DNA of 64,000 nt from contig NZ_CP048834.1 of the NCBI RefSeq assembly GCF_012971745.1, positions 6,085,001-6,149,000 of the forward strand, read 5' to 3'. Source of the DNA: Starkeya sp. ORNL1. Its GTDB lineage: Bacteria; Pseudomonadota; Alphaproteobacteria; Rhizobiales; Xanthobacteraceae. The notes beneath the pieces are model-generated. The model was not told where the DNA came from and did no database searches. It saw only the letters and a program-made list of their open reading frames with translations. Both the position numbers and the translations under genes were made by a program. Of this stretch, positions 1-64,000 are shown piece after piece (within the stretch, counting starts at the first letter, position 1; each line of letters opens with the position of its first letter).

Positions 1-260
1 GCGGTGTCCCAAACATCGTCGCGCCACCGCGCTAGCACATGTTCCGAAAAAGCGATGAGAACATGAACTAAACTATGGAATGTTAGGCTCTATACGCTCG
101 TATGATTTCATGCGAGCGTATGGATCCTAAGGAATTACTGACGTAACGGCCGCTCATGCGGGTGTGATCATAAGGACCGGCTGTATCCGGAACCTGGGCC
201 GCACTGCGGCATTGCGGTTTGCGGAGGGCATTCCCACTCCTGACGGAGAGGAGATAGTCC
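1..260. other. Intergenic left edge with palindromes, no gene seen
   Basis: No convincing coding region lies here. The stretch holds a short inverted repeat (CATGTTC at 38-44, GAACATG at 59-65) and the long palindrome at 83-130 listed separately. A GGAAC at 189-193 is followed after 16 bases by CATT, a poor match to an EcfG promoter. The ribosome binding site GAGGAG for the next gene ends seven bases before its ATG at 261. Confidence 0.6.
83..130. repeat. 48-bp imperfect palindrome
   Basis: The 18-base arms at 83-100 and 113-130 match as inverted repeats at 16 of 18 positions, with cores ATACGCTCG and CGAGCGTAT. Between them ATGA at 102-105 pairs with TCAT at 108-111, so almost the whole element can fold into one hairpin. 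No T-run follows on either strand, so a simple intrinsic terminator is unlikely. It may be a dispersed palindromic repeat or a protein-binding site. Confidence 0.8.
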
Positions 261-674
261 ATGACCTTATCCATCCCCCGCATGACACTCGTACTCGGCC
301 TGCTGCTCGCCGGCACCGGCGCGGCTTCCGCACAGATGGCCGGCGGCACCGGCAGTGTCCTTGGCAGCACCAGCAATGGGCTCCAGACCAATGCTCCGGC
401 GCTGATGGCGCCCACGGAAGGCGATCCGCTTTTGAGCAATCCTGCATCCCTCGAGCCGACGCCGACCCTCGGCGTACCGGTGCCGCGAGTTCCGGCGACG
501 CCGCAGCTCACCTGCGTGACGCTGCAGTGCGGCTTGCCGACCAGCACGACGCCGCTCATCGAGACCGAGCCCCGCATGGCGACGACGTCGCAGATGCCGG
601 GTTCGCAAATGATGGGTTCGCAAATGATGGGTTCGCGCATGATGACCCCGCACATGGCTGGGCGGATGCGCTAG
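261..674 (+). CDS. Small exported protein of unknown function
   Basis: This 137-residue protein starts at an ATG preceded by GAGGAG at seven bases. Residues 1-24 form a signal peptide (basic start, leucine-rich core, ASAQ cleavage-like end), so the product is probably periplasmic. The mature part is rich in proline, threonine and alanine and carries two cysteines in the segment LTCVTLQCG, which could form a disulfide. The C-terminus is methionine-rich with a repeated GSQMMGS unit. Methionine-rich tails can bind copper, but nothing else here supports that. Its stop codon overlaps the convergent treY stop by a few bases. I do not recognise a family. Confidence 0.7.
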   Translation: MTLSIPRMTLVLGLLLAGTGAASAQMAGGTGSVLGSTSNGLQTNAPALMAPTEGDPLLSNPASLEPTPTLGVPVPRVPATPQLTCVTLQCGLPTSTTPLIETEPRMATTSQMPGSQMMGSQMMGSRMMTPHMAGRMR

Positions 675-3244
675 GCAGTTTCTCCGGCCACAATGAGGAA
701 CGGCCAGTCGGCGGCGAGGTGCAGTTCATCGTCGGCTTCCACACGACGCCCGGAGAGCAGGTCCGTGCCGGCGCCGCCGTGCCAATGCAACGCGGCGGTG
801 GTCTGTGCGGGCATGCGTGTCGGCACCGCGACGGATATGTTCTCGCGCCCGCTCGACCGGGTGAAGCCAAACCAGCGCCAGGGCGATGGTGCGAAGGCGA
901 GCGGTGCATAGTCGCCGGAGACGAGCGCGTCGCCGCTCTGCCTCGCCTGCAGCAGCCGATGGACGAGGTCGAACTTCGCCGCCTCGCCCGCGTGGTGGGG
1001 CGGCGCGGCCGTCAGCAACGCCTGGCGCCCGGTCCAGTCGACGGGCCGCCTGTTGTCGGGATCGACGAGCGAGTAGTCCGGGCATTCGGTGCCCTGGTAG
1101 AAGTCCGGCGTTCCCGGCAAGGTGAGTTGCAGGATGGTCTGCGCCAGGCTGACGAGGCGAGCAGGGCGCTCGATCTCCGCGAGCATGCTGGCGAACTCGT
1201 CGCGATAGCGGGCCGCGTCCGGCGCGCCGATGAGCGTCCGGGCGAAACGCAGGCAGCCCTCTTCATAGGCGGCGTCCGGCGTCTCCCATGAGGAGTGCCG
1301 CTTGGCCTCGCGCAGCGCCTTCACCAGATAGCTTTCCATTCGTTCCGGCGAGATCGGGCACGCGGCGAGCAAGGTCTGCTGGATCAGCCGGAAATCGACG
1401 TCGTCCGGGATCGCTTGCCCATTCATGGACTGTCGCAGCGGCGCGCAGAGCGTTTCCGCGCGCGCCACGAAATCCAGCCAGCGCTCGGGGATGAAAGACA
1501 ATGCATTCAGCCGTGCCCGTGTCTCCGGACCGCGCTTGGTATCGTGCGTGGCCAGCGGGATGAGGTCGCTTGAGCCGGCGGCCGCCCGCGCCGCGAAGCG
1601 GGCATGCATCTCCTCCGGTTCGCGCCACGGAACCTCGACATTGCCGCCGACCTCATTGGCCGAGAGCAGCGTCACATTGCGATAAAGCTCGGTGTCTTCG
1701 AAGCCCTTGGCCATGGCAGGGCCCGAGAGCTGCTGGAAGCGCGAGCGAAACTGCCGGTCGCTCTCGGTCTGCGGCGCCTTCAGACGTTCCAGCAGGAGCG
1801 AGGCGGCGGCAGCCGTGAGCGGATCTTCGCTCCGCGCCGCCGCGTCCGCGATTTCATCCCAGATCGCCGCGTCCTCGGCGGAGTGCCGGTCGAAGGTGGC
1901 GTAGCTGCGATAGACCGGGCAGTGCACCAGCAGCGCCACGACGCCGCGGCGCAGCGCGGTCTCGGTGAGGTCGGCCGCGCGCATGGCCTCGTCGAGACCG
2001 TCACGGGCGAGGCGGGCGAGCGCGTCGACCTCGGTGGCGAGGCTTGCCTGCAGCACGTCGCGCTTGGCCGAAGCGACGCGCTCGGCCGGCGTACCGGTGA
2101 TGAGGTTACGCGCGCGCAGATCCGCATCGAAGGCGCGCCAGCCCGCTTCGTCGATGAACAGGCCATTGAGGTCGTTGAGCCGCTCATAGCCGGTGGTGCC
2201 TTCAATGGGCCAGTCGCGCAGCGTCTCGTGCCGCTCCAGTATCTTCTCGACGAGGATCGGCACGTCGGGACCGACGGCGGCGCGCAGGTCGTCCAGATAG
2301 CGCGCCGGATCCATGAGCCCGTCTATGTGGTCGACGCGCAGGCCGTCGACCTTGCCGGCGCGCACCAACTCAAGGGCGAGGGCATGGGTCGCGGCGAACA
2401 CCTCGTGGTCTTCGACCTGTACCCCGATCAGGTCGGTGATGTTGAAGAAGCGGCGATAGTTGAGATCATCCGCGGCGGTGCGCCACCAGGAAAGGCGCCA
2501 GTGCTGGGCGTCCAGAATTGGCTGCAGGTCGGCGGCGTCCAGCGTGGCTGCGAGTGCCTCGCGGGCCAAGGGCAACACGACGCCAAGCGTGGCACGCGCC
2601 TTCGCGATCCCCGACGGGGAAAGGTTGCCATCCGCAAGCCCGGCCCAGGCCGCCGCGGCATCGCCCAATGCGGGCTCCGCGCGCGCCGCTGTGGCGAGCA
2701 GCGCGGCAGCGCTTGCCGCAGAGAGCGGGTAGCCGTTCTCGCCATAGGCGACGGCGAGCAGCCGCCCTGTCGCATAATCCGCTTCGAGCTTGATCGCGCC
2801 GGCCGCGAGGCTCGCCTGCAAGGCATCGCCGAGCACCGGGAGCAGTATCCGGCCATGCTCGCGATCGGTATCCCACTGGATGTCGAAGAATTTGGCCGCG
2901 GGGGCGGCGCGGCCGAATTCCAGCACGTCCATCCAGTAGGGATTGTGCGGCGAGGCGGCCATGTGGTTCGGCACGATGTCGAGGATGAGGCCGAGCCCGC
3001 GCCGGCGCAGTTCGGCATGCAGGCGCTCGAAGCCTTCCTCGCCGCCGAGCTCCGGATTGATGCGGTTGGGGTCGGTGACGTCGTAGCCGTGCCGCGAGCC
3101 GGGCACCGCCGCAAAGATCGGCGAGGCATAGAGATGGCTGATGCCGAGCTCCGCGAGATAAGGCACCAGCGCTTCAGCCGCGGCGAAGGGGAAGTCGCGG
3201 TGGAACTGCAGGCGATAGGTGGCGGTGAGCCTTGGGCGGTTCAT
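671..3244 (-). CDS. treY: Malto-oligosyltrehalose synthase TreY
   Basis: This 857-residue GH13 enzyme converts the reducing-end alpha-1,4 linkage of a maltodextrin into an alpha,alpha-1,1 linkage, giving maltooligosyl trehalose. The N-terminal TYRLQFH and the segment GSRHGYDVTDP are typical of TreY. The three GH13 carboxylates can be placed: Asp near residue 305 (RVDHIDG), Glu near 333 (ILVEKI) and Asp near 568 (ATHDTKR). GTPDFYQGTE near the C-terminus is also characteristic. The length is normal for the family. Its ATG overlaps the treZ stop (ATGA), so it is the last and translationally coupled gene of treX-treZ-treY. It works in the cytoplasm together with TreZ. Confidence 0.96.
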   Translation of the reverse strand: MNRPRLTATYRLQFHRDFPFAAAEALVPYLAELGISHLYASPIFAAVPGSRHGYDVTDPNRINPELGGEEGFERLHAELRRRGLGLILDIVPNHMAASPHNPYWMDVLEFGRAAPAAKFFDIQWDTDREHGRILLPVLGDALQASLAAGAIKLEADYATGRLLAVAYGENGYPLSAASAAALLATAARAEPALGDAAAAWAGLADGNLSPSGIAKARATLGVVLPLAREALAATLDAADLQPILDAQHWRLSWWRTAADDLNYRRFFNITDLIGVQVEDHEVFAATHALALELVRAGKVDGLRVDHIDGLMDPARYLDDLRAAVGPDVPILVEKILERHETLRDWPIEGTTGYERLNDLNGLFIDEAGWRAFDADLRARNLITGTPAERVASAKRDVLQASLATEVDALARLARDGLDEAMRAADLTETALRRGVVALLVHCPVYRSYATFDRHSAEDAAIWDEIADAAARSEDPLTAAAASLLLERLKAPQTESDRQFRSRFQQLSGPAMAKGFEDTELYRNVTLLSANEVGGNVEVPWREPEEMHARFAARAAAGSSDLIPLATHDTKRGPETRARLNALSFIPERWLDFVARAETLCAPLRQSMNGQAIPDDVDFRLIQQTLLAACPISPERMESYLVKALREAKRHSSWETPDAAYEEGCLRFARTLIGAPDAARYRDEFASMLAEIERPARLVSLAQTILQLTLPGTPDFYQGTECPDYSLVDPDNRRPVDWTGRQALLTAAPPHHAGEAAKFDLVHRLLQARQSGDALVSGDYAPLAFAPSPWRWFGFTRSSGRENISVAVPTRMPAQTTAALHWHGGAGTDLLSGRRVEADDELHLAADWPFLIVAGETA

Positions 3245-4998
3245 GGCGGCGTCACCCAGACAGCACCGGCAAAGGGACCGAGCGCGAGACGTCCATTGGC
3301 GTCGACCGCGGCGTCGCCGACGTATTCCGCAGGCGGTTCATGCGGAGCATCGACCAGCACCGGCGAGCCGATCGGATTGATCGCCATGGTGAGCGCACCG
3401 GCGGCGAAGCGCCAGGTGATGCGCAAGGTGTCGCCGTCGCGCGCGCTCTCCGCGCCGAGATAGCTGCTGCCGGTCAGCGGCCAGATGAGACGGCGGCGGG
3501 CCTGCGTGAGATGCCGGAAGGCCGCGAGTTCCGCCTGCGCATGCGTCGTCGCGAAATCGGCGGACGCGATCTTTGCGGATCGGAACGTCGCCTCATCCAG
3601 CGGGTCGGGGAAGCTCGCCGCGGCATCGGCGTGCTGGCGGAAGAAGTCCGGAAACTCGCTGCGCCGGCCGTTGCGCACCGCTTCCGCGAGATCACCATCG
3701 AAGTCGCAGAAGAACGGGAAGGGCGTCGCCAGTAATGCCTCCTCGCCCATGAACAATAGCGGGATCTCCGGCGACAGCATCAGCGCGAAGCGCAGCAGCG
3801 TGAGGCGTTCAGGCGGCACCGAGGCCGCGAGCCGGTCGCCGAGCGGGCGGTTGCCGATATGATCGTGGTTCTGGATGAAGGACACGAACGCATCGGGCGG
3901 CAGGCCGGAGGACGGCGCGCCGCGCGGGTGGCCGCGGGCGTCCGGATAAGGATCGCCCTGGAACACGAAGCCTTCGCTCAGGGCACGTGCAGCGCCCTCG
4001 ATCGGGTCGGCCGCATAGGGCGCGTAATAGCCGCCGCGCTCGCCGGTCGCCAGCACGTGGAAGACATGGTGCCAGTCGTCGTTCCATTGCGCGGTGTAGA
4101 GCGCGTCGTCCCGCGTCATCCAGCCGGAGGCGTTGTCGTGGTTTTCCAGCACGAGCCAGGCGTCCGGCTTCACCGCGCGGCAGCCGGCCGCCAGTTCGCG
4201 CAGGAAGGTCTCGACGCCGTTGGTCGCCAGCGCATGGACGGCATCGAAGCGCAGGCCGTCGAAATCGAGCGCGGCGAGCCAGTATTGCGCGTTCTCGATG
4301 AAGAAGGCCCGCACCAGCGGGTTTTCGAGATCGATGGCGGCGCCCCACGGCGTCGCTATGTCCTCGCGGAAGAACGACTTTGCATAGAGCGGCAGGTAGT
4401 TCCCGCTCGGGCCGAAATGGTTGTAGACGACGTCGAGCAGCACTTCGATCCCGCGCGCATGGGCGGCATCGATAAGGGCACGCAAATCCTCGCGGGTGCC
4501 GTAGCTGCGGTCGGCGGCGTAGAGCAGCACGCCGTCATAGCCCCAGTTCCAGCGGCCGGGGAAATCGGCGACCGGCATCAGCTCGATCGCGGTGAAGCCG
4601 GCCCCCGCATAATGATCGAGCCGATCGGTCAAGGCGCGGAACGTCCCCTCCGGCGTCGCCGTGCCGACATGGATCTCCGCGATGACCGCCTCGTGCCATG
4701 GCCGCGTCCGGCGACCCGAGGGGGGCGGCAGGCCGGGCTGGATCAGGCTCCAGCCATCGGCGTCATCCCTCTGCCCGCGCGAGGCCGGATCGGGCACGTC
4801 CTGGCCGGCGACGCGAAAGCGATAGGCGGTGCCGGGGCCGGTGCCGGGAACGCGCAGCGTGTACCAGCCGGCCTCGCCCGCCTGCATCGGGTGCGACTGC
4901 GCGCCTTCGATCAGCAGCTCGACTGCACCCGCGTCCGGTGCCCACAGGCGGAAGGTGGTGGCGTCGGACTCGACCAGCGGGCCGAAACGCGGAGTCAC
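3241..4998 (-). CDS. treZ: Malto-oligosyltrehalose trehalohydrolase TreZ
   Basis: This enzyme cleaves trehalose from the end of maltooligosyl trehalose made by TreY. I place the start at a GTG (4996-4998) that overlaps the preceding stop as GTGA. A longer open frame reaching 5220 lies inside treX and has no family resemblance. The resulting 585 residues fit the family. An N-terminal carbohydrate-binding-like domain (RFGPLVESDATTFRLWAP) precedes the GH13 barrel. Catalytic residues are Asp252 (LRFDAVHAL), Glu285 (LVLENHDN) and Asp379 (QNHDHIGNRPLGDRL), the last a recognisable TreZ segment. Coupling on both sides implies equal expression of all three enzymes. Confidence 0.96.
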   Translation of the reverse strand: MTPRFGPLVESDATTFRLWAPDAGAVELLIEGAQSHPMQAGEAGWYTLRVPGTGPGTAYRFRVAGQDVPDPASRGQRDDADGWSLIQPGLPPPSGRRTRPWHEAVIAEIHVGTATPEGTFRALTDRLDHYAGAGFTAIELMPVADFPGRWNWGYDGVLLYAADRSYGTREDLRALIDAAHARGIEVLLDVVYNHFGPSGNYLPLYAKSFFREDIATPWGAAIDLENPLVRAFFIENAQYWLAALDFDGLRFDAVHALATNGVETFLRELAAGCRAVKPDAWLVLENHDNASGWMTRDDALYTAQWNDDWHHVFHVLATGERGGYYAPYAADPIEGAARALSEGFVFQGDPYPDARGHPRGAPSSGLPPDAFVSFIQNHDHIGNRPLGDRLAASVPPERLTLLRFALMLSPEIPLLFMGEEALLATPFPFFCDFDGDLAEAVRNGRRSEFPDFFRQHADAAASFPDPLDEATFRSAKIASADFATTHAQAELAAFRHLTQARRRLIWPLTGSSYLGAESARDGDTLRITWRFAAGALTMAINPIGSPVLVDAPHEPPAEYVGDAAVDANGRLALGPFAGAVWVTPP

Positions 4999-7058
4999 GG
5001 CCGCCACTCCCACAGCACCAGCGTGCGCGCCGGCATGGTGAAGCTCTCGCCGGGGCGGGTGCGCCTGCCCTCCAGATCGCCGCTGGTGCCGAGGATCACC
5101 TCCCAGCCGCCGCTTCGTGCCGGCGGTGTGGTGAAGGGCACGTCGACATGGGAGGCGTTCAGCATCACCAGCAGCGAATTCTCGTCCGCCGTGTCGGGCG
5201 CGAGGCGGACGGTGATGCACTTGCTATGCGGATTTTCCCAGTCCGCCGCGGTCATGCGCTTACCGCCATTGGAGAACCAGGAGACGTCCGGCTGGCCGAG
5301 CTCATTTCGGGCGCCGGTGAGAAATTCCGGCCGCGACAGCGCGCTGTAGCGCTGGCGCAAATCCGCGAGCCGAGCGACGAAGTCGGTCAGCTCGGGCTCG
5401 TTATTGCTCCAATCGACCCAGCTGATGTCGTTATCCTGGCAATAGGCGTTGTTGTTGCCGCCTTGCGAGTTGGAGCGCTCGTCGCCGCCGAGCAGCATCG
5501 GCACGCCCTGGCTGAGGAAGAGCGTCGCGAGCAGGTTCTTCTTCTGCCGCCGGCGCAGCTCGAGGATGGCGGGGTCGTCCGTCGGACCCTCGGTACCGCA
5601 GTTCCAGCTTTTATTGTCGTCGTGGCCGTCGCGATTATCCTCGCCGTTCGCCTCATTGTGCTTGTCGTTGTAGGAGACCAGATCGTCGAGGGTGAAGCCG
5701 TCATGGGCGGTGATGAAGTTCACGCTCGACCATGGCCGGCGCCGGCCTTCGCCGAATATGTCCTGCGACGCGGCGAAACGGGCGGCAAAGCCCGGCAGCA
5801 GGCCTTCCGAGCCGCACCAGAATTCGCGCACCACGTCGCGATAGTCGCCGTTCCATTCGGAGAAGCCGGGCGGAAAGGCGCCGAGCTGGTAGCCGCCCTG
5901 GCCGATGTCCCAGGGTTCGGCGATGAGCTTGAGCCCGCCGAGCGTCGGATCCTGCAGGATGGCGTTGAAGAAAGCGTGGCCGGGATCGAAGCCGTCCGGC
6001 CGCCGGCCGAGCGTGACCGCAAGGTCGAAGCGGAAGCCATCGACGCCATATTGCGTGACCCACATGCGCAGACTGTCCATCACCATCTGCAGCACACGCG
6101 GATGGGCGGTGTTCACGGCATTGCCGCAGCCGGTCATGTCGTCATAGTAGCGCGGGTCGTCCGGCATCAGCCGGTAGTAGGAGGCGTTGTCGATGCCGCG
6201 CCACGACAGCGTCGGGCCGAGATGGTTGCCCTCGCAGGTGTGGTTATAGACCACGTCCAGGATCACCTCGATGCCGGCCTGATGCAGCCGATCCACCGCC
6301 TCGCCGATCGCGTCGAGCCCGTCCTCGCCGAGATAGCGCGGCTCGGGGGCGAAGAAGCTCAGCGTGTTGTAGCCCCAATAATTCGACAGCCCGCGCTCGA
6401 TCAGGTGCCGGTCCTGAGCGAAGGCATGGACCGGCAGCAATTCCAGCGCGGTGACACCAAGGCTCGCCAGATAGTCGACGATTTCCGGCTGGCCGAGCGC
6501 GGTGAAGGTGCCGCGAATGTCTTCGGGGATCAGCGGATGGCGCATGGTAAGGCCGCGCACATGGCCCTCATAGATGACGGTCTTGTGCCAGGGAACGCGA
6601 GGATGGCGGGCGGCCGCGTTCGGCTGGCCCGCTACGACACGCGCTTTCGGCATGAAGCGCGCGCTGTCGCGCTCGTCGAGCACCAGGTCGGCGTCGGGGC
6701 CGGCGCCGATGGTGTAGCCATAGAGCGCATCGTCCCAGGTCAGCTCGCCCACCAGCATGCGGGCATAGGGGTCGAGCAGCAGCTTGTTGAAGTTGAAGCG
6801 GTGACCGTCCTGCGGCGCCCAGGGGCCGAGCACGCGCCAGCCATAGACCTGGCCGCGGCCGACGCCCGGCAGATGGCAATGCCAGACACCATTGGTGCAT
6901 TCGCGCAGGTCGATGCGCTCCAGCTCGGTCTCGCCATAGCGATCGAACAGGCAGAGCGTGACGCCGACGGCATTGTCCGAGAAGAGCGCGAAATTGGTTC
7001 CAGTACGGTCGACGGTAACGCCGAGCGGGAAGGCATAGCCGGGATTGACGCGTCTCAT
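4995..7058 (-). CDS. glgX: Glycogen debranching enzyme GlgX/TreX
   Basis: This 687-residue GH13 isoamylase-type enzyme removes alpha-1,6 branches from glycogen or limit dextrins, supplying linear chains to TreY. It begins with the isoamylase N-terminal beta domain (PGYAFPLGVTVDRTGTNFALFS). Catalytic residues are Asp345 (DGFRFD), Glu381 (EPWDIG) and Asp453 (TAHDGFTLDDLVSYNDKHN). The segment LLGGDERSNSQGGNNN is typical of GlgX/TreX. It is the first gene of the three-gene trehalose operon, so the name treX is equally apt. The ATG has only a weak ribosome binding site. A possible EcfG-type promoter lies about 48 bases upstream (7106-7131). No glycogen synthase gene is present in the window. Confidence 0.95.
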   Translation of the reverse strand: MRRVNPGYAFPLGVTVDRTGTNFALFSDNAVGVTLCLFDRYGETELERIDLRECTNGVWHCHLPGVGRGQVYGWRVLGPWAPQDGHRFNFNKLLLDPYARMLVGELTWDDALYGYTIGAGPDADLVLDERDSARFMPKARVVAGQPNAAARHPRVPWHKTVIYEGHVRGLTMRHPLIPEDIRGTFTALGQPEIVDYLASLGVTALELLPVHAFAQDRHLIERGLSNYWGYNTLSFFAPEPRYLGEDGLDAIGEAVDRLHQAGIEVILDVVYNHTCEGNHLGPTLSWRGIDNASYYRLMPDDPRYYDDMTGCGNAVNTAHPRVLQMVMDSLRMWVTQYGVDGFRFDLAVTLGRRPDGFDPGHAFFNAILQDPTLGGLKLIAEPWDIGQGGYQLGAFPPGFSEWNGDYRDVVREFWCGSEGLLPGFAARFAASQDIFGEGRRRPWSSVNFITAHDGFTLDDLVSYNDKHNEANGEDNRDGHDDNKSWNCGTEGPTDDPAILELRRRQKKNLLATLFLSQGVPMLLGGDERSNSQGGNNNAYCQDNDISWVDWSNNEPELTDFVARLADLRQRYSALSRPEFLTGARNELGQPDVSWFSNGGKRMTAADWENPHSKCITVRLAPDTADENSLLVMLNASHVDVPFTTPPARSGGWEVILGTSGDLEGRRTRPGESFTMPARTLVLWEWRP

Positions 7059-7105
7059 CTGGCGGCTGGAACCTCAAGCGATGGTGGCGGGAAGTGCCTT
7101 GCAGC

Positions 7106-7131
7106 AACCCCGCTCGTCCCGTTCGCGTTCC
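7106..7131 (-). promoter_or_regulatory. Possible EcfG-type promoter for treX-treZ-treY
   Basis: On the minus strand GGAAC (7131-7127) is followed after 17 bases by GGTT (7109-7106), 48 bases before the glgX ATG. The general-stress sigma factor EcfG prefers GGAAC-N16/17-CGTT, so one -10 base differs. Trehalose synthesis is a common member of this regulon in alphaproteobacteria, which fits, but the match is imperfect. Confidence 0.4.
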
Positions 7132-7171
7132 GCGCCGCAAGGCCTTTATTTCCGCCGCTGCCGGCCGAAGC

Positions 7172-7423
7172 TCAGGAGAGCTCCCTCCAGTCGGCTCCGC
7201 CGAACAACGTTTCGCCGGTATGCGATCCCGGCACCAGGATCGATACTTCGTGGCCGGCCCTGACGGCGTTCGACGCCGCATTCACCGCCGCCTCGAAGGC
7301 GGCCTCCTTGGTGACATAGGCCATGATGGTCTCGTCGCTACTGGTCTCGTCATCGTGCGCGATCCGCCAGGCGCCTGCGGCGCCGACGATGCGATAGGTC
7401 TCGATATGGCTCTCGATGTTCAT
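7172..7423 (-). CDS. Small stress-associated protein, DUF2188-like
   Basis: This is an 83-residue soluble protein. I chose the ATG at 7423 because AGGAG lies just upstream, while a longer frame to 7471 runs into the promoter. The pattern YRIVGAAGAWRIAHD, then a helix with repeated AAxxAA near residues 42-58, then a short strand ending EVSILVPG, resembles the small beta-beta-alpha-beta DUF2188 proteins, though I cannot confirm the family. A near-perfect EcfG promoter sits 31 bases upstream, so it is probably induced by general stress together with the neighbouring trehalose genes. Function unknown. Confidence 0.75.
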   Translation of the reverse strand: MNIESHIETYRIVGAAGAWRIAHDDETSSDETIMAYVTKEAAFEAAVNAASNAVRAGHEVSILVPGSHTGETLFGGADWRELS

Positions 7424-7454
7424 GGCAACCACTCCTGCGCGGTTCCTGTGAATC

Positions 7455-7480
7455 AACGAGCCTGGTGGCATCTACGTTCC
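7455..7480 (-). promoter_or_regulatory. EcfG general-stress promoter
   Basis: On the minus strand GGAAC (7480-7476), 17 bases, then CGTT (7458-7455) match the EcfG consensus exactly. The -10 element is 31 bases before the ATG of the small gene at 7423. The -35 element is part of a perfect palindrome, CGTTCC-GTA-GGAACG, at 7475-7489. Confidence 0.8.
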
Positions 7481-7528
7481 GTAGGAACGCTATTGATCCG
7501 GGAACCCAGCCCAAGGAGCCAGCCGCAC

Positions 7529-9148
7529 CTATCCGACAAGGGTCGCCTTCACGGTCGCGACCGCACGCAGGCTCAGCGCGGCGATGGTGAGCGTCGGGTT
7601 GGCGGTCGCCGAGGTTGGAAACACCGCGGAGCCGAGCACGAACAGGTTGCGGTGATCGTGGCTGCGCAGATCCTTGTCGACGACCGAGCTTTTCGGGTCA
7701 TCACCCATCCGCGCCGTGCCGATGATATGGCCGGCGCCCTGTGCGTCCGGGCTATGCTTGATCTGCGTCGCGCCGAGGCGCGCGAAGATGTCGTCATGGG
7801 CGGCGACGGAGGCGGCGAAGCCAGCCTTCACATAATCGTCCAGCCGGTAGGTGATGTGTGGCAGCGGCACGCCGTACATGTCGCGCTCGTCGGCATCGAG
7901 GGTCACGCGATTGTCCGGCTCCGGCAATTGCTCGACCAGCGAGGCGAGGCGGATATGACGCGAGGCCTGGTCGCGCAGCGCCGCGTCGAGCGCTTTGCCG
8001 CGCAGGCCCTGCTTGGCAAGCTCGCTCGCGGTGGAGATCGGCGCGCCGGTCGGCCAGGACCATCCATCATTGCCGATCTCGATGCGGAACGCACCGCGCT
8101 CCCGCCGGAAGTTGCCATCGCGCACATTCTCGATGCCCGAGGTCGAGAGCGGGCCACGATAGGGATAGAGCGGCGCCGGCGCCAGCGCCCACGACAGCTG
8201 GGTCGGATGGTCCATCAGGTTCCGTCCGACCTGATCGGAGCTGTTGGCGACGCCGTTCGGCAGGGTCTCGTTGCGCGAGGCGAGCAGCAAGCGTGGGCCT
8301 TCGATGGCGTGGGCGGCGATGACGAACACCTTGCCCGTGGCAAGGCCCTCGCTGCCGTCCCAGCGCTTGAAGCGCACCGCGGCGATGGTGCGGTCGGCGG
8401 CCACGTCGAGCGCAACTGCCGTGGTCTTCTCGTGCAGCGCCGCACCGGCGGCGACGGCGCGGCCGAGATGCACGGTGGCGTCGTATTTCGCTTGCACCGG
8501 GCAGACCGGGATGCAACTGGCGTTGCCGCAGCACGCCATGCGCTCGTCGCGCTCGACCGAGTTGCGGCCCTGCGGCGTGGCGCGAACCTCATAGGTCGTG
8601 CTCTTGAGCACGTCGCCGAATGCCTTGTCGAGATAGGTCGGTTGAATGACCGGCATCGGATAGGGCGTCGAGCGCGGCGAGCCGAGCGCCTCGCCGGAAT
8701 CGCCGGAAACTCCGATCTCGGTCTCGGCCTGGCCGTAAAACGGCTCGAGCTCGTCATAGGAGACCGGCCAATCGACCGCCTGGCCATACGCCGTCTTCAG
8801 CCGGAAATCGTTGGGCACGAGCCGCAGGCAGGTACCGAGCCAGTGCCATGTCGTCCCGCCGACCACCTTGAGGTAGGTGCTGGCGAACTTGTCCGGGCCG
8901 CTCTGGCGGTACCAGAAATCGAGATTGTCGGAGACGGGATGCATCGCCTGCGGCACCGCCGGGTAGGGGCATTCCGGAACCTTGATCACCGCCTTCCAAT
9001 AGGCATCGACGGCATTGGCGCGGTCGACTGTGGCGCCGGCCTCCAGGATCGCGACCTTGACGCCGGCTTCAGCGAGCTTCGCCGCGAGTAGCGCGCCCGC
9101 GATGCCGGAACCCACGATGATGACCTCGGCGGTGATGGTGTCGGCCAT
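7529..9148 (-). CDS. GMC-family FAD dehydrogenase, large subunit
   Basis: This 539-residue flavoenzyme belongs to the GMC group that includes the large subunits of membrane-bound gluconate, 2-ketogluconate and sorbitol dehydrogenases. Evidence: the N-terminal FAD-binding GSGIAGALLA and ILEAG, the GMC segment GGTTWHWLGT, the cysteine-rich ACCGNASCIPVCPV typical of this subgroup, and the C-terminal His-bearing GTARMG plus NPTLTIAALSLRA. It would oxidise a sugar or polyol hydroxyl at the periplasmic face, exported by riding on the Tat-bearing small subunit encoded just upstream. AGGAG lies eight bases before the ATG. The usual cytochrome c subunit gene is absent nearby. The exact substrate cannot be read from sequence. 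Confidence 0.88.
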   Translation of the reverse strand: MADTITAEVIIVGSGIAGALLAAKLAEAGVKVAILEAGATVDRANAVDAYWKAVIKVPECPYPAVPQAMHPVSDNLDFWYRQSGPDKFASTYLKVVGGTTWHWLGTCLRLVPNDFRLKTAYGQAVDWPVSYDELEPFYGQAETEIGVSGDSGEALGSPRSTPYPMPVIQPTYLDKAFGDVLKSTTYEVRATPQGRNSVERDERMACCGNASCIPVCPVQAKYDATVHLGRAVAAGAALHEKTTAVALDVAADRTIAAVRFKRWDGSEGLATGKVFVIAAHAIEGPRLLLASRNETLPNGVANSSDQVGRNLMDHPTQLSWALAPAPLYPYRGPLSTSGIENVRDGNFRRERGAFRIEIGNDGWSWPTGAPISTASELAKQGLRGKALDAALRDQASRHIRLASLVEQLPEPDNRVTLDADERDMYGVPLPHITYRLDDYVKAGFAASVAAHDDIFARLGATQIKHSPDAQGAGHIIGTARMGDDPKSSVVDKDLRSHDHRNLFVLGSAVFPTSATANPTLTIAALSLRAVATVKATLVG

Positions 9149-9161
9149 TCGTCGCGCTCCT

Positions 9162-9187
9162 GGAGCATATCCTTTAGAATATGCTCC
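9162..9187. repeat. 26-bp palindrome, dispersed-repeat type
   Basis: GGAGCATAT (9162-9170) and ATATGCTCC (9179-9187) form a perfect nine-base inverted repeat around an eight-base loop, between the small- and large-subunit genes of the dehydrogenase. The octamer-like CTTTAGAAT in the loop recurs at 9700-9708, just upstream of the small-subunit gene. It could act as a mRNA hairpin that sets subunit ratio. Confidence 0.75.
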
Positions 9188-9257
9188 AACTTGTTGAATC
9201 TAGAGTGTTTTCTTATCGATCGGATGTCTCCATCCGAACGGAAAGGGCTCTGGGTCG

Positions 9258-9686
9258 TCAGCCGGGCAGCTGCGACCAGTAGCCGGTTTCGCCGCCGCAA
9301 TTGCCCGGCGCCTTGGTGAAGCTAAGCGCCTGCCAGACCAGTGCGTGGTCGAAGGTGGCGACAGCTTCACCCTTGCCGGTCGAATAGACGCCGGAATACC
9401 AGGCGGCGACGATCGCATCGCCCAGCTCCCGGTCGGAAGTGGGATCCGCCACGAGGCGCTTGAGGGCGTCGCCATTGCCGGTGGCGATGAAGCCGCCGAG
9501 CAGGGTGGTCGCGACATCCCGGTCGACGAGTGAGGCGGGCGCGCCGGTGAGGGTCGTGGAGAGCGCGAGGAAGCCGTTGACGTCGAGGTCGCCGTCGGCC
9601 GCCGCGAATCCATTGGATCCGGCGGTCGCGAGCGCAGCGGCGAGGGCGCCCAGAATGGCATCGCGGCGGGTGAGAATCGGCGGCAT
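9258..9686 (-). CDS. FAD-SLDH-type small subunit with Tat signal
   Basis: This 142-residue protein has a twin-arginine signal near residues 6-12 (TRRDAILG) followed by an alanine-rich hydrophobic stretch, so it should be exported folded together with the GMC subunit. The remainder, with FLALSTTLTGAP and a C-terminal ALVWQALSFTKAPGNCGG, resembles the small subunit of FAD-containing sorbitol and related dehydrogenases. I chose the ATG at 9686, with AGG seven bases upstream, over a TTG two codons earlier. It is the first gene of a two-gene operon. Where the electrons go is unclear because no cytochrome c gene follows. Confidence 0.85.
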   Translation of the reverse strand: MPPILTRRDAILGALAAALATAGSNGFAAADGDLDVNGFLALSTTLTGAPASLVDRDVATTLLGGFIATGNGDALKRLVADPTSDRELGDAIVAAWYSGVYSTGKGEAVATFDHALVWQALSFTKAPGNCGGETGYWSQLPG

Positions 9687-9889
9687 GTCCAACCTGCTTC
9701 TTTAGAATGATTGGACATCAAGACGGCGCACCCGGCAATCGATCGTTGGGATTCGCCTTGCGCCGGTCGCTTCCTGTTCAAGCGTTGTCATATATTCCAT
9801 GGCTACCGTGCACTCGATGACCTGCTGGCCAGCGTTTACGATTGCGGCAAACCGCGCTAGCAGCGGGTCCGAGGGAGGATACGGATCCG

Positions 9890-11347
9890 ATGATGTTCGA
9901 GACAGCGGCGACCCCCGAGGGCGCCATCGACCGGTTGGAGACGCTCTACAGGGCAGCGCGGCGGGCGCTACGCCATGACCTGAACCGCTTCTTCGAGACC
10001 GGACAGGCGCCGTCCGCCGAGGAACGGGCGCGCTATCGCTACCCTCTGCTGCGCGTGACCTACCAGGCGGTGGTGCCGACGGTGGTGAGGACCCGGCGCG
10101 GCTATGCGAAGTTCGCGGTGCCGGGCGTCCACCAGACCACGGTGACCCAGCCCGCCGAATTCCGCTCCTATCTCCTCGATCAGTTGCGGCCGCTCGTCGA
10201 TGAGTATGGCGCAACCATCGAGACCGGCGTCAGCCGCCAGGAGATTCCCTACCCTTACGCACTCGACGGCGGCGATGAACTCGGGCGCGGCGACGTCACG
10301 GCCTCCGAGCTGGCGCGGCATTTCCCGACGCCGCTGCTGTCGCTGGTCGGCGACGAGATCGCCGACGGCACCTTCGAGCTGGTGGAGGGCGAGCCGCGCC
10401 CGCTCGCGCTGTTCGATGCCGTGCGCGTCGACTATTCGCTGCGCCGCCTCGTCCACTATACCGGGACAGACTGGCGAGCCTTCCAGTCCTGGATCCTGCT
10501 GACCAATTACCATCGCTATGTCGACCAGTTCGTCCGCTCCGGCCTTGCGGAGATCGAGGCGGGAACGGCCGAGGCACTGGTGACGCCGGCCGGCATTCGT
10601 ATCGACCGCGCCAGCATCGACGCCACTGCCGCCGAGCGCGTGATGTCCGCGCCCTGGCACCGTTTCCAGATGCCGGCCTACCATCTGGTGCGGGCCAGCG
10701 GGGCGGGCGTGACGCTGGTGAATATCGGCGTCGGCCCCTCCAACGCCAAGACCATCACCGACCACCTTGCGGTGCTACGGCCGCATTGCTGGCTGATGGT
10801 CGGCCATTGCGGGGGCCTGCGGCAGACGCAGGTCATCGGCGATTATGTGCTCGCCCACGCCTATCTGCGGCAGGACGGCATTCTCGACGAAGTCGTACCG
10901 CCCGACATCCCGATACCTGCACTTGCCGAAGTACAGGTGGCGCTGCAGCAGGCGGCGGCGGATGTCACCGGCGAGGGGGGCGACCTGCTCAAGCGGCGCC
11001 TGCGCACCGGCACCGTCGTCACGCAAGACGACCGGAACTGGGAATTGCGCTGGACCCAGGAACGTCGGCGCATCAACCTCTCGCGTGCCATCGCGGTGGA
11101 TATGGAATCCGGCACCGTCGCTGCGCAGGGCTACCGCCTGCGGGTGCCCTACGGCACCTTGCTGTGCGTGTCCGACAAGCCGCTGCATGGCGAGATCAAG
11201 CTGCCTGGCGCCGCCAACGCTTTCTATGAGCGCGCCGTCGGCGAGCATCTCAAGATCGGCCTCGCCGCGCTGGACAAGCTCAAGGAAGCCGGCGACATCA
11301 TCCATTCGCGCAAGCTCCGCTCCTTCGACGAGCCGCCCTTCCGCTGA
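9890..11347 (+). CDS. amn: AMP nucleosidase
   Basis: This cytoplasmic enzyme hydrolyses AMP to adenine and ribose 5-phosphate and so helps control the adenylate pool. I place the start at ATG 9890, giving 485 residues, almost the length of the E. coli enzyme. AGGGAGG lies about 11 bases upstream. A frame beginning with TTG at 9842 would only add a low-quality extension. The N-terminal AMN-specific domain (residues 1-170) is followed by a phosphorylase-like domain containing TLVNIGVGPSNAKT, WLMVGHCGGLR and VDMESGTVAAQGYR. The C-terminal HGEIKLPGAANAFYERAV is typical of Amn. It is a single gene with no obvious operon partner. Confidence 0.93.
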   Translation: MMFETAATPEGAIDRLETLYRAARRALRHDLNRFFETGQAPSAEERARYRYPLLRVTYQAVVPTVVRTRRGYAKFAVPGVHQTTVTQPAEFRSYLLDQLRPLVDEYGATIETGVSRQEIPYPYALDGGDELGRGDVTASELARHFPTPLLSLVGDEIADGTFELVEGEPRPLALFDAVRVDYSLRRLVHYTGTDWRAFQSWILLTNYHRYVDQFVRSGLAEIEAGTAEALVTPAGIRIDRASIDATAAERVMSAPWHRFQMPAYHLVRASGAGVTLVNIGVGPSNAKTITDHLAVLRPHCWLMVGHCGGLRQTQVIGDYVLAHAYLRQDGILDEVVPPDIPIPALAEVQVALQQAAADVTGEGGDLLKRRLRTGTVVTQDDRNWELRWTQERRRINLSRAIAVDMESGTVAAQGYRLRVPYGTLLCVSDKPLHGEIKLPGAANAFYERAVGEHLKIGLAALDKLKEAGDIIHSRKLRSFDEPPFR

Positions 11348-11493
11348 TATGCCCTTGCCTGGGCGTAGGCATGCCGGAGCCAAGGCCGCGCTCTATCCGA
11401 TCCGCGAACTGCGTGTTCGTCGTTTCGTGTTCACGGCGTCATCTCCTGCTGCCATTTCAGTGCGTCAATGGTTCCCGGCGTTGGCGGTCCCCA

Positions 11494-11519
11494 GGAACCG
11501 GCGCGCCATCGGAGCCGTT
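11494..11519 (+). promoter_or_regulatory. EcfG general-stress promoter
   Basis: GGAAC (11494-11498), a 17-base spacer and CGTT (11516-11519) match the EcfG consensus exactly, 31 bases upstream of the DUF2934 gene ATG at 11551. Confidence 0.8.
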
Positions 11520-11550
11520 GACCCACAAAGCGCAACCGATCGGGTGTGTC

Positions 11551-12021
11551 ATGGACGACCGCGAGCAACGTATCCGTGAGAAGGCATTCCAGCTCTGGCT
11601 GGAGGAGGGCCGGCCGGAGGGCCAGCAGGAGCGGCATTGGGCGCTCGCCAGCGAGCTGGTGGTGATCGAGGACAGCCAGATCGACACCAGCGTTCCGCTG
11701 GCGGAGATCCATGCCGGCGAGCCGGTCGTGCCGGTCGAGGTGCTGGAGAATGCCGGCGAATTCCCGGCCCTGACCGACCCGGGCGAAATGGCGATCCCGC
11801 ACAGCACCGAAGCGGCGGCACCCGAGGCCGAGCCGACGCTGGAGGCGCCGGCGCTTGCCGCTGAACCGCCGCTTGAGGGGTCGCAGGCCGACATCCCGCC
11901 GGCACGGGAGGAGGGGGCAGCCGTGGCGCCTGAGGCGGTCGAGCCGACACCGGCGGAGCCGGCCAAAAGCGGGTCGATCTGGGAAAGCCTCGGCCTCGGC
12001 CGGAGCAGCAAGAGTTCCTGA
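11551..12021 (+). CDS. DUF2934 protein with acidic Ala/Pro-rich tail
   Basis: A 156-residue soluble protein. Residues 1-35 match the DUF2934 pattern (REQRIREKAFQLWLEEGRP, then HWALASEL), a short helical motif widespread in rhizobia. The remaining 120 residues are low-complexity, rich in Glu, Ala and Pro, and probably disordered. The ATG follows a consensus EcfG promoter by 31 bases, so general-stress induction is likely; the longer frame starting at 11371 would contain that promoter and is rejected. Function unknown. It may be a small stress or regulatory protein. Confidence 0.8.
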   Translation: MDDREQRIREKAFQLWLEEGRPEGQQERHWALASELVVIEDSQIDTSVPLAEIHAGEPVVPVEVLENAGEFPALTDPGEMAIPHSTEAAAPEAEPTLEAPALAAEPPLEGSQADIPPAREEGAAVAPEAVEPTPAEPAKSGSIWESLGLGRSSKSS

Positions 12022-12046
12022 CGCCCGGTGCAGGGTAGCCGGTACG

Positions 12047-12061
12047 GCCCGCCGGCCGGGC
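12047..12061 (+). terminator. Weak hairpin after the DUF2934 gene
   Basis: GCCCG (12047-12051) and CGGGC (12057-12061) can pair around CCGGC, followed by GTTCATTT. The stem is short and the T-run broken. A second, eight-base hairpin follows at 12087-12120. Confidence 0.35.
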
Positions 12062-12086
12062 GTTCATTTCCGTCTGGCCCCACGAA

Positions 12087-12120
12087 CTTATCGCTCAGAT
12101 GATCCCATCCGGGCGATAAG
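12087..12120. repeat. Inverted repeat between convergent genes
   Basis: CTTATCGC (12087-12094) and GCGATAAG (12113-12120) are perfect inverted arms with an 18-base loop, lying between the convergent DUF2934 and PhnA-domain genes. It could end transcription from both sides, but there is no clear T-run. Confidence 0.5.
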
Positions 12121-12123
12121 ACT

Positions 12124-12426
12124 CTAGGCTTTCCTTACGAATTCGGCGCGCAGGACCAGTCCCTTGATGCCCGGATAGCGACAATCAATCTCCTGCTCGT
12201 CGCCCGTCAGATAGATGGTCTTGATCACCGTTCCGCGCTTGAGCGTCTGATTGGCGCCCTTGACCGGGAGATCCTTGATCAGCACCACGCTGTCGCCGTC
12301 GCTGAGCAGGTTGCCTACGGAGTCGCGCACCTGGACGCCGGCCGCTTGAGCTTTCAGGGCTGCGTCGGTGGGGCTGAGCCACTCACCCGTCGCTTCATCA
12401 TAGACGTAGTCGCCGTCCGTACTCAT
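12124..12426 (-). CDS. PhnA-domain protein
   Basis: A 100-residue protein whose second half (VRDSVGNLLSDGDSVVLIKDLPVKG, then LKRGTVIKTIYL, EIDCRYPGIKGLVLRAEFVRKA) is the PhnA C-terminal domain almost throughout. The N-terminal zinc-ribbon of full PhnA (four cysteines) is absent and replaced by YVYDEATGEWLSP. Despite the name, PhnA proteins are not shown to act in phosphonate breakdown; the domain is a small SH3-like fold of unknown role. Single gene, convergent with the DUF2934 gene. Confidence 0.85.
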   Translation of the reverse strand: MSTDGDYVYDEATGEWLSPTDAALKAQAAGVQVRDSVGNLLSDGDSVVLIKDLPVKGANQTLKRGTVIKTIYLTGDEQEIDCRYPGIKGLVLRAEFVRKA

Positions 12427-12566
12427 TCATTCTCACCGCGTCACATCCGATGGCGGCATCATAAGCGAAGGTTCGGCGAACCCCCACCTTGATGTCCCCT
12501 GGGCGCGCATGCCCCGGCACTCTTGGTCCGGTCAACAGGCCTGGACCACGCCGAGCGCAGGAGAGC

Positions 12567-12588
12567 CTGTATCGAACCCCGGATACAG
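12567..12588. promoter_or_regulatory. Inverted repeat upstream of the Pvc16-like gene
   Basis: CTGTATC (12567-12573) and GATACAG (12582-12588) form a perfect seven-base inverted repeat 51 bases before the ATG at 12640. A smaller one, GGTTC-GGC-GAACC, lies at 12470-12482. Either could be an operator; I cannot name the factor. Confidence 0.4.
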
Positions 12589-12639
12589 TATTAAGGTCGA
12601 ACCTTCTTGCCGACCGGCGAGCAATGACGGAGGAGCCCA

Positions 12640-13209
12640 ATGTTCATCGAGTTCGCGTCCGTGACCTCGGCCTTGCGCGGGCTGCTGCGCGACGGGCTGG
12701 GCGATGATGTCGTGCTGTCGAGCCGGCCGATCGACGAATTGCTCAGCCAGCCCGCCGGGCGCAACACGCTCAATGTACTGATGCTGTCGACGTCGCCGAT
12801 GCGCAGTTCTGCGTCGCTGCCCTCGCTTGCCGCGGGCAGTCGCCTTCGACCGGCGCCGACCTTCGAGCTGCTCTATCTCGTCACGGCGCTCGGCACCGAG
12901 GATCTGATGGCCGAGGTGCTGCTGGAGCACGCGGCGCGGCGGTTCAGCGACATCGCGGTCCTGACGTCGGCACGGGCCGGCCTGTCCCTCGCGACCGATG
13001 GCGCGCCGCTGATCGGAACGGAACGGGCGGACTGGGTAGAGCATGACGGGCGCCTCGCCATCACGCCCTTCGCCGCCGATCTGCCGACCTGGCTCAGTGT
13101 CTGGTCGACCTTGCGATCCAGTTGGCGCCTGTCGGCGATGTACACGGTCTCGCCGGTGGCGCTGGCGCCGGGCGACACCACCCCGCCGGTGCTGGACCGG
13201 CTGGGCTGA
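12640..13209 (+). CDS. Orphan Pvc16/DUF4255-like protein
   Basis: A 189-residue protein that resembles the N-terminal domain of Pvc16/DUF4255, a cap-associated component of phage-tail-like contractile injection systems. The match includes the opening FASVTSALRGLLRDGLGD, LNVLMLSTSPMR, the central FELLYLVTALGTEDLMAEVLL with AARRF, and the C-terminal LSVWSTLRSSWRLSAMYTVSPVAL. No sheath, tube, baseplate or ATPase gene is near, so this copy is an orphan. It ends six bases before the antiporter gene and may share its transcript. The ribosome site GGAGG sits about six bases before the ATG. The family assignment is from pattern memory and needs a profile search. Confidence 0.6.
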   Translation: MFIEFASVTSALRGLLRDGLGDDVVLSSRPIDELLSQPAGRNTLNVLMLSTSPMRSSASLPSLAAGSRLRPAPTFELLYLVTALGTEDLMAEVLLEHAARRFSDIAVLTSARAGLSLATDGAPLIGTERADWVEHDGRLAITPFAADLPTWLSVWSTLRSSWRLSAMYTVSPVALAPGDTTPPVLDRLG

Positions 13210-13215
13210 ACACCC

Positions 13216-14753
13216 ATGGCGCTGTTCGAGAGCATGCTGGTCCTGGTGACGCTCGCCGTCATCCTGCTGCAGGTCTCGCGGCGCCTGTCGATTGCCTATC
13301 CGACGATGCTGGCCTTTGCTGGCGCGGTGGTCGCGGCGTTGCCCTTCGCGCCCGAGATCAGGATCGAGCCGGAACTGATGCTGGCGCTGTTCGTGGCGCC
13401 GGCGCTGCTCGATGCCGGCTATGATTTTCCGCCGCGTGCGGTGCTGCGCAACTGGCTGCCACTGCTGGCGCTCGCCGCGGCGGCGGTGCTGCTCACGACA
13501 GCCGCCGTCGCCTGGGTCGGCGTTGCGCTTGCCGGATTGCCGCTGGCGGCGGCGATCGCGCTGGGCGCCATCGTCGCGCCGCCGGACGCCGCGGCCGCCA
13601 CCGCCATGCTCGGCCGGTTCTCGCTGCCGCGCCGCACCGTCACCGTGCTGAAGGGCGAGAGCCTGCTCAATGATGCGGTCGCGCTGCTGATCTTCACCGC
13701 CGCCGTCGGCATGGCGAGCGGCCCGACGGAGGCCGGGCTGATGCGCGAGCTGGCACTGGCGGCGCCGGGCGGCGTGCTGTTCGGTCTCGCGGCGGGCGCG
13801 GCGTACCTTGCCGTCTACGGCTTTCTCGCCGGGACGTTGGGCGGCACGGTATTCAGCTTCGTCGCCACCTTCGGCGTCTGGATCATCGCCGAGCGGCTGC
13901 ATTTGTCCGCCATCCTGCCGTGGTCGCCTGCGGCATGACGATTGCGCGCTACATTCCAGAGCGGCAGACGGCGCTGGAGCGGGTGCATGCCTATGCGGTG
14001 TGGGAGGCGGTGGTCTTTCTGCTCAATGTGCTCGCCTTCCTGCTGATGGGATTGCAGGCACGGGCCATCGTCACTCGGCTCGACCCGGGCCAGCTCGGCC
14101 GCGCGCTGGCCTTTGCCGCGGTGGTTCTCGCGGTGGTCATACTGGTCCGCGTCGTCTGGGTGATGCTCTATAACCGCGCGATCAACCTGGTCTACGTGGC
14201 GATCGGCAAGCCGGGTGCGCCGACGCTGGCACAGGGGATCATCGTCTCCTGGTGCGGCATGCGCGGGCTGGTGACACTGGCGACGGCTTTGGCGCTGCCC
14301 TTCGACTTCCCGGGCCGTGACCTGATCGTGCTGAGCGCCCTGGCGGTGGTACTCGGCACGCTCGTTCTCCAGGGGCTGACGCTGGGACCGTTGATCCAGA
14401 TGCTGCGATTCCCGCCCGACAAATCGTTCGACGCGGAACTCGCCAGTTCGCGGGTGAAGTTGCTGGACGCTGCGATTGCCGATCTGGACGGCCGGAACGA
14501 TGAAGCCACCATGCAGCAGCGCGACATGTACGAGGCCGATCGCGCCATCGCGCTGAAGGGCAAGAACCCGCGCGCGCTCTCCCCCACCGATGATCTCCGC
14601 CGCCAGAGCATCGCCACCAAACGGCACGAGCTCGCCCGCATGCGCCGCCACGGCGAGATCGAAGACGATGTGTTCCACGCGATGGAGCAGGAGCTGGACT
14701 GGGCGGAGCTCGCCGTGGCGGCGCCGGCGGATCGGGAGATCGTCGAGTCCTGA
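13216..14753 (+). pseudogene. Na+/H+ antiporter (CPA1-type), frameshifted
   Basis: Two frames together encode one CPA1-family sodium/proton antiporter of about 512 residues. The first frame (13216-13938) covers the N-terminal transmembrane helices, including APPDAAAATAM and ESLLNDAVALLIF, and ends after ERLHLSAILPWSPAA. The second frame continues from about 13920 with VVACGMTIARYIPE, more helices, the GMRGLVTLATALALPF segment and a cytoplasmic tail of about 110 residues. Loss of one base near 13915-13919 explains the break, because the family expects LSAILTVVACGMT here. It may be a real inactivating mutation or a sequencing error. The rest of both halves is well conserved, which favours a recent event or an error. 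Confidence 0.85.
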
Positions 14754-14779
14754 GAGCCTGACCGAAAACTCCAGTACGC

Positions 14780-14867
14780 CCTCATCCCCGGACTTGATCC
14801 GGGGATCCAGACTTCGACCGGGTGCATGCGGAGGGGCTGGATCGCCGGATCAAGTCCGGGGATGAGG
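14780..14867. repeat. Large palindromic intergenic repeat
   Basis: Two 31-base arms (14780-14810 and 14837-14867) are inverted copies with one mismatch, separated by 26 bases. Each arm itself contains the small palindrome CCCCGGA-CTTGA-TCCGGGG or its near copy. Sequences of this type are common intergenic repeats in Hyphomicrobiales genomes. It lies just after the antiporter gene and may also stop transcription. Confidence 0.85.
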
Positions 14868-14948
14868 GTGGAAAGGTGGCTCCTTCAACGGATAAGTCGA
14901 ATTATGAGAAGGCTCTGAGGTACCCAGCGCCCGGTCACTCTGGATCGC

Positions 14949-14971
14949 ATATTTCAATTATCTTGAAATAT
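14949..14971. promoter_or_regulatory. Operator palindrome upstream of arsR-type gene
   Basis: ATATTTCAA (14949-14957) and TTGAAATAT (14963-14971) are perfect nine-base inverted arms around TTATC, ending 25 bases before the regulator's ATG. Size and A+T content match ArsR/SmtB-family operators, so autoregulation is likely. Confidence 0.75.
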
Positions 14972-14996
14972 TGAAAATCCTGGATAGGGTGAACTG

Positions 14997-15305
14997 ATGG
15001 TTCGCTCCCATCATCACCCTTCGTTCGATGACCTGACGCTCGATGGCGTGCTTCACGCGCTGTCGGACCCGACCCGGCGCGACATCGTCGTGAAGCTGCT
15101 GGCGGAAGGCCCCATGAATTGCGGCGACGCCTGCAAGACGCTGCCGCCGTCCACGGTGCATCATCATCACCGCATCCTGCGGGAGGCGGGGCTGATCCGT
15201 TCGGAACGGAAGGGAGTTGAAGTCGTCAACAGCATCCGGCGGAGCGACGTCGATAGCCGCTTCCCCGGACTGCTGGATGCCATTCTCGGCCAGCACAGCG
15301 CATAG
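14997..15305 (+). CDS. ArsR-family transcriptional regulator
   Basis: A 102-residue winged-helix protein of the ArsR family, with HALSDPTRRDIVVKLL and a recognition helix of unusual composition (STVHHHHRILREAGLI). It is probably a repressor binding the palindrome just upstream. Two cysteines (Cys42 and Cys46, in MNCGDACK) fall where some ArsR proteins bind metal or sense redox state, and histidines cluster at residues 5-7 and 55-58. This suggests, without proving, metal or redox sensing. The next gene, an aldo/keto reductase, follows after 11 bases and is probably its target and operon partner. Confidence 0.88.
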   Translation: MVRSHHHPSFDDLTLDGVLHALSDPTRRDIVVKLLAEGPMNCGDACKTLPPSTVHHHHRILREAGLIRSERKGVEVVNSIRRSDVDSRFPGLLDAILGQHSA

Positions 15306-15316
15306 GAAATCCTGCT

Positions 15317-16348
15317 ATGGAATATCGGCAACTCGGACGTTCGGGCCTCAAGGTGCCCGCGCTCAGCTTCGGCACCGGCACTTTCGGTGGAACCAATGAG
15401 TTCTTCCAGCGCTGGGGCCAGACCGACGTCGCGGAAGCGACCCGCCTCGTCGATCTCTGCCTCGACGCCGGCGTGAATTTCTTCGACACGGCGGATGTCT
15501 ATTCGCAGGGCGCGTCGGAGGAGATACTCGGCCAGGCGCTGAAGGGCCGGCGCGACAAGGCGCTGATCTCCACCAAGGCGACGTTTGCGTTCGGCGAGGG
15601 TCCGAACGACGTCGGCTCCTCGCGCTACCATATCGTGCGCGCCTGCGAGGCGAGCCTGAAGCGGCTCGGCACCGACCATATCGACCTTTATTTCATGCAC
15701 GGTTTCGACGCGCTGACCCCGGTCGAGGAGACGCTGCGCGCGCTCGACGACCTCGTGTCGAGCGGCAAGATCTCCTATATCGGCGCCTCCAATTTCTCCG
15801 GCTGGCATTTGATGAAGTCGTTGGCGACCTCGGAGAAGTACGGCCTCGCCCGTTATGTGGTCTATCAGGGCTACTACTCGCTGATCGACCGCGACTATGA
15901 GTGGGAGCTGATGCCGCTCGGGCTCGACCAGGGCGTCGGGCTGATGGTGTGGAGCCCGCTCGGCTGGGGCCGCCTCACCGGCAAGATCCGCCGCGGCCAG
16001 GCGCCGACCAGTGGGCGCATCGCTTCCGGCGGCGACGAGCGCGGACCGATCGTCGATGACGAGCATCTGTTCAAGGTGGTCGATGTGCTCGACGAGATCG
16101 CCAAGGAACTCGGCAAGAGCGTGCCGCAGGTCGCGCTGAACTGGCTGCTGCAGCGCCCGACCGTCGCCAACATCGTGGTCGGCGCCCGCAACGAGGAACA
16201 GCTCAAGCAGAATCTCGGTGCCGTGGGCTGGTCGCTCTCCGCGGAGCAGGTGGCCCGGCTCGATGCCGCCAGCCACAAGACGCCGGCCTATCCCTATTGG
16301 CACCAGCGCGGCTTCGACGAGCGCAATCCCAAGCCGACGAGCTGGTGA
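15317..16348 (+). CDS. Aldo/keto reductase
   Basis: A 343-residue NADPH-dependent reductase with the TIM-barrel aldo/keto reductase fold. The catalytic tetrad is visible: Asp and Tyr in FFDTADVYSQG, Lys in ALISTKATF and His in LYFMHGFD. SRYHIVRACEASLKRLG and the C-terminal IVVGARNEEQLKQNL are typical. It would reduce an aldehyde or ketone in the cytoplasm; the substrate is unknown. It is 11 bases behind the ArsR-type gene and so probably induced when that repressor releases its operator. A strong hairpin at 16358-16389 ends the transcript. Confidence 0.92.
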   Translation: MEYRQLGRSGLKVPALSFGTGTFGGTNEFFQRWGQTDVAEATRLVDLCLDAGVNFFDTADVYSQGASEEILGQALKGRRDKALISTKATFAFGEGPNDVGSSRYHIVRACEASLKRLGTDHIDLYFMHGFDALTPVEETLRALDDLVSSGKISYIGASNFSGWHLMKSLATSEKYGLARYVVYQGYYSLIDRDYEWELMPLGLDQGVGLMVWSPLGWGRLTGKIRRGQAPTSGRIASGGDERGPIVDDEHLFKVVDVLDEIAKELGKSVPQVALNWLLQRPTVANIVVGARNEEQLKQNLGAVGWSLSAEQVARLDAASHKTPAYPYWHQRGFDERNPKPTSW

Positions 16349-16357
16349 GACGAAGAA

Positions 16358-16389
16358 CCTCCGGGCCGCGGCGTGCCGCGGCCCGGAGG
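16358..16389. terminator. Strong GC hairpin between convergent genes
   Basis: CCTCCGGGCCGCGG (16358-16371) and CCGCGGCCCGGAGG (16376-16389) form a perfect 14-bp stem with a four-base loop, between the reductase stop and the convergent small gene ending at 16403. No long T-run, but position and stability suggest a bidirectional terminator. Confidence 0.65.
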
Positions 16390-16402
16390 TGTTAAGCCTG
16401 GA

Positions 16403-16663
16403 TCAGCGGCTGCGGCGGTTGCTCTCGATCTGGCGCGCAATGTAGGGCTCGACGCCCTGCACCGGTGCCGGCCCGGCCGACGTGGCATTGCGCCCCTCGG
16501 TCACGGGCGCGGCGTGCACCGGCGCCTGCCCATGGTTGACGCGGCCGACGCTCTGCTTCCAGCCGTCGCCCCAGGTGCGGTCGCGGCCCGCGGCGTCCGC
16601 CGCGGTAGCAAGGCCGAGGATCGTGGCGGCAGCCAGAGCAATGGTGAGGATGGTGGTCTTCAT
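16403..16663 (-). CDS. Small exported protein of unknown function
   Basis: An 86-residue protein. The ATG at 16663 has GGGAG at seven bases and opens a clean signal peptide (MKTTILTIALAAATILGLATAADAA), so the product is likely periplasmic. A frame reaching 16807 is longer but lacks these signs. The mature part is short, basic and hydrophilic (GRDRTWGDGWKQSVGRVNHG, C-terminal RQIESNRRSR) with no cysteine. No family recognised. Confidence 0.7.
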   Translation of the reverse strand: MKTTILTIALAAATILGLATAADAAGRDRTWGDGWKQSVGRVNHGQAPVHAAPVTEGRNATSAGPAPVQGVEPYIARQIESNRRSR

Positions 16664-16963
16664 GGTCGTATCTCCCGTCCAAGGCCCGGGGCCTCGGAGC
16701 GCTATGAGGGTGTTGCCGAACGCGGCAACGAACATGGCGAGGAGAATGGCTTCCGATACCGCATCGGTAAACAGGCTGCAGAGCAACGCACTGTTTCCGA
16801 TAAGCATATAATCAGGTCTTGAAATTGCGGATACGTTATCAGTTCTACATATTGTTACAGTCGTCGCTCAAATATTGTTGATATGGCGCAACGGTAGCGT
16901 TTTTTGGACTCGTTAGCACTTGACGGTGATTGTCTCGGCCGGTGTCAGGCCGGTCCGTCCTGC
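16664..16963. other. Intergenic region, hairpin but no gene seen
   Basis: About 300 bases without a supported gene. GTTGCCG (16712-16718) and CGGCAAC (16723-16729) form a perfect seven-base hairpin about 50 bases upstream of the small exported gene. The right half (16800-16900) is A+T-rich, unlike its surroundings, and could hold promoters; I cannot assign one. A hydrophobic frame at 16664-16807 has no ribosome site and is not called. Confidence 0.5.
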
Positions 16964-17932
16964 TCACACGATCTCGTTGAGCAGGCGGGCGACAGCGGAC
17001 ATCCGCGCGATGTTCTCCAGCAGCAGGTCGACCACGCGCGTCTCGTAGCGTCGGGTCTCGCCGGCGCTGTGCGGCGTCACCAGAACGTTCGGAAAGCGCC
17101 AGATCTCCGAATTCGCCGGCAGCGGCTCCTCATAAACGCAATCGAGCCCGGCGCCGGCAATGGCCCCCCGGCGCAGCGCGTCGATCAGCGCCGGCTCATC
17201 GACGACACGGCCGCGCGCGACATTGACGAGGTGCGCGCTCGGCCGCATGGCGGCGAGAGCGGCCGCGCCGATCAGGCCCTCGGTCTCTGGCGTGAGCGGG
17301 CAGGTGAGAGCTACGAAATCGGCCTGCGGCAGCACGTCGAGCAGTTGTGCCGGCGTCACCATTTGGGACACGGCCGGCACGGCGACCGGATCGCGCTTCA
17401 CCCCGATCACCGTCATGCCGAAGGCGTTGGCCAGCCGGGCGAGCCGCGCACCGATGCGCCCCAAACCGACGATCAGCAAGGTCTTGCCGTCGAGTTCGTC
17501 CTCGCGGCGCGCGCGGTCGCTGATCATCGGGCGCCAATGCTGCCGGGCCTGGAAGTCGCGTGCCAGATGCAGATGCCGCGTCAGAGCGAGCATCAGCGCC
17601 ATGGCGTGCTCGGCGACGGCAATCTCGTTGCCGCCCTGCGCGCTCGCGAGCTTTATGCCGCGCTCGCGCAGCACGGCGCGCGAAAACTGGTCGGTGCCGG
17701 CGCTGATCGACTGGATCAGCCGGAGCCTGGGCGCATGCTCCACCAGCTCGTTGCGCCACAGGCCGGAGACGACGAGCACATCGGCCTCGCCGACCCGCCG
17801 CTCCAGTTCGGCGAGGCTGCGCACCTCGAAGGATTCCGCTGGCTGTCCGCGCGTCAGGAATTCGTCGCGCAGCTGATAGGCGGCGTGGGCAAAACCGATG
17901 GTGAGGCGAGGAGGCTGGTCAAGTTCGGCCAT
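16964..17932 (-). CDS. D-2-hydroxyacid dehydrogenase (NAD-dependent)
   Basis: A 322-residue D-isomer-specific 2-hydroxyacid dehydrogenase, interconverting a D-2-hydroxy acid and its 2-keto acid. The Rossmann motif LLIVGLGRIGARLARLA follows residue 150, and the catalytic Arg (LVNVARGRVVDEPAL), Glu (AGLDCVYEEPLP) and His (VLVTPHSAG) are all visible. Its start lies 18 bases after the leuB-like stop, so it is the last gene of module A. Together with that enzyme it could oxidise or reduce 2-hydroxy/2-keto acids made inside the module. Substrate is not predictable. Confidence 0.9.
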   Translation of the reverse strand: MAELDQPPRLTIGFAHAAYQLRDEFLTRGQPAESFEVRSLAELERRVGEADVLVVSGLWRNELVEHAPRLRLIQSISAGTDQFSRAVLRERGIKLASAQGGNEIAVAEHAMALMLALTRHLHLARDFQARQHWRPMISDRARREDELDGKTLLIVGLGRIGARLARLANAFGMTVIGVKRDPVAVPAVSQMVTPAQLLDVLPQADFVALTCPLTPETEGLIGAAALAAMRPSAHLVNVARGRVVDEPALIDALRRGAIAGAGLDCVYEEPLPANSEIWRFPNVLVTPHSAGETRRYETRVVDLLLENIARMSAVARLLNEIV

Positions 17933-17950
17933 GGCGGGGATACACCAATG

Positions 17951-19021
17951 CTAAGCCAATGCTGCAGCAATGGCATCGCCCATTGCCTGCGTGCCGACGA
18001 TCCTGGCGCCGGGCAGAGCGAGGTCCGGCGTGGCGATGCCGGCGGCGAGCACGGCGCGCACCGCATTCTCTACCCGTACCGCGTCTTCTTCCATGGCGAA
18101 GCTCTGGCGCAGCATCATCGCCGCGGAGAGCACCGTGGCGATCGGATTGGCGAGATCCTTGCCCGCAATGTCCGGGGCCGAGCCATGGATCGGCTCGTAC
18201 ATGCCCTTGTTGTTGTCGCCGAGCGAGGCGGAGGGCAGCAGGCCGATCGAGCCGGTGAGCATCGAGGCCTCGTCCGACAAGATGTCACCGAACAAATTGC
18301 CGGCGACGATGACGTCGAACTGGCGCGGATTGCGCACCAGGCTCATGGCGGCGGAATCGACAAGTTGATGGGTGAGCTCGACATCGGGATAGTCGCGCCC
18401 GACTTCGCTCACCACCTCGCGCCACAGCGCCGAGGTCTCCAGCACGTTCGACTTGTCTATCGAGCACAGCTTGCGACGGCGGCTGCGCGCGGCCTGGAAC
18501 GCGACATGGGCGATGCGCTCGATCTCGGAGGCGCTGTAGCGCATGGTGTTGATCGAGGCGCGCTCGCCATCCGGTGTGTCCACCCGGCCGCGCGGCGTGC
18601 CGTAATAGATGTCGCTGTTCAGCTCGCGCACGATCAGCATGTCGAGGCCGTCAATGACCTCGGGCTTCAGCGTCGAGGCATCGATCAACTCGGGGAACAG
18701 CATCACCGGGCGGAAATTGGCGAACAGGCCGAGTTCCTTGCGCAGCCGGCGCAGCGCGGCGCCGGGCTTTCGGGTGTGCGGCAGGTGATCATATTTCGGC
18801 GCGCCGACGGCGCCGAATAATATGGCGTCGGAGCGCAGCACGATGTCGAGCGTCGCCGGCGGCAGCGGATCGTCGGCCGCCTCCAGCCCGGCGCCGCCGA
18901 CGGCGCCCTCCTCGAAGCTGAACCGCTCGCCGCTGCGGCCGAGCGCGCGCAGCACCTTCACCGCCTGCGGCACGATTTCGGGCCCGATGCCGTCGCCCGC
19001 CAGAATGGCGATCTTCTTCAT
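17951..19021 (-). CDS. 3-isopropylmalate dehydrogenase-like enzyme
   Basis: A 356-residue member of the LeuB/isocitrate dehydrogenase family, catalysing NAD-dependent oxidation and decarboxylation of a malate-type 2-hydroxy acid. [41 protein letters not shown] and [13 protein letters not shown] are strongly LeuB-like. The substrate-binding region reads [14 protein letters not shown] where biosynthetic LeuB usually has RELTGGIYFG. That shift, and its place beside a tricarboxylate importer rather than leuCD, suggest a catabolic paralog acting on another alkylmalate or tartrate-like acid. I chose ATG 19021 with GGAG six bases upstream. Confidence 0.85.
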
Positions 19022-19055
19022 TGCGAACTCCACGTGGAGCGGACGAGGGGATGGA

Positions 19056-20054
19056 TCACTTGATCTTCGACATCAGCTCGGTGATGCGGGCGACTTCGCC
19101 GGACCAGTAGGCGTCATATTGTTTGGCGTCCATGTAGCGGATGTCGAGCCCCATCTCGCTGAACTTCGCCTTGTATTCCGGCGAGTTGGCGATCTTGCCG
19201 AGCGCTTCGCCGATGCGCGCCGCCATCTTCGGATCGACGCCGGCCGGGAAGGCGAAGCCGCGCGAGGTGCCGGAATAGATCTTGAAGCCCTGCGATTCCG
19301 CGGTCGGCACGCCCGGCGCATAGGCGCTTTCCTGCTTGTCGAACACCGCGAGGATGCGCACGCGGCCGGACTTCACCTGCGCGACGAAGTCGCCGACGCT
19401 GCCCTGCACGGCATCGATATTGCCGCCCAGCAGCGTGTTCAGCGCGAGGCCGGAATCATTATGGAAGATCGGGGTGAAGGCGGCGCCGGAGGCCTGCTCC
19501 ATGGCAATGACGTCGAGATGCTCGCGCCCGCGCGGGCCGACGACGCCGATGGTGCGCTCCTGCGGCTTCGCCTTGGCGGCGGCGATCAGGTCGCCCAGCG
19601 TCTTGTAGGGGCTGTCGGTGCGCACCGCGATGGCGCCGGCGTCGTACGAGAAATTGCCGATCGGGGCGAAGCTGTCCTTGTTGAAATTCGCCTTGCGCGA
19701 AGCGTCGAGCGTGAGGGTGATGGCGGTCGGCAGCGAGATCAGGCCGAAGGTGTAGCCGTCCTTCGGCGCATCCGCGAGCGCCTGCACGCCGACCTGGATG
19801 CCGGCGCCGGGCCGGTTCACCACCTGGAACGAGGTGCCGGGGAATTCCTTCTCCAGCGCGGCGGCGACGAAGCGGGCATTGATGTCGGTGCCGCTGCCGG
19901 CCGAGCCGGCAACGATGACGGCGAAGCGCTTGCCCGGCTCCGGATAGGTCTGCGCCGAGGCGGGCAGGGTGGTCACCAGACCGACGCCGGCCGCGGCGAG
20001 CGCGGCGGCGAGGATCGCACGGCGCGTGGCGGCGCCGATATGCATGGACTTCAT
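19056..20054 (-). CDS. Bug/TctC-family periplasmic binding protein
   Basis: A 332-residue extracytoplasmic solute receptor of the tripartite tricarboxylate transporter (TTT) family. It has a long signal peptide with a twin-arginine-like start ([18 protein letters not shown]) ending near ASAQT. The Bug signature regions are present: [30 protein letters not shown] and the strand-helix ILAVFDKQ. It would bind a carboxylate in the periplasm and deliver it to TctAB encoded upstream. GGAGG lies five bases before the ATG. The 140-base gap before it carries a repeated AACCAAATCC element, so it may also have its own promoter. Confidence 0.92.
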
Positions 20055-20118
20055 CTTATCCTCCCTGTTCCGGGCGGCTTGGGCCGCCGGCGATTGGCGC
20101 GATGCGCGGGTGGTCGTG

Positions 20119-20138
20119 AACCAAATCCAACCAAATCC
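20119..20138. promoter_or_regulatory. Tandem decamer upstream of the Bug gene
   Basis: AACCAAATCC is repeated back to back at 20119-20128 and 20129-20138. The junction contains TCCAACCAA (20126-20134), which recurs at 24043-24051 upstream of the ThDP-enzyme gene of the same module. This is a candidate binding site for the module's GntR regulator. Confidence 0.5.
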
Positions 20139-20194
20139 ATATCAATTCGTACCCGCCGGGACGGCCGAGTCAATTGCCGGTCCGAGCGCCTGCA

Positions 20195-21706
20195 TCAGTC
20201 GGTGGCGTCCTTGCCGAGCTGGCCGCGGGCCTGCCGCGCGCGGCGGCTCCACAGCGGCACCGTCAGCACGATGACGCCGCAGACCAGCAGCACGCAGGCG
20301 AGCGGGCTGCGGAACAATATGTCGATATTGCCACGCGAGATGCTGAGCGCTTGGCGCAGCGCCTGCTCCATCAGCGGCCCGATGATGAGAGTGAGCGCGA
20401 TCGGCGCCAGCGGGAATTCGAGCTTGCGAAGCACCACGCCGATGAAGCCGAACAGCAGCATCACCCAGACATCGAACACGGCGTTGTTGACCAGGTAGGT
20501 GCCGAGGCAAATGAACAGGATTATCAGCGGGTTAAGGATGCCGACCGGGATCTTCAGGATGCGCACCCACAGGCCGACCAGCGGCACGTTGAGCACCAGC
20601 AGCATGAGATTGCCGATGATCATGGAGGCAATGATCGGCCACACCACTTCCGGCTTCTCGCTGAACAGCAGCGGTCCCGGCGCCAGCCCGTTCATGATGA
20701 AGGCGCCGAGCAGGATGGCGACGCTCGGCGAGCCGGGGATGCCGAGCGTGAACAGCGGGATCAGCGCGGCATTGGCGTGCGAATTGTTCGCCGTCTCCGG
20801 CCCGGCGACACCCTCGATGGCGCCCTGGCCGAAGGTCCAGGGACGCTTCGACACCGCCTTCTCCACGCCATAGGAGATGAAAGAGGCGAGCGCCTGGGTG
20901 GTGCCGGGCACCAGGCCGAGGAAGAAGCCGAGCACGGTGCCGCGGGCAATCGGCCCGGCGGAATCCTTCATGTCCTGTTTCGTCGGGTAGAGGGAGGCGA
21001 ACTTCGCCTCGCGTAGCGTCGGCGGCGGGCCTTCGGCCGCCAGCAGGATCTCGGAGAGGCCGAACAGGCCCATCACCACAGGCACGAAATCGAGGCCGCC
21101 GAGCAGGTTGGTGAAGCCGAGATCGAAGCGCGGCGTGCCCATGGTCGGGTCGGTGCCGATGGTGCCGAGCAGCAGGCCGAACACCGCCATGGCCAGCGCA
21201 CGCAGCATGGAATCGCCGGCCAGCAAGGCCAGGGTTGCGAGGCCGATGAATAGCAGCGCGAAGAATTCCGGTGGCCCGAATTTCAGCGCGACGTCGGTGA
21301 GGAGCGGCGCCAGCAGCACCAGTGCCAGCACCGCCGCGGTGCCGCCGATGAAGGAGCCGATGGCGGCGATGCTGAGCGCGGCGCCGGCGCGGCCCTGGCG
21401 CGCCATTTCGGTGCCATCGAGCATGGTGACGACGGAGGCGATCTCACCCGGCACGCTCATCAGCACGGTGGAAATGGTGCCGCCGTAATAGCTGCCATAG
21501 AAGATCGCCGCGAGCATGATGATCGCGCCGGTCGGGTCGAGCTTGTAGGTGAGGGGCAGCAGGATCACCATGCCGCCGGCCGAGCCGATGCCGGGCAAGA
21601 CGCCGACCAGCGTGCCGACCAGACAGCCGATCAGCGCGTAGAACAGGTTTTCCGGCGTCAGCGCGATGCCGAAGCCGATAACGAAATCATAGAGACTGCT
21701 GGTCAT
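20195..21706 (-). CDS. TctA-family tricarboxylate transporter large subunit
   Basis: A 503-residue integral inner-membrane protein of the TctA family, the translocation subunit of a TTT importer. About 10-12 hydrophobic segments are visible. The TctA signatures are the glycine-rich GVLPGIGSAGGMVILLPLTY near residue 37, SVPGEIASVVTMLDG, and its second copy FFLGLVPGTTQALASFISYGVEK followed by EGVAGPETANNS and TLGIPGSPSVAILLGAF. It starts three bases after the tctB stop and works with TctB and the Bug receptor encoded next door. Substrate class: di- or tricarboxylate, not further defined. Confidence 0.95.
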   Translation of the reverse strand: MTSSLYDFVIGFGIALTPENLFYALIGCLVGTLVGVLPGIGSAGGMVILLPLTYKLDPTGAIIMLAAIFYGSYYGGTISTVLMSVPGEIASVVTMLDGTEMARQGRAGAALSIAAIGSFIGGTAAVLALVLLAPLLTDVALKFGPPEFFALLFIGLATLALLAGDSMLRALAMAVFGLLLGTIGTDPTMGTPRFDLGFTNLLGGLDFVPVVMGLFGLSEILLAAEGPPPTLREAKFASLYPTKQDMKDSAGPIARGTVLGFFLGLVPGTTQALASFISYGVEKAVSKRPWTFGQGAIEGVAGPETANNSHANAALIPLFTLGIPGSPSVAILLGAFIMNGLAPGPLLFSEKPEVVWPIIASMIIGNLMLLVLNVPLVGLWVRILKIPVGILNPLIILFICLGTYLVNNAVFDVWVMLLFGFIGVVLRKLEFPLAPIALTLIIGPLMEQALRQALSISRGNIDILFRSPLACVLLVCGVIVLTVPLWSRRARQARGQLGKDATD

Positions 21707-21709
21707 CGG

Positions 21710-22255
21710 CTAGAGCCCGATCGCGCTGAGGAGGCCGAACGGCGTCGCCGGCAGGAACACACCGAGCCATTGCACGAAGGCGTAGCCGACGCCGACGCTG
21801 CCCACGAGCGCGACGACCAGCGCGGTCGGAAACAGCCGGACCCGGTTCACCAGCATCAGCACCAGCAGCACCAGGAACATGGTGACGACGAAGCCGGCGC
21901 GTTCCACGGCGAGCGCGAAGAAGGCGATGGAGCCGAAGGTCACGCCCATCTGCATGGCCGGGGTGCGCGCCGGGATGATGTCCGCCGGCAAAGCCGGGGA
22001 CAGGCCGGAGAGGCTGAGGGCGAGGATGGCGAAGGACAACAGCGCCAACGCGCCGCCGAGCCACATCGGAAAGAAGCCCGGGCCGGGGCCGACCGGCGTG
22101 TAATAGACGAGGTCGATGGCGTACCACATCACCCACAGGCCGAGCAGGCCGAAGCCGAGCGCCACCAGCCGGAACAGCACAAGGCCGATGCCGCTTGCCG
22201 TCGCTGACGGCGCGTCGGCGATGGGCTGCGCCGGAGCACCTGTCGGATTCGCCAT
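21710..22255 (-). CDS. TctB-family transporter small subunit
   Basis: A 181-residue membrane protein with four predicted transmembrane segments, matching the TctB subunit of TTT importers: VTFGSIAFFALAVERAGFVV and the final LPATPFGLLSAIGL are typical. GAGGAGGAAG immediately precedes the ATG, the strongest ribosome site in this operon. It is followed at once by tctA and preceded after 45 bases by the ThDP-enzyme gene, so import and metabolism are transcribed together. Confidence 0.9.
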   Translation of the reverse strand: MANPTGAPAQPIADAPSATASGIGLVLFRLVALGFGLLGLWVMWYAIDLVYYTPVGPGPGFFPMWLGGALALLSFAILALSLSGLSPALPADIIPARTPAMQMGVTFGSIAFFALAVERAGFVVTMFLVLLVLMLVNRVRLFPTALVVALVGSVGVGYAFVQWLGVFLPATPFGLLSAIGL

Positions 22256-22300
22256 GCTTCCTCCTCGATTGCTTCTTTTTGCCGCCTTCCGGCGGTTGCC

Positions 22301-24001
22301 TCAGGCTGACTGCAATTGCCGCTCGAGAGAAGCCTGTCTCAGCTTTGAGAGCGTGGTCCGCGCGGTGATCGCCTCGGGATCGGTCACCACTTCGATCAAT
22401 GCGCTGCCTGGGGCGGCGAGGGCGCGCTCGAGGCTGGCCGTGAAGTCGGCGCTCGCTTCCACGCGTTCGGCGTGGAGGCCATAGGCGCGGGCCAGTGCGA
22501 CGAAGTCCGGGTTCTTGATCTCGGTGGCGATGACGCGGCCGGGGAACTCGCGCTCCTGATGCATGCGGATGGTGCCGTAAATGCCGTTATTCACCACCAC
22601 GAACAGCACCTTCAGCCCATATTGCACGGCGGTGCCGATCTCCTGGCCGTGCATCTGGAAGCAGCCGTCGCCGGAGACCGAGAGCACAGTGCGCCCGGGA
22701 TGGACGACCTTCGCCGCGATGGCCGCCGGCACGCTGTAGCCCATGGCGCCGGAGGTCGGCGCCAGCTGGGTACGGTAGTCGTGGAAACGCCAGTGGCGAT
22801 GCACCCAGCCGGTGTAATTGCCGGCGCCGGAGCAGACGATGGTGTCGGCGGGGAGCGCTTCGCGCAGCGCCACCATCACCTCACTGAAATTCACCGCGCC
22901 GGGCAGGGGGCCGGGAAGCAGCGTCCGCTCGTAATCGGCCCGCGCCTCGGACAGCCACTCGCCGCGCGCGTGGGGGGCGTCGTTGCCGCGCGCGGCGAGC
23001 TGCCCGGCGACCACGGCCGGGCTGGCCGCGATGGCCAGATCGGCCTGGTAGACCCGTCCGAGTTCGTCCGGGTCGGCATGGATATGGGCGAACGGCTTGC
23101 CGATCCGCGGCGGCTTCACCAGCGTGTAGCCGGCCGTGGTCATCTCGCCGAGCCGCGGGCCGAGCGCCACCAGCAGGTCCGCCTCCTGCAGCCGCCGGGC
23201 GAGGCTGGGCTCGGCGCCGACGCTGAAATGGCCGACATAGTTCGGATGGTCGTTGTCGACATAGTCCTGGCAGCGCAGCGACACCGCAACCGGCAGGCCG
23301 CGCCGTTCGGCATAGGCCATGAGCTGCCGGCCGGCCTCGCCGGTCCAGCCGCCGCCCCCAACCATCAGCAATGGCCGCGCGGCGCCCGCGATCATCGCCT
23401 CCAGCCGCTCGAGCTGGTCCTCGCGCGCGGCAGCGGGAATGGCCTGCGCCTTGATGCCGGGCTCCGGCGCCTCCTCGACCAGATCGGACAGCACGTCTTC
23501 CGGCAATGACAGCACGACCGGGCCGGGGCGGCCGGCCATCGCCACCTGGAAAGCGCGGTGGACATATTCCGGGATGCGCGCGGCGTCGCTGATCTCCGCC
23601 GACCATTTGGCGAGCGGGGCGAACATCGCCGCGAAGTCGACCTCCTGGAAGCCCTCGCGATGGCGCATGCCGCGCGCCACCTGCCCGATGAACAGCACCA
23701 TCGGCGTCGAATCCTGGAAGGCGGTGTGCACGCCGGTCGAGGCATTGGTGGCGCCGGGCCCACGGGTGACGAAGCACACGCCCGGCCGGTTGGTCAGCTT
23801 GCCATAGGCCTCCGCCATGTTGGCGGCACCGCCCTCCTGCCGGCAGACGATGAGACGGATCCGCTCACGTTCCTCGTAGAGCGCGTCGAGCACGGCGAGA
23901 TAGCTCTCGCCCGGCACACAGAATGCCGCGTCGACTCCCTGGGTCAGCAGTGCTTCGACCAATATGGAGCCGCCGGTGCGTGGCGTCTGGTTGGTCCGCA
24001 T
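22301..24001 (-). CDS. ThDP-dependent enzyme, acetolactate synthase-like
   Basis: A 566-residue thiamine-diphosphate enzyme of the acetolactate synthase/benzoylformate decarboxylase superfamily. The catalytic Glu56 (CRQEGGAANMAEAYGK), the glycine-rich RGPGATNASTGVHTAF and the ThDP/Mg motif GDGCFQMHGQEIGTA ending in VVNN are present. It probably decarboxylates a 2-keto acid or joins two carbonyl compounds. There is no ilvH-type regulatory subunit gene beside it, and its operon encodes a tricarboxylate importer, so a catabolic role is more likely than valine synthesis. I prefer ATG 24001; a TTG at 24061 would add 20 residues that overlap the presumed operator. Confidence 0.88.
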   Translation of the reverse strand: MRTNQTPRTGGSILVEALLTQGVDAAFCVPGESYLAVLDALYEERERIRLIVCRQEGGAANMAEAYGKLTNRPGVCFVTRGPGATNASTGVHTAFQDSTPMVLFIGQVARGMRHREGFQEVDFAAMFAPLAKWSAEISDAARIPEYVHRAFQVAMAGRPGPVVLSLPEDVLSDLVEEAPEPGIKAQAIPAAAREDQLERLEAMIAGAARPLLMVGGGGWTGEAGRQLMAYAERRGLPVAVSLRCQDYVDNDHPNYVGHFSVGAEPSLARRLQEADLLVALGPRLGEMTTAGYTLVKPPRIGKPFAHIHADPDELGRVYQADLAIAASPAVVAGQLAARGNDAPHARGEWLSEARADYERTLLPGPLPGAVNFSEVMVALREALPADTIVCSGAGNYTGWVHRHWRFHDYRTQLAPTSGAMGYSVPAAIAAKVVHPGRTVLSVSGDGCFQMHGQEIGTAVQYGLKVLFVVVNNGIYGTIRMHQEREFPGRVIATEIKNPDFVALARAYGLHAERVEASADFTASLERALAAPGSALIEVVTDPEAITARTTLSKLRQASLERQLQSA

Positions 24002-24042
24002 TTCGTTCTTGCCGTCCTGCAACGCCGACTCCAGTTGCCATT

Positions 24043-24075
24043 TCCAACCAATGTGAGCCAATATGGACCAAATGC
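24043..24075. promoter_or_regulatory. Candidate GntR operator, module A
   Basis: The divergent promoter region between the ThDP-enzyme and GntR genes contains TCCAACCAA (24043-24051) and then CCAATATGG and GACCAAATG-type half sites within 33 bases. TCCAACCAA also occurs upstream of the Bug gene (20126-20134). The regulator gene lies immediately beyond, so autoregulation and control of the minus-strand operon are likely. Confidence 0.45.
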
Positions 24076-24154
24076 GAACAGCCTGACAAGCCGTGGCGCA
24101 TGGTACATTTCGCGACGTGTCGTCCTATAATCGGGTCTGCAAGCAGAGAATCCC

Positions 24155-24877
24155 TTGACCATTGGAGACGTTAGGACCTTGGCCGGTACTGCCGAAATTT
24201 CCGGCGCGCGCGCTGTCTCCGACGCGAACAGCCACGCCATCTATCGCAGCCTGAAGGACCGCATCGTCGGCGGCGGCTTTCCGCCGGGCACGCGCCTGCC
24301 GACCGAGCGCGCGCTGGCCGAGCGCTACAGCGCCGCGCGCAACACCGTGCGCAAGACCATGAACCGGCTGGTCGACGAGGGGCTGGTGGTGCGCCATGTC
24401 GGGCGCGGCAGCTTCGTCGCCGAGACCTCCGCCAATGATGGAGCTGAGACGGAGAACTACAAGCTCAGCGAACTGCTGGAGGCGCGCCTGCTGTTCGAGC
24501 CGCGGCTCGCCGAACTCGCGGTGGAGCGCGCCAGCGAGGCGGAACTCAACGGCCTCTTCAGCCATCTCGAAGCGCTGCGCTCGGCGCAGTCCTGGGTGGA
24601 TTTCAAGGAGGCGAAATACGCCCTCCACCTCGCCATCGCCCGTGCCTCGAAGAACCGCTTCCTGGAGCGCATGTTCGAGGAAGTCGTCGCTTCCCGGCGC
24701 AAGGCCGGCTGGGCGCGGCCGGGTGGCCATCTGGTGCCGCTGCCGATGCTGCGCGACGCCGCGGTGCGCGACAACGCCGCCATCGTCGAGGCGCTGCAGG
24801 CGCGCAAGGGCGAGGTCGCCCGCCAGCTGATCTGCGAATATCTGCAGCGCACGCTGATGTCGATTTCCGGCGATTGA
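24155..24877 (+). CDS. GntR-family regulator (FCD/FadR type)
   Basis: A 240-residue regulator with an N-terminal GntR winged helix (residues about 28-95: [49 protein letters not shown]) and a C-terminal all-helical FCD ligand-binding domain that normally binds a carboxylate, often with a metal held by Asp and His residues. It is divergent from the module-A operon and 109 bases ahead of the IlvD-family gene, so it probably senses the imported acid or a product and controls both sides. The start is uncertain: TTG 24155 is used here, and TTG 24179 is possible. Confidence 0.88.
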
Positions 24878-24986
24878 CGTCGCGGCAGCGGCACGAGCGC
24901 TCCGCACAACGACCCCAAGCCTTTGTGCGCGCACGGAAACGGCGTATATGAGCGCCGGTTGTTCGAGCAATTCCAGGATAGATGCG

Positions 24987-26834
24987 ATGCCTGCTTACCG
25001 TTCCCGCACCACCACCCACGGCCGCAACATGGCCGGCGCCCGCGGCCTGTGGCGCGCGACCGGGATGAAGGACAGCGATTTCGGCAAGCCGATCATCGCC
25101 ATCGCCAATTCCTTCACGCAGTTCGTCCCGGGCCATGTCCACCTGAAGGATCTCGGCCAGTTGGTGGCGCGCGAGATCGAAAAAGCCGGCGGCGTCGCCA
25201 AGGAGTTCAACACGATCGCCGTCGATGACGGCATCGCCATGGGCCATGACGGCATGCTCTACAGCCTGCCTTCGCGCGAACTCATCGCCGACAGCGTGGA
25301 ATACATGGTCAATGCGCATTGCGCCGATGCGCTGGTCTGCATCTCCAATTGCGACAAGATCACCCCCGGCATGCTGATGGCGTCGCTGCGCCTCAACATC
25401 CCCACCGTGTTCGTCTCCGGCGGGCCGATGGAAGCGGGCAAGGTGGTGCTGAAGGGCAAGGAGGTCGCGCTCGATTTGGTCGACGCCATGGTGGCGGCCG
25501 CCGACGAGCGGGTGCCCGAGGCCGATCTGGCGGCGATCGAACGCTCCGCCTGTCCGACCTGCGGCTCCTGCTCCGGCATGTTCACCGCCAATTCGATGAA
25601 CTGCCTCACCGAGGCGCTCGGCCTCTCGCTGCCGGGCAACGGCTCGACGCTGGCGACCCATGCCGACCGCGAGCGCCTGTTCGTCGAGGCCGGCCACATC
25701 ATCGTCGATCTCGCCCGCCGCTGGTACGAGAACGACGACGCCAGCATCCTGCCGCGCTCGGTGGCGAACTTCACCGCGTTCGAGAATGCGATGAGCCTCG
25801 ACATCGCCATGGGTGGCTCGACCAACACCGTGCTGCATCTGCTGGCCGCCGCCCATGAGGGCGAGGTGCCCTTCACCATGGACGATATCGACCGGCTGTC
25901 GCGGCGCGTTCCCGTACTCTGCAAGGTCGCCCCGGCAAAGTCCGACGTGCACATGGAGGACGTCCACCGCGCCGGCGGCGTCATGGCCATTCTCGGCGAG
26001 CTGGCGCGAGCCGGGCTGATCGATGTCGAGCAGCCGATGATCCATAGCGCGACCCTCGGTGACGCGCTGAAGCGCTGGGATATCGTCGAGACCGGCAGCG
26101 ACGCGGTGCGGACCTTCTTCCGCGCGGCGCCCGGCGGCGTGCCGACCCAGGTTGCCTTCAGCCAGGATCGCCGCTGGGACGAGCTCGACCTCGACCGCAC
26201 CTCCGGCGTGATCCGCGATGCCGAGCACGCCTTCTCCAGGGATGGCGGGCTTGCCGTGCTGAAGGGCGATCTGGCCGAGGATGGCTGCATCGTGAAGACC
26301 GCCGGGGTCGACGAATCCATCCTAGTGTTCTCCGGCCCCGCCAAGGTGTTCGAGAGCCAGGACGATGCGGTCAGCGGCATCCTCGGCGGACGCGTGAAGC
26401 CGGGCGAGGTGGTGGTCATCCGCTATGAGGGACCGCGCGGCGGCCCCGGCATGCAGGAGATGCTCTATCCGACCAGCTATCTGAAATCCAAGGGGCTGGG
26501 CAAGGCCTGCGCGCTGGTCACCGACGGCCGCTTCTCCGGCGGTTCCTCGGGCCTCTCCATCGGCCATGTCTCGCCCGAAGCGGCGGAAGGTGGGCTGATC
26601 GCGCTGGTCCAGGATGGCGACCTGATCGAGATCGACATCCCGAGCCGCTCGATCCGCCTCGCTGTCGCCCCCGAGGTGGTCGCGGCCCGGCGCGCGACTG
26701 AGGAGGCGCGCGGCGCGGATGCGTGGAAGCCGCACCAGCGCAAGCGCAAGGTCTCGACCGCGCTCAAGGCCTATGCCGCTTTCGCCACCAGTGCCGCACG
26801 CGGCGCGGTGCGCGACGTCGACCAGCGAAAGTAG
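24987..26834 (+). CDS. ilvD: IlvD/Edd-family dehydratase
   Basis: A 615-residue Fe-S dehydratase, the same size as E. coli dihydroxyacid dehydratase. Cluster-ligand cysteines fit Cys122 ([11 protein letters not shown]) and Cys195 ([17 protein letters not shown]). [17 protein letters not shown] and the C-terminal [19 protein letters not shown] are also characteristic. By sequence it looks like a true IlvD (2,3-dihydroxy acid to 2-keto acid, branched-chain pathway). By position, beside a GntR gene and a carboxylate importer, it could be a paralog for a related hydroxy acid. If this is the only ilvD in the genome, the biosynthetic role stands. The start at 24987 follows CCAGGATAG. Confidence 0.9.
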
Positions 26835-26887
26835 CGCGCGAGCGGCAGTGACCTGCTATCAGGCGTTTGTTTCATCGGAGATGTTTC

Positions 26888-27328
26888 ATGACGCGCCTCG
26901 GCAGTGCCGTGCTTCTCGCCATCCTGCTGACCACCGGCGGCGCACTCGCCGATACGGCGCCGGCGAGCCTTCCGGCGCCGATCACGGTGAAGCCGCTCGC
27001 TTCCGCCACCGAGACTGCTTCGGGGCAGGCGATCGCCTTCCCGCAGGGACCCGGACGCGTGGTGGTGTCGGAATATGTCATCGCGCCGGGGGCGGTCCTG
27101 CCGCTCCACCAGCATCCCTATCCGCGCGTCGCCTATGTGCTCCAGGGCATGCTGGAGGTCACCGACAAGGACACCGGGCAGGAGTTCAACTACAAGCCCG
27201 GCGATGTGGTGATCGAGGTGATCGGCCAGCGCCATTTCGGCCGGACCACGGGTGCCGACGCTGTGCGGCTGATCGTGTTCGACACCGTTCCCGCGGATGT
27301 CCCGGGCAATGTGGTCCTGGAGAAGTAG
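26888..27328 (+). CDS. Exported cupin-domain protein
   Basis: A 146-residue protein with a signal peptide (MTRLGSAVLLAILLTTGGALA) and a single cupin domain. The metal-binding motif is seen as PLHQHPYPRVAYVLQG (two His, with the usual Glu replaced), followed by YKPGDVVIEVIGQRHFGR with the C-terminal His. GGAG sits eight bases before the ATG. It lies 53 bases after the ilvD-type gene. Exported monocupins of this kind are common and mostly uncharacterised; ligand or reaction unknown. Confidence 0.82.
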   Translation: MTRLGSAVLLAILLTTGGALADTAPASLPAPITVKPLASATETASGQAIAFPQGPGRVVVSEYVIAPGAVLPLHQHPYPRVAYVLQGMLEVTDKDTGQEFNYKPGDVVIEVIGQRHFGRTTGADAVRLIVFDTVPADVPGNVVLEK

Positions 27329-27445
27329 GCGAGGCACCCCGCTGCGAGCGGTCGCCTTGCGCGCGGCAAATAAATTGTCGGGCCGGCGATTCTGCACTAC
27401 TGAACGTCATGTCTTTAGAACTCACTCACCAACGTCCGTAGTCCC

Positions 27446-28657
27446 ATGAACATGAATGCCGCGGCTGGGATCGCCCAGCGCGCCACCATGCCCGTGCTGA
27501 TCGCATTGAGCGTCACGCACCTGCTCAACGACATGATCCAGTCGCTGATCCCGGCGATCTATCCGATCATCAAGACCACCTATGCGCTCGATTTCGGTCA
27601 GATCGGGCTGATGACGCTGACCTTCCAGATCACGGCCTCGCTGCTGCAGCCGCTGGTCGGGCTCTACACCGACAAGCATCCGATGCCGTATTCGATGGTG
27701 GTCGGCATGGGATTCACTCTGGCCGGTCTCGTCGGCCTCGCCTCGGCCGGCAGCTATCCGCTGCTGCTGCTGGCCGCGGCCTGCGTCGGCATCGGCTCTT
27801 CGATCTTCCATCCCGAAGCGGCACGGATGGCACGCAATGCGTCGGGCGGGCAGCACGGCATGGCGCAGGGCATCTTCCAGCTCGGCGGCCAGACCGGCGG
27901 CGCGCTGGGGCCATTGCTGGCGGCCTTCATCATCGTGCCGAGAGGGCAGGGCAGCGTCGCCTACTTCTCAGTCGCGGCGCTCATCGCCATGATCCTGATG
28001 GCCTGGACCGCCGGACGACACATCAACATCGGCAAGCAGCGCGCCGCTGCCGCTCTGGCTTCGGATGCCGTCATCAAGTCTTCGGTAACGCGCCCGGCAA
28101 GCGTGGCGCTGCCGATCACGATCTTGATCGTTCTGCTGTTCTCGAAGAACGCTTATACGTCGAGCTTCAGCTCATTCTATACGTTCTTCCTGATCGAGAA
28201 ATTCGGCGTGTCGGTGCAGGCATCGCAGATGATGCTGTTCTTGTTCCTGGCATCCTCGGCGGTCGGCGCGCTGGGCGGCGGCATTCTCGGCGACAGGGTC
28301 GGGCGCAACAAGATCATCTGGTTCTCCATCCTCGGGGCGCTGCCCTTCACGGTGATGCTGCCTTATGCGGATCTGTTCTGGACCGGGGTTCTCACCGTGA
28401 TCATCAACCTGATCATGTCGAGCGCCTTCGCCGCCATCCTGGTCTATGCGATGGAATTGCTGCCGGGTCGCATCGGCCTCGTCGGCGGCTTCTTCTATGG
28501 GCTGTCGTTCGGCCTCGGCGGCGTCGCCGCGGTGGTGCTGGGCGAGGTGGCGGACCATGTCGGCATCCAGACCGTCTATCAGATCTGTTCCTTCCTGCCC
28601 GCCATCGGCCTGCTGGCCTGGTTCCTCCCCAGCCTCAAGCCGACCCACCTGCGATAG
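27446..28657 (+). CDS. MFS exporter, fosmidomycin-resistance (Fsr) type
   Basis: A 403-residue, 12-helix major facilitator transporter. The opening SVTHLLNDMIQSLIPAIYPIIK, the FHPEAARMAR segment, and QGIFQLGGQTGGALGPLLAA are hallmarks of the Fsr family, whose E. coli member exports fosmidomycin. Natural substrate unknown. No strong ribosome site is seen before ATG 27446; ATG 27452 is an alternative. It converges with the RND pump gene, only 12 bases separating the stops. Confidence 0.9.
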   Translation: MNMNAAAGIAQRATMPVLIALSVTHLLNDMIQSLIPAIYPIIKTTYALDFGQIGLMTLTFQITASLLQPLVGLYTDKHPMPYSMVVGMGFTLAGLVGLASAGSYPLLLLAAACVGIGSSIFHPEAARMARNASGGQHGMAQGIFQLGGQTGGALGPLLAAFIIVPRGQGSVAYFSVAALIAMILMAWTAGRHINIGKQRAAAALASDAVIKSSVTRPASVALPITILIVLLFSKNAYTSSFSSFYTFFLIEKFGVSVQASQMMLFLFLASSAVGALGGGILGDRVGRNKIIWFSILGALPFTVMLPYADLFWTGVLTVIINLIMSSAFAAILVYAMELLPGRIGLVGGFFYGLSFGLGGVAAVVLGEVADHVGIQTVYQICSFLPAIGLLAWFLPSLKPTHLR

Positions 28658-28669
28658 CCGCGGCCCGGC

Positions 28670-31600
28670 TCAGGCCAGAGGGGCGACGATGTCGCCCGGC
28701 GCCGGCGCCCGCCGTCCTCCGAACCGCTCCGCGGCCTTGCGGCAGAGCACGTAGAATATCGGCGCGAAGATCAGGCCGAACAGCGTCACCCCGATCATGC
28801 CGGAGAACACCGCGGTGCCGAGCGAGCGGCGCAGCTCGGCGCCGGCGCCGCTTGCCAGCACCAGCGGTACCACGCCGAGGATGAAGGCGAGCGAGGTCAT
28901 GATGATCGGGCGCAGCCGCACACGTGACGCCTCGACCGCTGCCTCCACCGTGGAACTGCCGAGATCCTCGCGCTGGCGGGCGAACTCGACGATCAGGATG
29001 GCGTTCTTGGCGGCGAGGCCGATCAGCACGATGAAGCCGATCTGCGCCAATATGTTCACGTCCATCGACATCACCAGCAGGCCACTGACGGCGGCGAGCA
29101 GGCACATCGGCACGATCAGCATGACCGAGAGCGGCAGCATCCAGCTCTCATATTGCGCAGCGAGCAGCAGGAAGACGAAGACGATGGAGGCGGCGAACAC
29201 GATCAGCCCGGAATTGCCCGCGAGCCGCTCCTGCAAGGCGAGCTCGGTCCACTCGACGCTGTAGCCGGCCGGCAGCGTCTGCGCGGCGATCTGCTCCATG
29301 CGGTCGAGTGCGGCGCCGGTGGAGGTGCCCGGTGCGGCGGCGCCCTGCACCTCGGCGGCGGCCTGGAGATTGTAGCGCGGCATGCGGTAGGGCCCGGTGC
29401 GCTCCTCGAAGGTGGCCACCGAGCTCAGCGGCACCATGGCGCCGGTTTCGCTGCGGGTCTTGAAGCCGGCAATGGTCGCCGGGTCCTGCCGGAACGCGCC
29501 GTCGGCCTGGGCGCGCACCTGGAAGGTGCGGCCGAGGAAGTTAAAGTCGTTCACATAGGACGAGCCGAGATAGACTTCGAGCGTCTCGAACACCCGGCTC
29601 GCCGGCACGCCGAGCATCTCCGCCTTCACCCTGTCGATGTCGGCATAGAGCTTCGGCGTCGCGGTGTTGAAGGGGGTGAAGACCCGCACCAGTTCCGGAT
29701 GCCGGGCGGCGGCAGCGACGACGTCGCGCAGCACCGCCTCCAGTTCGACCGGCGTCGCGCCATTGCGGTCCTGCACCATCATCTTGAAGCCGCCGGCATT
29801 GCCCATGCCGCGCACCGATGGCGGCTTGATCGGGATGAGGCGCGCCTCGGTCAGGTCCGCGGTCTTGCCCGGCAGCGCCGCCATCAGCGCATCGACGCCG
29901 AGATTGCGACCCGCTCGCTCGGCGAACGGCTTCAGGATGACGAAGGCGACGCCGTTGTTCGAGGCGTTGGTGAAGGTCGCGCCGTCGAGGCCGGCAATGG
30001 CGACGACATGAGCGACGCCTTCCATCGCCATCACGCGGTTCGACAGCTCCCTCATGATGTTCTCGGTGCGCGACAGCGACGAACCGGGCGGCAACTGCAC
30101 GGCGGTGATGAAATAGCCCTGGTCCAGCTCCGGGATGAAGCCGCGGGGGGCGCGCTCCATCTGGAACGCAGTCAGTGCCAGCAATCCGGCATAGGGCACC
30201 AGCATCAGCGCGCCGAATCTCAGCAGGCGCCGGGTCAGCCCGCCATAGCCCGATGAGAGCCGGTCGAAGCCGGCATTGAACGCACCGAGGCCGCGTTGCA
30301 CCCAGCCGAGCGGGCCGCGGGACGGACGGGCATTAGCGTCGTGCGGCCTCAGCAAGAGCGCGCCCAGGGCCGGGCTCAAAGTGAGCGAGACGAAGGCGGA
30401 GATCGCCGTCGCCGTGGCGATGGTGACGGCGAATTGCCGGAAGAACTGGCCGGTGATCCCCGGCACCAGCGCTGCCGGGATGAAGACCGCACACAGCACC
30501 AGCGCGATGGCGAGCAGCGCGCCGGAGATCTCGTCCATGGAATGGTGCGCGGCGTCCTTGGGCGACAGGCCGCTGCGCAGATGCCGCTCGATGTTCTCCA
30601 CCACCACGATGGCGTCGTCGACGACGATGCCGATGGCGAGTACGAGGCCAAGCAGCGACAGATTGTTGAGCGAATAGCCGAGCGCCGACATCACTGCGAA
30701 GGTGCCGATCAGCGAGATCGGGATGGCGAGGATCGGGATGATCGCCGCCCGCCAGGTCTGCAGGAACAGCAGCACCACCACGACCACCAGTACGATGGCT
30801 TCGGCCAGCGTCTTGTAGACCTCGCTGACCGATTCCGCGATGAACAGCGTCGGGTTGAAGGGGATGTCGTAGGCGACGCCCGCCGGCAGGCGCTCGCCGA
30901 GCCGCCGCATCTCCGCGGCGACGCGCTCCGCGGTCTCCAGCGCGTTGGAGCCGGGCTGCTGGAACACCTGGACCGGCTGCGCGGCGCGCCCGTCGAAATT
31001 GGCGGCGGCGCGATAGCTCTGCGCGGTCAGTTCGACCCGCGCGACGTCGCGCACCCTTGTGACGCGGCCGTCCGCATCGGTGCGCACGATGATGTCCTCG
31101 AACTGCGCCGGATCGGAGAGCCGGCCGAGCGTCTCGACATTGAGCTGGAACGCGCCGTTTGTGGGCACCGGCGGCTGGTTCACCACGCCGGCGGCGACCT
31201 GCACGTTCTGAGCCCGCAGCGCCTCGACGATCTCGCCGGCGGTGAGGTTGCGTGCGGCGACCTTGTCGGGATCGAGCCAGACCACCATCGCATAGTCGCG
31301 CGAGGACGGCATGCGGACATCGCCGACGCCGGGCACGCGCAGCAGCGCGTCGCGGATCTGCAGCGTCGCATAATTGGCGAGATAGAGCTGGTCGCGCGAA
31401 TTGTCCGGCGAGAACAGCATCACCGCCATCAGGATGTCCGGCGAGCTCTTGCGCACGGTGACGCCGAGCCGGCGCACGTCTTCCGGCAGACGCGGCTCGG
31501 CCACCGCGACGCGGTTCTGCACCAGCACCTGCGCCTCGTCGACATCAGTGCCGAGGGTGAAGGTCACAGTGATGGCAAGCTGGCCGTCGCCGGTCGCCTG

Positions 31601-31846
31601 CGAGGACATGTAGAGCATGTCCTCGACGCCGTTGATCTCCTGCTCGATCGGCGCGGCGACGGTATTGCTGACCACCTCGGCGGAAGCGCCGGGATATTGC
31701 GCATTCACCACCACGGTGGGCGGCGCGATCTCCGGATATTGCGCCACCGGCAAGGTGGCATAGCCGGCGAGGCCGACGAGCACGATGAGGATCGACATCA
31801 CCGTCGCGAAGATCGGCCGGTCGATGCAGAAATGAGCCAGTCGCAT
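28670..31846 (-). CDS. RND multidrug efflux permease (HAE1, AcrB-like)
   Basis: A 1058-residue inner-membrane proton/drug antiporter of the HAE1 group. It has the standard layout: a first helix (RPIFATVMSILIVLVGLAGY), two large periplasmic loops, and two groups of transmembrane helices. The proton-relay aspartates appear in AIGIVVDDAIVVVENIERH and the lysine in GLAAKNAILIVEFARQ. FFRQFAVTIATATAISAF is also conserved. It expels hydrophobic or amphiphilic compounds with the adaptor encoded nine bases upstream. No outer-membrane channel gene follows, so a TolC-like protein encoded elsewhere must be used. Confidence 0.95.
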   Translation of the reverse strand: MRLAHFCIDRPIFATVMSILIVLVGLAGYATLPVAQYPEIAPPTVVVNAQYPGASAEVVSNTVAAPIEQEINGVEDMLYMSSQATGDGQLAITVTFTLGTDVDEAQVLVQNRVAVAEPRLPEDVRRLGVTVRKSSPDILMAVMLFSPDNSRDQLYLANYATLQIRDALLRVPGVGDVRMPSSRDYAMVVWLDPDKVAARNLTAGEIVEALRAQNVQVAAGVVNQPPVPTNGAFQLNVETLGRLSDPAQFEDIIVRTDADGRVTRVRDVARVELTAQSYRAAANFDGRAAQPVQVFQQPGSNALETAERVAAEMRRLGERLPAGVAYDIPFNPTLFIAESVSEVYKTLAEAIVLVVVVVLLFLQTWRAAIIPILAIPISLIGTFAVMSALGYSLNNLSLLGLVLAIGIVVDDAIVVVENIERHLRSGLSPKDAAHHSMDEISGALLAIALVLCAVFIPAALVPGITGQFFRQFAVTIATATAISAFVSLTLSPALGALLLRPHDANARPSRGPLGWVQRGLGAFNAGFDRLSSGYGGLTRRLLRFGALMLVPYAGLLALTAFQMERAPRGFIPELDQGYFITAVQLPPGSSLSRTENIMRELSNRVMAMEGVAHVVAIAGLDGATFTNASNNGVAFVILKPFAERAGRNLGVDALMAALPGKTADLTEARLIPIKPPSVRGMGNAGGFKMMVQDRNGATPVELEAVLRDVVAAAARHPELVRVFTPFNTATPKLYADIDRVKAEMLGVPASRVFETLEVYLGSSYVNDFNFLGRTFQVRAQADGAFRQDPATIAGFKTRSETGAMVPLSSVATFEERTGPYRMPRYNLQAAAEVQGAAAPGTSTGAALDRMEQIAAQTLPAGYSVEWTELALQERLAGNSGLIVFAASIVFVFLLLAAQYESWMLPLSVMLIVPMCLLAAVSGLLVMSMDVNILAQIGFIVLIGLAAKNAILIVEFARQREDLGSSTVEAAVEASRVRLRPIIMTSLAFILGVVPLVLASGAGAELRRSLGTAVFSGMIGVTLFGLIFAPIFYVLCRKAAERFGGRRAPAPGDIVAPLA

Positions 31847-31855
31847 CGTCGTCCC

Positions 31856-33052
31856 TCAGTTGCCGAGCGCGGCGGCGCCAAGCGCGGCGGCGCGCGGTTC
31901 CGGATCGGCGGATTGCGCGGTCACCTTCTGGCCGGCGCGGGCGCGCAGCAGGCCGCTCACCACCACGCGGTCATCGGGCTTGAGGCCGCCGCGCACGATG
32001 CGCAGTCCGTCCGGCTGGCGCGGGCCGAGCTCGATCCTGGCGGTGCGCACCGTGTTGTCCGGATCGACGGTGAGCAGCACGCGGTCTGCCTGGTCGGTCA
32101 GCAGCGCGCTTTCGGGTATGAGCATCGCCTCGTAGCTGGCGGAGAAGGGCAGGCGCACGCGGCCGAACTGGCCGGGCGTGATGAGTCCGCCGGCGTTCGA
32201 CAGCGTGGCGCGGGCGCGGATGGTGCCGGCGCCGGCCTCCAGCCGGTTGTCGACGAAGTCGATCATGCCCTTGTGCGGCCAGTCCTTGTCGGCCTGCGCG
32301 CGGGCCTCGACCGGGATCTGCCGGCCGTGCATGGCCGGCAGCGCGCCGGCGAGCGCGGCCTGCTGATAGGCAAGCAGATCCTGCTCGCTGATGTCGAAGA
32401 CGAAATAGACCGGATCGAGCGCCACCACCGTGGTCAGCATGGCGCCGTCGCTCACCAGCGCACCGATGTCGAGCCGCCGGTTGGAGACGCGGCCGGTGAA
32501 CGGCGCCTTGACCTCGGTGAAACCAAGCTCGATCTCGGCGCGGCTCACCGCGGCTTCGGCCAGTGCGCGGGCGGCGTCCGCCGCTTTCTTCTGCTGCCGG
32601 CGCTGGTCGAGCGTTGCCTGCGACACCGCATTGCTGCCGATGAGCTGCTCGGCCCGCCGCAATTCGAGGTCGGCCAGTTCGACCTGCGCGGCGGCGCTGG
32701 CGAGTTGTGCGCGAGCTTCGTCCAGCGTGGCGCGGTAGGGGCGGGGATCGATGGCGAACAGCTGGCGGCCCGCCTCGACGATCTCGCCGTCCTTGAAATC
32801 GATCGACTGGAGATGGCCGGTGACGCGGGCGCGGACCTCGACGGCGGCGCTCGGTTCGAACCGCCCGGCGAATTCTCGCCACTCCACGATCTCGCGCGCC
32901 AGCGGGCGCGCCACCACCACGGTAGGCGGCGCCGGCGGCTGGACCTGCGCCTGCGAGCGTGCCCCGTACGGGCCCTGCCACAGCAGGCCGAGCGCGAATA
33001 GGGCGATGCCGGACAGGACTGTCCCGGTCAGAAACGTGCGATGACGAGCCAT
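31856..33052 (-). CDS. RND efflux adaptor (membrane fusion protein)
   Basis: A 398-residue periplasmic adaptor of the AcrA/MexA type. An N-terminal anchor or signal (TFLTGTVLSGIALFALGLLW) is followed by a lipoyl half-motif (RVTGHLQSIDFKDGEIVEAGRQLFAID), a coiled-coil hairpin (EARAQLASAAAQVELADLELRRAEQL), the second lipoyl half (FTGRVSNRRLDIGALVSDG) and the beta-barrel and membrane-proximal domains. No lipobox cysteine is seen. I use ATG 33052 rather than the frame start at 33115, which adds a low-complexity stretch. It is coupled to the permease gene (9-base gap). No TetR- or MarR-type regulator adjoins it. Confidence 0.93.
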   Translation of the reverse strand: MARHRTFLTGTVLSGIALFALGLLWQGPYGARSQAQVQPPAPPTVVVARPLAREIVEWREFAGRFEPSAAVEVRARVTGHLQSIDFKDGEIVEAGRQLFAIDPRPYRATLDEARAQLASAAAQVELADLELRRAEQLIGSNAVSQATLDQRRQQKKAADAARALAEAAVSRAEIELGFTEVKAPFTGRVSNRRLDIGALVSDGAMLTTVVALDPVYFVFDISEQDLLAYQQAALAGALPAMHGRQIPVEARAQADKDWPHKGMIDFVDNRLEAGAGTIRARATLSNAGGLITPGQFGRVRLPFSASYEAMLIPESALLTDQADRVLLTVDPDNTVRTARIELGPRQPDGLRIVRGGLKPDDRVVVSGLLRARAGQKVTAQSADPEPRAAALGAAALGN

Positions 33053-33253
33053 TGGCGATGACCTTGAAGCGGCACTGAAAGCCTGCCGCGTGAGTTGGAG
33101 CGCCCGCATGGGCAACGGCTCGAAGAGGGGGCGAGGCCGGCGTCGTGCGGCGCCGTGGTGGGCAACTTGGTGCCAGTGCCGGGGAATGCCGGCCTCGCGG
33201 CCACGCGCACGCCGGATGGGGGCGTTCCCGGCGCGTCGCGGCTTGGTTGATCG

Positions 33254-33436
33254 CTATTGCTGGCTGATCATGTCGGGATCGACCACGCACACCGTTGGTC
33301 GCGATGTGGTCGGTGCCGGCGGATTGGCTGCTTGCGCTGTCGCGGCGGCGCAAGGCGGCCGCGGATCGGCAAGGCTGTTGGCAGGGCTGGACAGGTTCAG
33401 CACGGCTGCGACGGCCAGGATGGCGAGATCATGCAC
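33254..33436 (-). CDS. Putative small exported protein
   Basis: A 60-residue product if translation starts at GTG 33436, which has the ribosome site GGAGGAG six bases upstream; an ATG at 33451 overlaps that site. The N-terminus (HDLAILAVAAVLNLSSPANSLA) looks like a signal peptide, followed by a proline/alanine-rich stretch with two cysteines. No family recognised. It is about 200 bases upstream of the RND adaptor, same strand. Whether it is a real gene is uncertain. Confidence 0.45.
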   Translation of the reverse strand: MHDLAILAVAAVLNLSSPANSLADPRPPCAAATAQAANPPAPTTSRPTVCVVDPDMISQQ

Positions 33437-33638
33437 CGGTAGCTCCTCCATCGACGTGGCAGCGGGTGGCTGTTCGATGGAGGAACCCTATCGGGCGAAT
33501 GTCGCGGATATTCCCCGGCGGACGCGGGAGTTTGTCTTCAGCTGTCGCCGATCCCGCGACGCGTACGCTTTGATACACTCGTGCGCGACGGGTCTGCGTT
33601 TCGGGCGTCGCCGGGATCGGCTCGCAGGTGGCGGCCAA

Positions 33639-33670
33639 GAAGGCGGCCAGTAGCGAAGGCGGCCAGTAGC
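33639..33670. repeat. 16-bp tandem duplication
   Basis: GAAGGCGGCCAGTAGC occurs twice in exact tandem (33639-33654 and 33655-33670), with a degenerate partial copy just before. It lies directly downstream of the 52-codon gene on the minus strand and may mark slippage. Confidence 0.85.
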
Positions 33671-33678
33671 CCGGAGTT

Positions 33679-33837
33679 CTAGAAAAACGCGTGCGCGACG
33701 GCCAGCGCCCACAGCGAGACGATATCGTTGCAGTACCACGCGGCGCCGAGGATCGGAGAGACGAGGGCCGCGCCGCCACCAACACCGACAAGGGCGTCGC
33801 GGAAGAGATTGGCGCCGATTTCAACATCGTGCTGCAT
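33679..33837 (-). CDS. Small 52-residue protein with one hydrophobic segment
   Basis: A short open frame with ATG 33837 and GGGAG five bases upstream. It translates as MQHDVEIGANLFRDALVGVG, then a glycine/alanine/leucine-rich hydrophobic stretch (about residues 15-36), and ends SLWALAVAHAFF. The C-terminal half is also hydrophobic, so it is probably a small membrane protein. No homologous family comes to mind. The ribosome site and consistent composition support it, though such short frames carry real risk. Confidence 0.5.
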   Translation of the reverse strand: MQHDVEIGANLFRDALVGVGGGAALVSPILGAAWYCNDIVSLWALAVAHAFF

Positions 33838-34095
33838 GGCGGCTCCCTTCGCCCTTTTGGGGCCTCAGAAGCCGCCTGCCGGATGGAGATGGCAGGGGCT
33901 CCTGAGGCAAGCCTGGCCTGCCCACCTGGGGGGCGAAAGACGGGCTGGCCAGTCAACCGCTTGGTCGACTTGAGGAGCATCGCCAAATACGGCGCTCCGG
34001 CCAATTATCCGGTAGATCGCGCCGACAATACTTCGGTATGGGTTGGGCCAGCTTCGGGGCGACTACGATGAGTGATCTCGCCAGCGGACGATCGA
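33838..34095. other. Intergenic, nested inverted repeat
   Basis: No supported gene. GCCTCAG near 33862 and CTGAGGC near 33900 form inverted arms enclosing a second pair, CTGCC and GGCAG, so the RNA could fold into a nested hairpin upstream of the 52-codon gene. Function unknown. Confidence 0.4.
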
Positions 34096-34776
34096 TCAAC
34101 GCTGGGCGGGCGGCCCCAGCACCTCGCTCGTGTAGGTCTCGACCAGCGCGCTGAATGGCCGCCCGTCGGCCCGCTCCAGCACCGCCCGATGCTGAAGCAC
34201 GACGCGCGGCAGCGCGACCGGCGAACCGGAACTGCGGCTCTCCGGGCTCCATAGCAGCTTCGCCGACATGGTCTCGCGCCGAAAATCGAGCGGGGCGACG
34301 ACACGGCCGAAGGATGTATCGGTGGTGTCGAGCGTCCGGTTCATTTCCGGCGTCAGCAGGGCCGGGACATACCAGTTGTCGGCTTCGGACAGCACGCGCT
34401 CGCCGCAGCGCAGCCGGACCCGACGATAGGCGACCGGCTCCTGCGGGCCGACCTGCAGCAGTGCGCGGATCGACGCATCCGCAGGCTTGTCCTCGCCGCG
34501 GACGCGATCGGCAACGATCTTGGAGCCCGCCGGCGCGAGCTGACGCGATGCGCACCACCGATCCAGCGTGAGGGTGGCGCTGGCATTGCCGAGGAGCTCG
34601 GCATTGAGCGTGTGCAACAGGGCCGCGACGCGCAGCGGCTCCAATGGCCCGCTGGCCTCTGACCGTGCCGATGAGGTTGCGCTGGCGAGACAGGCGGCGG
34701 CCAGCAGCGCACGCGCCAGGACGCGTTTACTTCTTCCAGCAGCCCGGAGTGCCAGCATGGAGAAACCAAGGATCAT
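34096..34776 (-). CDS. Exported protein, chorismate-lyase-like fold
   Basis: A 226-residue protein with an N-terminal signal-like stretch (RVLARALLAAACLASATSSA). The mature part, with LNAELLGNASATLTLDRWC, VAYRRVRLRCGERVLSEADNWYVP, TPEMNRTLDTTDTSFGRVV, resembles uncharacterised rhizobial proteins related to the UbiC/chorismate pyruvate-lyase fold. Unlike UbiC it appears exported, so a role in ubiquinone synthesis is doubtful. Start could also be ATG 34758; neither has a clear ribosome site. It stands alone, downstream of the cio operon on the same strand. Confidence 0.65.
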   Translation of the reverse strand: MILGFSMLALRAAGRSKRVLARALLAAACLASATSSARSEASGPLEPLRVAALLHTLNAELLGNASATLTLDRWCASRQLAPAGSKIVADRVRGEDKPADASIRALLQVGPQEPVAYRRVRLRCGERVLSEADNWYVPALLTPEMNRTLDTTDTSFGRVVAPLDFRRETMSAKLLWSPESRSSGSPVALPRVVLQHRAVLERADGRPFSALVETYTSEVLGPPAQR

Positions 34777-34892
34777 TCAGCGGCACCGAACCCAAGTAAA
34801 CAGACGACTGACAGGACTCCCCCGGCCAAGTATCGGGAGCCGGCGAGCCATGGGAGATTTCCCTACCTCGGGACGCAATCGCGGACAATCGA

Positions 34893-35081
34893 TCAGAAGC
34901 TGTCGAACCGCAGGGCGAAGGGCAGCAGAAACAGCCCGGTTCCCAGCAGCGCAATCTCCAGCAGCACATAGGTGCCGACCATCCAGCGCCGCGGCGCCGG
35001 ATGGTGGACCAGCAGGGTGGCGCCGACGAACAGCGTGATCACGCCGGCGAGGATCGGGACGAGCACCAGGCCAAGATTCAT
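34893..35081 (-). CDS. Small two-helix membrane protein of the cio operon
   Basis: A 62-residue protein with two transmembrane segments (LGLVLVPILAGVITLFVGATLL and VGTYVLLEIALLGTGLFLLP), joined by HHPAPRRWM. Its ATG overlaps the cioB stop as TGATG, so it is translationally coupled. Bacterial bd oxidases often have tiny accessory subunits (CydX, about 37 residues, one helix; DUF2474/CioZ-like). This one is longer and has two helices, so it may be an unusual oxidase subunit. Confidence 0.75.
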   Translation of the reverse strand: MNLGLVLVPILAGVITLFVGATLLVHHPAPRRWMVGTYVLLEIALLGTGLFLLPFALRFDSF

Positions 35082-36127
35082 CACGGGTGAGAGCCCTCCG
35101 CCGCGCCGCCGCCATAGCCGTCATGATGCACGGTCTTGCCGCGGAACACCCAATAGGCATGCGCCTGATAGGCCAGCACGATCGGCAGGATGATCACGAG
35201 ACCGACGGCGATGAAGGCCAGCGTCTGCGGATCGGCGGCGCCGTCCCACACCGTCACGGTACGCGGCACCACATAGGGCCACATGCTCACCACCAGGCCG
35301 ATGAGGCCGAGCAGGAACAGCGCGATCGACAGCACGAAGGTGCGTGCTTCCGACCCCTCCCACAGGCCGCGCCAGATCGACAGCACGACGGCGAGGGTGA
35401 TGAGCGGCACTGGCGCCAGCAGGAAGAGGTTCGGCCAGGCGAACCAGCGCGCCGCGACTTCGGGCACGCTCCAGGCACTCCACGCGCTCACCAGCAGCAT
35501 CATGGCGCCGGAGAGGATGAGAGCGGCATGGGCGATCTCGCGGGCGAAGACCTGGGTCGGCCCGTCGGTCTTCCAGATCAGCCAGCCGGCGCCGATCAGC
35601 GCATAGCCGCCGACCAGCCCGATCCCGCACATCAGCCCGAGCAGGCTGAAGAAGCTGAAGGCGCCCCCAGTGAACATGCCGTTCTCCACCGGCACGCCAT
35701 TGATCAGCCCGCCGAGGATGAAGCCCTGGCACAAGGTCGCGAGTACGGATCCGCCGGCGAAGGCGATATCCCAGACGATGCGGAAGCTGGTCGCCTGCAG
35801 CCGGAAGCCAAAGGCCACGCCGCGGAAGATCAGCGCGAACAGCATGAACATGATCGGCAGATAGAAAGCCGGCAGCAGCACGTAATAGCCGGCGGGGAAG
35901 GCCGCGAACAGCAAGGTACCGCCCATCACCAGCCAGGTCTCGTTGCCGTCCCACACCGGCTCGATGCTCGCCATCATCAGGTCGCGGTCGGCATCGCGCG
36001 GCGCCGCGAGGAAGATGATGCCGACGCCGAGGTCGAGGCCGTCGGCCAGCACATAGATCGTCACGCAGAAGGCGGCGAGCGCTCCGAAGAACAGCGGAAC
36101 ATGCTCCGCCTGCATCAGCTCCGTCAT
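35081..36127 (-). CDS. cioB: Cytochrome bd oxidase subunit II, CioB type
   Basis: A 348-residue, eight- or nine-helix subunit II of a bd-type quinol oxidase. Typical segments are LADGLDLGVGIIF, WDGNETWLVMGGTLLFAAFP, GVAFGFRLQA and WPYVVPRTVTVWDGAA. The conserved aspartate and tryptophan residues of the DG..GN.TWLV region are present. It supports the haem-bearing subunit I in oxidising quinol with oxygen in the inner membrane. I start it at ATG 36127, with GGGAG seven bases upstream, two bases after the cioA stop. Confidence 0.93.
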   Translation of the reverse strand: MTELMQAEHVPLFFGALAAFCVTIYVLADGLDLGVGIIFLAAPRDADRDLMMASIEPVWDGNETWLVMGGTLLFAAFPAGYYVLLPAFYLPIMFMLFALIFRGVAFGFRLQATSFRIVWDIAFAGGSVLATLCQGFILGGLINGVPVENGMFTGGAFSFFSLLGLMCGIGLVGGYALIGAGWLIWKTDGPTQVFAREIAHAALILSGAMMLLVSAWSAWSVPEVAARWFAWPNLFLLAPVPLITLAVVLSIWRGLWEGSEARTFVLSIALFLLGLIGLVVSMWPYVVPRTVTVWDGAADPQTLAFIAVGLVIILPIVLAYQAHAYWVFRGKTVHHDGYGGGAAEGSHP

Positions 36128-36129
36128 GA

Positions 36130-37545
36130 TCAAGCTCCCGCCTGTTCGGCGCGGCCCAGGGCCGGCGCGGCATCATCGTTGTCGAGAAGGCCCGCATTGG
36201 TCCGGTCGAGGCCCGGATGCTCGTGTGTCGGCGGCCCTGATTCCGCCGGTCCCTTGAGGGCGATGCGGGCGGCGAACCAGAAGAAGGCAAGCAGCAGGAC
36301 GTTGTAGACGGCAAAGAAGATGAGAAGGCTGGTGGTCACGGCGCCGAAACTCACCGGCGCGGCGGCATCCACGGTCCGCATTTGGCCATAGATGATCCAG
36401 GGCTGACGGCCGGCCTCGGTCACGGTCCAGCCGGCCAGCACGGCGATGAAGCCGAGTGGTGTCGCCACCATGGCGAGGAGCTGGAACCAGCGGGTCTCGA
36501 ACAGCCGGTGGCGCAGACGCAGGATGAGCCCGGTGACGGCGGTGGCGAGCAGCACGAGGCCGACGCCGACCATGATGCGGAAGGCGAAGAACACCACCGG
36601 CACATTCGGCTGGTCCGCCGGTGGCACGGCTTTCAGGCCCTGCACTTCGCCGTCCCAGCTATGGGTCAGATAGAGGCTCGCGAGGTGCGGGATGTCGAGC
36701 GCATAGAGATTGCGCTGCTGCGCCATGTCCGGCCACGCGATCACCGTCATGGCCGGGCCCTTTGTGGTGTCCCACAGCCCTTCCATGGCGGCGAGCTTGG
36801 TCGGCTGATGTTCCAGAGTGTTGCGGCCGTGGAGGTCGCCGATGAGGATCTGCGTGGGGGCCAGGACCAGCGCCAGCCACATCGCCAGCGAGAAGGCGGT
36901 ACGCGAGGCGACGAGGTGCTGGCGGCGCCACAGATGGAAGGCCGAGACCCCCGCCACCACGAAGGAGCCCGTGAGGAAGCTCGCGGTGACCATGTGCGCC
37001 AGCCGGTAGGGGAAGGACGCCGTGAAGATCACCGAGGCCCAGTCGACCACGTGGAAGATGCCGTCGGCGTCCGCCACCGCGCCGGCGGGCGTCTGCATCC
37101 AGCTATTGGCGGCGATGATCCAGGTGGCGCTTATCAGTGCGCCGCTCGAGACCATCAGGCATGCGAAGAAATGCGCGCCCTTGCTGACCCGGCCCTCGCC
37201 GAACAGCACGATGCCGATGAAGCCGGCCTCGAGGAAGAAGGCGGTCAGCGTCTCGTACATGAAGAGCGGGCCGAGCACGTTGGCTACCGCGCGCGAGTAA
37301 CCCGCCCAGTTGGTGCCGATTTCGTAGCTCAGCACGATGCCGGTGATGACACCCATGCCGAAGCCGAGGGCAAAGATGCGCGTCCAGAAGCGCATCAGGT
37401 CGCGATAGACGACGTTTCCCGTCCGCCACCACAGGGCGCTGAGCAAGGTGACGAACCAGGCGATGCCGATGGTGAAGGTCGGCCACAATATGTGGAAGCC
37501 GATGGTGAAGGCGAACTGCAGCCGGGCGAGATCAACCGCATCCAT
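36130..37545 (-). CDS. cioA: Cytochrome bd oxidase subunit I, CioA type
   Basis: A 471-residue subunit I of a bd-type quinol oxidase. His18 (RLQFAFTIGFH) fits the haem b595/d ligand and the histidine in YRLAHMVTASFLTG the b558 ligand. EAGFIGIVLFG and TEAGRQPWIIYGQMRT are typical. The Q-loop is short, as in cyanide-insensitive oxidases (CIO), not the long E. coli CydA type. It lies two bases downstream of the molybdoenzyme gene, an unusual partner, and just upstream of cioB. Confidence 0.94.
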   Translation of the reverse strand: MDAVDLARLQFAFTIGFHILWPTFTIGIAWFVTLLSALWWRTGNVVYRDLMRFWTRIFALGFGMGVITGIVLSYEIGTNWAGYSRAVANVLGPLFMYETLTAFFLEAGFIGIVLFGEGRVSKGAHFFACLMVSSGALISATWIIAANSWMQTPAGAVADADGIFHVVDWASVIFTASFPYRLAHMVTASFLTGSFVVAGVSAFHLWRRQHLVASRTAFSLAMWLALVLAPTQILIGDLHGRNTLEHQPTKLAAMEGLWDTTKGPAMTVIAWPDMAQQRNLYALDIPHLASLYLTHSWDGEVQGLKAVPPADQPNVPVVFFAFRIMVGVGLVLLATAVTGLILRLRHRLFETRWFQLLAMVATPLGFIAVLAGWTVTEAGRQPWIIYGQMRTVDAAAPVSFGAVTTSLLIFFAVYNVLLLAFFWFAARIALKGPAESGPPTHEHPGLDRTNAGLLDNDDAAPALGRAEQAGA

Positions 37546-37547
37546 GG

Positions 37548-39848
37548 TCAGAGCGCTCCCGTCCCGGCGGTGGTCTTTACCAGACGCACCGGCACACCCT
37601 TCGAGGAGGGGGTGAAGCTCTGCGGGTCGTGCGCATAGAGCGGCACGAGCGGGTTGGTCTCGGGATAATAGGCGGCGCAGCTGCCCGCCGGGAACGCATA
37701 GGGCACCACGCGGAAGCCACGCACCGCCCGCTCGATCCCATCCGTCGAGATCGTCACGATATCGACCCGGTCATCGGCCGCGAGGCCACGCCGTTCCATC
37801 TCCTGCTCGTTGAGGAAGATGACGTCGCGCTGGTTGTAGACACCGCGATAGCGATCCGAGAGCGAATAGAGCGTGGTGTTGTACTGGTCGTGGCTGCGCA
37901 CCGTGGTGAGCCACAGCGCGTCCTCGTCGACCACGCTCGGATCCTCGCCGAGCCCGTCATGGCGGAGGAAGTTCGCCTTTCCGGTGGCGGTCGCCCATAT
38001 CCGCTCGCGGGCGAGCGAGGTGAGGTGGAAGCCGCCGGGCTCCTGGATCCGGGCATTATAGGCCTCGAAGATCGGGAACACCGCCTCGATGTCCTCGCGG
38101 ATCAGAGCATAATCGGCGATCCGCCGTTCCCAGTTCACCACCGAGAGTGCGCCGAGCGTTGCCCGCGCCATGCCGGCGACAATCGCCGGCTCGCTCTTCA
38201 GGTGCTCCGAGGCCGGCGACCTGACGCCGGCCGAGGCATGCACCATCGACATCGAATCCTCGACGGTGACGGATTGCGGGCCGCCGGCCTGCATGTCGAT
38301 CTCGGTGCGGCCGAGACAGGGCAGGATCAACGCCTCGCGGCCGTGAACCAGATGGCTGCGGTTGAGCTTGGTCGAGATGTGGACTGTCAGCGCCAGCTTG
38401 CGCATCGCGGTCTGCGTCAGTTCCCAGTCGGGAATGGCGGCGACGAAATTGCCGCCCAGGCCGATGAACACCCGCACTTCGCCGCGGATCATCGCCTCCA
38501 GCGCGGTGACGACGTTGTGCCCATGGGCGTCCGGCGGCTCGAAGCCGAACCGAGCCTTGAGGCGATCGAGGAATTCGCGGGTCGGCACCTCGGTGATGCC
38601 GACACTGCGGTCGCCCTGCACGTTGGAATGTCCGCGCACCGGGCACATGCCGGTGCCCTCGCGGCCGATATTGCCGCGCAGCAGCGCGAGATTGGCGAGT
38701 TGCTGGACGTTCTGGGTGCCATGGCGGTGCTGGGTGATGCCCATGCCGAAGACGAGGATGGTGCGCTCGGCCTTCGCATAGACGCGGGCGGCTTCCTCGA
38801 TGTCGGCGTGCGACAGGCCGGAGGTGCGCTCGATGTCGTTCCAGCTCGTCGCCTCGAGATCGGCGATCAACGCCTCGATGCCGACACTGTGCCCGTGGAT
38901 GAAGTCCCAGTCGAGCACCGGAGCACGCTCCTCGCGGCGCGCTTCGGCGTCCTCGGCGACGAGCCACTTCATGATGCCCTTGAGCACCGCGATATCGCCG
39001 CCGACCCGCACCTGGAACACGCGCGAGGAGATCGGCGTCGAGGTCAGCGTCGCCATCTCCACCGGGTTCTGCGGCGCCTGGAAGCGCTCCAGCGCCCGCT
39101 CGCGGAACGGGTTGAATGACATGATGGTGGCGCCCCGGCGCGAGGCATTGCGCAGATCGGTCATCATGCGCGGCGAGTTGGTGCCGGGGTTCTGGCCGAA
39201 GATGAAGATCGCGTCGGCCTTCTGGAAATCCTCCAGCAGTACCGTGCCCTTGCCGACGCCGATCGATTGCGGCAGGCCGACGCTGGTGGCCTCGTGGCAC
39301 ATGTTCGAGCAGTCGGGGAAATTGTTGGTGCCGAATTCGCGGGCGAACAACTGGTAGAGGAAGGCGGCCTCGTTCGAGGCCCGGCCCGAGGTGTAGAACT
39401 CGGCCATGTTCGGATCGGGCAGCGCGTTGAGGTGGCGGGCGATGGTGGCGAACGCCTCGTCCCAGCTCACCGGCACATATTTGTCGGTATAGGCCTCGTA
39501 ACGCATGGGATTGGTGAGACGGCCCTGCATCTCGAGCTCGAAGTCGGTCATCGCCTCAAGCTCGCTCACCGTGTACTCGGCGAAGAAATCGGGCGTGCAG
39601 CGCTTGGTCGTCGCCTCCCAGGCGACGGCCTTGCCGCCATTTTCGCAATATTCGAACGGCGAGGTCTGCTTGGGGTCAGCCCATCCGCAGCCGGGACAAT
39701 CGAAGCCGCCCGGCTGGTTCATGTGAGCCAACAGCGCCATGCCCGACACGGCGATATCCTGCTCGGCGAGAGCGGTGCCCATGGCCTTGAGGGCGCCCCA
39801 TCCACCGGCTGGGCTGTGATAGGGGCGAATGGTCTTGACGATGCTCAT
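37548..39848 (-). CDS. YdeP/FdhA-like molybdopterin oxidoreductase
   Basis: A 766-residue molybdopterin enzyme of the YdeP group (formate-dehydrogenase alpha-like; E. coli YdeP is 759 residues and linked to acid resistance). It begins PYHSPAGGWGALKA and has FDCPGCGWADP, EYCENGGKAVAWEATTKR, IFIFGQNPGTNSPRMM, HSNVQGDRSVGI, and NRSHLVHGREALILPCLGRTE. Group members bind bis-MGD; an N-terminal Fe-S cluster is uncertain since the usual four-cysteine set is incomplete. AGAGG lies six bases before ATG 39848. As the first gene of an operon with cioAB it may feed electrons to the quinone pool, but no membrane or Fe-S partner subunit is present. Substrate unknown. Confidence 0.9.
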   Translation of the reverse strand: MSIVKTIRPYHSPAGGWGALKAMGTALAEQDIAVSGMALLAHMNQPGGFDCPGCGWADPKQTSPFEYCENGGKAVAWEATTKRCTPDFFAEYTVSELEAMTDFELEMQGRLTNPMRYEAYTDKYVPVSWDEAFATIARHLNALPDPNMAEFYTSGRASNEAAFLYQLFAREFGTNNFPDCSNMCHEATSVGLPQSIGVGKGTVLLEDFQKADAIFIFGQNPGTNSPRMMTDLRNASRRGATIMSFNPFRERALERFQAPQNPVEMATLTSTPISSRVFQVRVGGDIAVLKGIMKWLVAEDAEARREERAPVLDWDFIHGHSVGIEALIADLEATSWNDIERTSGLSHADIEEAARVYAKAERTILVFGMGITQHRHGTQNVQQLANLALLRGNIGREGTGMCPVRGHSNVQGDRSVGITEVPTREFLDRLKARFGFEPPDAHGHNVVTALEAMIRGEVRVFIGLGGNFVAAIPDWELTQTAMRKLALTVHISTKLNRSHLVHGREALILPCLGRTEIDMQAGGPQSVTVEDSMSMVHASAGVRSPASEHLKSEPAIVAGMARATLGALSVVNWERRIADYALIREDIEAVFPIFEAYNARIQEPGGFHLTSLARERIWATATGKANFLRHDGLGEDPSVVDEDALWLTTVRSHDQYNTTLYSLSDRYRGVYNQRDVIFLNEQEMERRGLAADDRVDIVTISTDGIERAVRGFRVVPYAFPAGSCAAYYPETNPLVPLYAHDPQSFTPSSKGVPVRLVKTTAGTGAL

Positions 39849-39897
39849 TGGGCACCTCTGGATTTGTTTTTTTGTCGAGGGGGAAGCGGCGAAATGG

Positions 39898-40755
39898 CTA
39901 CGCCTGGGCGAACTCGGAGTTCGCGCAGCGCCACTGGTACGGCGTGTCGCCAACGAAGCGGCGAAACACGGTGGTGAAGTGCGCCTGGGTCTGGAAGCCG
40001 ACACCAAGCGCGACCTGCACCAGTGAATCGCGCGTCTCCAGCAGCATCTGCTTGGCGCGCTCGATCCGCTGGCGCATCACATATTCATGCGGGCGCATGC
40101 CGGTGGCGACGCGGAACTGTGCCGCGAAATGCATACGGCTGAGGCCGGCGGCTGCCGCCATGCCGGCCAGGGTGATGGCCTCGCTGATATTCTCCTCGAC
40201 ATAGGCGGCAACGCGCTTGAGCCGCCATTTGGGCAGGCCGGACCGGGTCTGCTGCTCGGCCGGTGGGGCTGGCTGGAGTTCCGGCTGCGGCTGCGTCCGC
40301 AGGCTCAGCATCCGCGTGACGATCGCCAGGCGCAGCGCATCGGCATAGACCGCAGCGGCTTCATCCTCGCGATCGCCGAGCTGCGTCAGCGCCCGGGAAA
40401 AACGTTGCACCACCGGATCGTCATTGGCCGCGTGCCCTGGCGCCTGGTTGGCGGCGGCGTCTTCAGCGAGCCTGCCGTGGTCGAACTGGAGATGGAGGGC
40501 ACTTTCGCTCGCTTCACTGCCCGAACCGACGGCCAGGCGCAAAGCCGGTGCGGCGACGTTGCCGAGCGCGGAGATTGAGATCACCATATCCATGGTGTCG
40601 AGGCGGATCGACAGCCGATCCTCGACCGGGTCACGCACATCCGCGGTGGACCGGGGATCGCGCACGGCCCCATCGATCAGCTCCGGAGAGAGGATCTCCC
40701 CGGCCGGCACGCGGGAGGAGAAGCCTGCGTAAAAAGGCGAGACGTGCAGTGACAT
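39898..40755 (-). CDS. AraC-family regulator
   Basis: A 285-residue regulator. The C-terminal AraC domain (about residues 180-280) holds two helix-turn-helix units: ITLAGMAAAAGLSRMHFAAQFRVATGMRPHEYVM and LVQVALGVGFQTQAHFTTVFRRFVGDTPYQWR. The N-terminal part is less conserved and resembles no ligand domain I can name. AAGGGGG lies seven bases before ATG 40755. It ends 49 bases upstream of the molybdoenzyme gene on the same strand, so it probably regulates that gene and cioAB, possibly by co-transcription. Confidence 0.9.
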   Translation of the reverse strand: MSLHVSPFYAGFSSRVPAGEILSPELIDGAVRDPRSTADVRDPVEDRLSIRLDTMDMVISISALGNVAAPALRLAVGSGSEASESALHLQFDHGRLAEDAAANQAPGHAANDDPVVQRFSRALTQLGDREDEAAAVYADALRLAIVTRMLSLRTQPQPELQPAPPAEQQTRSGLPKWRLKRVAAYVEENISEAITLAGMAAAAGLSRMHFAAQFRVATGMRPHEYVMRQRIERAKQMLLETRDSLVQVALGVGFQTQAHFTTVFRRFVGDTPYQWRCANSEFAQA

Positions 40756-41121
40756 GATCGGACCCCCTTGGTTGCCGAAATAGATCCAGGTCAGGGTCAA
40801 GTCGTGTTCGAGGATAATCTTGCATCGCGGGTTGATAGTCTTCCGCTATACGCTTGATGTGTGCCTCGTCTCGACCTGACCTAACGCTGACGTTCGGTTA
40901 TCAAGAGTATTTGAGCCTCGCTCACGCACCATTGTACGAGCGTTTGGTTGGTAAGGGGATGGGTTTAGCTCACTCATACTTTGGTGTGACTCCTTGGAAC
41001 GAGTGGCACTCCCCAGATGGAAATACGGCGGACTCGCAAGGATCCGGTGTTCCCGAAAGAACCACCATTCTTCTTGCGGCAATGGAGGATGAACACTCGC
41101 ACTTCAGAGGGATGCGAACCG
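40756..41121. other. Intergenic region between divergent genes, no gene seen
   Basis: This 366-base gap separates the AraC gene (minus) from the MdtA-like adaptor gene (plus) and must contain both promoters. It is richer in A+T than its surroundings. Reading both strands I found no supported gene and no strong inverted repeat, so no promoter is assigned. Short frames on both strands lack ribosome sites. Confidence 0.5.
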
Positions 41122-42288
41122 ATGTCCGCGAAGCCGGCCACCCATCCGCAGCGCCTGATATTGCTGCTGGTTCTCGTACTCGCCGGCGCCGGCTATGCCG
41201 CCTGGCGGATCGAGACACCGGCAGTGGGAGCACAGGTGCCCGTCGTGCCCACCGTCCCGGTCCAGGTGGCGAGCGCTGCCCGCCGTGACGTCCCGGTCTA
41301 TCTGACCGGCCTCGGCACCGTGACCGCCTTCAACTCCGTGACCGTGCACACGCGCGTCGACGGCGAGTTGCAGCAGGTGCTGTACAAGGAAGGTCAGGAC
41401 GTCAAGAAGGGTGATGTCCTCGCCGTCATCGATCCGCGTACTTTCCAGGCTGCGCTCGACCAGGCGAACGGCAAGCTGCAGCAGGACAGCGCCACGCTTG
41501 ATAACGCGCGGATTGTACTGGGGCGCGATGCCCAGCTCGGCAAGAGCGACTTCGCCAGCCCGCAGACCATCGACAACCAGCGCAGCATGGTCCAGCAGCT
41601 CGAGGCGCAGGTGGTCCAGGACCACGCCATGGTCAGCACGGCGCAGACGCAGCTTTCCTACACGCGGATCACCGCGCCGATCGACGGGCGCGTCGGGCTT
41701 CGTCTCGTCGATCAGGGCAACATCGTCCACGCCACCGACACGACGGGACTGGTGGTGCTCAATCAGATCCATCCGATCTCCGTGGTCTCGACGCTGCCGC
41801 AGGAGAACGTCCAGGCGGTGCGCGCGGCGCTGGCCGCCGGCGTTGCACAGGCGCAGGCGATCTCCCGCGAGAAGGGCTCCGTGCTCGACACCGGCACGGT
41901 CGAGACCATCGACAACCAGATCGATCCTTCGAGCGGGACGTTCCGCCTCAAATCGAACTTCCCGAACAAGGATGACAGCCTCTGGCCCGGCCAGTTCGTC
42001 GACCTGAAAGTGCGGGTCGCGATGCTGAGCAATGTGCTGACCGTGCCCTCCGATGCGATCCAGCGCGGTTCGGACGGCCTGTTCGTCTATGCCGTCGACA
42101 AGAACGAGACGGCGAACCCGGTGCCGGTCAAGGCCGGGCAGATCTCGGAGGGTAGCGCCGTCATCGAGAGCGGGCTGGAGGAGGGGCAGCGTGTCGTGGT
42201 GAGTGGCCAATACCGGCTCAGCCAGGGCACAAGGATCACGGCCACGCCTCCGGGTGAGATAACGCGAGCCGCCGAGGGGACGAAATAA
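41122..42288 (+). CDS. RND efflux adaptor, MdtA-like
   Basis: A 388-residue periplasmic adaptor. An N-terminal membrane anchor (RLILLLVLVLAGAGYAAW) precedes the first lipoyl half (VHTRVDGELQQVLYKEGQDVKKGDVLAVID), a short coiled-coil hairpin, the second half (YTRITAPIDGRVGLRLVDQGN) and the beta-barrel domain. The VYLTGLGTVTAFNSVTV opening is typical of MdtA. I use ATG 41122 because the frame's first ATG gives a poor extension. The stop overlaps the permease ATG (TAATG), so both are co-translated. Confidence 0.93.
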   Translation: MSAKPATHPQRLILLLVLVLAGAGYAAWRIETPAVGAQVPVVPTVPVQVASAARRDVPVYLTGLGTVTAFNSVTVHTRVDGELQQVLYKEGQDVKKGDVLAVIDPRTFQAALDQANGKLQQDSATLDNARIVLGRDAQLGKSDFASPQTIDNQRSMVQQLEAQVVQDHAMVSTAQTQLSYTRITAPIDGRVGLRLVDQGNIVHATDTTGLVVLNQIHPISVVSTLPQENVQAVRAALAAGVAQAQAISREKGSVLDTGTVETIDNQIDPSSGTFRLKSNFPNKDDSLWPGQFVDLKVRVAMLSNVLTVPSDAIQRGSDGLFVYAVDKNETANPVPVKAGQISEGSAVIESGLEEGQRVVVSGQYRLSQGTRITATPPGEITRAAEGTK

Positions 42289-45200
42289 TGTCGATCTCCT
42301 CCTGGTTCATCCGTCACCCCATCGGTACGTCGCTGCTGATGGCGGGCATCCTCATGGTCGGCGCGGCCTGCTTTCCGTTCCTGCCGGTGGCGCCGCTGCC
42401 GCAGGTCGACTTCCCGACCCTGTCGATCTCGACCCAATTGCCGGGTGCGAGCCCCGAGATCATCGCCGCCTCGGTGACGCAGCCGCTGGAGCGGCAGTTC
42501 GGCGAGATTCCCGGCGTCACGCAGATGACCTCCGTCAGCACGCTGGGCAACAGCTCGATCACGCTGCAGTTCGATCTGGACGTCGACATCAATGGCGCGG
42601 CGCAGGACGTGCAGACCGCGATCAACGCGGCCGGCGGCCAGCTGCCTACCAATTTGCCGGCGCCGCCGACCTATCGAAAGGTGAATCCGGCGGATCCGCC
42701 GATCCTGGTGCTGTCGCTCCACTCGGACACGCTGCCGATCATCCAGGTCGACGACTATGCCGAGAACGTGCTCGAACAGCATATCAGCCAGATCAGCGGT
42801 GTCGGGCAGGTCTCCGTCCTCGGCCAGCAGAAGCCGTCGGTGCGGATCCAGGTCGACCCGGCCAAGACCGCCAATCTCGGCCTGTCGCTGGAAGATATCC
42901 GCCAGGCTATCGTCACCACCACGGTGAACGGGCCGAAAGGCACCGTGCAGGGCCAGACGCGAACCTTCACGATCTATGACAACGACCAGCTCCTTGCGGC
43001 GGCGCCGTGGCTGGATTCGATCCTGGCCTATCGCAACGGCGCGCCGGTTCGGGTGCGCGATATCGGCACCGCCGTCGATGCGCCGGAGAACGAGCAGCTC
43101 GCCGCCTGGGCCGACGGCAAGCCGGCGATCCTGCTTGCGGTCTTCAAGTTGCCGGGTGCCAACGTCATCGACACCGTCGACCGCATCAAGGCGCAACTGC
43201 CGAGCCTGACCGCGCTGGCGCCCGCGGCGCTCAAGGTCGACATCATCAGCGATCGTACCGGCACCATCCGCGCCTCGGTGCAGGATGTCGAAAAGACACT
43301 GCTCATCACCATCGTGCTGGTGGTCGCCGTGATCTTCGTCTTCCTGCGCAGCCTGTGGGCGACGGTGATCCCGAGCGTCGCCGTGCCGCTGGCGCTGATC
43401 GGCACCTTCGCCGCGATGTACGCGCTCGGCTACAGCCTCGACAATCTCTCCCTGATGGGGCTGAGCATCGCCATCGGATTCGTGGTGGATGACGCCATCG
43501 TCATGATCGAGAACATCGAGCGGCACCTGGAGATGGGCAAGACCCCGCTCCAGGCCGCGCTCGACGGCTCGGCCGAGATCGGCTTCACCATCCTCTCCAT
43601 CAGCCTGTCGCTGGTCGCCGTCTTCATCCCGCTGCTGTTCATGGGCGGCATCGTCGGGCGCCTGTTCCGCGAATTCGCGATCACCGTGACCATCACCATC
43701 GCGGTGTCGGCCTTCGTCTCGCTGACTTTGACCCCGATGATGTGCGCGCTGTTCCTCAGGCCCGCCGAAAGCCGCACCCACGGTCGGCTCTATCGGCTTT
43801 CCGAGCGCATGTTCGACGGCCTGCTGAGCGCCTATCGCACGACGCTCGACATTGCGCTCGACCATCACCGGATCACGCTCTGCGTCTTCCTCGCCGGGGT
43901 GATGGCGACAGGCACGCTATTCTATTACATCCCGAAAGGCTTCTTCCCGCAGCAGGACACCGGCCTCCTTCTCGGGGTTTCGGAGGCGGCGCAGGACGTG
44001 TCCTTTGCCGAGATGGCCAAGCATCAGCTCGCGCTTGGCAAGGTGGTCGCGGCGGATCCCGATGTAGCCTCGGTGGGCATGACGATCGGCTCGTCCGGCG
44101 GGCAGACCATGAATAATGGCCGCATGTTCATCGCGCTGAAGCCTCGGGACCAGCGCAGCGCCTCGGCGTTCGATATCATCCGCAGGCTGCAGAAGCCGCT
44201 GTCAAAGGTGGAAGGGGCCGCGCTGTTCCTGCAGGCGGCGCAGGATCTCAATGTCGGCGGGCGCGTGGCGCGCACGCAGTTCCAGTACACGCTGCAGGAC
44301 GGCGACATCACGGAGCTGAACACCTGGGCGCCGAAGCTGCTGGCCAAGCTGAAGGCGCTGCCGGAGCTGACCGGTGTCGCCACCGATCAGCAGTCGGGCG
44401 GCGCGACGCTGACGCTGACCATTGACCGCGACCAGGCCGAGCGGTTCGGGATCGACCCGACCGATATCGACGCCACGCTCTATGATGCGTTCGGCCAGCG
44501 CCAGGTGACGCAGTACTTCACGCAGCTGAACAGCTACCACGTTATCCTCGAATTGCTGCCGGAGCTGCAGAATTCACCGCGCGCGCTGGAGCAGCTCTAC
44601 ATCCATTCGCCCTTGACCGGCGATCAGGTGCCGCTCAGCGTGCTCGCCAAATGGACCTCGGAGCCCACCGGATTCCTGTCGATCAACCACCAGGGCCAGT
44701 TTCCGGCGGTGACGCTGTCTTTCAACCTCGCGCCCGGCGTCGCGCTGGGTGATGCGGTGGCGGCGGTCCATCGCGCCGAGCAGGAGATCGGCATCCCGCC
44801 CACGCTGACCGGCTCGTTCCAGGGCAATGCCCAGGCGTTCCAGGCCTCGCTGGCGAGTGAGCCCGCGCTCGTGCTCGCCGCGCTATTGGTGATCTATGTG
44901 ATCCTTGGCGTGCTCTATGAGAGCTACGTGCACCCCCTGACCATCCTGTCGACCCTGCCGTCGGCCGGTCTCGGGGCGCTCGCCGTGCTCTGGGCGTTCG
45001 GCTTCGACTTCTCGATCATCGCACTGATCGGCATCATCCTGCTGATCGGCATCGTGAAGAAGAACGGCATCATGATCGTCGACTTCGCCATCGAGCGCGA
45101 GCGCGGCGAGGGCATGTCGGCGCACGACGCGATCCGCGAGGCCTGCCTGCTGCGCTTCCGCCCGATCCTGATGACGACGATGGCGGCGCTGCTCGCCGGC

Positions 45201-45389
45201 GTGCCGTTGATGCTCGGGACCGGCACCGGCTCGGAACTGCGTCAGCCGCTCGGCTATGCTATCGTCGGCGGGTTGATCGTGAGCCAGTTGCTTACCCTGT
45301 ACACGACGCCCGTCATCTATCTCTATCTCGATCGCCTGGGCCGCCGCCGGCAGGACAAGCACGCGCCCACGGTCGCGCAGGGCGCCTGA
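42288..45389 (+). CDS. RND efflux permease, MdtB/MdtC-like
   Basis: A 1033-residue inner-membrane efflux permease. SISSWFIRHPIGTSLLMAGILM, PLPQVDFPTLSISTQLPGASPE and the whole pattern follow MdtC. The proton-relay aspartates lie in AIGFVVDDAIVMIENIERH and the lysines in IVKKNGIMIVDFAIERER. E. coli MdtBC uses two permeases; here a single one is encoded, so it is probably a homotrimer. Likely substrates are bile-salt-like or flavonoid-like compounds, by analogy only. No outer-membrane channel gene adjoins. Confidence 0.94.
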   Translation: MSISSWFIRHPIGTSLLMAGILMVGAACFPFLPVAPLPQVDFPTLSISTQLPGASPEIIAASVTQPLERQFGEIPGVTQMTSVSTLGNSSITLQFDLDVDINGAAQDVQTAINAAGGQLPTNLPAPPTYRKVNPADPPILVLSLHSDTLPIIQVDDYAENVLEQHISQISGVGQVSVLGQQKPSVRIQVDPAKTANLGLSLEDIRQAIVTTTVNGPKGTVQGQTRTFTIYDNDQLLAAAPWLDSILAYRNGAPVRVRDIGTAVDAPENEQLAAWADGKPAILLAVFKLPGANVIDTVDRIKAQLPSLTALAPAALKVDIISDRTGTIRASVQDVEKTLLITIVLVVAVIFVFLRSLWATVIPSVAVPLALIGTFAAMYALGYSLDNLSLMGLSIAIGFVVDDAIVMIENIERHLEMGKTPLQAALDGSAEIGFTILSISLSLVAVFIPLLFMGGIVGRLFREFAITVTITIAVSAFVSLTLTPMMCALFLRPAESRTHGRLYRLSERMFDGLLSAYRTTLDIALDHHRITLCVFLAGVMATGTLFYYIPKGFFPQQDTGLLLGVSEAAQDVSFAEMAKHQLALGKVVAADPDVASVGMTIGSSGGQTMNNGRMFIALKPRDQRSASAFDIIRRLQKPLSKVEGAALFLQAAQDLNVGGRVARTQFQYTLQDGDITELNTWAPKLLAKLKALPELTGVATDQQSGGATLTLTIDRDQAERFGIDPTDIDATLYDAFGQRQVTQYFTQLNSYHVILELLPELQNSPRALEQLYIHSPLTGDQVPLSVLAKWTSEPTGFLSINHQGQFPAVTLSFNLAPGVALGDAVAAVHRAEQEIGIPPTLTGSFQGNAQAFQASLASEPALVLAALLVIYVILGVLYESYVHPLTILSTLPSAGLGALAVLWAFGFDFSIIALIGIILLIGIVKKNGIMIVDFAIERERGEGMSAHDAIREACLLRFRPILMTTMAALLAGVPLMLGTGTGSELRQPLGYAIVGGLIVSQLLTLYTTPVIYLYLDRLGRRRQDKHAPTVAQGA

Positions 45390-45415
45390 CGCCGCTTTTC
45401 TCGCGTGGCATAAGG

Positions 45416-45430
45416 CGCATCCGGAATGCG
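45416..45430. repeat. Small hairpin downstream of mdtC-like gene
   Basis: CGCAT (45416-45420) and ATGCG (45426-45430) pair around CCGGA, nested inside ACGCCGC/GCGGCGT outer arms. No T-run, so termination is only possible. Confidence 0.35.
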
Positions 45431-45570
45431 GCGTGCGATCGGAGAAGAAACCTAACGCACGCTACGTCATGTGTAGCCCGAGCGCGCCGGATAGTCCGGT
45501 GAGCCGCAAGGTGAACGGCCGACGCGCCAGTATTCGCGGCCTTCACGACTGACAAGTGAGGAGATTGGAA

Positions 45571-46818
45571 ATGGATGACCTGTCCCGCCGCAAGCTGCTT
45601 GCGCTCGGCGCAGTCGGCGGCGCAGTCGTTGCCGCCGGTTCGGCCAATGCCGCCACTTTCGGCAACCCCGACCAGCCCGCAGAGGGCGCGATCAATTCGA
45701 CACCCGGAGCGCTCTCCAATCCCGGGCCGCAGAACACCGCCTTGGAAGCCCAGCTCCCGTCGTTCCAGAATCCGCCGGCGACCGATGTCGGCAGCATGCC
45801 GATGATGTGGTCCTCCTTCAACATCATGCCGAAGCGCATACAGGCCGGCGGCTGGGCGCGGCAGATCACGGCGACCGAGTTTCCCGCCTCGACCGCGGTG
45901 TCCGGCGTCAACATGCGGCTCGGCCCGAACGGCGTCCGCGAGATGCATTGGCACCTCGCCGGGGAATGGGCGCTCATGACCAATGGGCGCTGCCGCGTCA
46001 CCATGCTTGATCAGCAGGGCCGGGCCTATGTGCAGGATGTCGGGGCCGGCGACCTCTGGTTCTTCCCGGCCGGCTGCCCGCACTCCCTCCAGGGCCTCGG
46101 GCCCGAGGGCGCGGAATTCCTGCTCGTCTTTGATGACGCCTTCCAGTCGGAATACAACACGCTGCTGCTGACCGACTGGATCGCCCATACGCCGCCGGAC
46201 ATCCTGGCGCGCAATTTCGGCGTCCCGGCCGACGTCTTCAAGAATATCCCGTTGCATGACCTATGGATCTTCCAGGGCAAGGAGCCGCCGGCGCTCGCTG
46301 TGGATCAGGCGGCCGTCGCCTCGGGCGGCACGCCGCCGGAGCCGTTCACCTTCTCGCTCACCGCCACCAAGCCGGTGAAGGAGAATGCATCCGGCCGCGT
46401 CCAACTTGCCGACAGCCGCAACTTCAAGGTCTCCAAGACCATCGCCGCCGCCATCGAGACGATCAAGCCCGGCGGTCTCAGGCAGATGCACTGGCACCCG
46501 AATGCGGACGAGTGGCAGTACTGGATCAAGGGCCAGGGCCGCATGACCGTGTTCAATACCGGGCCTCGTGCGCAGACCATCGACTTCCGTCCCGGCGATC
46601 TCGGCGTCGTGCCGAAGAGCCAGGGCCACTACATCGAGAACACCGGCGACGAGGAAGTGCAGATGCTCGTGGTCTTCAAGGCGCCGGAATACCAGGAGGT
46701 CGATCTCTCCGACTGGCTGACCCACGCGCCGCCCGAGCTCGTGGCCCAGCATCTCAATATCGACCCCGCCGTGCTGGCGCGGTTCCCGAAAGGCCAGCTC
46801 GGCATCCAGCCGGGCTGA
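45571..46818 (+). CDS. oxdC: Tat-exported bicupin, oxalate decarboxylase family
   Basis: A 415-residue protein with a twin-arginine signal (SRRKLLALGAVGGAVVAAG) and two cupin domains like Bacillus OxdC, which splits oxalate to formate and CO2. Mn ligands fit His126, His128, Glu132 and His171 in domain 1 (MHWHLAGEWALM) and His307, His309, Glu314 and His353 in domain 2 (MHWHPNADEWQYW). The active-site lid that reads SENS in OxdC is SEYN here (193-196), keeping the key Glu194. It should act in the periplasm. GAGGAG lies seven bases before ATG 45571. Oxalate decarboxylase is likely; oxalate oxidase is less so because the lid Glu is kept. Confidence 0.88.
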   Translation: MDDLSRRKLLALGAVGGAVVAAGSANAATFGNPDQPAEGAINSTPGALSNPGPQNTALEAQLPSFQNPPATDVGSMPMMWSSFNIMPKRIQAGGWARQITATEFPASTAVSGVNMRLGPNGVREMHWHLAGEWALMTNGRCRVTMLDQQGRAYVQDVGAGDLWFFPAGCPHSLQGLGPEGAEFLLVFDDAFQSEYNTLLLTDWIAHTPPDILARNFGVPADVFKNIPLHDLWIFQGKEPPALAVDQAAVASGGTPPEPFTFSLTATKPVKENASGRVQLADSRNFKVSKTIAAAIETIKPGGLRQMHWHPNADEWQYWIKGQGRMTVFNTGPRAQTIDFRPGDLGVVPKSQGHYIENTGDEEVQMLVVFKAPEYQEVDLSDWLTHAPPELVAQHLNIDPAVLARFPKGQLGIQPG

Positions 46819-46889
46819 GCAGGCGCTGGAATTGGCGCTCCTGCATCAAGCTCCGTCGCGTACGGTAAGCGAAGATAGGCCTAGAGTGG

Positions 46890-46921
46890 GTGACCCGCTG
46901 GAACGCTGTCCGGCGGGTCAC
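46890..46921. promoter_or_regulatory. Perfect inverted repeat upstream of SHOCT gene
   Basis: GTGACCCGC (46890-46898) and GCGGGTCAC (46913-46921) are exact inverted arms around 14 bases, ending 28 bases before the next ATG. It may be an operator or a hairpin in the leader RNA. Confidence 0.7.
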
Positions 46922-46949
46922 TGTCAGGTCCCCGCGAAGGAGCGCTGCA

Positions 46950-47672
46950 ATGAGCGAAGATACCTCGGTACAGGCGGCCATCGAGAAGGTCGCCGCCGAT
47001 AATGGCGTAAGCACTGGAGCGGCGCAGGCACTGTTCGACGCGCTCGCCGCTGGCGGCGGTACCATGGCGCAGTTCAGTCATCCGGAACTCGGCGGCATGG
47101 GCCAATGGTCGCGCGGCGGCATGCTGATGATCGGCGACATGTTCAATCATGGACTGAAGGCCCGCGTCGATCGCATGTGCTCGCAGCTCGCCGAACTCGC
47201 TGCGCGCCATCCGCGTGGGCTGCATGGTGACGCGGCATCGGGCGGCATGCGGGGCTGGTGGCCGGAAGGCCTTGGGATTCCGAGCTCGAGCGGCGCCCAG
47301 AACGACATGCGCTATGCCTTCTTTCCGAGCGAGCGCAGGCTGGCGATCAGCGATGGCGGCGATGTCACGGTCTACGATACCGAGGACCACATCATTTCCG
47401 GCGTCTCGCAACAACAGGGCAGTTCCCGAAACCTCGCCTTCACCAGCCAGAAGGGCGACGTGAAACTGAGCGATCTTCGGCGGGTCTCGCGTGGGGGCGA
47501 CGAAGCCCGGGCGCCTGTGCCCACGCCCACCGCTGAAGGCGTGCGAACCGAGGCAACGGGTGCGGATGAGATATTCCGCAGGATCGAGGGCCTTTCCGAA
47601 CTGCTCAAGAAGGGCATCCTCACCGAGGACGAGTTCCGGGCGAAGAAGGCGGAACTCCTCGCCCGGCTATGA
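46950..47672 (+). CDS. SHOCT-domain protein
   Basis: A 240-residue soluble protein ending in a SHOCT domain (EIFRRIEGLSELLKKGILTEDEFRAKKAELLARL), a short C-terminal helical pair thought to mediate oligomerisation. The middle carries a beta-rich segment, NDMRYAFFPSERRLAISDGG through VYDTEDHIISGVSQQQGSS. Residues 20-50 have GVSTGAAQALFDALAAGGGTMAQFSHPELGGMGQWSRGG. AAGGAG is eight bases before ATG 46950. Such proteins are widespread and uncharacterised. It has a perfect palindrome just upstream and stands alone. Confidence 0.8.
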   Translation: MSEDTSVQAAIEKVAADNGVSTGAAQALFDALAAGGGTMAQFSHPELGGMGQWSRGGMLMIGDMFNHGLKARVDRMCSQLAELAARHPRGLHGDAASGGMRGWWPEGLGIPSSSGAQNDMRYAFFPSERRLAISDGGDVTVYDTEDHIISGVSQQQGSSRNLAFTSQKGDVKLSDLRRVSRGGDEARAPVPTPTAEGVRTEATGADEIFRRIEGLSELLKKGILTEDEFRAKKAELLARL

Positions 47673-47789
47673 ATGCCGTCGGCGAGGTGAGGGGAGGAGC
47701 TTGCTTAAAGTTGCGGGCCCGATGTGATAATAACTGTACGCATCGTCGGGCGCCGATACGCTCCGCTTCCACTTCATCGTGAGTAGACA

Positions 47790-48617
47790 ATGCGCTGGCT
47801 GCTTGTGGCCGACCTGCACTACTCGCTTCCCAAGTTCGACTGGCTGCTGCAAATCGCCGCCGATTATGACCTCGTCATATTCGCCGGTGATGCGCTGGAT
47901 GTCGGCTCGATCGTCGATTTCCGGGCGCAGACCCTGGTCGTGCGCAAGTATCTCGAACGCATCGCGGGCATCACGCCGATCATCGTGTGCTCGGGGAACC
48001 ATGATCTCGACTCGCGCAGCGAGGGCGGCGAGAAAGTGGCCCGGTGGATCAACGATCTGCACACCGCGGGGATCGCCAGCGATGGCGACAGCATCGTGCT
48101 GGGGGACACGCTGTTCACGATCTGCCCGTGGTGGGACGGGCCGGTAGTGCGCGAGAAGCTCACCGCGCAACTCGAAGCCGACCGCGCGCGCCGCTCCGGC
48201 TTGCGCTGGGTATGGGTCCACCATGCGCCACCGAGCGCTTCACCGACGAGTTGGTCCGGCAGCCGCTCGCTCGGCGATACCGATCTCGAACAGTGGATTG
48301 CCCGCTACAGTCCCGACCTGGTGATCGCGGGTCATATCCACCAATCGCCCTTTGTGAAGGACGGCTCGTGGGTCGATCGCGTCGGCACGACCTGGGTCTT
48401 CAATACGGGTTTTCAGTTCGGCGCGCCGCCCGCCTTCATCGCGCTGGACATCGTCGCCGGGGAGGCGGTGTGGATGTCCGCCATGGGCGTGCAGGTGGTC
48501 CGGCTCGATGCGCCGCTGCATCGACCCATCGCTCCCGCATCCGCGCTGCCGGCCTGGTTTGGAGGTGGAAAGTCGGCTGCCGCCGCCATGGGCTACGAGG
48601 TGCTGGCCCGGCCCTGA
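47790..48617 (+). CDS. Calcineurin-like metallophosphoesterase
   Basis: A 275-residue cytoplasmic metallophosphoesterase. The metal-binding set is complete: Asp8 and His10 (VADLHYS), Asp34 in GDALD, Asn70 and His71 in SGNHDLD, a His in VHHAPPS, and the pair in IAGHIHQSPF. It probably hydrolyses a phosphodiester or phosphomonoester. Length equals the cAMP phosphodiesterase CpdA, and the convergent neighbour binds cyclic nucleotides, so a cyclic-nucleotide substrate is an attractive guess. The last 25 bases overlap that neighbour tail to tail. Confidence 0.9.
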   Translation: MRWLLVADLHYSLPKFDWLLQIAADYDLVIFAGDALDVGSIVDFRAQTLVVRKYLERIAGITPIIVCSGNHDLDSRSEGGEKVARWINDLHTAGIASDGDSIVLGDTLFTICPWWDGPVVREKLTAQLEADRARRSGLRWVWVHHAPPSASPTSWSGSRSLGDTDLEQWIARYSPDLVIAGHIHQSPFVKDGSWVDRVGTTWVFNTGFQFGAPPAFIALDIVAGEAVWMSAMGVQVVRLDAPLHRPIAPASALPAWFGGGKSAAAAMGYEVLARP

Positions 48618-49120
48618 ATGGCGCGGTCTCGCGCGCCGTCATCCATGCCCGGATCGCGATCGGAGCCGGGATGGAAATCGCGTTCCTGTTGATGCAGGAG
48701 CGTCTCCAGCACCTCGCCCACCATCTCCAGGTGATCGCCCGATCCGGAAAACTGCTGCTTCAGGTCGACGAGATAAGTCGTCGCCGCCTTCAGCCGAAAT
48801 GCCAGGAGGCGTGCGATCAACCACGAAAGCTCGGGATGGGCGCGGAAAAATGCTTCGGCATTCTCGGCGACGCGCACCGTTGCCTCGCCGAGCACCCGGG
48901 CGGTCGCGGTATGCGGGGTGCCGAGCAGGTAGGACATCTCGCCGACGAGCGAACCGGGCTCGTCGAGAATCGTGACCTGGGTGTCGCCGCGCAGCACCTC
49001 GATGCGACCGCTGACAAGCACATAGACCCGGCCGGTGCTTTGACCCTCCGCCAACAGCACCGTGCCTCCGGCCATGTGCTGCTCCGGCAGGTCTTCGCAG
49101 TGCTCAAGAATCGCGCGCAT
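48593..49120 (-). CDS. Cyclic-nucleotide-binding domain protein
   Basis: A 175-residue protein with a Crp/cNMP-binding fold (residues about 15-110: AGGTVLLAEGQSTGRVYVLVSGRIEVLRG, GEMSYLLGTPHTATARVL) but no DNA-binding helix-turn-helix. The usual phosphate-cassette pattern (GE..LL....RTATV) is recognisable, though the usual Arg is His-Thr-Ala-Thr. It may sense a cyclic nucleotide or another small molecule. Its stop lies inside the convergent phosphoesterase gene. Confidence 0.85.
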   Translation of the reverse strand: MRAILEHCEDLPEQHMAGGTVLLAEGQSTGRVYVLVSGRIEVLRGDTQVTILDEPGSLVGEMSYLLGTPHTATARVLGEATVRVAENAEAFFRAHPELSWLIARLLAFRLKAATTYLVDLKQQFSGSGDHLEMVGEVLETLLHQQERDFHPGSDRDPGMDDGARDRAIQGRASTS

Positions 49121-49242
49121 TCAGCTGGCCTTCGCCTTTCTGAAGGTAAATTCAGAACCTGAAGGCAATGCTAGTGCATGGCGCCCGACCGGCGAAGCGG
49201 TATCGCACCGCTTGTGCCGGATCTGTTTCTCCAGCCGCCTGC

Positions 49243-49464
49243 CTACGCCGCGCGCCGCTCGGCACGGCGTTCTTCGACGTCGACGACGACGATCTTGCCG
49301 TGCTCCCGCATGTCGGTGCGCCAGCAACGTTCATCCAGAACGCCGGCTTTCGCCTGTTCGCGCGCTTGCCGATCGGCATCACCGAAATCATCCGCGTCGA
49401 TCATGACTTCCGCAATCTCGCGGCTTGCGACCGTACGTTCCAGTTTGATCGTGAAAATAGCCAT
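49243..49464 (-). CDS. Small conserved-looking protein, unknown function
   Basis: A 73-residue soluble protein with GAGGAG eight bases before ATG 49464. It opens with a strand (AIFTIKLERTVASREIAEVMIDADD), has a helix (DADRQAREQAKAG) and a C-terminal strand (GKIVVVDVEERR), giving a small alpha/beta fold. No family recognised. Confidence 0.65.
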   Translation of the reverse strand: MAIFTIKLERTVASREIAEVMIDADDFGDADRQAREQAKAGVLDERCWRTDMREHGKIVVVDVEERRAERRAA

Positions 49465-49583
49465 TGACGGTGCTCCTCTGGTTCGGGTCGAGGGTGCCCG
49501 TCATGGGCCGGCCGAGCTTCCCAGGCTGCCCGGCTTTTGCCGATTTGCCGGATGGACGGCGTCGCACCCGAACGGAAAGAGCG

Positions 49584-50705
49584 CTAGTCCTTCCGCAACG
49601 CCGCCCAATTCGCGACGGTATCGAACAGCCGGATGCGTTCAAAAAGCGCGTAGAACCGCGTCGCGAAGCCGTTCACGACGAACGCCCGCACCACGTGGAA
49701 CGCTGTCACCAGCCCAACCGATAAATGCAGTGTCTGCGCGGTGACCGCCATTTCGGTGGTGCCGCCGGGTGAGGTGCCGAGCGCGGCGCTGGCGAAATCA
49801 AGGCGGGTGAGGCTGGAGACCGTGAACGCCACGGCGAGCAGCATGGCGGCAAGCGCCAGCGTGTGCATCGTGCTGATGGCGAACAGCCGAGGCAGCCGCA
49901 TCACCATTTCGCGGCGGAAGCGGGCGCCGATGGCGAGCCCCATGAACATCTGTCCCGTGGCGAACAGCCAATACGGCATGCGGCCGTGCAGCAAGCCGAT
50001 CGAGGTCGCCGCGCCGGCGCCGATCAGCGCCCCGATCATCCAGGGATTGTTGAAGCGCAGCAGCCAGGCGACGCCGATGCCGACGATGCCGCAGCCGAGC
50101 GCGGCGAACAGCATCGGCCAGGTCAGATAGGCCTGCACCGCGAGGTCGTTGATATCGCCATGGATGCCGAGGCTGACGATCAACTGCGGCATGATCAGCA
50201 CCAGAAGTGCGACACGCATCGCCTGTGACACCGCGATCGGTTCCGCATGGGCGCCGACCAGCGACCCGATATTCGCCATCTCCGAGAGACCGCCCGGCAC
50301 CATGGCGAAGAAGGCGGTCTTGCGGTCGAGCCGGGCGAAGTGCGCGAAGAACACTGAGACCACGCCTGACAGCAGCACGGCGACAAGAGAGGTCACCACG
50401 ATCACCGGCAGGAAGGCGACGATGCTCTCCAGCACCACCGCGGTCACGCTGAGGCCGATGCTGGTGCCGATCACCAGTTGGCCGAAGCGGCGCCCGAGCA
50501 GCGGGGCGAATACCGGCTGTCCGAAGATCGACATCGCCGCGGTCACCACCAGCGGGCCGAGTGTCCAGGCCAGCGGCACGTGCAGCCAGGCGGCCAGCGC
50601 GCCCACCACGATGGATATGGCGAGGCTGATGAAAGCCCGTGGCGGAGGCAGCCGAAACCGGCCGGGCGAGGGCTTCGCCGCGGCGGCCTCGGGACCGGCG
50701 GTCAA
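49584..50705 (-). CDS. abrB: AbrB-family membrane transporter
   Basis: A 373-residue protein with about ten transmembrane segments in two repeated halves (WTLGPLVVTAAMSIFGQP and WMIGALIGAGAATSIGLL), typical of the AbrB/duplicated-AbrB family, often called putative ammonia monooxygenase in databases though it is a transporter-like protein. VPGGLSEMANIG and SPGGTTEMAVTAQTL are paired motifs. Its ATG overlaps the prpD1 stop (ATGA), so it belongs to module B; it may move the acid or a product across the membrane. Confidence 0.82.
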   Translation of the reverse strand: MTAGPEAAAAKPSPGRFRLPPPRAFISLAISIVVGALAAWLHVPLAWTLGPLVVTAAMSIFGQPVFAPLLGRRFGQLVIGTSIGLSVTAVVLESIVAFLPVIVVTSLVAVLLSGVVSVFFAHFARLDRKTAFFAMVPGGLSEMANIGSLVGAHAEPIAVSQAMRVALLVLIMPQLIVSLGIHGDINDLAVQAYLTWPMLFAALGCGIVGIGVAWLLRFNNPWMIGALIGAGAATSIGLLHGRMPYWLFATGQMFMGLAIGARFRREMVMRLPRLFAISTMHTLALAAMLLAVAFTVSSLTRLDFASAALGTSPGGTTEMAVTAQTLHLSVGLVTAFHVVRAFVVNGFATRFYALFERIRLFDTVANWAALRKD

Positions 50706-52120
50706 GCTGCCACGCGCTGTGCAGGGTCGCGCCGCAGCAGTTCGACCAGCCGGTGGGCGTGGTCCAGCCTCTCCATGCCCAATATGGCCTCGATGAGCGC
50801 GTCGCGTTGCGACTCGGGAAGCAAATGGTGGGTCAGCTTGTTGAACTTGTCGACAAGGTCGGCTTCCGAGGCGAACGAATATTCACTGCCACGCGGCGCC
50901 TCGCGGGTCTCGGCCTCGACGCTGCCGTCGCGATAATGCACCTCGACCCGCACCTTGTGCCGGAACTTCGAACCGAGCGCGGTGATGGCCGGATCGTGCC
51001 GCACCTCCACCTTGCGGGAGAGCTCGATGCGGCGCTGGTCGGTCACGCAGGCCTCGTCGAACTGTTCAACAAAGACATCGCCTTCCAGCAATAGCGTGGC
51101 GACGCAGAACGGCAGATTCAGCTGCGCCGAAGTCAGCCCCTCCGGGCGATAGGGCCAGCCGACATGGTCGGCAGTGACTTGCGAGCCATACACCACGATG
51201 TGGTCCAGCTGGTCGAGCGTGAAGGGATGGCGTTCCTGGATGGCGCGGATGGCATCGAGCGTGGTGTGGTTGCTGCCGACGCAGGAATAGAATTTCAGCG
51301 AGATGCGCATCGTCTCCCAGCGCTCGCCGAGGCCGGCCGTCAGCTCGGTGAGATTGTAGCGATCGGTCGAGCGCGAAAAGGTGCCGCAGAAGCCGCCATA
51401 GGGCGCCTCGAACACGTCGAGGATGCCGGTGAAGCCGGCATTCGCCAGCAACGCCGCATAGAGCCCGCTTTGCGCGGAGCGCCCGGCATGCATCCGCTTC
51501 ACCATGGCGCCGTACTGCGCCGCCATCAGCCCGGCGGCCTGCGTGCCGGCAATGCCGAGAGCGTGGACGGTCTGTTCCTCGGTGAGGCGCAGCGCGCGGG
51601 CGGCGCCGGAGGCGGCGGAGAACACGCCGACCGTGGCGCCGGAGTGCCAGCCCTGGCCGATATGCTCCTGGCCCATGCACATGCCGACCCGCGGGCCGAT
51701 CTCATAGCCGGCCACCGCTGCGGTCAGCAGGTCGCGCCCGTCCAGCTTGCTGTCGGGCGTGATGGTGGCAAGCAAGGCGGGGAGGGTGACGGCACCGACA
51801 TGCAGCACGCCCTGGCGATGCACGTCGTCGAGCTCGAAGCCCTGGATCTGCGTGCCGTTGAGCAGGGCAGCGTTCGGCGCCGAGAGCGCCTGGTCGGTGC
51901 CCCAGATCGGCGTGGTGCGGGTCGCGTCCAGCCCGGTGAGGGTGTCGCGCAATATGTCGGTCCACGGCAGATGCGCGCCATAGAGCCCGCAGCCGAGCGA
52001 ATCCAGCACCAGCAGCTTGATGCGCTGGCGCACCTCCTCCGGAATGTCCTCATACTTCAGCGAGGATACGAACGCCGCGATGCCGCGCGTGTACGGGTTG
52101 TCGATGCTATGCGCGGCCAT
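50702..52120 (-). CDS. MmgE/PrpD-family protein 1
   Basis: A 472-residue member of the MmgE/PrpD family, which includes 2-methylcitrate dehydratase (PrpD) and cis-aconitate decarboxylase. Recognisable parts are GFELDDVHRQGVLHVGAVTLPALLAT (His-bearing), SGATVGVFSAASGAARALRL, GTQAAGLMAAQYGAMVKRMHAG and the C-terminal VRDGSVEAETREAPRG-like region. The most probable job is reversible hydration or dehydration of a tricarboxylate. AGAGG is about seven bases before the ATG. Followed by abrB, preceded by prpB1. Confidence 0.9.
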   Translation of the reverse strand: MAAHSIDNPYTRGIAAFVSSLKYEDIPEEVRQRIKLLVLDSLGCGLYGAHLPWTDILRDTLTGLDATRTTPIWGTDQALSAPNAALLNGTQIQGFELDDVHRQGVLHVGAVTLPALLATITPDSKLDGRDLLTAAVAGYEIGPRVGMCMGQEHIGQGWHSGATVGVFSAASGAARALRLTEEQTVHALGIAGTQAAGLMAAQYGAMVKRMHAGRSAQSGLYAALLANAGFTGILDVFEAPYGGFCGTFSRSTDRYNLTELTAGLGERWETMRISLKFYSCVGSNHTTLDAIRAIQERHPFTLDQLDHIVVYGSQVTADHVGWPYRPEGLTSAQLNLPFCVATLLLEGDVFVEQFDEACVTDQRRIELSRKVEVRHDPAITALGSKFRHKVRVEVHYRDGSVEAETREAPRGSEYSFASEADLVDKFNKLTHHLLPESQRDALIEAILGMERLDHAHRLVELLRRDPAQRVAA

Positions 52121-52179
52121 AAGGCGCCTCTCCCATGAGGTGTTTTGATGTCGTGTTCTGTGAACGTCTTTTGATTGAT

Positions 52180-53079
52180 TCAGGCCGGCAGCACGGTCTG
52201 GGCGATCTGGGCGTCGAGCTGCTCGTAATCGAAATAGCCGATGCGGTCGTAAAGCTCGGCGCGGGTCATCATCTCCGGCAGATAGGCCTCGGCATTGCCG
52301 TCACGGGCGAGCGCCACATAGAACTTCTCCATGGCGCGCGAGGCGACGCGCAGCGCGGACACTGGATAGATCACCAGCTCGAAGCCGAGCTCGGTCCAGT
52401 CCGCCACCGAGACATGCGGGGTGCGGCCGAACTCCGTCATGTTGGCGAGGAGTGGCGCGCGGACCTCGGCGCGCACCCGCTGCATGTCCTCGCGGCTGGT
52501 CATCGCCTCGACGAAGATGATGTCGGCGCCGGCATCGATGTAGCGATGGGCACGAGTAATGGCGTCGTCGAGCGATTCCGCCGCCGCATCGGTGCGTGCG
52601 CAGATCGCCATGGTGGTGGCGGCGCGCTTGGCAGCGGAAATCTTGCGGCACATGTCGTCGGTGGAGACCAGGCGCTTGTCGTTGAGATGGCCGCATTTCT
52701 TGGGGAATTGCTGGTCCTCGATCTGGATGCCGGCGACGCCGACCGATTCCAGCTCGCGCACCGCGCGCATCACGTTCAGCGCCTCGCCGAAACCGGTATC
52801 GGCATCGACGATGAGCGGTAGCCCCGAGGCGCGCACCACGGTGCGGGCGGCGCGCCAGACGTCTTCGAGCGTGGTCAGGCCAAGGTCCGGCAGCGCCATC
52901 GAGGCCGAGAGGGCGGCGCCCGACAGATAGAGCGCGCGGAAGCCGGCGCGCTTGGCCAGTACGGCGGAGATGCCGTCCCAGGCGCCGGCGACGGCAATGC
53001 CTTGTTCGGAGCCGAGCGCCCTGAGGTCGAGAGCCGGGCTGGCGTTGGCCTCAGCCCCGTTGAGCCATGTCGCTGTCAT
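52180..53079 (-). CDS. 2-methylisocitrate lyase-like enzyme (PrpB1)
   Basis: A 299-residue member of the isocitrate lyase/PEP mutase superfamily. The catalytic KKCGH is intact (FPKKCGHLNDK), as are DADTGFG (metal and substrate), IEDQQ, CARTDA and the FVEAM glutamate. NMTEFGRTP matches the NxTEFG segment of true methylisocitrate lyases. So it probably cleaves a methylisocitrate-like acid into pyruvate and a dicarboxylate. I use ATG 53079 with GGAGGG three or four bases upstream. It is the first gene of the minus-strand operon in module B. Confidence 0.88.
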   Translation of the reverse strand: MTATWLNGAEANASPALDLRALGSEQGIAVAGAWDGISAVLAKRAGFRALYLSGAALSASMALPDLGLTTLEDVWRAARTVVRASGLPLIVDADTGFGEALNVMRAVRELESVGVAGIQIEDQQFPKKCGHLNDKRLVSTDDMCRKISAAKRAATTMAICARTDAAAESLDDAITRAHRYIDAGADIIFVEAMTSREDMQRVRAEVRAPLLANMTEFGRTPHVSVADWTELGFELVIYPVSALRVASRAMEKFYVALARDGNAEAYLPEMMTRAELYDRIGYFDYEQLDAQIAQTVLPA

Positions 53080-53140
53080 TATCCCTCCCTCGGGATCGAG
53101 TGGTGCGACCAATCGATCCCTGAACCCTCTTGGCGCGCGG

Positions 53141-53869
53141 TCAGCCTGGCTTGCGTGCGGCGCGCATGGAATTGAGCAAATTCTCCCGCGAGGCGCGGAT
53201 GTGCTGCGCCATCAGCAAGGCGGCAAGGTCGCCATTGCCGGCGATCACCGCCTCGGCGATCCAGCGGTGCTCCTGCAACGCCTTGCGGCCGCGTCCGCGG
53301 CTGGAGCCGTGCTGGCCGCGCAGCAGCGAGATGATGTCGCGGAACTCGTCGCCGCAGATGCGCCAGACCACCTCGTTGCGCGAGCCCTTGATAATCAGCA
53401 GGTGGAAATCCCAGTCGGCCGGCCCGCGCGGATAGGAGGTGGCGTTGGCCTCCGTCATCTGCGCTTCGTGGGCGTCGAGCGTCTCGGCGAGCCTGGCCCG
53501 CTCCACCTCGGTCATGTGCTGGGCGGCGAGGCGCGCGGCGAGCGCCTCCAGCGCCTCGCGCACATCATAGAGCTGGGCGACGGCGTCTATATCGGGCGAG
53601 ACCACGCGCGAGCCGACATTCGGCTCATAGGTGACGAGGCCCGACGAAGATAAACGTCGAATGGCTTCACGTATCGGCCCGCGGCTTATCCCCAGGCGCT
53701 GCGATATTTCCAGCTCATTGATCCGGCTGCCCGGCTTCAGGCGCCCATCTTCAATATCCTTGCGCAGAAGAAGCATGACCCGATCGGCGAGCAAGCCGCT
53801 GCTGCGCGCCTCTCTGTCTGTTTCTACGTTCGTGTCGACAATCTGTACGTTCGAATCGACAATTTTCAT
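53141..53869 (-). CDS. GntR-family regulator (FCD type), module B
   Basis: A 242-residue regulator with a GntR winged helix (LLADRVMLLLRKDIEDGRLKPGSRINELEISQRLGISRGPIREAIRRL, about residues 25-90) and a C-terminal FCD domain (LYDVREALEALAARLAAQH, HLLIIKGSRNEVV). It lies between two halves of module B, so it probably controls both. The ATG at 53869 has no ribosome site, and the first ten codons consist of a repeat IVDSNVQ/IVDTNVE that coincides with repeated operator-like DNA. The real start may be further in. Confidence 0.85.
   Translation of the reverse strand: MKIVDSNVQIVDTNVETDREARSSGLLADRVMLLLRKDIEDGRLKPGSRINELEISQRLGISRGPIREAIRRLSSSGLVTYEPNVGSRVVSPDIDAVAQLYDVREALEALAARLAAQHMTEVERARLAETLDAHEAQMTEANATSYPRGPADWDFHLLIIKGSRNEVVWRICGDEFRDIISLLRGQHGSSRGRGRKALQEHRWIAEAVIAGNGDLAALLMAQHIRASRENLLNSMRAARKPG
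53825..53863. repeat. Direct repeat in the 5' end of the GntR gene
   Basis: TACGTTCGTGTCGACAAT (53825-53842) recurs as TACGTTCGAATCGACAAT (53846-53863), period 21 bases. The TCGACAAT ends resemble the TAGACAAT and TCTACAAT of the nearby intergenic operator. It may be part of the same regulator-binding array. Confidence 0.75.
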
Positions 53870-53962
53870 TGAAGATTGGCATGCCTTTTGAGTTTTTGAG
53901 CTTGAAACGAGGATACTCCGCGTCGTCTCATCTCTGATCGTCACGATAATCGACGTCCGAGC

Positions 53963-53991
53963 TGTAGACAATCCCAAAACTGGTGTCTACA
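53963..53991. promoter_or_regulatory. GntR operator candidate, module B
   Basis: TGTAGAC (53963-53969) and GTCTACA (53985-53991) form a perfect inverted pair with 15 bases between. It lies between the divergent GntR and prpD2 genes. FCD-family GntR proteins commonly bind sequences of this kind. Confidence 0.65.
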
Positions 53992-54079
53992 ATCTCAAAC
54001 ATCGCTTCCCTGCTGTGGTTTTCCGCTGCGGGTCCGGACGCATCGATCCGGCGCGTCTCCCTGTTTCCTAGAGGGCGGT

Positions 54080-55477
54080 ATGCTGCTCGAACGGCTTTCC
54101 CAGCGCGCTATCGCGGTCCGACTCGACGATGTGCCCGAGGACGGCCTGGCGATTGCCAGGCTTGCCATTCTCGACACCGTCGGGGTGACGCTGGCCGGCG
54201 CTTCCGAGCCGTGCACACAGATCGCCGAGCGGGCGCTGGGCGCAGTCGGAAAGGGCACTGCCACCCTGTTCGGGCGCTCGGCGATGGTCGGGCCGCTCGA
54301 CGCCGCCACCATCAACGGCACCGCCTCCCACGCGCTCGATTTCGACGATTGCAGCAACTCGCTGGGCGGCCATCCCTCCGCGCCGGTAGTGCCGGCGCTG
54401 TGGGCGCTGGCCGAGCAAGAGGGGGCGAGTGGCGCCACGGTGCTCGACGCCTATGTCACCGGTGTCGAGGTCGAAACCAAGATCGCCCGCGGCGTCAATT
54501 TCCATCATTACGAGAAGGGCTGGCACCCCACCGCGACGCTCGGCACCTTCGGCGCCGCGGCCGCCTGCGCCAAGCTGATGAAGCTCGATGCGTTGGTCTT
54601 CACCAATGCGCTCGCCATCGCCTGCTCCATGGCGAGCGGGCTGAAGGCCAATTTCGGCACCATGACCAAGCCGTTCCATGTCGGCCAGTGCGCGCGCAAT
54701 GGCCTCTATGCCGCGCTGCTCGCCCGTGAGGGGCTGAGCGCCAATCCCGCCGCCATGGAGGATCCGCAGGGTTTCCTCATGGTGTTCAACGGCGAGGGGA
54801 AGTTCGATGCCGAGCGGATGATCGACGAGTTCGCCGCGCCCTTCGATCTCATGGAGCCCGGCATCGCCTTCAAGCGCCACCCCTGCTGCGCCTCCACCCA
54901 CCCGGCAGTCGACGCGCTGCTGCGCATCACCGCCGAGCATGATCTCGAAGCCGCCGACATCGCCGCGATCCGCTCCTGGACGCATCCGCGGCGGCTGCGC
55001 CACACCAACCGGCCGAACCCGCAATCCGGCCTCGATGGCAAGTTCAGCGTGCAATATGTGCTGGCCCGCGCCGTGCTCGACGGCTCGGTGCGGCTCGACC
55101 ATTTCGAAGATGCCGCGGTCCATGATCCGCAGGTCCGCGCCTTCATGAGCCGCATCGTTGCCGAGCCGCATCCCGAAGCGGTGATGGAGAGCACCGAGCA
55201 TTTCTTTGCCGATGTCGAGGTGACGACGACCTTCGGCGAGACGTTCCGCACCTATGTCGACCGTCCGCTTGGCCGCGACCGCGACCATCCGCTGCCGCCC
55301 GGCGCGCTCGAAACCAAGTTCCGCGACTGCGCCGCGCCGGTGATTGCGGATGACGCCGCCCGCGCCATCGAGGCGGCGATCCTCGGCCTGGAGACCCAGG
55401 CGAACATACGCACCATCGGCGACGTGATGCGCGAAGGGGTACGCCAGACGGAGCCGCGCCGCGCTGCGTTCGGCTGA
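54080..55477 (+). CDS. MmgE/PrpD-family protein 2
   Basis: A 465-residue second MmgE/PrpD protein. TASHALDFDDCSNSLGGHPSAPVVPALWAL (a typical H..DFDD...GHPS motif), TLGTFGAAAACAKLM and KRHPCCASTHPAVDALL are characteristic. It differs clearly from PrpD1, so the two may act on different stereoisomers or steps. GAGGG lies about five bases before ATG 54080. First gene of the plus-strand operon; probably a hydratase/dehydratase or decarboxylase of a tricarboxylate. Confidence 0.9.
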   Translation: MLLERLSQRAIAVRLDDVPEDGLAIARLAILDTVGVTLAGASEPCTQIAERALGAVGKGTATLFGRSAMVGPLDAATINGTASHALDFDDCSNSLGGHPSAPVVPALWALAEQEGASGATVLDAYVTGVEVETKIARGVNFHHYEKGWHPTATLGTFGAAAACAKLMKLDALVFTNALAIACSMASGLKANFGTMTKPFHVGQCARNGLYAALLAREGLSANPAAMEDPQGFLMVFNGEGKFDAERMIDEFAAPFDLMEPGIAFKRHPCCASTHPAVDALLRITAEHDLEAADIAAIRSWTHPRRLRHTNRPNPQSGLDGKFSVQYVLARAVLDGSVRLDHFEDAAVHDPQVRAFMSRIVAEPHPEAVMESTEHFFADVEVTTTFGETFRTYVDRPLGRDRDHPLPPGALETKFRDCAAPVIADDAARAIEAAILGLETQANIRTIGDVMREGVRQTEPRRAAFG

Positions 55478-55530
55478 GGTCGGCCCAGAAACCGGAACCG
55501 GAAAAATCAAGAACACTTCAGGGAGTAGAT

Positions 55531-57069
55531 ATGTCGGACCCGAGCCCGAGCAACATCGACGACGCGCTGCGCACCAGGCCGGATGTGGTGGTGGTGGGCG
55601 GCGGCAATGCGGCGCTGTGCGCGGCAATCTCCGCCCATGAGGCCGGCGCGCGCGTCGTGGTGCTCGAGGCCGCGTCGGAGGAAGAGCGCGGCGGCAATTC
55701 GCACTTTACCGGCGGCGCCTTCCGCTTCGCCTATCGCGGCGTCGACGATCTGCGCGAAGTCTATCCCGGCATGACGCAGGACGAGATCGACAATGTCGAT
55801 TACGGCTCCTATTCCGAGGAGCAGTTCCTCGACGACATGTTCGAATTGACCGAGTACCGCACCGATCCGGAGCTATCGGAGCTGCTGGTGCGCTCCAGCC
55901 TCGAGACGGCGAAATGGATCGCCCGCCAGGGCGTCAAGCTGCAGCCCGGCCTCGGCCGGCAGGCCTACAAGGTCGACGGCAAGTTCAAGTTCTGGGGCGG
56001 CCTCGCGCTGCACATCTGGGGCGGCGGCAGCGAGCTTCTGAAGGCGCTCTATGCCAATGCCGAGCGCCGCCGCATTCCCATCCTCTACGACACCCCGGCG
56101 ATCGAGCTGCTGCGCGAGGGCGACGCAGTGACCGGGCTCATCGCTCGCCATCGCGGCGCACGGGTGAAGATCGAGGCCGGCGCGGTAATCCTCGCCTGCG
56201 GCAGCTTCGAATCCAATCCGGAACTGCGCGCCCGCTATCTCGGCCCCGGTTGGGACATGGCGAAGGTGCGCGGCACCCGCTTCAATATGGGCGAGGGGCT
56301 GATGATGGCGCTGCGCGCCGGCGCGCGTCCGCACGGCAACTGGTCCGGCTGCCATTCCGTCGCCTGGGACGTGAACGCGCCGCCGTTCGGCGACCTCACC
56401 ATCGGCGACCAGTTCCAGAAGCACAATTATCCGTTCGGCATCGTCGTCAATGCCAAGGGCGAGCGCTTCCTCGACGAGGGCGCCAATTTCCACAGCCACA
56501 CTTATGCGAAGTATGGCGGCGAGATCCTGAAGCAGCCGGGCATGTTCGCCTGGCAGGTGTTCGACGCCAAGGTCAGCCATCTGCTGCGCGGCGAATACCG
56601 CATCCGACGTGTCACCAAGGCTGAGGCGAACACGCTGGAGGAACTGGCGGCCAAGCTCACCGGCGTCGATCCCGAGGCCTTCCTGCGCACCGCGCACGCC
56701 TTCAACGCCGCCTGCCGGACCGACGTGCCGTTCAATCCGAACGTCCTCGACGGACGCGCCACGCAGGGGCTCGCGCTCGACAAGTCGAACTGGGCCAACC
56801 CGCTCGATACCGCACCCTTCCATGCCTACCACGTCACCACCGGCGTCACTTTCACCTTCGGCGGCTTGAAGGTGAGCGCGAATGCCGAGGTCGAGGACCT
56901 CTATAGCGGCGTCATCCCCGGCCTCTATGCCGCCGGCGAGATGGTCGGCGGGTTGTTCTTCCAGAATTACGCCAGCGGCACCGGGCTGATGTCCGGCGCC
57001 ACCTTCGGTCGGTTCGCCGGCGCCCATGCCGCCGCCTATGCGACGCGCTCCATGGCCGAAGCGATCTGA
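55531..57069 (+). CDS. TcuA-like FAD-dependent tricarballylate dehydrogenase
   Basis: A 512-residue flavoprotein of the succinate dehydrogenase/fumarate reductase flavoprotein family, most like TcuA, which oxidises tricarballylate to cis-aconitate. FAD motifs: VVVVGGGNAALCAAISAHEAG and VVVLEAAS; then ERGGNSHFTGGAFRF and LYAAGEMVGGLFFQNYASGTGLMSGATFGR at the C-terminus. AGGGAG is five bases before ATG 55531. In this operon it would introduce a double bond in the imported acid, so PrpD could then hydrate it. No TcuB partner is encoded here. Confidence 0.87.
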   Translation: MSDPSPSNIDDALRTRPDVVVVGGGNAALCAAISAHEAGARVVVLEAASEEERGGNSHFTGGAFRFAYRGVDDLREVYPGMTQDEIDNVDYGSYSEEQFLDDMFELTEYRTDPELSELLVRSSLETAKWIARQGVKLQPGLGRQAYKVDGKFKFWGGLALHIWGGGSELLKALYANAERRRIPILYDTPAIELLREGDAVTGLIARHRGARVKIEAGAVILACGSFESNPELRARYLGPGWDMAKVRGTRFNMGEGLMMALRAGARPHGNWSGCHSVAWDVNAPPFGDLTIGDQFQKHNYPFGIVVNAKGERFLDEGANFHSHTYAKYGGEILKQPGMFAWQVFDAKVSHLLRGEYRIRRVTKAEANTLEELAAKLTGVDPEAFLRTAHAFNAACRTDVPFNPNVLDGRATQGLALDKSNWANPLDTAPFHAYHVTTGVTFTFGGLKVSANAEVEDLYSGVIPGLYAAGEMVGGLFFQNYASGTGLMSGATFGRFAGAHAAAYATRSMAEAI

Positions 57070-57145
57070 CGCCAACAGTGCTTCACGACGCCAATTTCAT
57101 TGGATCCGGACGCAGAATCCGGCCGTAACGAGGTGAGGGAACGAC

Positions 57146-58249
57146 ATGAGACGAGACACGCGTTTCGGATGGAAAAGCCTGCTGGCCGGCATCGCCGCCT
57201 TGGCGGCGATCGCCGGCATCGCGCCGGCAAGCGCGCTGGATCTCGCCGGCAAGCGGGTCACGCTGATCATCCCCTATCAGGAGGGCAGCGGCTCCACCAT
57301 TCATGGGCGCCTGTACGCGCTGGCGCTGGAGCGCGCTCTGCCGGGCAAGCCGACCATCATCGTGCGCAACATCGATGGCGGCGGTTCGGTGCGCGGCATC
57401 AACCAATTCTATAAGGATGCCCGTCCCGACGGCATGATGATCGCGGCGATCGGCACCGGCACCTTCTTCCAGTACATTCTCAAGGACTCGGCAGTGGCCT
57501 ATCCGCTGCCGGAGTTCCGCCCGTTCGTCACCTCGCCCTTCGGCCTCCTGGCCTATGCCCGCACCGATCTCGGCCTCGGAAAGGACTATGTCGAGAATGT
57601 CCGCAAGCTGATCGCCAAGCCCCCGGTCTATGGCGGTTCGGGCGCAACCTCGTCGGACCTGCCGGCGCTGCTCAGCTTCGACCTGCTGGGCATCCGGCAG
57701 AAGAACGTGTTCGGCCTCAGCAACGCGGAATCCCGCGCCGGCTTCGAGCGCGGCGAGTTCTCGCTGAAGTACGACAACGCCGCCTCCTGGGCGGAAGAGG
57801 TCAAGCCGCTGGTGGATGAGGGCACCGCGACGCCGCTCTTCACCTTCGGCCTCGAGGTCGACGGCAAGATCGTCCGCGACCCGACCTTGCCGGACGTGCC
57901 GACCTTCCTGGAGCTCTATGAGAAGGTGAACGGCAAGCCGTTGTCCGGCATCGAATATGCGGTGTGGAAGGCGCTGTTCAATGTGCGCGTGATGGGCTCC
58001 AAGATGCTGGTGCTGCCGCCCGGCACGCCGCAGGACATCGAGGATGTCTACACCAAGGCTGCCGCCGAGGCGCTGCGCTCCGACATCCTCACCGGTCCGC
58101 AGGCCAAGCTGGTGCTCGGCGAATATCCGCAGAGCGTCGGCGCCGCCTCCGAGGCGGTGTTCAAGGCCGGGCTCGGCATGACCCCCGAGCAGCAGAAATG
58201 GCTGCGCGACTGGCTGAAGCAGCGCTTCGACATCGCCGTCGCCGACTGA
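57146..58249 (+). CDS. Bug-type periplasmic binding protein, module B
   Basis: A 367-residue exported binding protein related to the TTT/Bug receptors but longer and divergent. A signal peptide (SLLAGIAALAAIAGIAPASA) precedes VTLIIPYQEGSGSTIHGRLYALALERALPG and RNIDGGGSVRGINQFYKDARPDG, which match Bug patterns. AGGG lies six bases before the ATG. It should capture the module-B acid in the periplasm for the TctAB fusion encoded next. A hairpin with a T-run separates the two genes. Confidence 0.88.
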   Translation: MRRDTRFGWKSLLAGIAALAAIAGIAPASALDLAGKRVTLIIPYQEGSGSTIHGRLYALALERALPGKPTIIVRNIDGGGSVRGINQFYKDARPDGMMIAAIGTGTFFQYILKDSAVAYPLPEFRPFVTSPFGLLAYARTDLGLGKDYVENVRKLIAKPPVYGGSGATSSDLPALLSFDLLGIRQKNVFGLSNAESRAGFERGEFSLKYDNAASWAEEVKPLVDEGTATPLFTFGLEVDGKIVRDPTLPDVPTFLELYEKVNGKPLSGIEYAVWKALFNVRVMGSKMLVLPPGTPQDIEDVYTKAAAEALRSDILTGPQAKLVLGEYPQSVGAASEAVFKAGLGMTPEQQKWLRDWLKQRFDIAVAD

Positions 58250-58260
58250 TCCTCCAGGAC

Positions 58261-58291
58261 GGCCGGCCGCATTCAGCGGCCGGCCCCTTTT
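58261..58291 (+). terminator. Intrinsic terminator or attenuator after binding-protein gene
   Basis: GGCCGGCCGC (58261-58270) and GCGGCCGGCC (58276-58285) form a perfect ten-base stem with a five-base loop, then CC and TTTT. It probably lets some transcripts stop after the binding-protein gene, so the receptor is made in excess over the membrane subunit. Confidence 0.75.
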
Positions 58292-58343
58292 CCCCATTCG
58301 TTGCTTGCCGCGGGCTCGACACCCGTCGCGCTTGGGAATTTCC

Positions 58344-60341
58344 ATGGACTTTTCCGTCCTTCAGTACGCCGTGCCGGCCCTGGTGCAACTGCTCACCGGT
58401 CCGCATCTCGTCTATCTGCTGTTCGGCGTGGCGCTCGGCATGGTGGTGGGCATCCTGCCCGGCATTGGCGGGCTATCCGGCATGGCGCTGGTGCTGCCCT
58501 TCATCTTCGGCATGGATCCCGGCCCGGCGCTGGCGATGCTGATCGGCCTGACCGCGGTGCCGGCGACCTCCGATACCTTCAGCTCGGTGCTGATCGGCGT
58601 GCCGGGCGGGGCAGGGGCGGCGGCGACCGTGCTCGACGGTTTTCCCATGGCCAAGCGGGGCGAGGGCGCCCGCGCCCTCAGCGCGGCGTTCAGCGGTTCG
58701 CTGATCGGCGGCCTGTTCGGCGCGCTGGTGCTGACCTTCGCCTTTGTCGGCGCCCGCCCGCTGCTGCTCGCCATCGGCTTCGGCGAGCAATTGATGCTCG
58801 TGGTGCTCTCGCTCACCCTCGTCGGCATGCTGACCGGCGAGAACGTGGTGAAGGGCCTCGCCTCGTGCGCGCTGGGACTCTTGATCGGTACCATCGGCTC
58901 CTCGCAGGCCACCGCCGAATATCGCTTCACCTTCGGCTCGCTCTATCTGTCGGACGGCGTGCCGCTGGTCATCGTCGCGCTCGGCGCCTTCGCGCTGCCC
59001 GAGATCATCGACGTGCTGCGCCAGCACTACGCTATCTCCCAGGTCGACCTTGTCGGCCGCGGCTGGATCCAGGGCATACGCGACGTCATCAAGAATTTCG
59101 GCCTGGTGATCCGTTGCTCGGCGATCGGCGCGCTCACCGGCATCCTGCCCGGCATGGGCGGCGGCATCGTCGGCTGGGTGGCCTATGGCCACACGCTGCA
59201 ATCATCCAGGGACCGTAGCCAGTTCGGCAAAGGCGACGTGCGCGGCGTCATCGGGCCGGAATCCGCCAACAATGCCAAGGAGGGCGGCGACCTCATCCCG
59301 ACCCTGTTCTTCGGCATTCCGAGCTCGGGCACCATGGCGCTGCTGCTCGGCGGCCTGGTGGTGATCGGCATCACGCCCGGCCGCACCATGGTCACCAACC
59401 ATGTCGACCTGATCTATCTGATCATCTGGTCGCTCGCGATCGCCAATGTGCTCGCCACCATCATCAGCATGGGCCTTGCCAGGCCGATCGCAACGCTGAC
59501 CGCGATCCGCTTCACGCTGGTGGCGCCGTTCGTCATCGTGATGATCTTCTTCTCCGGCTACCAGGCCAAGACCGACTGGGGCGACCTCGTTGCGCTGCTC
59601 GTGGTTGGGCTGGTCGGCATCTATATGAAGCGCTTCGGCTGGTCGCGGCCGGCGCTGCTGATCGGCCTGGTGCTGTCGCAGCGCCTTGAGGCGTCGCTCT
59701 ACCGCACGGTGCAGATCTACGGTCTCGACATCTTCCTGCGGCCGATCGCGCTCGCCATCCTCGCCGTCGCCATCATCTCCATCTTCTTCGCGGTGCGCGC
59801 CAAGGTGCGCATGTCCACCGAGACCTCGGGAGTGTCGGACGCATCGCGCCGGGTGATCTGGCCACAACTGGTCTTCGTCGGCGTGCTGACGGCGTTCGTG
59901 GTGGCACTGGCCGTCGATGTAAGCCGGCTACGCTTCCTTGCCAATGTGTTCCCGCTCATCGTCGCCGCGATCTGCCTCACCATGCTGGCGATCGTCACCG
60001 TGCAGATGCTGCGCCGGAGCACCTCGCCCGGCCTGCTCTATGACGCCGACGCCGAGGCCCGCGAGAGCGGCGAGAGCGGCACCCGCAGCACGCTGGCACT
60101 GGCCGGCCTGATGGCGGCGCTACCCGGGCTCGCCTTCTTCATCGGCTTCTTCATGGCCGCGCCGGTCTATGTTTGCCTCTTCCTGCGCAAGCTGGGGGAA
60201 GCCTCCTGGCTGTTCTCCATCCTGATGGCGCTCGGCCTCGGCCTGTTCCTCTATGCCATGGGCGAGGTGCTGCAGGCCGAGTATGCCAGCGGCCTGCTGC
60301 AGGATTTCGTGCGGCTGCCGCCGCCCTTCGGCGGAGGCTGA
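58344..60341 (+). CDS. TctA-TctB fusion transporter
   Basis: A 665-residue membrane protein. Residues 1-500 are a TctA translocator (GILPGIGGLSGMALVLPF, GVPGGAGAAATVLDGFPMAKR, second copy GILPGMGGGIVGWVAYG, GPESANNAKEGGDLIPTLFFGIPSSGTMALLLGG). Residues about 505-660 hold four more transmembrane segments like TctB (WPQLVFVGVLTAFVVALAVD to LFLYAMGEVLQAEY). Such fusions occur but TctA and TctB are usually separate, as in module A. I use ATG 58344, GGGA upstream. Confidence 0.88.
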   Translation: MDFSVLQYAVPALVQLLTGPHLVYLLFGVALGMVVGILPGIGGLSGMALVLPFIFGMDPGPALAMLIGLTAVPATSDTFSSVLIGVPGGAGAAATVLDGFPMAKRGEGARALSAAFSGSLIGGLFGALVLTFAFVGARPLLLAIGFGEQLMLVVLSLTLVGMLTGENVVKGLASCALGLLIGTIGSSQATAEYRFTFGSLYLSDGVPLVIVALGAFALPEIIDVLRQHYAISQVDLVGRGWIQGIRDVIKNFGLVIRCSAIGALTGILPGMGGGIVGWVAYGHTLQSSRDRSQFGKGDVRGVIGPESANNAKEGGDLIPTLFFGIPSSGTMALLLGGLVVIGITPGRTMVTNHVDLIYLIIWSLAIANVLATIISMGLARPIATLTAIRFTLVAPFVIVMIFFSGYQAKTDWGDLVALLVVGLVGIYMKRFGWSRPALLIGLVLSQRLEASLYRTVQIYGLDIFLRPIALAILAVAIISIFFAVRAKVRMSTETSGVSDASRRVIWPQLVFVGVLTAFVVALAVDVSRLRFLANVFPLIVAAICLTMLAIVTVQMLRRSTSPGLLYDADAEARESGESGTRSTLALAGLMAALPGLAFFIGFFMAAPVYVCLFLRKLGEASWLFSILMALGLGLFLYAMGEVLQAEYASGLLQDFVRLPPPFGGG

Positions 60342-60347
60342 TCCGAC

Positions 60348-61433
60348 ATGACGCTGCTGCTCGACAATGACGAACTCGCCCCGCTGATCGATGCGCGTGA
60401 ATTCGTGGAAGCGGAGGACATCGCCTACCGCGCCTTTGCCGGCGGTGAGGGCGTGAGCACGTCGCGCATCGACCTGCAATCCGCTCCCGACGCCAATGGC
60501 GCCAACTACCAGCTCGGCGTGACCCTGGGCATGGCCGGCAAATATGCGGCGCTGCGCATCAAGTCGGATATGGTGTTCCAGCGACTGGTCGACGGCAGGC
60601 CGCGCAAGGAGAAGTTCTGCATAGAGCCCGGCACCTATATGGGCCTGATCCTGGTGTTCGACCGCGCCAGCGGCGAACTCGCCGCCATCCTCCATGACGG
60701 GCTCCTGCAGAAGATGCGGGTCGGCGCGGATTCCGCGCTCGGTGCGCGCTACATGTCGCGGCCGGATTCCTCGGTGCTCGCCATTCTCGGCGCCGGCGGC
60801 ATGGCCCGTGCCCATGTCGACGCCATGCGCGCGGTGCGGCCCATATCCAGCGTGCGGGTGTTCAGCCCGACCCCGGCCAATCGCGAGGCCTTCGCCCGCG
60901 AGATCACCGAGCGGCACGGCATCGAGGCGGTGGCGCTCGATGATCCGGACGAGGCCTGCCGCGGCGCCGATCTCGTCGCCTCCTGCGCCAGCGCCATCGG
61001 CCCGGTGATCTTCGGCCGGCAATTGGAGCCGGGCATGCATGTCACCTGTATCGGCGGCACGCTCGATCGGGAAGCCAATGCCCGGGTCGATGTGGCGCTG
61101 CGCTTCGGCCTCTCCCAGGTCCCGGTGGAATTGGGCGGGCTCGCCTTTGCCGACGAATGCCTCACCTTTTCGGAGGTCGGCGGCAAGGCGGCGCACGCGG
61201 GTACGCGGCGCTATGCCGATGTGCCGGCGGAGCACCGCGTGAGTTTCGCCGAGCTGCTGACGGATCCCGGGCGCGGGCGCACCAGCGACGCGCAGATCAC
61301 CTTCTCCGAGCGCGGCAACATATACGGCCTGCAATTCGCCGCGGTGTGCGGGCGCCTGGTGGAGCGGGCGCGCGCCGCAGGTGCCGGGCGCACGCTCGAT
61401 ACCGCGCTGTTCCTGCAATCCATTCGCAATTGA
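60348..61433 (+). CDS. Ornithine cyclodeaminase/mu-crystallin-family enzyme
   Basis: A 361-residue protein with the family's Rossmann motif (SSVLAILGAGGMARAHVDAMRAV), LHDGLLQKMRVGADSALGARYMS (the typical MRTGA-type segment) and a C-terminal ADV-like region. Family members are ornithine cyclodeaminases, ketimine reductases or alanine dehydrogenases acting on an imine or amino acid. In module B it might reduce an imine derivative of a keto acid, but this is weakly supported. It follows the transporter by six bases. Confidence 0.85.
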   Translation: MTLLLDNDELAPLIDAREFVEAEDIAYRAFAGGEGVSTSRIDLQSAPDANGANYQLGVTLGMAGKYAALRIKSDMVFQRLVDGRPRKEKFCIEPGTYMGLILVFDRASGELAAILHDGLLQKMRVGADSALGARYMSRPDSSVLAILGAGGMARAHVDAMRAVRPISSVRVFSPTPANREAFAREITERHGIEAVALDDPDEACRGADLVASCASAIGPVIFGRQLEPGMHVTCIGGTLDREANARVDVALRFGLSQVPVELGGLAFADECLTFSEVGGKAAHAGTRRYADVPAEHRVSFAELLTDPGRGRTSDAQITFSERGNIYGLQFAAVCGRLVERARAAGAGRTLDTALFLQSIRN

Positions 61434-61443
61434 GGACGCAGCA

Positions 61444-62370
61444 TTGGACGCACGGCGCAGCCTCCGCCCGCTGCTCAGTGAGCAGCCGATCCTGGTGTCG
61501 CCCGGCGTCTATGACGGCTACAGCGCCCGCCTCGCGGAGCGTGCCGGCTTCGCGCTGGTCTCCACCACCGGCGCCGGCCTCGCTAATTCCCGGCTCGGCG
61601 TGCCCGATGTCGGCCTGTTCTCGGTGCGCGACAATCTCGAAGCCTGCCGCGTCATCGTCGCTGCCACCAGCCTGCCGATTTCGGCCGATGCCGAGACCGG
61701 GTACGGCAATGCCGCTACCGTGCATTATGTGGTGCGCGCCTTCGAGGACGCTGGCGTCTCGGCGGTGAGCATCGAGGACCAGCTGGCGCCGAAGCGCTGC
61801 GGCCATCTCGCCGGCAAGGAGGTGATCCCGACGGCGGAGATGGTCGGCAAGATCCGCAGCGCGGTCGATGCCCGGGCGAGCGAGGATTTCCTCATCATCG
61901 CGCGCACCGACGCCATCGCCGTGGAAGGCATCGAGGGCACGGCGGCGCGCGCCAGGGCCTATGAAGCGGCCGGCGCCGACGTGATCTTCCCCGACGCCGT
62001 GCGCGGGCGCGAGGACATTGAGCGCCTCGTCGCCGCCGTAGACATTCCGGTGCGGATCAATATGGGTTTCGGCATCCGCACCCGCTCCACCACGCCGCTG
62101 ATGTCGGTGCGCGAATTGCGTGAGATCGGCGTGCGCTGGGTCAGCCTGTCGCGCCTGCTTCCCGCCGCCGCCATCCACGGCATGACGCAGGCGCTCGCGG
62201 TGATGCGCCAGGCGATCGACGGCGACGTGATGATCGAGCGGCCCGACCTCGTCGCCGATATGCGCGAGATCACCGAGCTGATGGGCTACGCCGAATACAT
62301 GGAGATCGAGCGCCGTTTCCTCGACGAGGAGCACGTCGCCCGCAAATACGAGGCCGGGGGCGAGCCATGA
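61444..62370 (+). CDS. Isocitrate lyase/PEP-mutase-family enzyme (PrpB2)
   Basis: A 308-residue second member of the superfamily. The lyase motif KRCGH (APKRCGHLAGKE) and ARTDA are kept. But DAETGYG replaces DADTGFG, the metal-site Glu is Asp (VIFPDAV), and the NxTEFG segment of methylisocitrate lyases reads INMGFGIRTRSTTP, so the substrate should differ from that of PrpB1. It begins at TTG 61444 after GAGGAC; no ATG fits. Last intact gene of the plus-strand operon. Confidence 0.85.
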   Translation: MDARRSLRPLLSEQPILVSPGVYDGYSARLAERAGFALVSTTGAGLANSRLGVPDVGLFSVRDNLEACRVIVAATSLPISADAETGYGNAATVHYVVRAFEDAGVSAVSIEDQLAPKRCGHLAGKEVIPTAEMVGKIRSAVDARASEDFLIIARTDAIAVEGIEGTAARARAYEAAGADVIFPDAVRGREDIERLVAAVDIPVRINMGFGIRTRSTTPLMSVRELREIGVRWVSLSRLLPAAAIHGMTQALAVMRQAIDGDVMIERPDLVADMREITELMGYAEYMEIERRFLDEEHVARKYEAGGEP

Positions 62371-62411
62371 GCGTCGACCCCCTGTCGGTGCTGCCTTTGG
62401 CCGGTCACTGA
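62367..62411 (+). pseudogene. Truncated start of a further operon gene
   Basis: An ATG overlapping the prpB2 stop (ATGA), as in a coupled operon gene, reads MSVDPLSVLPLAGH and then stops after 14 codons. It looks like the first codons of a lost gene. A following terminator hairpin and sequence of different character suggest that DNA beyond about 62411 was joined later. Confidence 0.5.
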
Positions 62412-62434
62412 TCGCCGGCGACGTCGGCAAAAAA

Positions 62435-62470
62435 TCGGGAGGCTCGCCGCGGGTTGGGCGAGCCTCCCGA
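62435..62470 (-). terminator. Rho-independent terminator for minus-strand transcripts
   Basis: TCGGGAGGCTCGCC (62435-62448) and GGCGAGCCTCCCGA (62457-62470) form a perfect 14-base stem with an eight-base loop. Read on the minus strand it is followed by TTTTTT, so it ends the esterase transcript arriving from the right. Confidence 0.8.
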
Positions 62471-62594
62471 GGAGGATGTGGCGGCCCGGTCGGGAGGGGA
62501 CGGGGGAGCGGGCGGCCAGTGACGAGAAGATCGCTTACCGCCGGTCGCCTGAGAATCATCCGCTAGGTAATGCGGGCCCATACTTGGGTATGGG

Positions 62595-62623
62595 GGCGGC
62601 AACGGTGCTTTGGCACCGCCGCC
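62595..62623. terminator. GC hairpin downstream of the esterase
   Basis: CGGTGC (62603-62608) pairs with GCACCG (62613-62618), flanked by GGCGGC and CCGCC with a small bulge. It lies 46 bases after the esterase stop, with no clear T-run. Confidence 0.4.
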
Positions 62624-62668
62624 GGTCTTGCTTGATACGGATGGCTGTCCCCTTGCTCGCGATCTGGC

Positions 62669-63709
62669 TCAGGGCGCCAGATGGGCCTTGATCTCGGCCG
62701 ACATCTGCCGGATCGCGGCCTCAGGCTCGGGGTTGGTCAGGATGCCGTTAAGCAGCACGAAATCGTGGATCATCCCGTTGTAACGGGTGGCGATCACGGA
62801 AACGCCAGCCTCCTTGAGCTTGCGCGCGTAGGCTTCGCCTTCATCGCGCAACGGATCGTTTTCCGCGGTGATGACCAGGGCCGGGGGAAGCCCCTGCAGC
62901 TCCTGCAGGCTGGCGCGCAGCGGCGATACATAAGGGTTGTCGCGGGTCTTGGCGTCCGGCGCGTACAAGTCCCAGCCATACTTCATGAACGCGCGGGCGA
63001 GAAACCGTCCGGTGCCGTATTCATGGTACGACGCGGTATCCACGCTGGCATCGGTGGCCGGGATCATCAGCACCTGGTAGCTGATCTTCGGGCCGTTGCG
63101 GTCCTTGGCCATGAGCGCCAGCGCTGCCGACATGTTACCGCCCACCGAGTTGCCCGCCACCGCGATCCGGCTACCGTCCGCATTGAACTCTTCGGCGTGA
63201 GCCGCGACCCATTTCAGTGCGGCATAGGACTGATCGAGCTGAGTGGGGAAGCGCGCCTCAGGCAAGGAGGTATACTCGACAAACACTCCGATCTGGCCGG
63301 AGCCGACCACCAGATCACGCAGCAGACGCTGATGGTTCTGGAAGTTGCCGACGATCCAGACGCCACCGTGAATGAACAGCAGCACGCCGGGTTTGCCGGT
63401 GATCTGCTCGGGCTTCATGATGTAGATCTTCACGGTTTGACCATCCTGGGTGATGGTCTGCTCGGTGGTGTTCACCCCCGACATGTCGACGGGCGTCTTG
63501 TTCTGAAGGCCAGTCAGGATCTCCTGGGGTTTCGGTTGGGGGAGTTCCCAGAACGGGCTCGAGTCCTTGTTGATCTCCTGCAGGAAGGCGCGAACCTGGG
63601 GATCGATCCGAGGGTCGGTGGCGGCATTCGGGGCCGCTTGGACGGGCTGGATCATAAGGCTTGCTCCGAGGCTGAATGTTACGAGCGAGGTGAGGAACTT
63701 CACGGTCAT
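62669..63709 (-). CDS. Secreted HSL-family alpha/beta hydrolase (esterase)
   Basis: A 346-residue serine hydrolase with a signal peptide (MTVKFLTSLVTFSLGASLMI). The oxyanion motif HGGVWIVGN, the nucleophile elbow GNSVGG (classical members have GDSAGG), the Asp in TAENDPLRDEG and the His in GMIHDFVLLN form the catalytic triad of the hormone-sensitive-lipase-like esterases. Its composition is less GC-rich than the rest of the window, with more Asn, Gln and Lys, suggesting transfer. A GTG at 63727 is an alternative start; neither has a good ribosome site. Confidence 0.85.
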   Translation of the reverse strand: MTVKFLTSLVTFSLGASLMIQPVQAAPNAATDPRIDPQVRAFLQEINKDSSPFWELPQPKPQEILTGLQNKTPVDMSGVNTTEQTITQDGQTVKIYIMKPEQITGKPGVLLFIHGGVWIVGNFQNHQRLLRDLVVGSGQIGVFVEYTSLPEARFPTQLDQSYAALKWVAAHAEEFNADGSRIAVAGNSVGGNMSAALALMAKDRNGPKISYQVLMIPATDASVDTASYHEYGTGRFLARAFMKYGWDLYAPDAKTRDNPYVSPLRASLQELQGLPPALVITAENDPLRDEGEAYARKLKEAGVSVIATRYNGMIHDFVLLNGILTNPEPEAAIRQMSAEIKAHLAP

Positions 63710-63800
63710 GCTCCGAGGAGGTTGCACGCAACCGCCGAAGTAGCCTGCGAGGAGGGGATGCCGCTTCTGTCAAATGACCAGTCCGATGACGGATCGGCGG

Positions 63801-64000
63801 TCAGCTCGCGGTATGGCGTGCTTCGGCAACGATGGGGCGTAGCCCGGACCGCGACGTGATGCCGGTCTTCGAGAAGATCCGATGCAAGTGGTAGCCAACG
63901 GTTCTGTGAGACAAATAGAGCCTGGCGCCGATTTCCTTGTTCGAGAGTCCTTCGGCAGCGAGCTGGGCGATGTGAAGCTCCTGTGGGGTCAGCGCCTCCC
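63801..64000 (-). CDS. LuxR-type regulator, C-terminal end (cut by window)
   Basis: Reverse-strand translation gives a helix-turn-helix of LuxR type: EALTPQELHIAQLAAEGLSN, KEIGARLYLSHRTVGYHLHR, IFSKTGITSRSGLRPIVAEA, then a stop at 63801-63803. Only the last 66 codons are inside the window, so the sensor part is unknown. It lies upstream of the esterase gene on the same strand, about 90 bases away, and may regulate it. Confidence 0.85.
   Translation of the reverse strand, partial: EALTPQELHIAQLAAEGLSNKEIGARLYLSHRTVGYHLHRIFSKTGITSRSGLRPIVAEARHTAS

Follow-up and report, generated by a model that had tools for sequence, protein, structure and literature searches.

A recurring gene unit with MmgE/PrpD proteins, PrpB-type lyases and a TcuA-like dehydrogenase in Starkeya sp. 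ORNL1, possibly serving the catabolism of a substituted succinate

Which compound is handled by a gene set combining MmgE/PrpD proteins, PrpB-type lyases, a TcuA-like flavoenzyme and a tricarboxylate importer? This question is raised by positions 49584-62370 of the window, i.e. the whole stretch of 64,000 nucleotides analysed here. These positions are occupied by two divergent operons flanking a GntR regulator, with the orders AbrB-PrpDA-PrpB1-GntR on the minus strand and PrpDB-TcuA-Bug-TctA/B fusion-OCD-PrpB2 on the plus strand. The original prediction had described two operons around a GntR regulator with these gene families; gene coordinates and family matches (Pfam, NCBIfam or homologs) agree with it (Table 1).

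Table 1. Features of the locus, with position in the window, strand and supporting evidence
Feature	Position	Strand	Evidence
AbrB-family membrane protein (accessory transport)	49584..50705	-	Pfam AbrB, 223.8 bits
PrpDA, MmgE/PrpD family, putative hydratase/dehydratase paired with PrpB1	50702..52120	-	Pfam MmgE_PrpD N and C
PrpB1, methylisocitrate-lyase-type C-C lyase	52180..53112	-	TIGR02317, 369.4 vs cut-off 354.4
GntR/FCD regulator	53141..53869 (ORF extends to TTG 53977)	-	Pfam FCD and GntR
Putative GntR operator TGTAGACA-N13-TGTCTACA	53963..53991	.	Sequence search, conservation
PrpDB, MmgE/PrpD family, putative C2 epimerase/racemase	54080..55477	+	Nearest solved structure IDS-epimerase
TcuA-like FAD dehydrogenase without TcuB	55531..57069	+	NF006130, 571.7 vs cut-off 369
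Bug/TctC-type periplasmic solute-binding protein	57146..58249	+	Homologs with PF03401 or TctC name
TctA-TctB fusion, permease of tripartite tricarboxylate transporter	58305..60341	+	Pfam TctA, residues 35-452
OCD, ornithine cyclodeaminase/mu-crystallin-fold NAD(P) oxidoreductase	60348..61433	+	
PrpB2, divergent PEP-mutase/ICL-superfamily lyase	61444..62370	+	Pfam PEP_mutase, 180 bits
PrpDC relic: start codon, 14 codons, stop; remainder of gene absent	62367..62411	+	DNA alignment, reading frame

Transport and regulation

The tripartite tricarboxylate transporter is complete, consisting of TctA, a TctB-like C-terminus and a Bug/TctC protein. The C-terminal third of the fusion (678 amino acids) resembles 12 short proteins taken as TctB for their position beside TctA (hhalign 97.1%, E 7e-11); Pfam TctB did not match it at E 0.5. 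The solute-binding protein has no Pfam match of its own, and hhalign related it at 99.9% to 30 proteins labelled Bug. Both reference sets were picked by similarity and place; for the solute-binding protein, as a later, independent check, many of its 120 listed homologs bear PF03401 or the name TctC. The predicted combination of import and polycarboxylate chemistry under one regulator is supported. An Rfam scan of 45000-64000 and a tRNA scan of the whole window gave no match. For the flank at 62600-64000, G003 is the one other genome among 30 of the genus with a substantial match.

Between the two operons lies a dyad, which in its exact form, with spacers of 11-17 admitted, is the single match in the 6.29 Mb genome. 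A relaxed form (spacer 13 or 14), searched for in the module loci and in control loci, occurs at the same place in seven of nine GntR-bearing loci, the window included. It has no occurrence in 114 other loci (1.34 Mb), a count that excludes five paired sites which are copies of the window's own site. The paired site is absent from two loci possessing GntR (L026, L082), and the dyad is absent from L018, L022, L023 and L024, which have no GntR ortholog. Note that the dyad was first spotted by eye in upstream regions and then tested, so that its choice was not blind. The FCD operator consensus TNGTN3ACNA matches none of 13 upstream regions; its form with N2 occurs in five of these (L016, L017, L023, L024, L026), the window not being among them. 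As a putative operator, the dyad may be bound by GntR. The start codon of GntR is probably ATG 53869 (or GTG 53944), because TTG 53977 falls within the dyad; alignments of GntR orthologs start at query residue 30-62 in seven of eight loci and at residue 1 in L015.

Recurrence of the unit in other genomes

A search for the same cluster in other genomes had been suggested along with the original prediction. With OCD as bait, the genome scan kept 80 loci; the gene order is repeated in 14 of them, which have the unit completely or partially. As these 80 were the best of 270 relatives ranked by OCD similarity, 14 is a lower bound. The unit-bearing loci span Hyphomicrobiales, Rhodobacterales, Puniceispirillum, Rhodospirillales MAGs and Halomonas. 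Chance clustering is ruled out by the presence of the same unit in 14 loci, and since the gene set recurs in distantly related bacteria, it very likely represents a real pathway.

Gene presence was counted over these 14 loci. Genes outside the window were called by a home-made codon-usage script instead of a standard gene finder, and this script missed genes of L026 that are visible in an ORF scan. Two loci are short contigs (L019, L025) and L018 is cut within TcuA; absences at these three are consequently not evidence. In all 12 loci showing both, PrpDB lies immediately before TcuA, and PrpDA adjoins PrpB1 in all 11 loci that show these two. PrpB2 is present in seven of the 14 loci. AbrB stands at the end of the unit in nine, and several loci end there (locus or contig end). 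OCD is found in all 14, but was the search bait. The permease is variable: no TctA is shown at L018, L023 and L024, and at L018 an ABC importer sits between OCD and PrpDA. Across the 14 loci, no additional gene is found repeatedly within the unit.

A PrpDA was detected at E<=1e-120 in six of 385 genomes of the class, our genome included. In two of them (G113 and G366, 19.5 kb read), PrpDA is accompanied by PrpDC, without a recognised TcuA, OCD or PrpB; the cluster in G085 and G217 is of the PrpF type, and in G396 the contig ends soon after the PrpDA-like gene. In the other 66 of the 80 loci, the neighbours of the OCD subfamily are mixed (L040 gave no called gene). Ten representatives of recurring OCD neighbours, compared with two libraries, comprised importers, SDR, MFS, Rieske and 6PGDH-type dehydrogenase proteins, a CoA ligase, and two that were unmatched. 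With no single answer among these loci, the subfamily context was dropped as a clue to the substrate. Two loci not counted as modules share elements with the unit: L087 carries OCD and TctA, with TcuA-like (28%) and PrpB1-like (41%) genes on the opposite strand, and L090 has a PrpD-family gene beside OCD.

Active sites of the PrpD and PrpB proteins

The two PrpD-family proteins originally predicted are those present here. The prediction missed a third one, PrpDC, which belongs to the conserved unit and is deleted in this genome, and likewise the dyad and the kinship of PrpDB to iminodisuccinate (IDS) epimerase. A full-length PrpDC occupies the place of the relic in 13 of 14 related loci, and the DNA alignment of the relic region with L015 ends at 62405. 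On the 3' side, a resemblance noticed by eye was not borne out by any shared 12-mer; we therefore claim only the 5' relic. A paralog (48%) at 4.37 Mb might replace the lost protein.

In a tree of 57 rows, PrpDA, PrpDB and PrpDC form three groups with support values of 100/100, 100/99 and 100/100, judged against rows of the other groups. Eighteen rows belong to no group, two of these lying inside the PrpDA clade; distant rows (CAD, IDS-epimerase, B. subtilis IRG1 and some paralogs of our genome) have long branches and unsure joins. The three well-supported clades rule out a recent tandem duplication. The position of the second catalytic base is an invariant Tyr, Ile or Glu, differing among the clades. 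In PrpDA, Q93, E96, H107, I154, H159, K208 and K276 are invariant in 13 of 13 sequences, and the best PDB match reaches 110 bits. PrpDB has H84, D87, H98, Y144, H149, K197 and K265, also invariant in 13 of 13 sequences. It thereby shows the pattern of an IDS-type epimerase, i.e. the catalytic His/Tyr pair and a conserved His/Asp/Lys shell. Its closest solved structure is IDS-epimerase (243 vs 188 bits for the next protein; 324 vs 267 bits in a profile search). However, B. subtilis 'IRG1', to which PMC12290011 assigns no function, likewise has Tyr as its second base, so that this residue is no proof of epimerase activity.

The contrast originally drawn between PrpB1, with standard methylisocitrate lyase signatures, and PrpB2, altered at the metal site and the TEFG segment, is real. 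PrpB1 retains DxD, KKCGH, E202 and NMTEFG in 12 of 12 sequences, and its closest PDB entry is 4iqd (292 bits). PrpB2 fails the prpB cut-off (233.2 vs 354.4 bits) and has DxE for DxD, D205 for E and NMGFGIRTR for NMTEFG, invariant in 8 of 8. The further claim that the two should not do the same job is weakened: L021 carries only PrpB2, and L023, L024, L026, L027 and L082 carry only PrpB1, which is why the two look partly interchangeable despite their differing active sites. The structure model of PrpB2 is weak (pLDDT 71.8) and its structural matches add nothing beyond sequence. Its start is probably TTG 61444, since GTG 61381 falls within OCD.

Substrate and candidate reactions

The reading that we prefer, with a probability of about 0.4, is a dedicated, GntR-controlled catabolism of a single small polycarboxylate. 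This would most likely be a succinate that is chiral and C2-substituted, and it would be processed as the free acid. We infer the substrate class and the following order of steps. Bug and the TctA-TctB fusion would take up the acid, and PrpDB would invert its C2 centre by a His/Tyr two-base mechanism, which would make every stereoisomer acceptable to the enzyme that follows. The substrate would then be desaturated by the TcuA-like flavoenzyme to an aconitate-like acid, its electrons perhaps passing to ETF rather than to TcuB. PrpDA, as a one-base enzyme, might hydrate or isomerise the alkene to an isocitrate-like hydroxy acid, which PrpB1, or PrpB2 where PrpB1 is absent, would cleave, releasing a smaller carboxylate along with glyoxylate or pyruvate as the 2-oxo acid. 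A side or entry branch for an amino or imino form could be provided by OCD and PrpDC, with OCD performing a C-N redox step. The conservation of the unit across distant genera, the three PrpD clades with their fixed, different catalytic residues, and the dyad, single in its exact form and conserved, support a pathway of this kind. Against it count the inconstant permease, the CoA or TPP enzymes flanking the unit at two loci, the loss of PrpDC here while the rest is intact, the score of PrpB1 as a methylisocitrate lyase in a unit devoid of methylcitrate synthase, and the occurrence of the wider OCD subfamily in many other settings.

The link to ETF is suggested by a congener locus (L145), where two ETF-like genes are followed, after a gap of 477 bases and as the next called gene, by a TcuA relative (55%), and by Halomonas (L022), where ETF genes begin 34 bases after PrpDC. 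However, this is the only one of the 14 loci with ETF genes beside the unit, and they are followed there by serA, perhaps a housekeeping neighbourhood. The module couples three distinct PrpD types with constant partners and with one regulator, whose operator-like site is single in its exact form; one inducer could thus link all three to one substrate. Just short of even odds is how we rate an undescribed free-acid pathway that would convert a substituted, possibly nitrogen-bearing succinate to small acids. It would employ three MmgE/PrpD enzymes diverged to three different reactions, with Tyr, Ile or Glu at one active-site position as their mark, besides a TcuA paralog linked to ETF and an oxidoreductase of the OCD fold. 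If true, this would add up to three functions to a family of which only four activities are characterised.

Tricarballylate, whose use the original prediction likened to the chemistry of the unit, has lost ground as a substrate. Tricarballylate utilisation proceeds by the tcu genes, and a TcuA-like flavin dehydrogenase is present in the unit. In the corresponding scheme, TcuA would form cis-aconitate, PrpD isocitrate, and PrpB succinate and glyoxylate. The window protein passes one NCBIfam TcuA cut-off (Table 1), agrees in an alignment with the other TcuA of the genome at Tyr, Thr and Tyr positions, and lies in one unit with a TTT-type importer. However, it stays below the cut-off of TIGR02485 (276.3 vs 372.6) and is 38% identical to that other TcuA, which scores 606.8 in the same model and belongs to a separate tcuA-tcuB pair at 4.568-4.571 Mb. 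The only TcuB of the genome according to TIGR02484 is encoded there, at 4.568 Mb, and none lies beside the window TcuA. A separate isocitrate lyase also exists (TIGR01346, 583.9 bits over its pieces), whereas PrpB1 (54.1) and PrpB2 (62.5) fail the cut-off of 275.9. Given these separate genes and the missing TcuB of the module, a plain use of tricarballylate is unlikely. Moreover, tricarballylate is achiral and needs no epimerase, which would leave PrpDB and OCD without a use. From the tcu system the unit also differs by its additional lyase genes. We consider this scheme, including aconitate as a substrate, quite improbable, and the name TcuA (tricarballylate dehydrogenase) may mislead for the recurring subfamily.

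Were the substrate an N-substituted aspartate, for example iminodisuccinate or a related compound, PrpDB would act as an IDS-type epimerase, OCD and the flavoenzyme would open or oxidise the C-N bond, and the remaining PrpDs and PrpBs would process the released C4 acid. Such an aminopolycarboxylate breakdown is unlikely, if a shade less so than tricarballylate use. It agrees with the nearest solved relative of PrpDB (PDB 2HP0/2HP3), which has the same catalytic His and Tyr, and with the presence of OCD, although the search bait, in all 14 loci. OCD has an ornithine cyclodeaminase/mu-crystallin fold with an NAD(P) domain. Its model is nearest to C-N redox enzymes (alanine dehydrogenase, pyrroline-2-carboxylate reductase, SbnB and iminosuccinate reductase), which may hint at related chemistry; yet OCD is far below every NCBIfam equivalog cut-off matched (best 107.1 vs 408; EutC, BhcD, SbnB, AlaDH and others). 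Unlike IDS-epimerase, PrpDB belongs to a larger unit that contains no fumarase-type C-N lyase, and a C-C lyase and three PrpDs exceed what such a pathway seems to need. A variant of the 2-methylcitrate cycle (genes prpBCD; mmgEF) for propionate or propionyl-CoA is highly improbable. In its favour, PrpB1 passes the prpB cut-off and is paired with a PrpD-family gene; the adjacency of PrpDA and PrpB1, which resembles that of PrpD and PrpB, we also count for the preferred pathway for a C2-substituted succinate. Against the cycle, both PrpDs are far below the prpD equivalog cut-off of 458 (PrpDA 29.8, PrpDB 37.3 bits), no citrate-synthase gene such as prpC is among the genes of the window unit or recurs inside the unit elsewhere, and the dedicated importer and TcuA would be left unexplained.

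The original prediction knew of no described pathway with this set, and we found no description of it in an open-access paper library (subscription papers are mostly outside that scope). A close parallel is the cluster for itaconate/methylsuccinate degradation in Pseudomonas and Cupriavidus (Msi, Mcd, Ict, Ich, Ccl), where, according to PMC12290011, an MmgE/PrpD methylsuccinate isomerase clusters with methylsuccinyl-CoA dehydrogenase. The adjacency of PrpDB and TcuA parallels this coupling, in which isomerase and flavin dehydrogenase act on a 2-substituted succinate, and we count it, too, for the preferred pathway; the two-base His/Tyr residues are those of PrpDB. In contrast to the methylsuccinate route, which uses CoA esters, an acyl-CoA dehydrogenase and a CoA transferase, the present unit relies on a dehydrogenase of the TcuA type and on PrpB-type lyases, and it also has OCD and up to three PrpDs. 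No CoA transferase, hydratase, citramalyl-CoA lyase or acyl-CoA dehydrogenase is found in the window unit, and none recurs inside the unit elsewhere, which is why we propose a handling as free acid. CoA or TPP enzymes flank the unit at two loci: an acyl-CoA dehydrogenase-like gene, located just outside the unit, and a TPP enzyme at L023, with homologues at L024, that of the former in the same place.

Organization and distribution of the module

The genes from AbrB to PrpB2 form a conserved catabolic module assembled from known enzyme families; no description of it was found in the literature that could be searched. The host genome consists of one contig of 6.29 Mb, in which the window occupies positions 6085001-6149000, and the module is arranged in two divergent operons spanning 49584-62370. 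The gene coordinates of the original prediction were correct overall, apart from two start codons, which differ.

Features of the window in and around the module
Feature	Coordinates	Strand	Remark
GntR, PrpB1, PrpDA, AbrB	within 49584-62370	-	minus operon
PrpDB, TcuA, Bug, TctA-TctB fusion, OCD, PrpB2	within 49584-62370	+	plus operon
Dyad TGTAGACA-N13-TGTCTACA	53963-53991		between the operons
PrpDC relic	62367-62411	+	start and 14 codons left; followed by the esterase gene on the opposite strand
Esterase, LipP1/hormone-sensitive-lipase-like	62669-63727	-	adjoins the module
Cytochrome bd-type subunit I and FdhF/YdeP-family molybdopterin oxidoreductase	36130-40007	-	adjacent genes
RND efflux pair	41017-45389	+	MdtA/MuxA-like adaptor and RND_permease_2 subfamily permease
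Two-domain cupin	45556-46818	+	Pfam Cupin_1 in two stretches

A genome scan with the alignment of OCD, the ornithine cyclodeaminase-family protein, yielded 270 relatives; the best 80 were retained, and in 14 of these 80, OCD is placed in the same unit. The gene counts given below refer to these 14 module loci from the best 80 of 270 relatives, and in several cases a gene is absent because the contig or locus ends. PrpDC, the third PrpD type, was seen in 13 of the 14 loci; PrpDA, PrpDB and TcuA in 12 each; PrpB1, the solute-binding protein Bug and TctA in 11 each; AbrB in nine and PrpB2 in seven. An ortholog of the GntR regulator occurs in eight, a count which leaves out the GntR of locus L018, as it is only 37% identical. 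The composition varies further: TctA was not seen in L018, L023 and L024. In L018, OCD and PrpDA are separated by genes for an ABC importer and for a TauE-type protein; in L023 and L024 a second Bug gene is present, and genes for a TPP enzyme and for an acyl-CoA dehydrogenase-like protein flank the unit (the flanking families were searched in libraries for L023, and the L024 genes are homologues of those).

Hosts of the module include Microvirga arabica, Microvirga antarctica, Phyllobacterium onerii, Halomonas salipaludis, Wenxinia marina, Silicimonas algicola, Paracoccus onubensis, a Puniceispirillum isolate and an Octadecabacter MAG. The occurrence of Halomonas in a list of Alphaproteobacteria suggests that the module has been transferred horizontally. 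OCD was searched for in 61 relatives, counting the own genome: six had matches at E<=1e-30, and identity exceeded 40% in two of these only, the own genome and G021 (86%), a genome assigned to the host's genus. The nearest named module-bearing relative is a Xanthobacteraceae MAG (L015), whose contig coordinates show that it is the G021 locus. The DNA 3' of the module in L015 corresponds to about 1.03-1.05 Mb of the own genome; the module therefore occupies different chromosomal places in the two. Outside the module, a 357-base stretch of the window (33686-34042) is 77% identical to L015:17033-17389. Partial likenesses to the module were seen in L090, where a PrpD-family gene adjoins an OCD gene, and in L087, which has OCD and TctA with TcuA-like and PrpB1-like genes on the opposite strand.

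PrpD types, PrpB lyases and the proposed pathway

The own genome contains twelve MmgE/PrpD genes. A tree with 13 sequences per type, to which the window contributes one PrpDA and one PrpDB, separates PrpDA, PrpDB and PrpDC with support values of 100/100, 100/99 and 100/100; a paralog at 4.37 Mb, 48% identical to PrpDC, joins the PrpDC clade at 100/100. A published account (PMC12290011) proposes that enzymes of this family move a proton at C2 of a 1,4-dicarboxylate via an enolate; isomerases employ a histidine and a tyrosine, and for cis-aconitate decarboxylase a one-base mechanism is proposed. Mapping through PDB alignments showed the complete two-base set in PrpDB (H98 and Y144), an isoleucine at the tyrosine place and Q93 instead of the shell's first histidine in PrpDA, and a glutamate (E162) at the tyrosine place in PrpDC. 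These marker residues are invariant in 13/13 sequences of each type. PrpDB is closest to iminodisuccinate epimerase (243 bits versus 188). As a mark of isomerase function its tyrosine is suggestive only, because B. subtilis IRG1, whose function the same account calls undetermined (PMC12290011), likewise has a tyrosine at that position.

Certain genes recur together in the 14 module loci from the best 80 of 270 relatives: PrpDB pairs with TcuA in 12/12 loci and PrpDA with PrpB1 in 11/11, while PrpDC lies near OCD and is the last gene of the plus-strand operon in 13 of 14. PrpDA and PrpDC also stand side by side in two further loci (L135, 7545-16857, and L136, 9395-12152), where TcuA, OCD and PrpB were not recognised beside them; L135 also contains a TRAP-type importer and one more gene of the PrpD family. 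The occurrence of this pair without the rest of the module suggests that PrpDA and PrpDC have a common substrate.

The PrpDB-TcuA pair is similar to the isomerase and dehydrogenase published for methylsuccinate breakdown, and the PrpDA-PrpB1 pair to the methylcitrate cycle's dehydratase and lyase. The recurrence of the pairs and these likenesses suggest a scheme in which a substituted succinate would be imported and handled as the free acid throughout: epimerisation at C2 would be followed by desaturation, hydration and finally C-C cleavage. We assign this whole scheme a probability of about 0.4. Of the other readings of the same gene set, a route for aminopolycarboxylates is doubtful, and simple use of tricarballylate or aconitate appears unlikely.

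For the cleavage step of the proposed scheme, two lyases are encoded. In PrpB1 the motifs for metal and substrate are retained, and its score exceeds the prpB cut-off; PrpB2 has DxE, D205 and an altered loop, all invariant in 8/8 sequences. The expectation that the two have distinct jobs is weakened: the unit of L021 has PrpB2 alone and five other module loci have PrpB1 alone, which speaks for overlapping jobs. A normal isocitrate lyase is encoded elsewhere in the own genome.

TcuA and its putative electron acceptor

The TcuA of the module passed one NCBIfam TcuA model and failed the other; a second TcuA of the own genome, which adjoins the genome's only TcuB, passed both by a wide margin. The module TcuA is a member of a different subfamily. 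In an alignment, three active-site positions carry Tyr, Thr and Tyr in both proteins, so their chemistry is likely to be similar.

In Halomonas (L022), ETF genes begin 34 bases 3' of PrpDC; from this and from the L145 cluster described below we infer that ETF is the electron acceptor of the module TcuA. The Halomonas evidence is weakened by serA, which comes next, and ETF genes were seen in no other of the 14 module loci (best 80 of 270 relatives).

Relatives of the module TcuA, at 59% and 55% identity, were found in other clusters. The former is the second TcuA-like protein of a cluster in L134 (2761-17164) and L137, which comprises Rieske oxygenases, an amidase, PrpDA-like, TcuA-like, PrpF, this second TcuA-like protein and an amidohydrolase (family searches were made for L134 only); at a guess, the cluster may form an aconitate-like product from an aromatic or pyridine acid. 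The latter is encoded in a congener (L145, G003:C11:248000-267500), directly after two ETF-like genes, with a gap of 477 bases; these share 60% and 56% identity with the L022 ETF genes. The stretch contains GntR, TctB-like, TctA, the ETF-like pair, TcuA-like, dehydrogenase-like, aldolase-like and PrpDC-like (37%) genes, together with a presumably aconitase-like gene, judged by its sequence start.

A putative operator and neighbouring genes

With spacers of 11-17 bases, the dyad between the operons has a single exact match in the own genome. A relaxed form lies at the same place, with a spacer of 13 or 14, in seven of the nine loci with a GntR ortholog (window, L015, L016, L017, L020, L021, L027), and none was found in 114 other loci (1.34 Mb). 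In L026 and L082 the regulator is present and the paired site was not found; L018, L022, L023 and L024 have neither GntR ortholog nor dyad. Judged from this distribution, GntR seems to serve this module alone, with the dyad as putative operator.

Among the neighbouring genes, the two-domain cupin, which resembles an oxalate decarboxylase-type protein, gave a TAT-signal match under its cut-off. Among 30 genomes of the genus, the region of the esterase is substantially matched in one further genome (G003).
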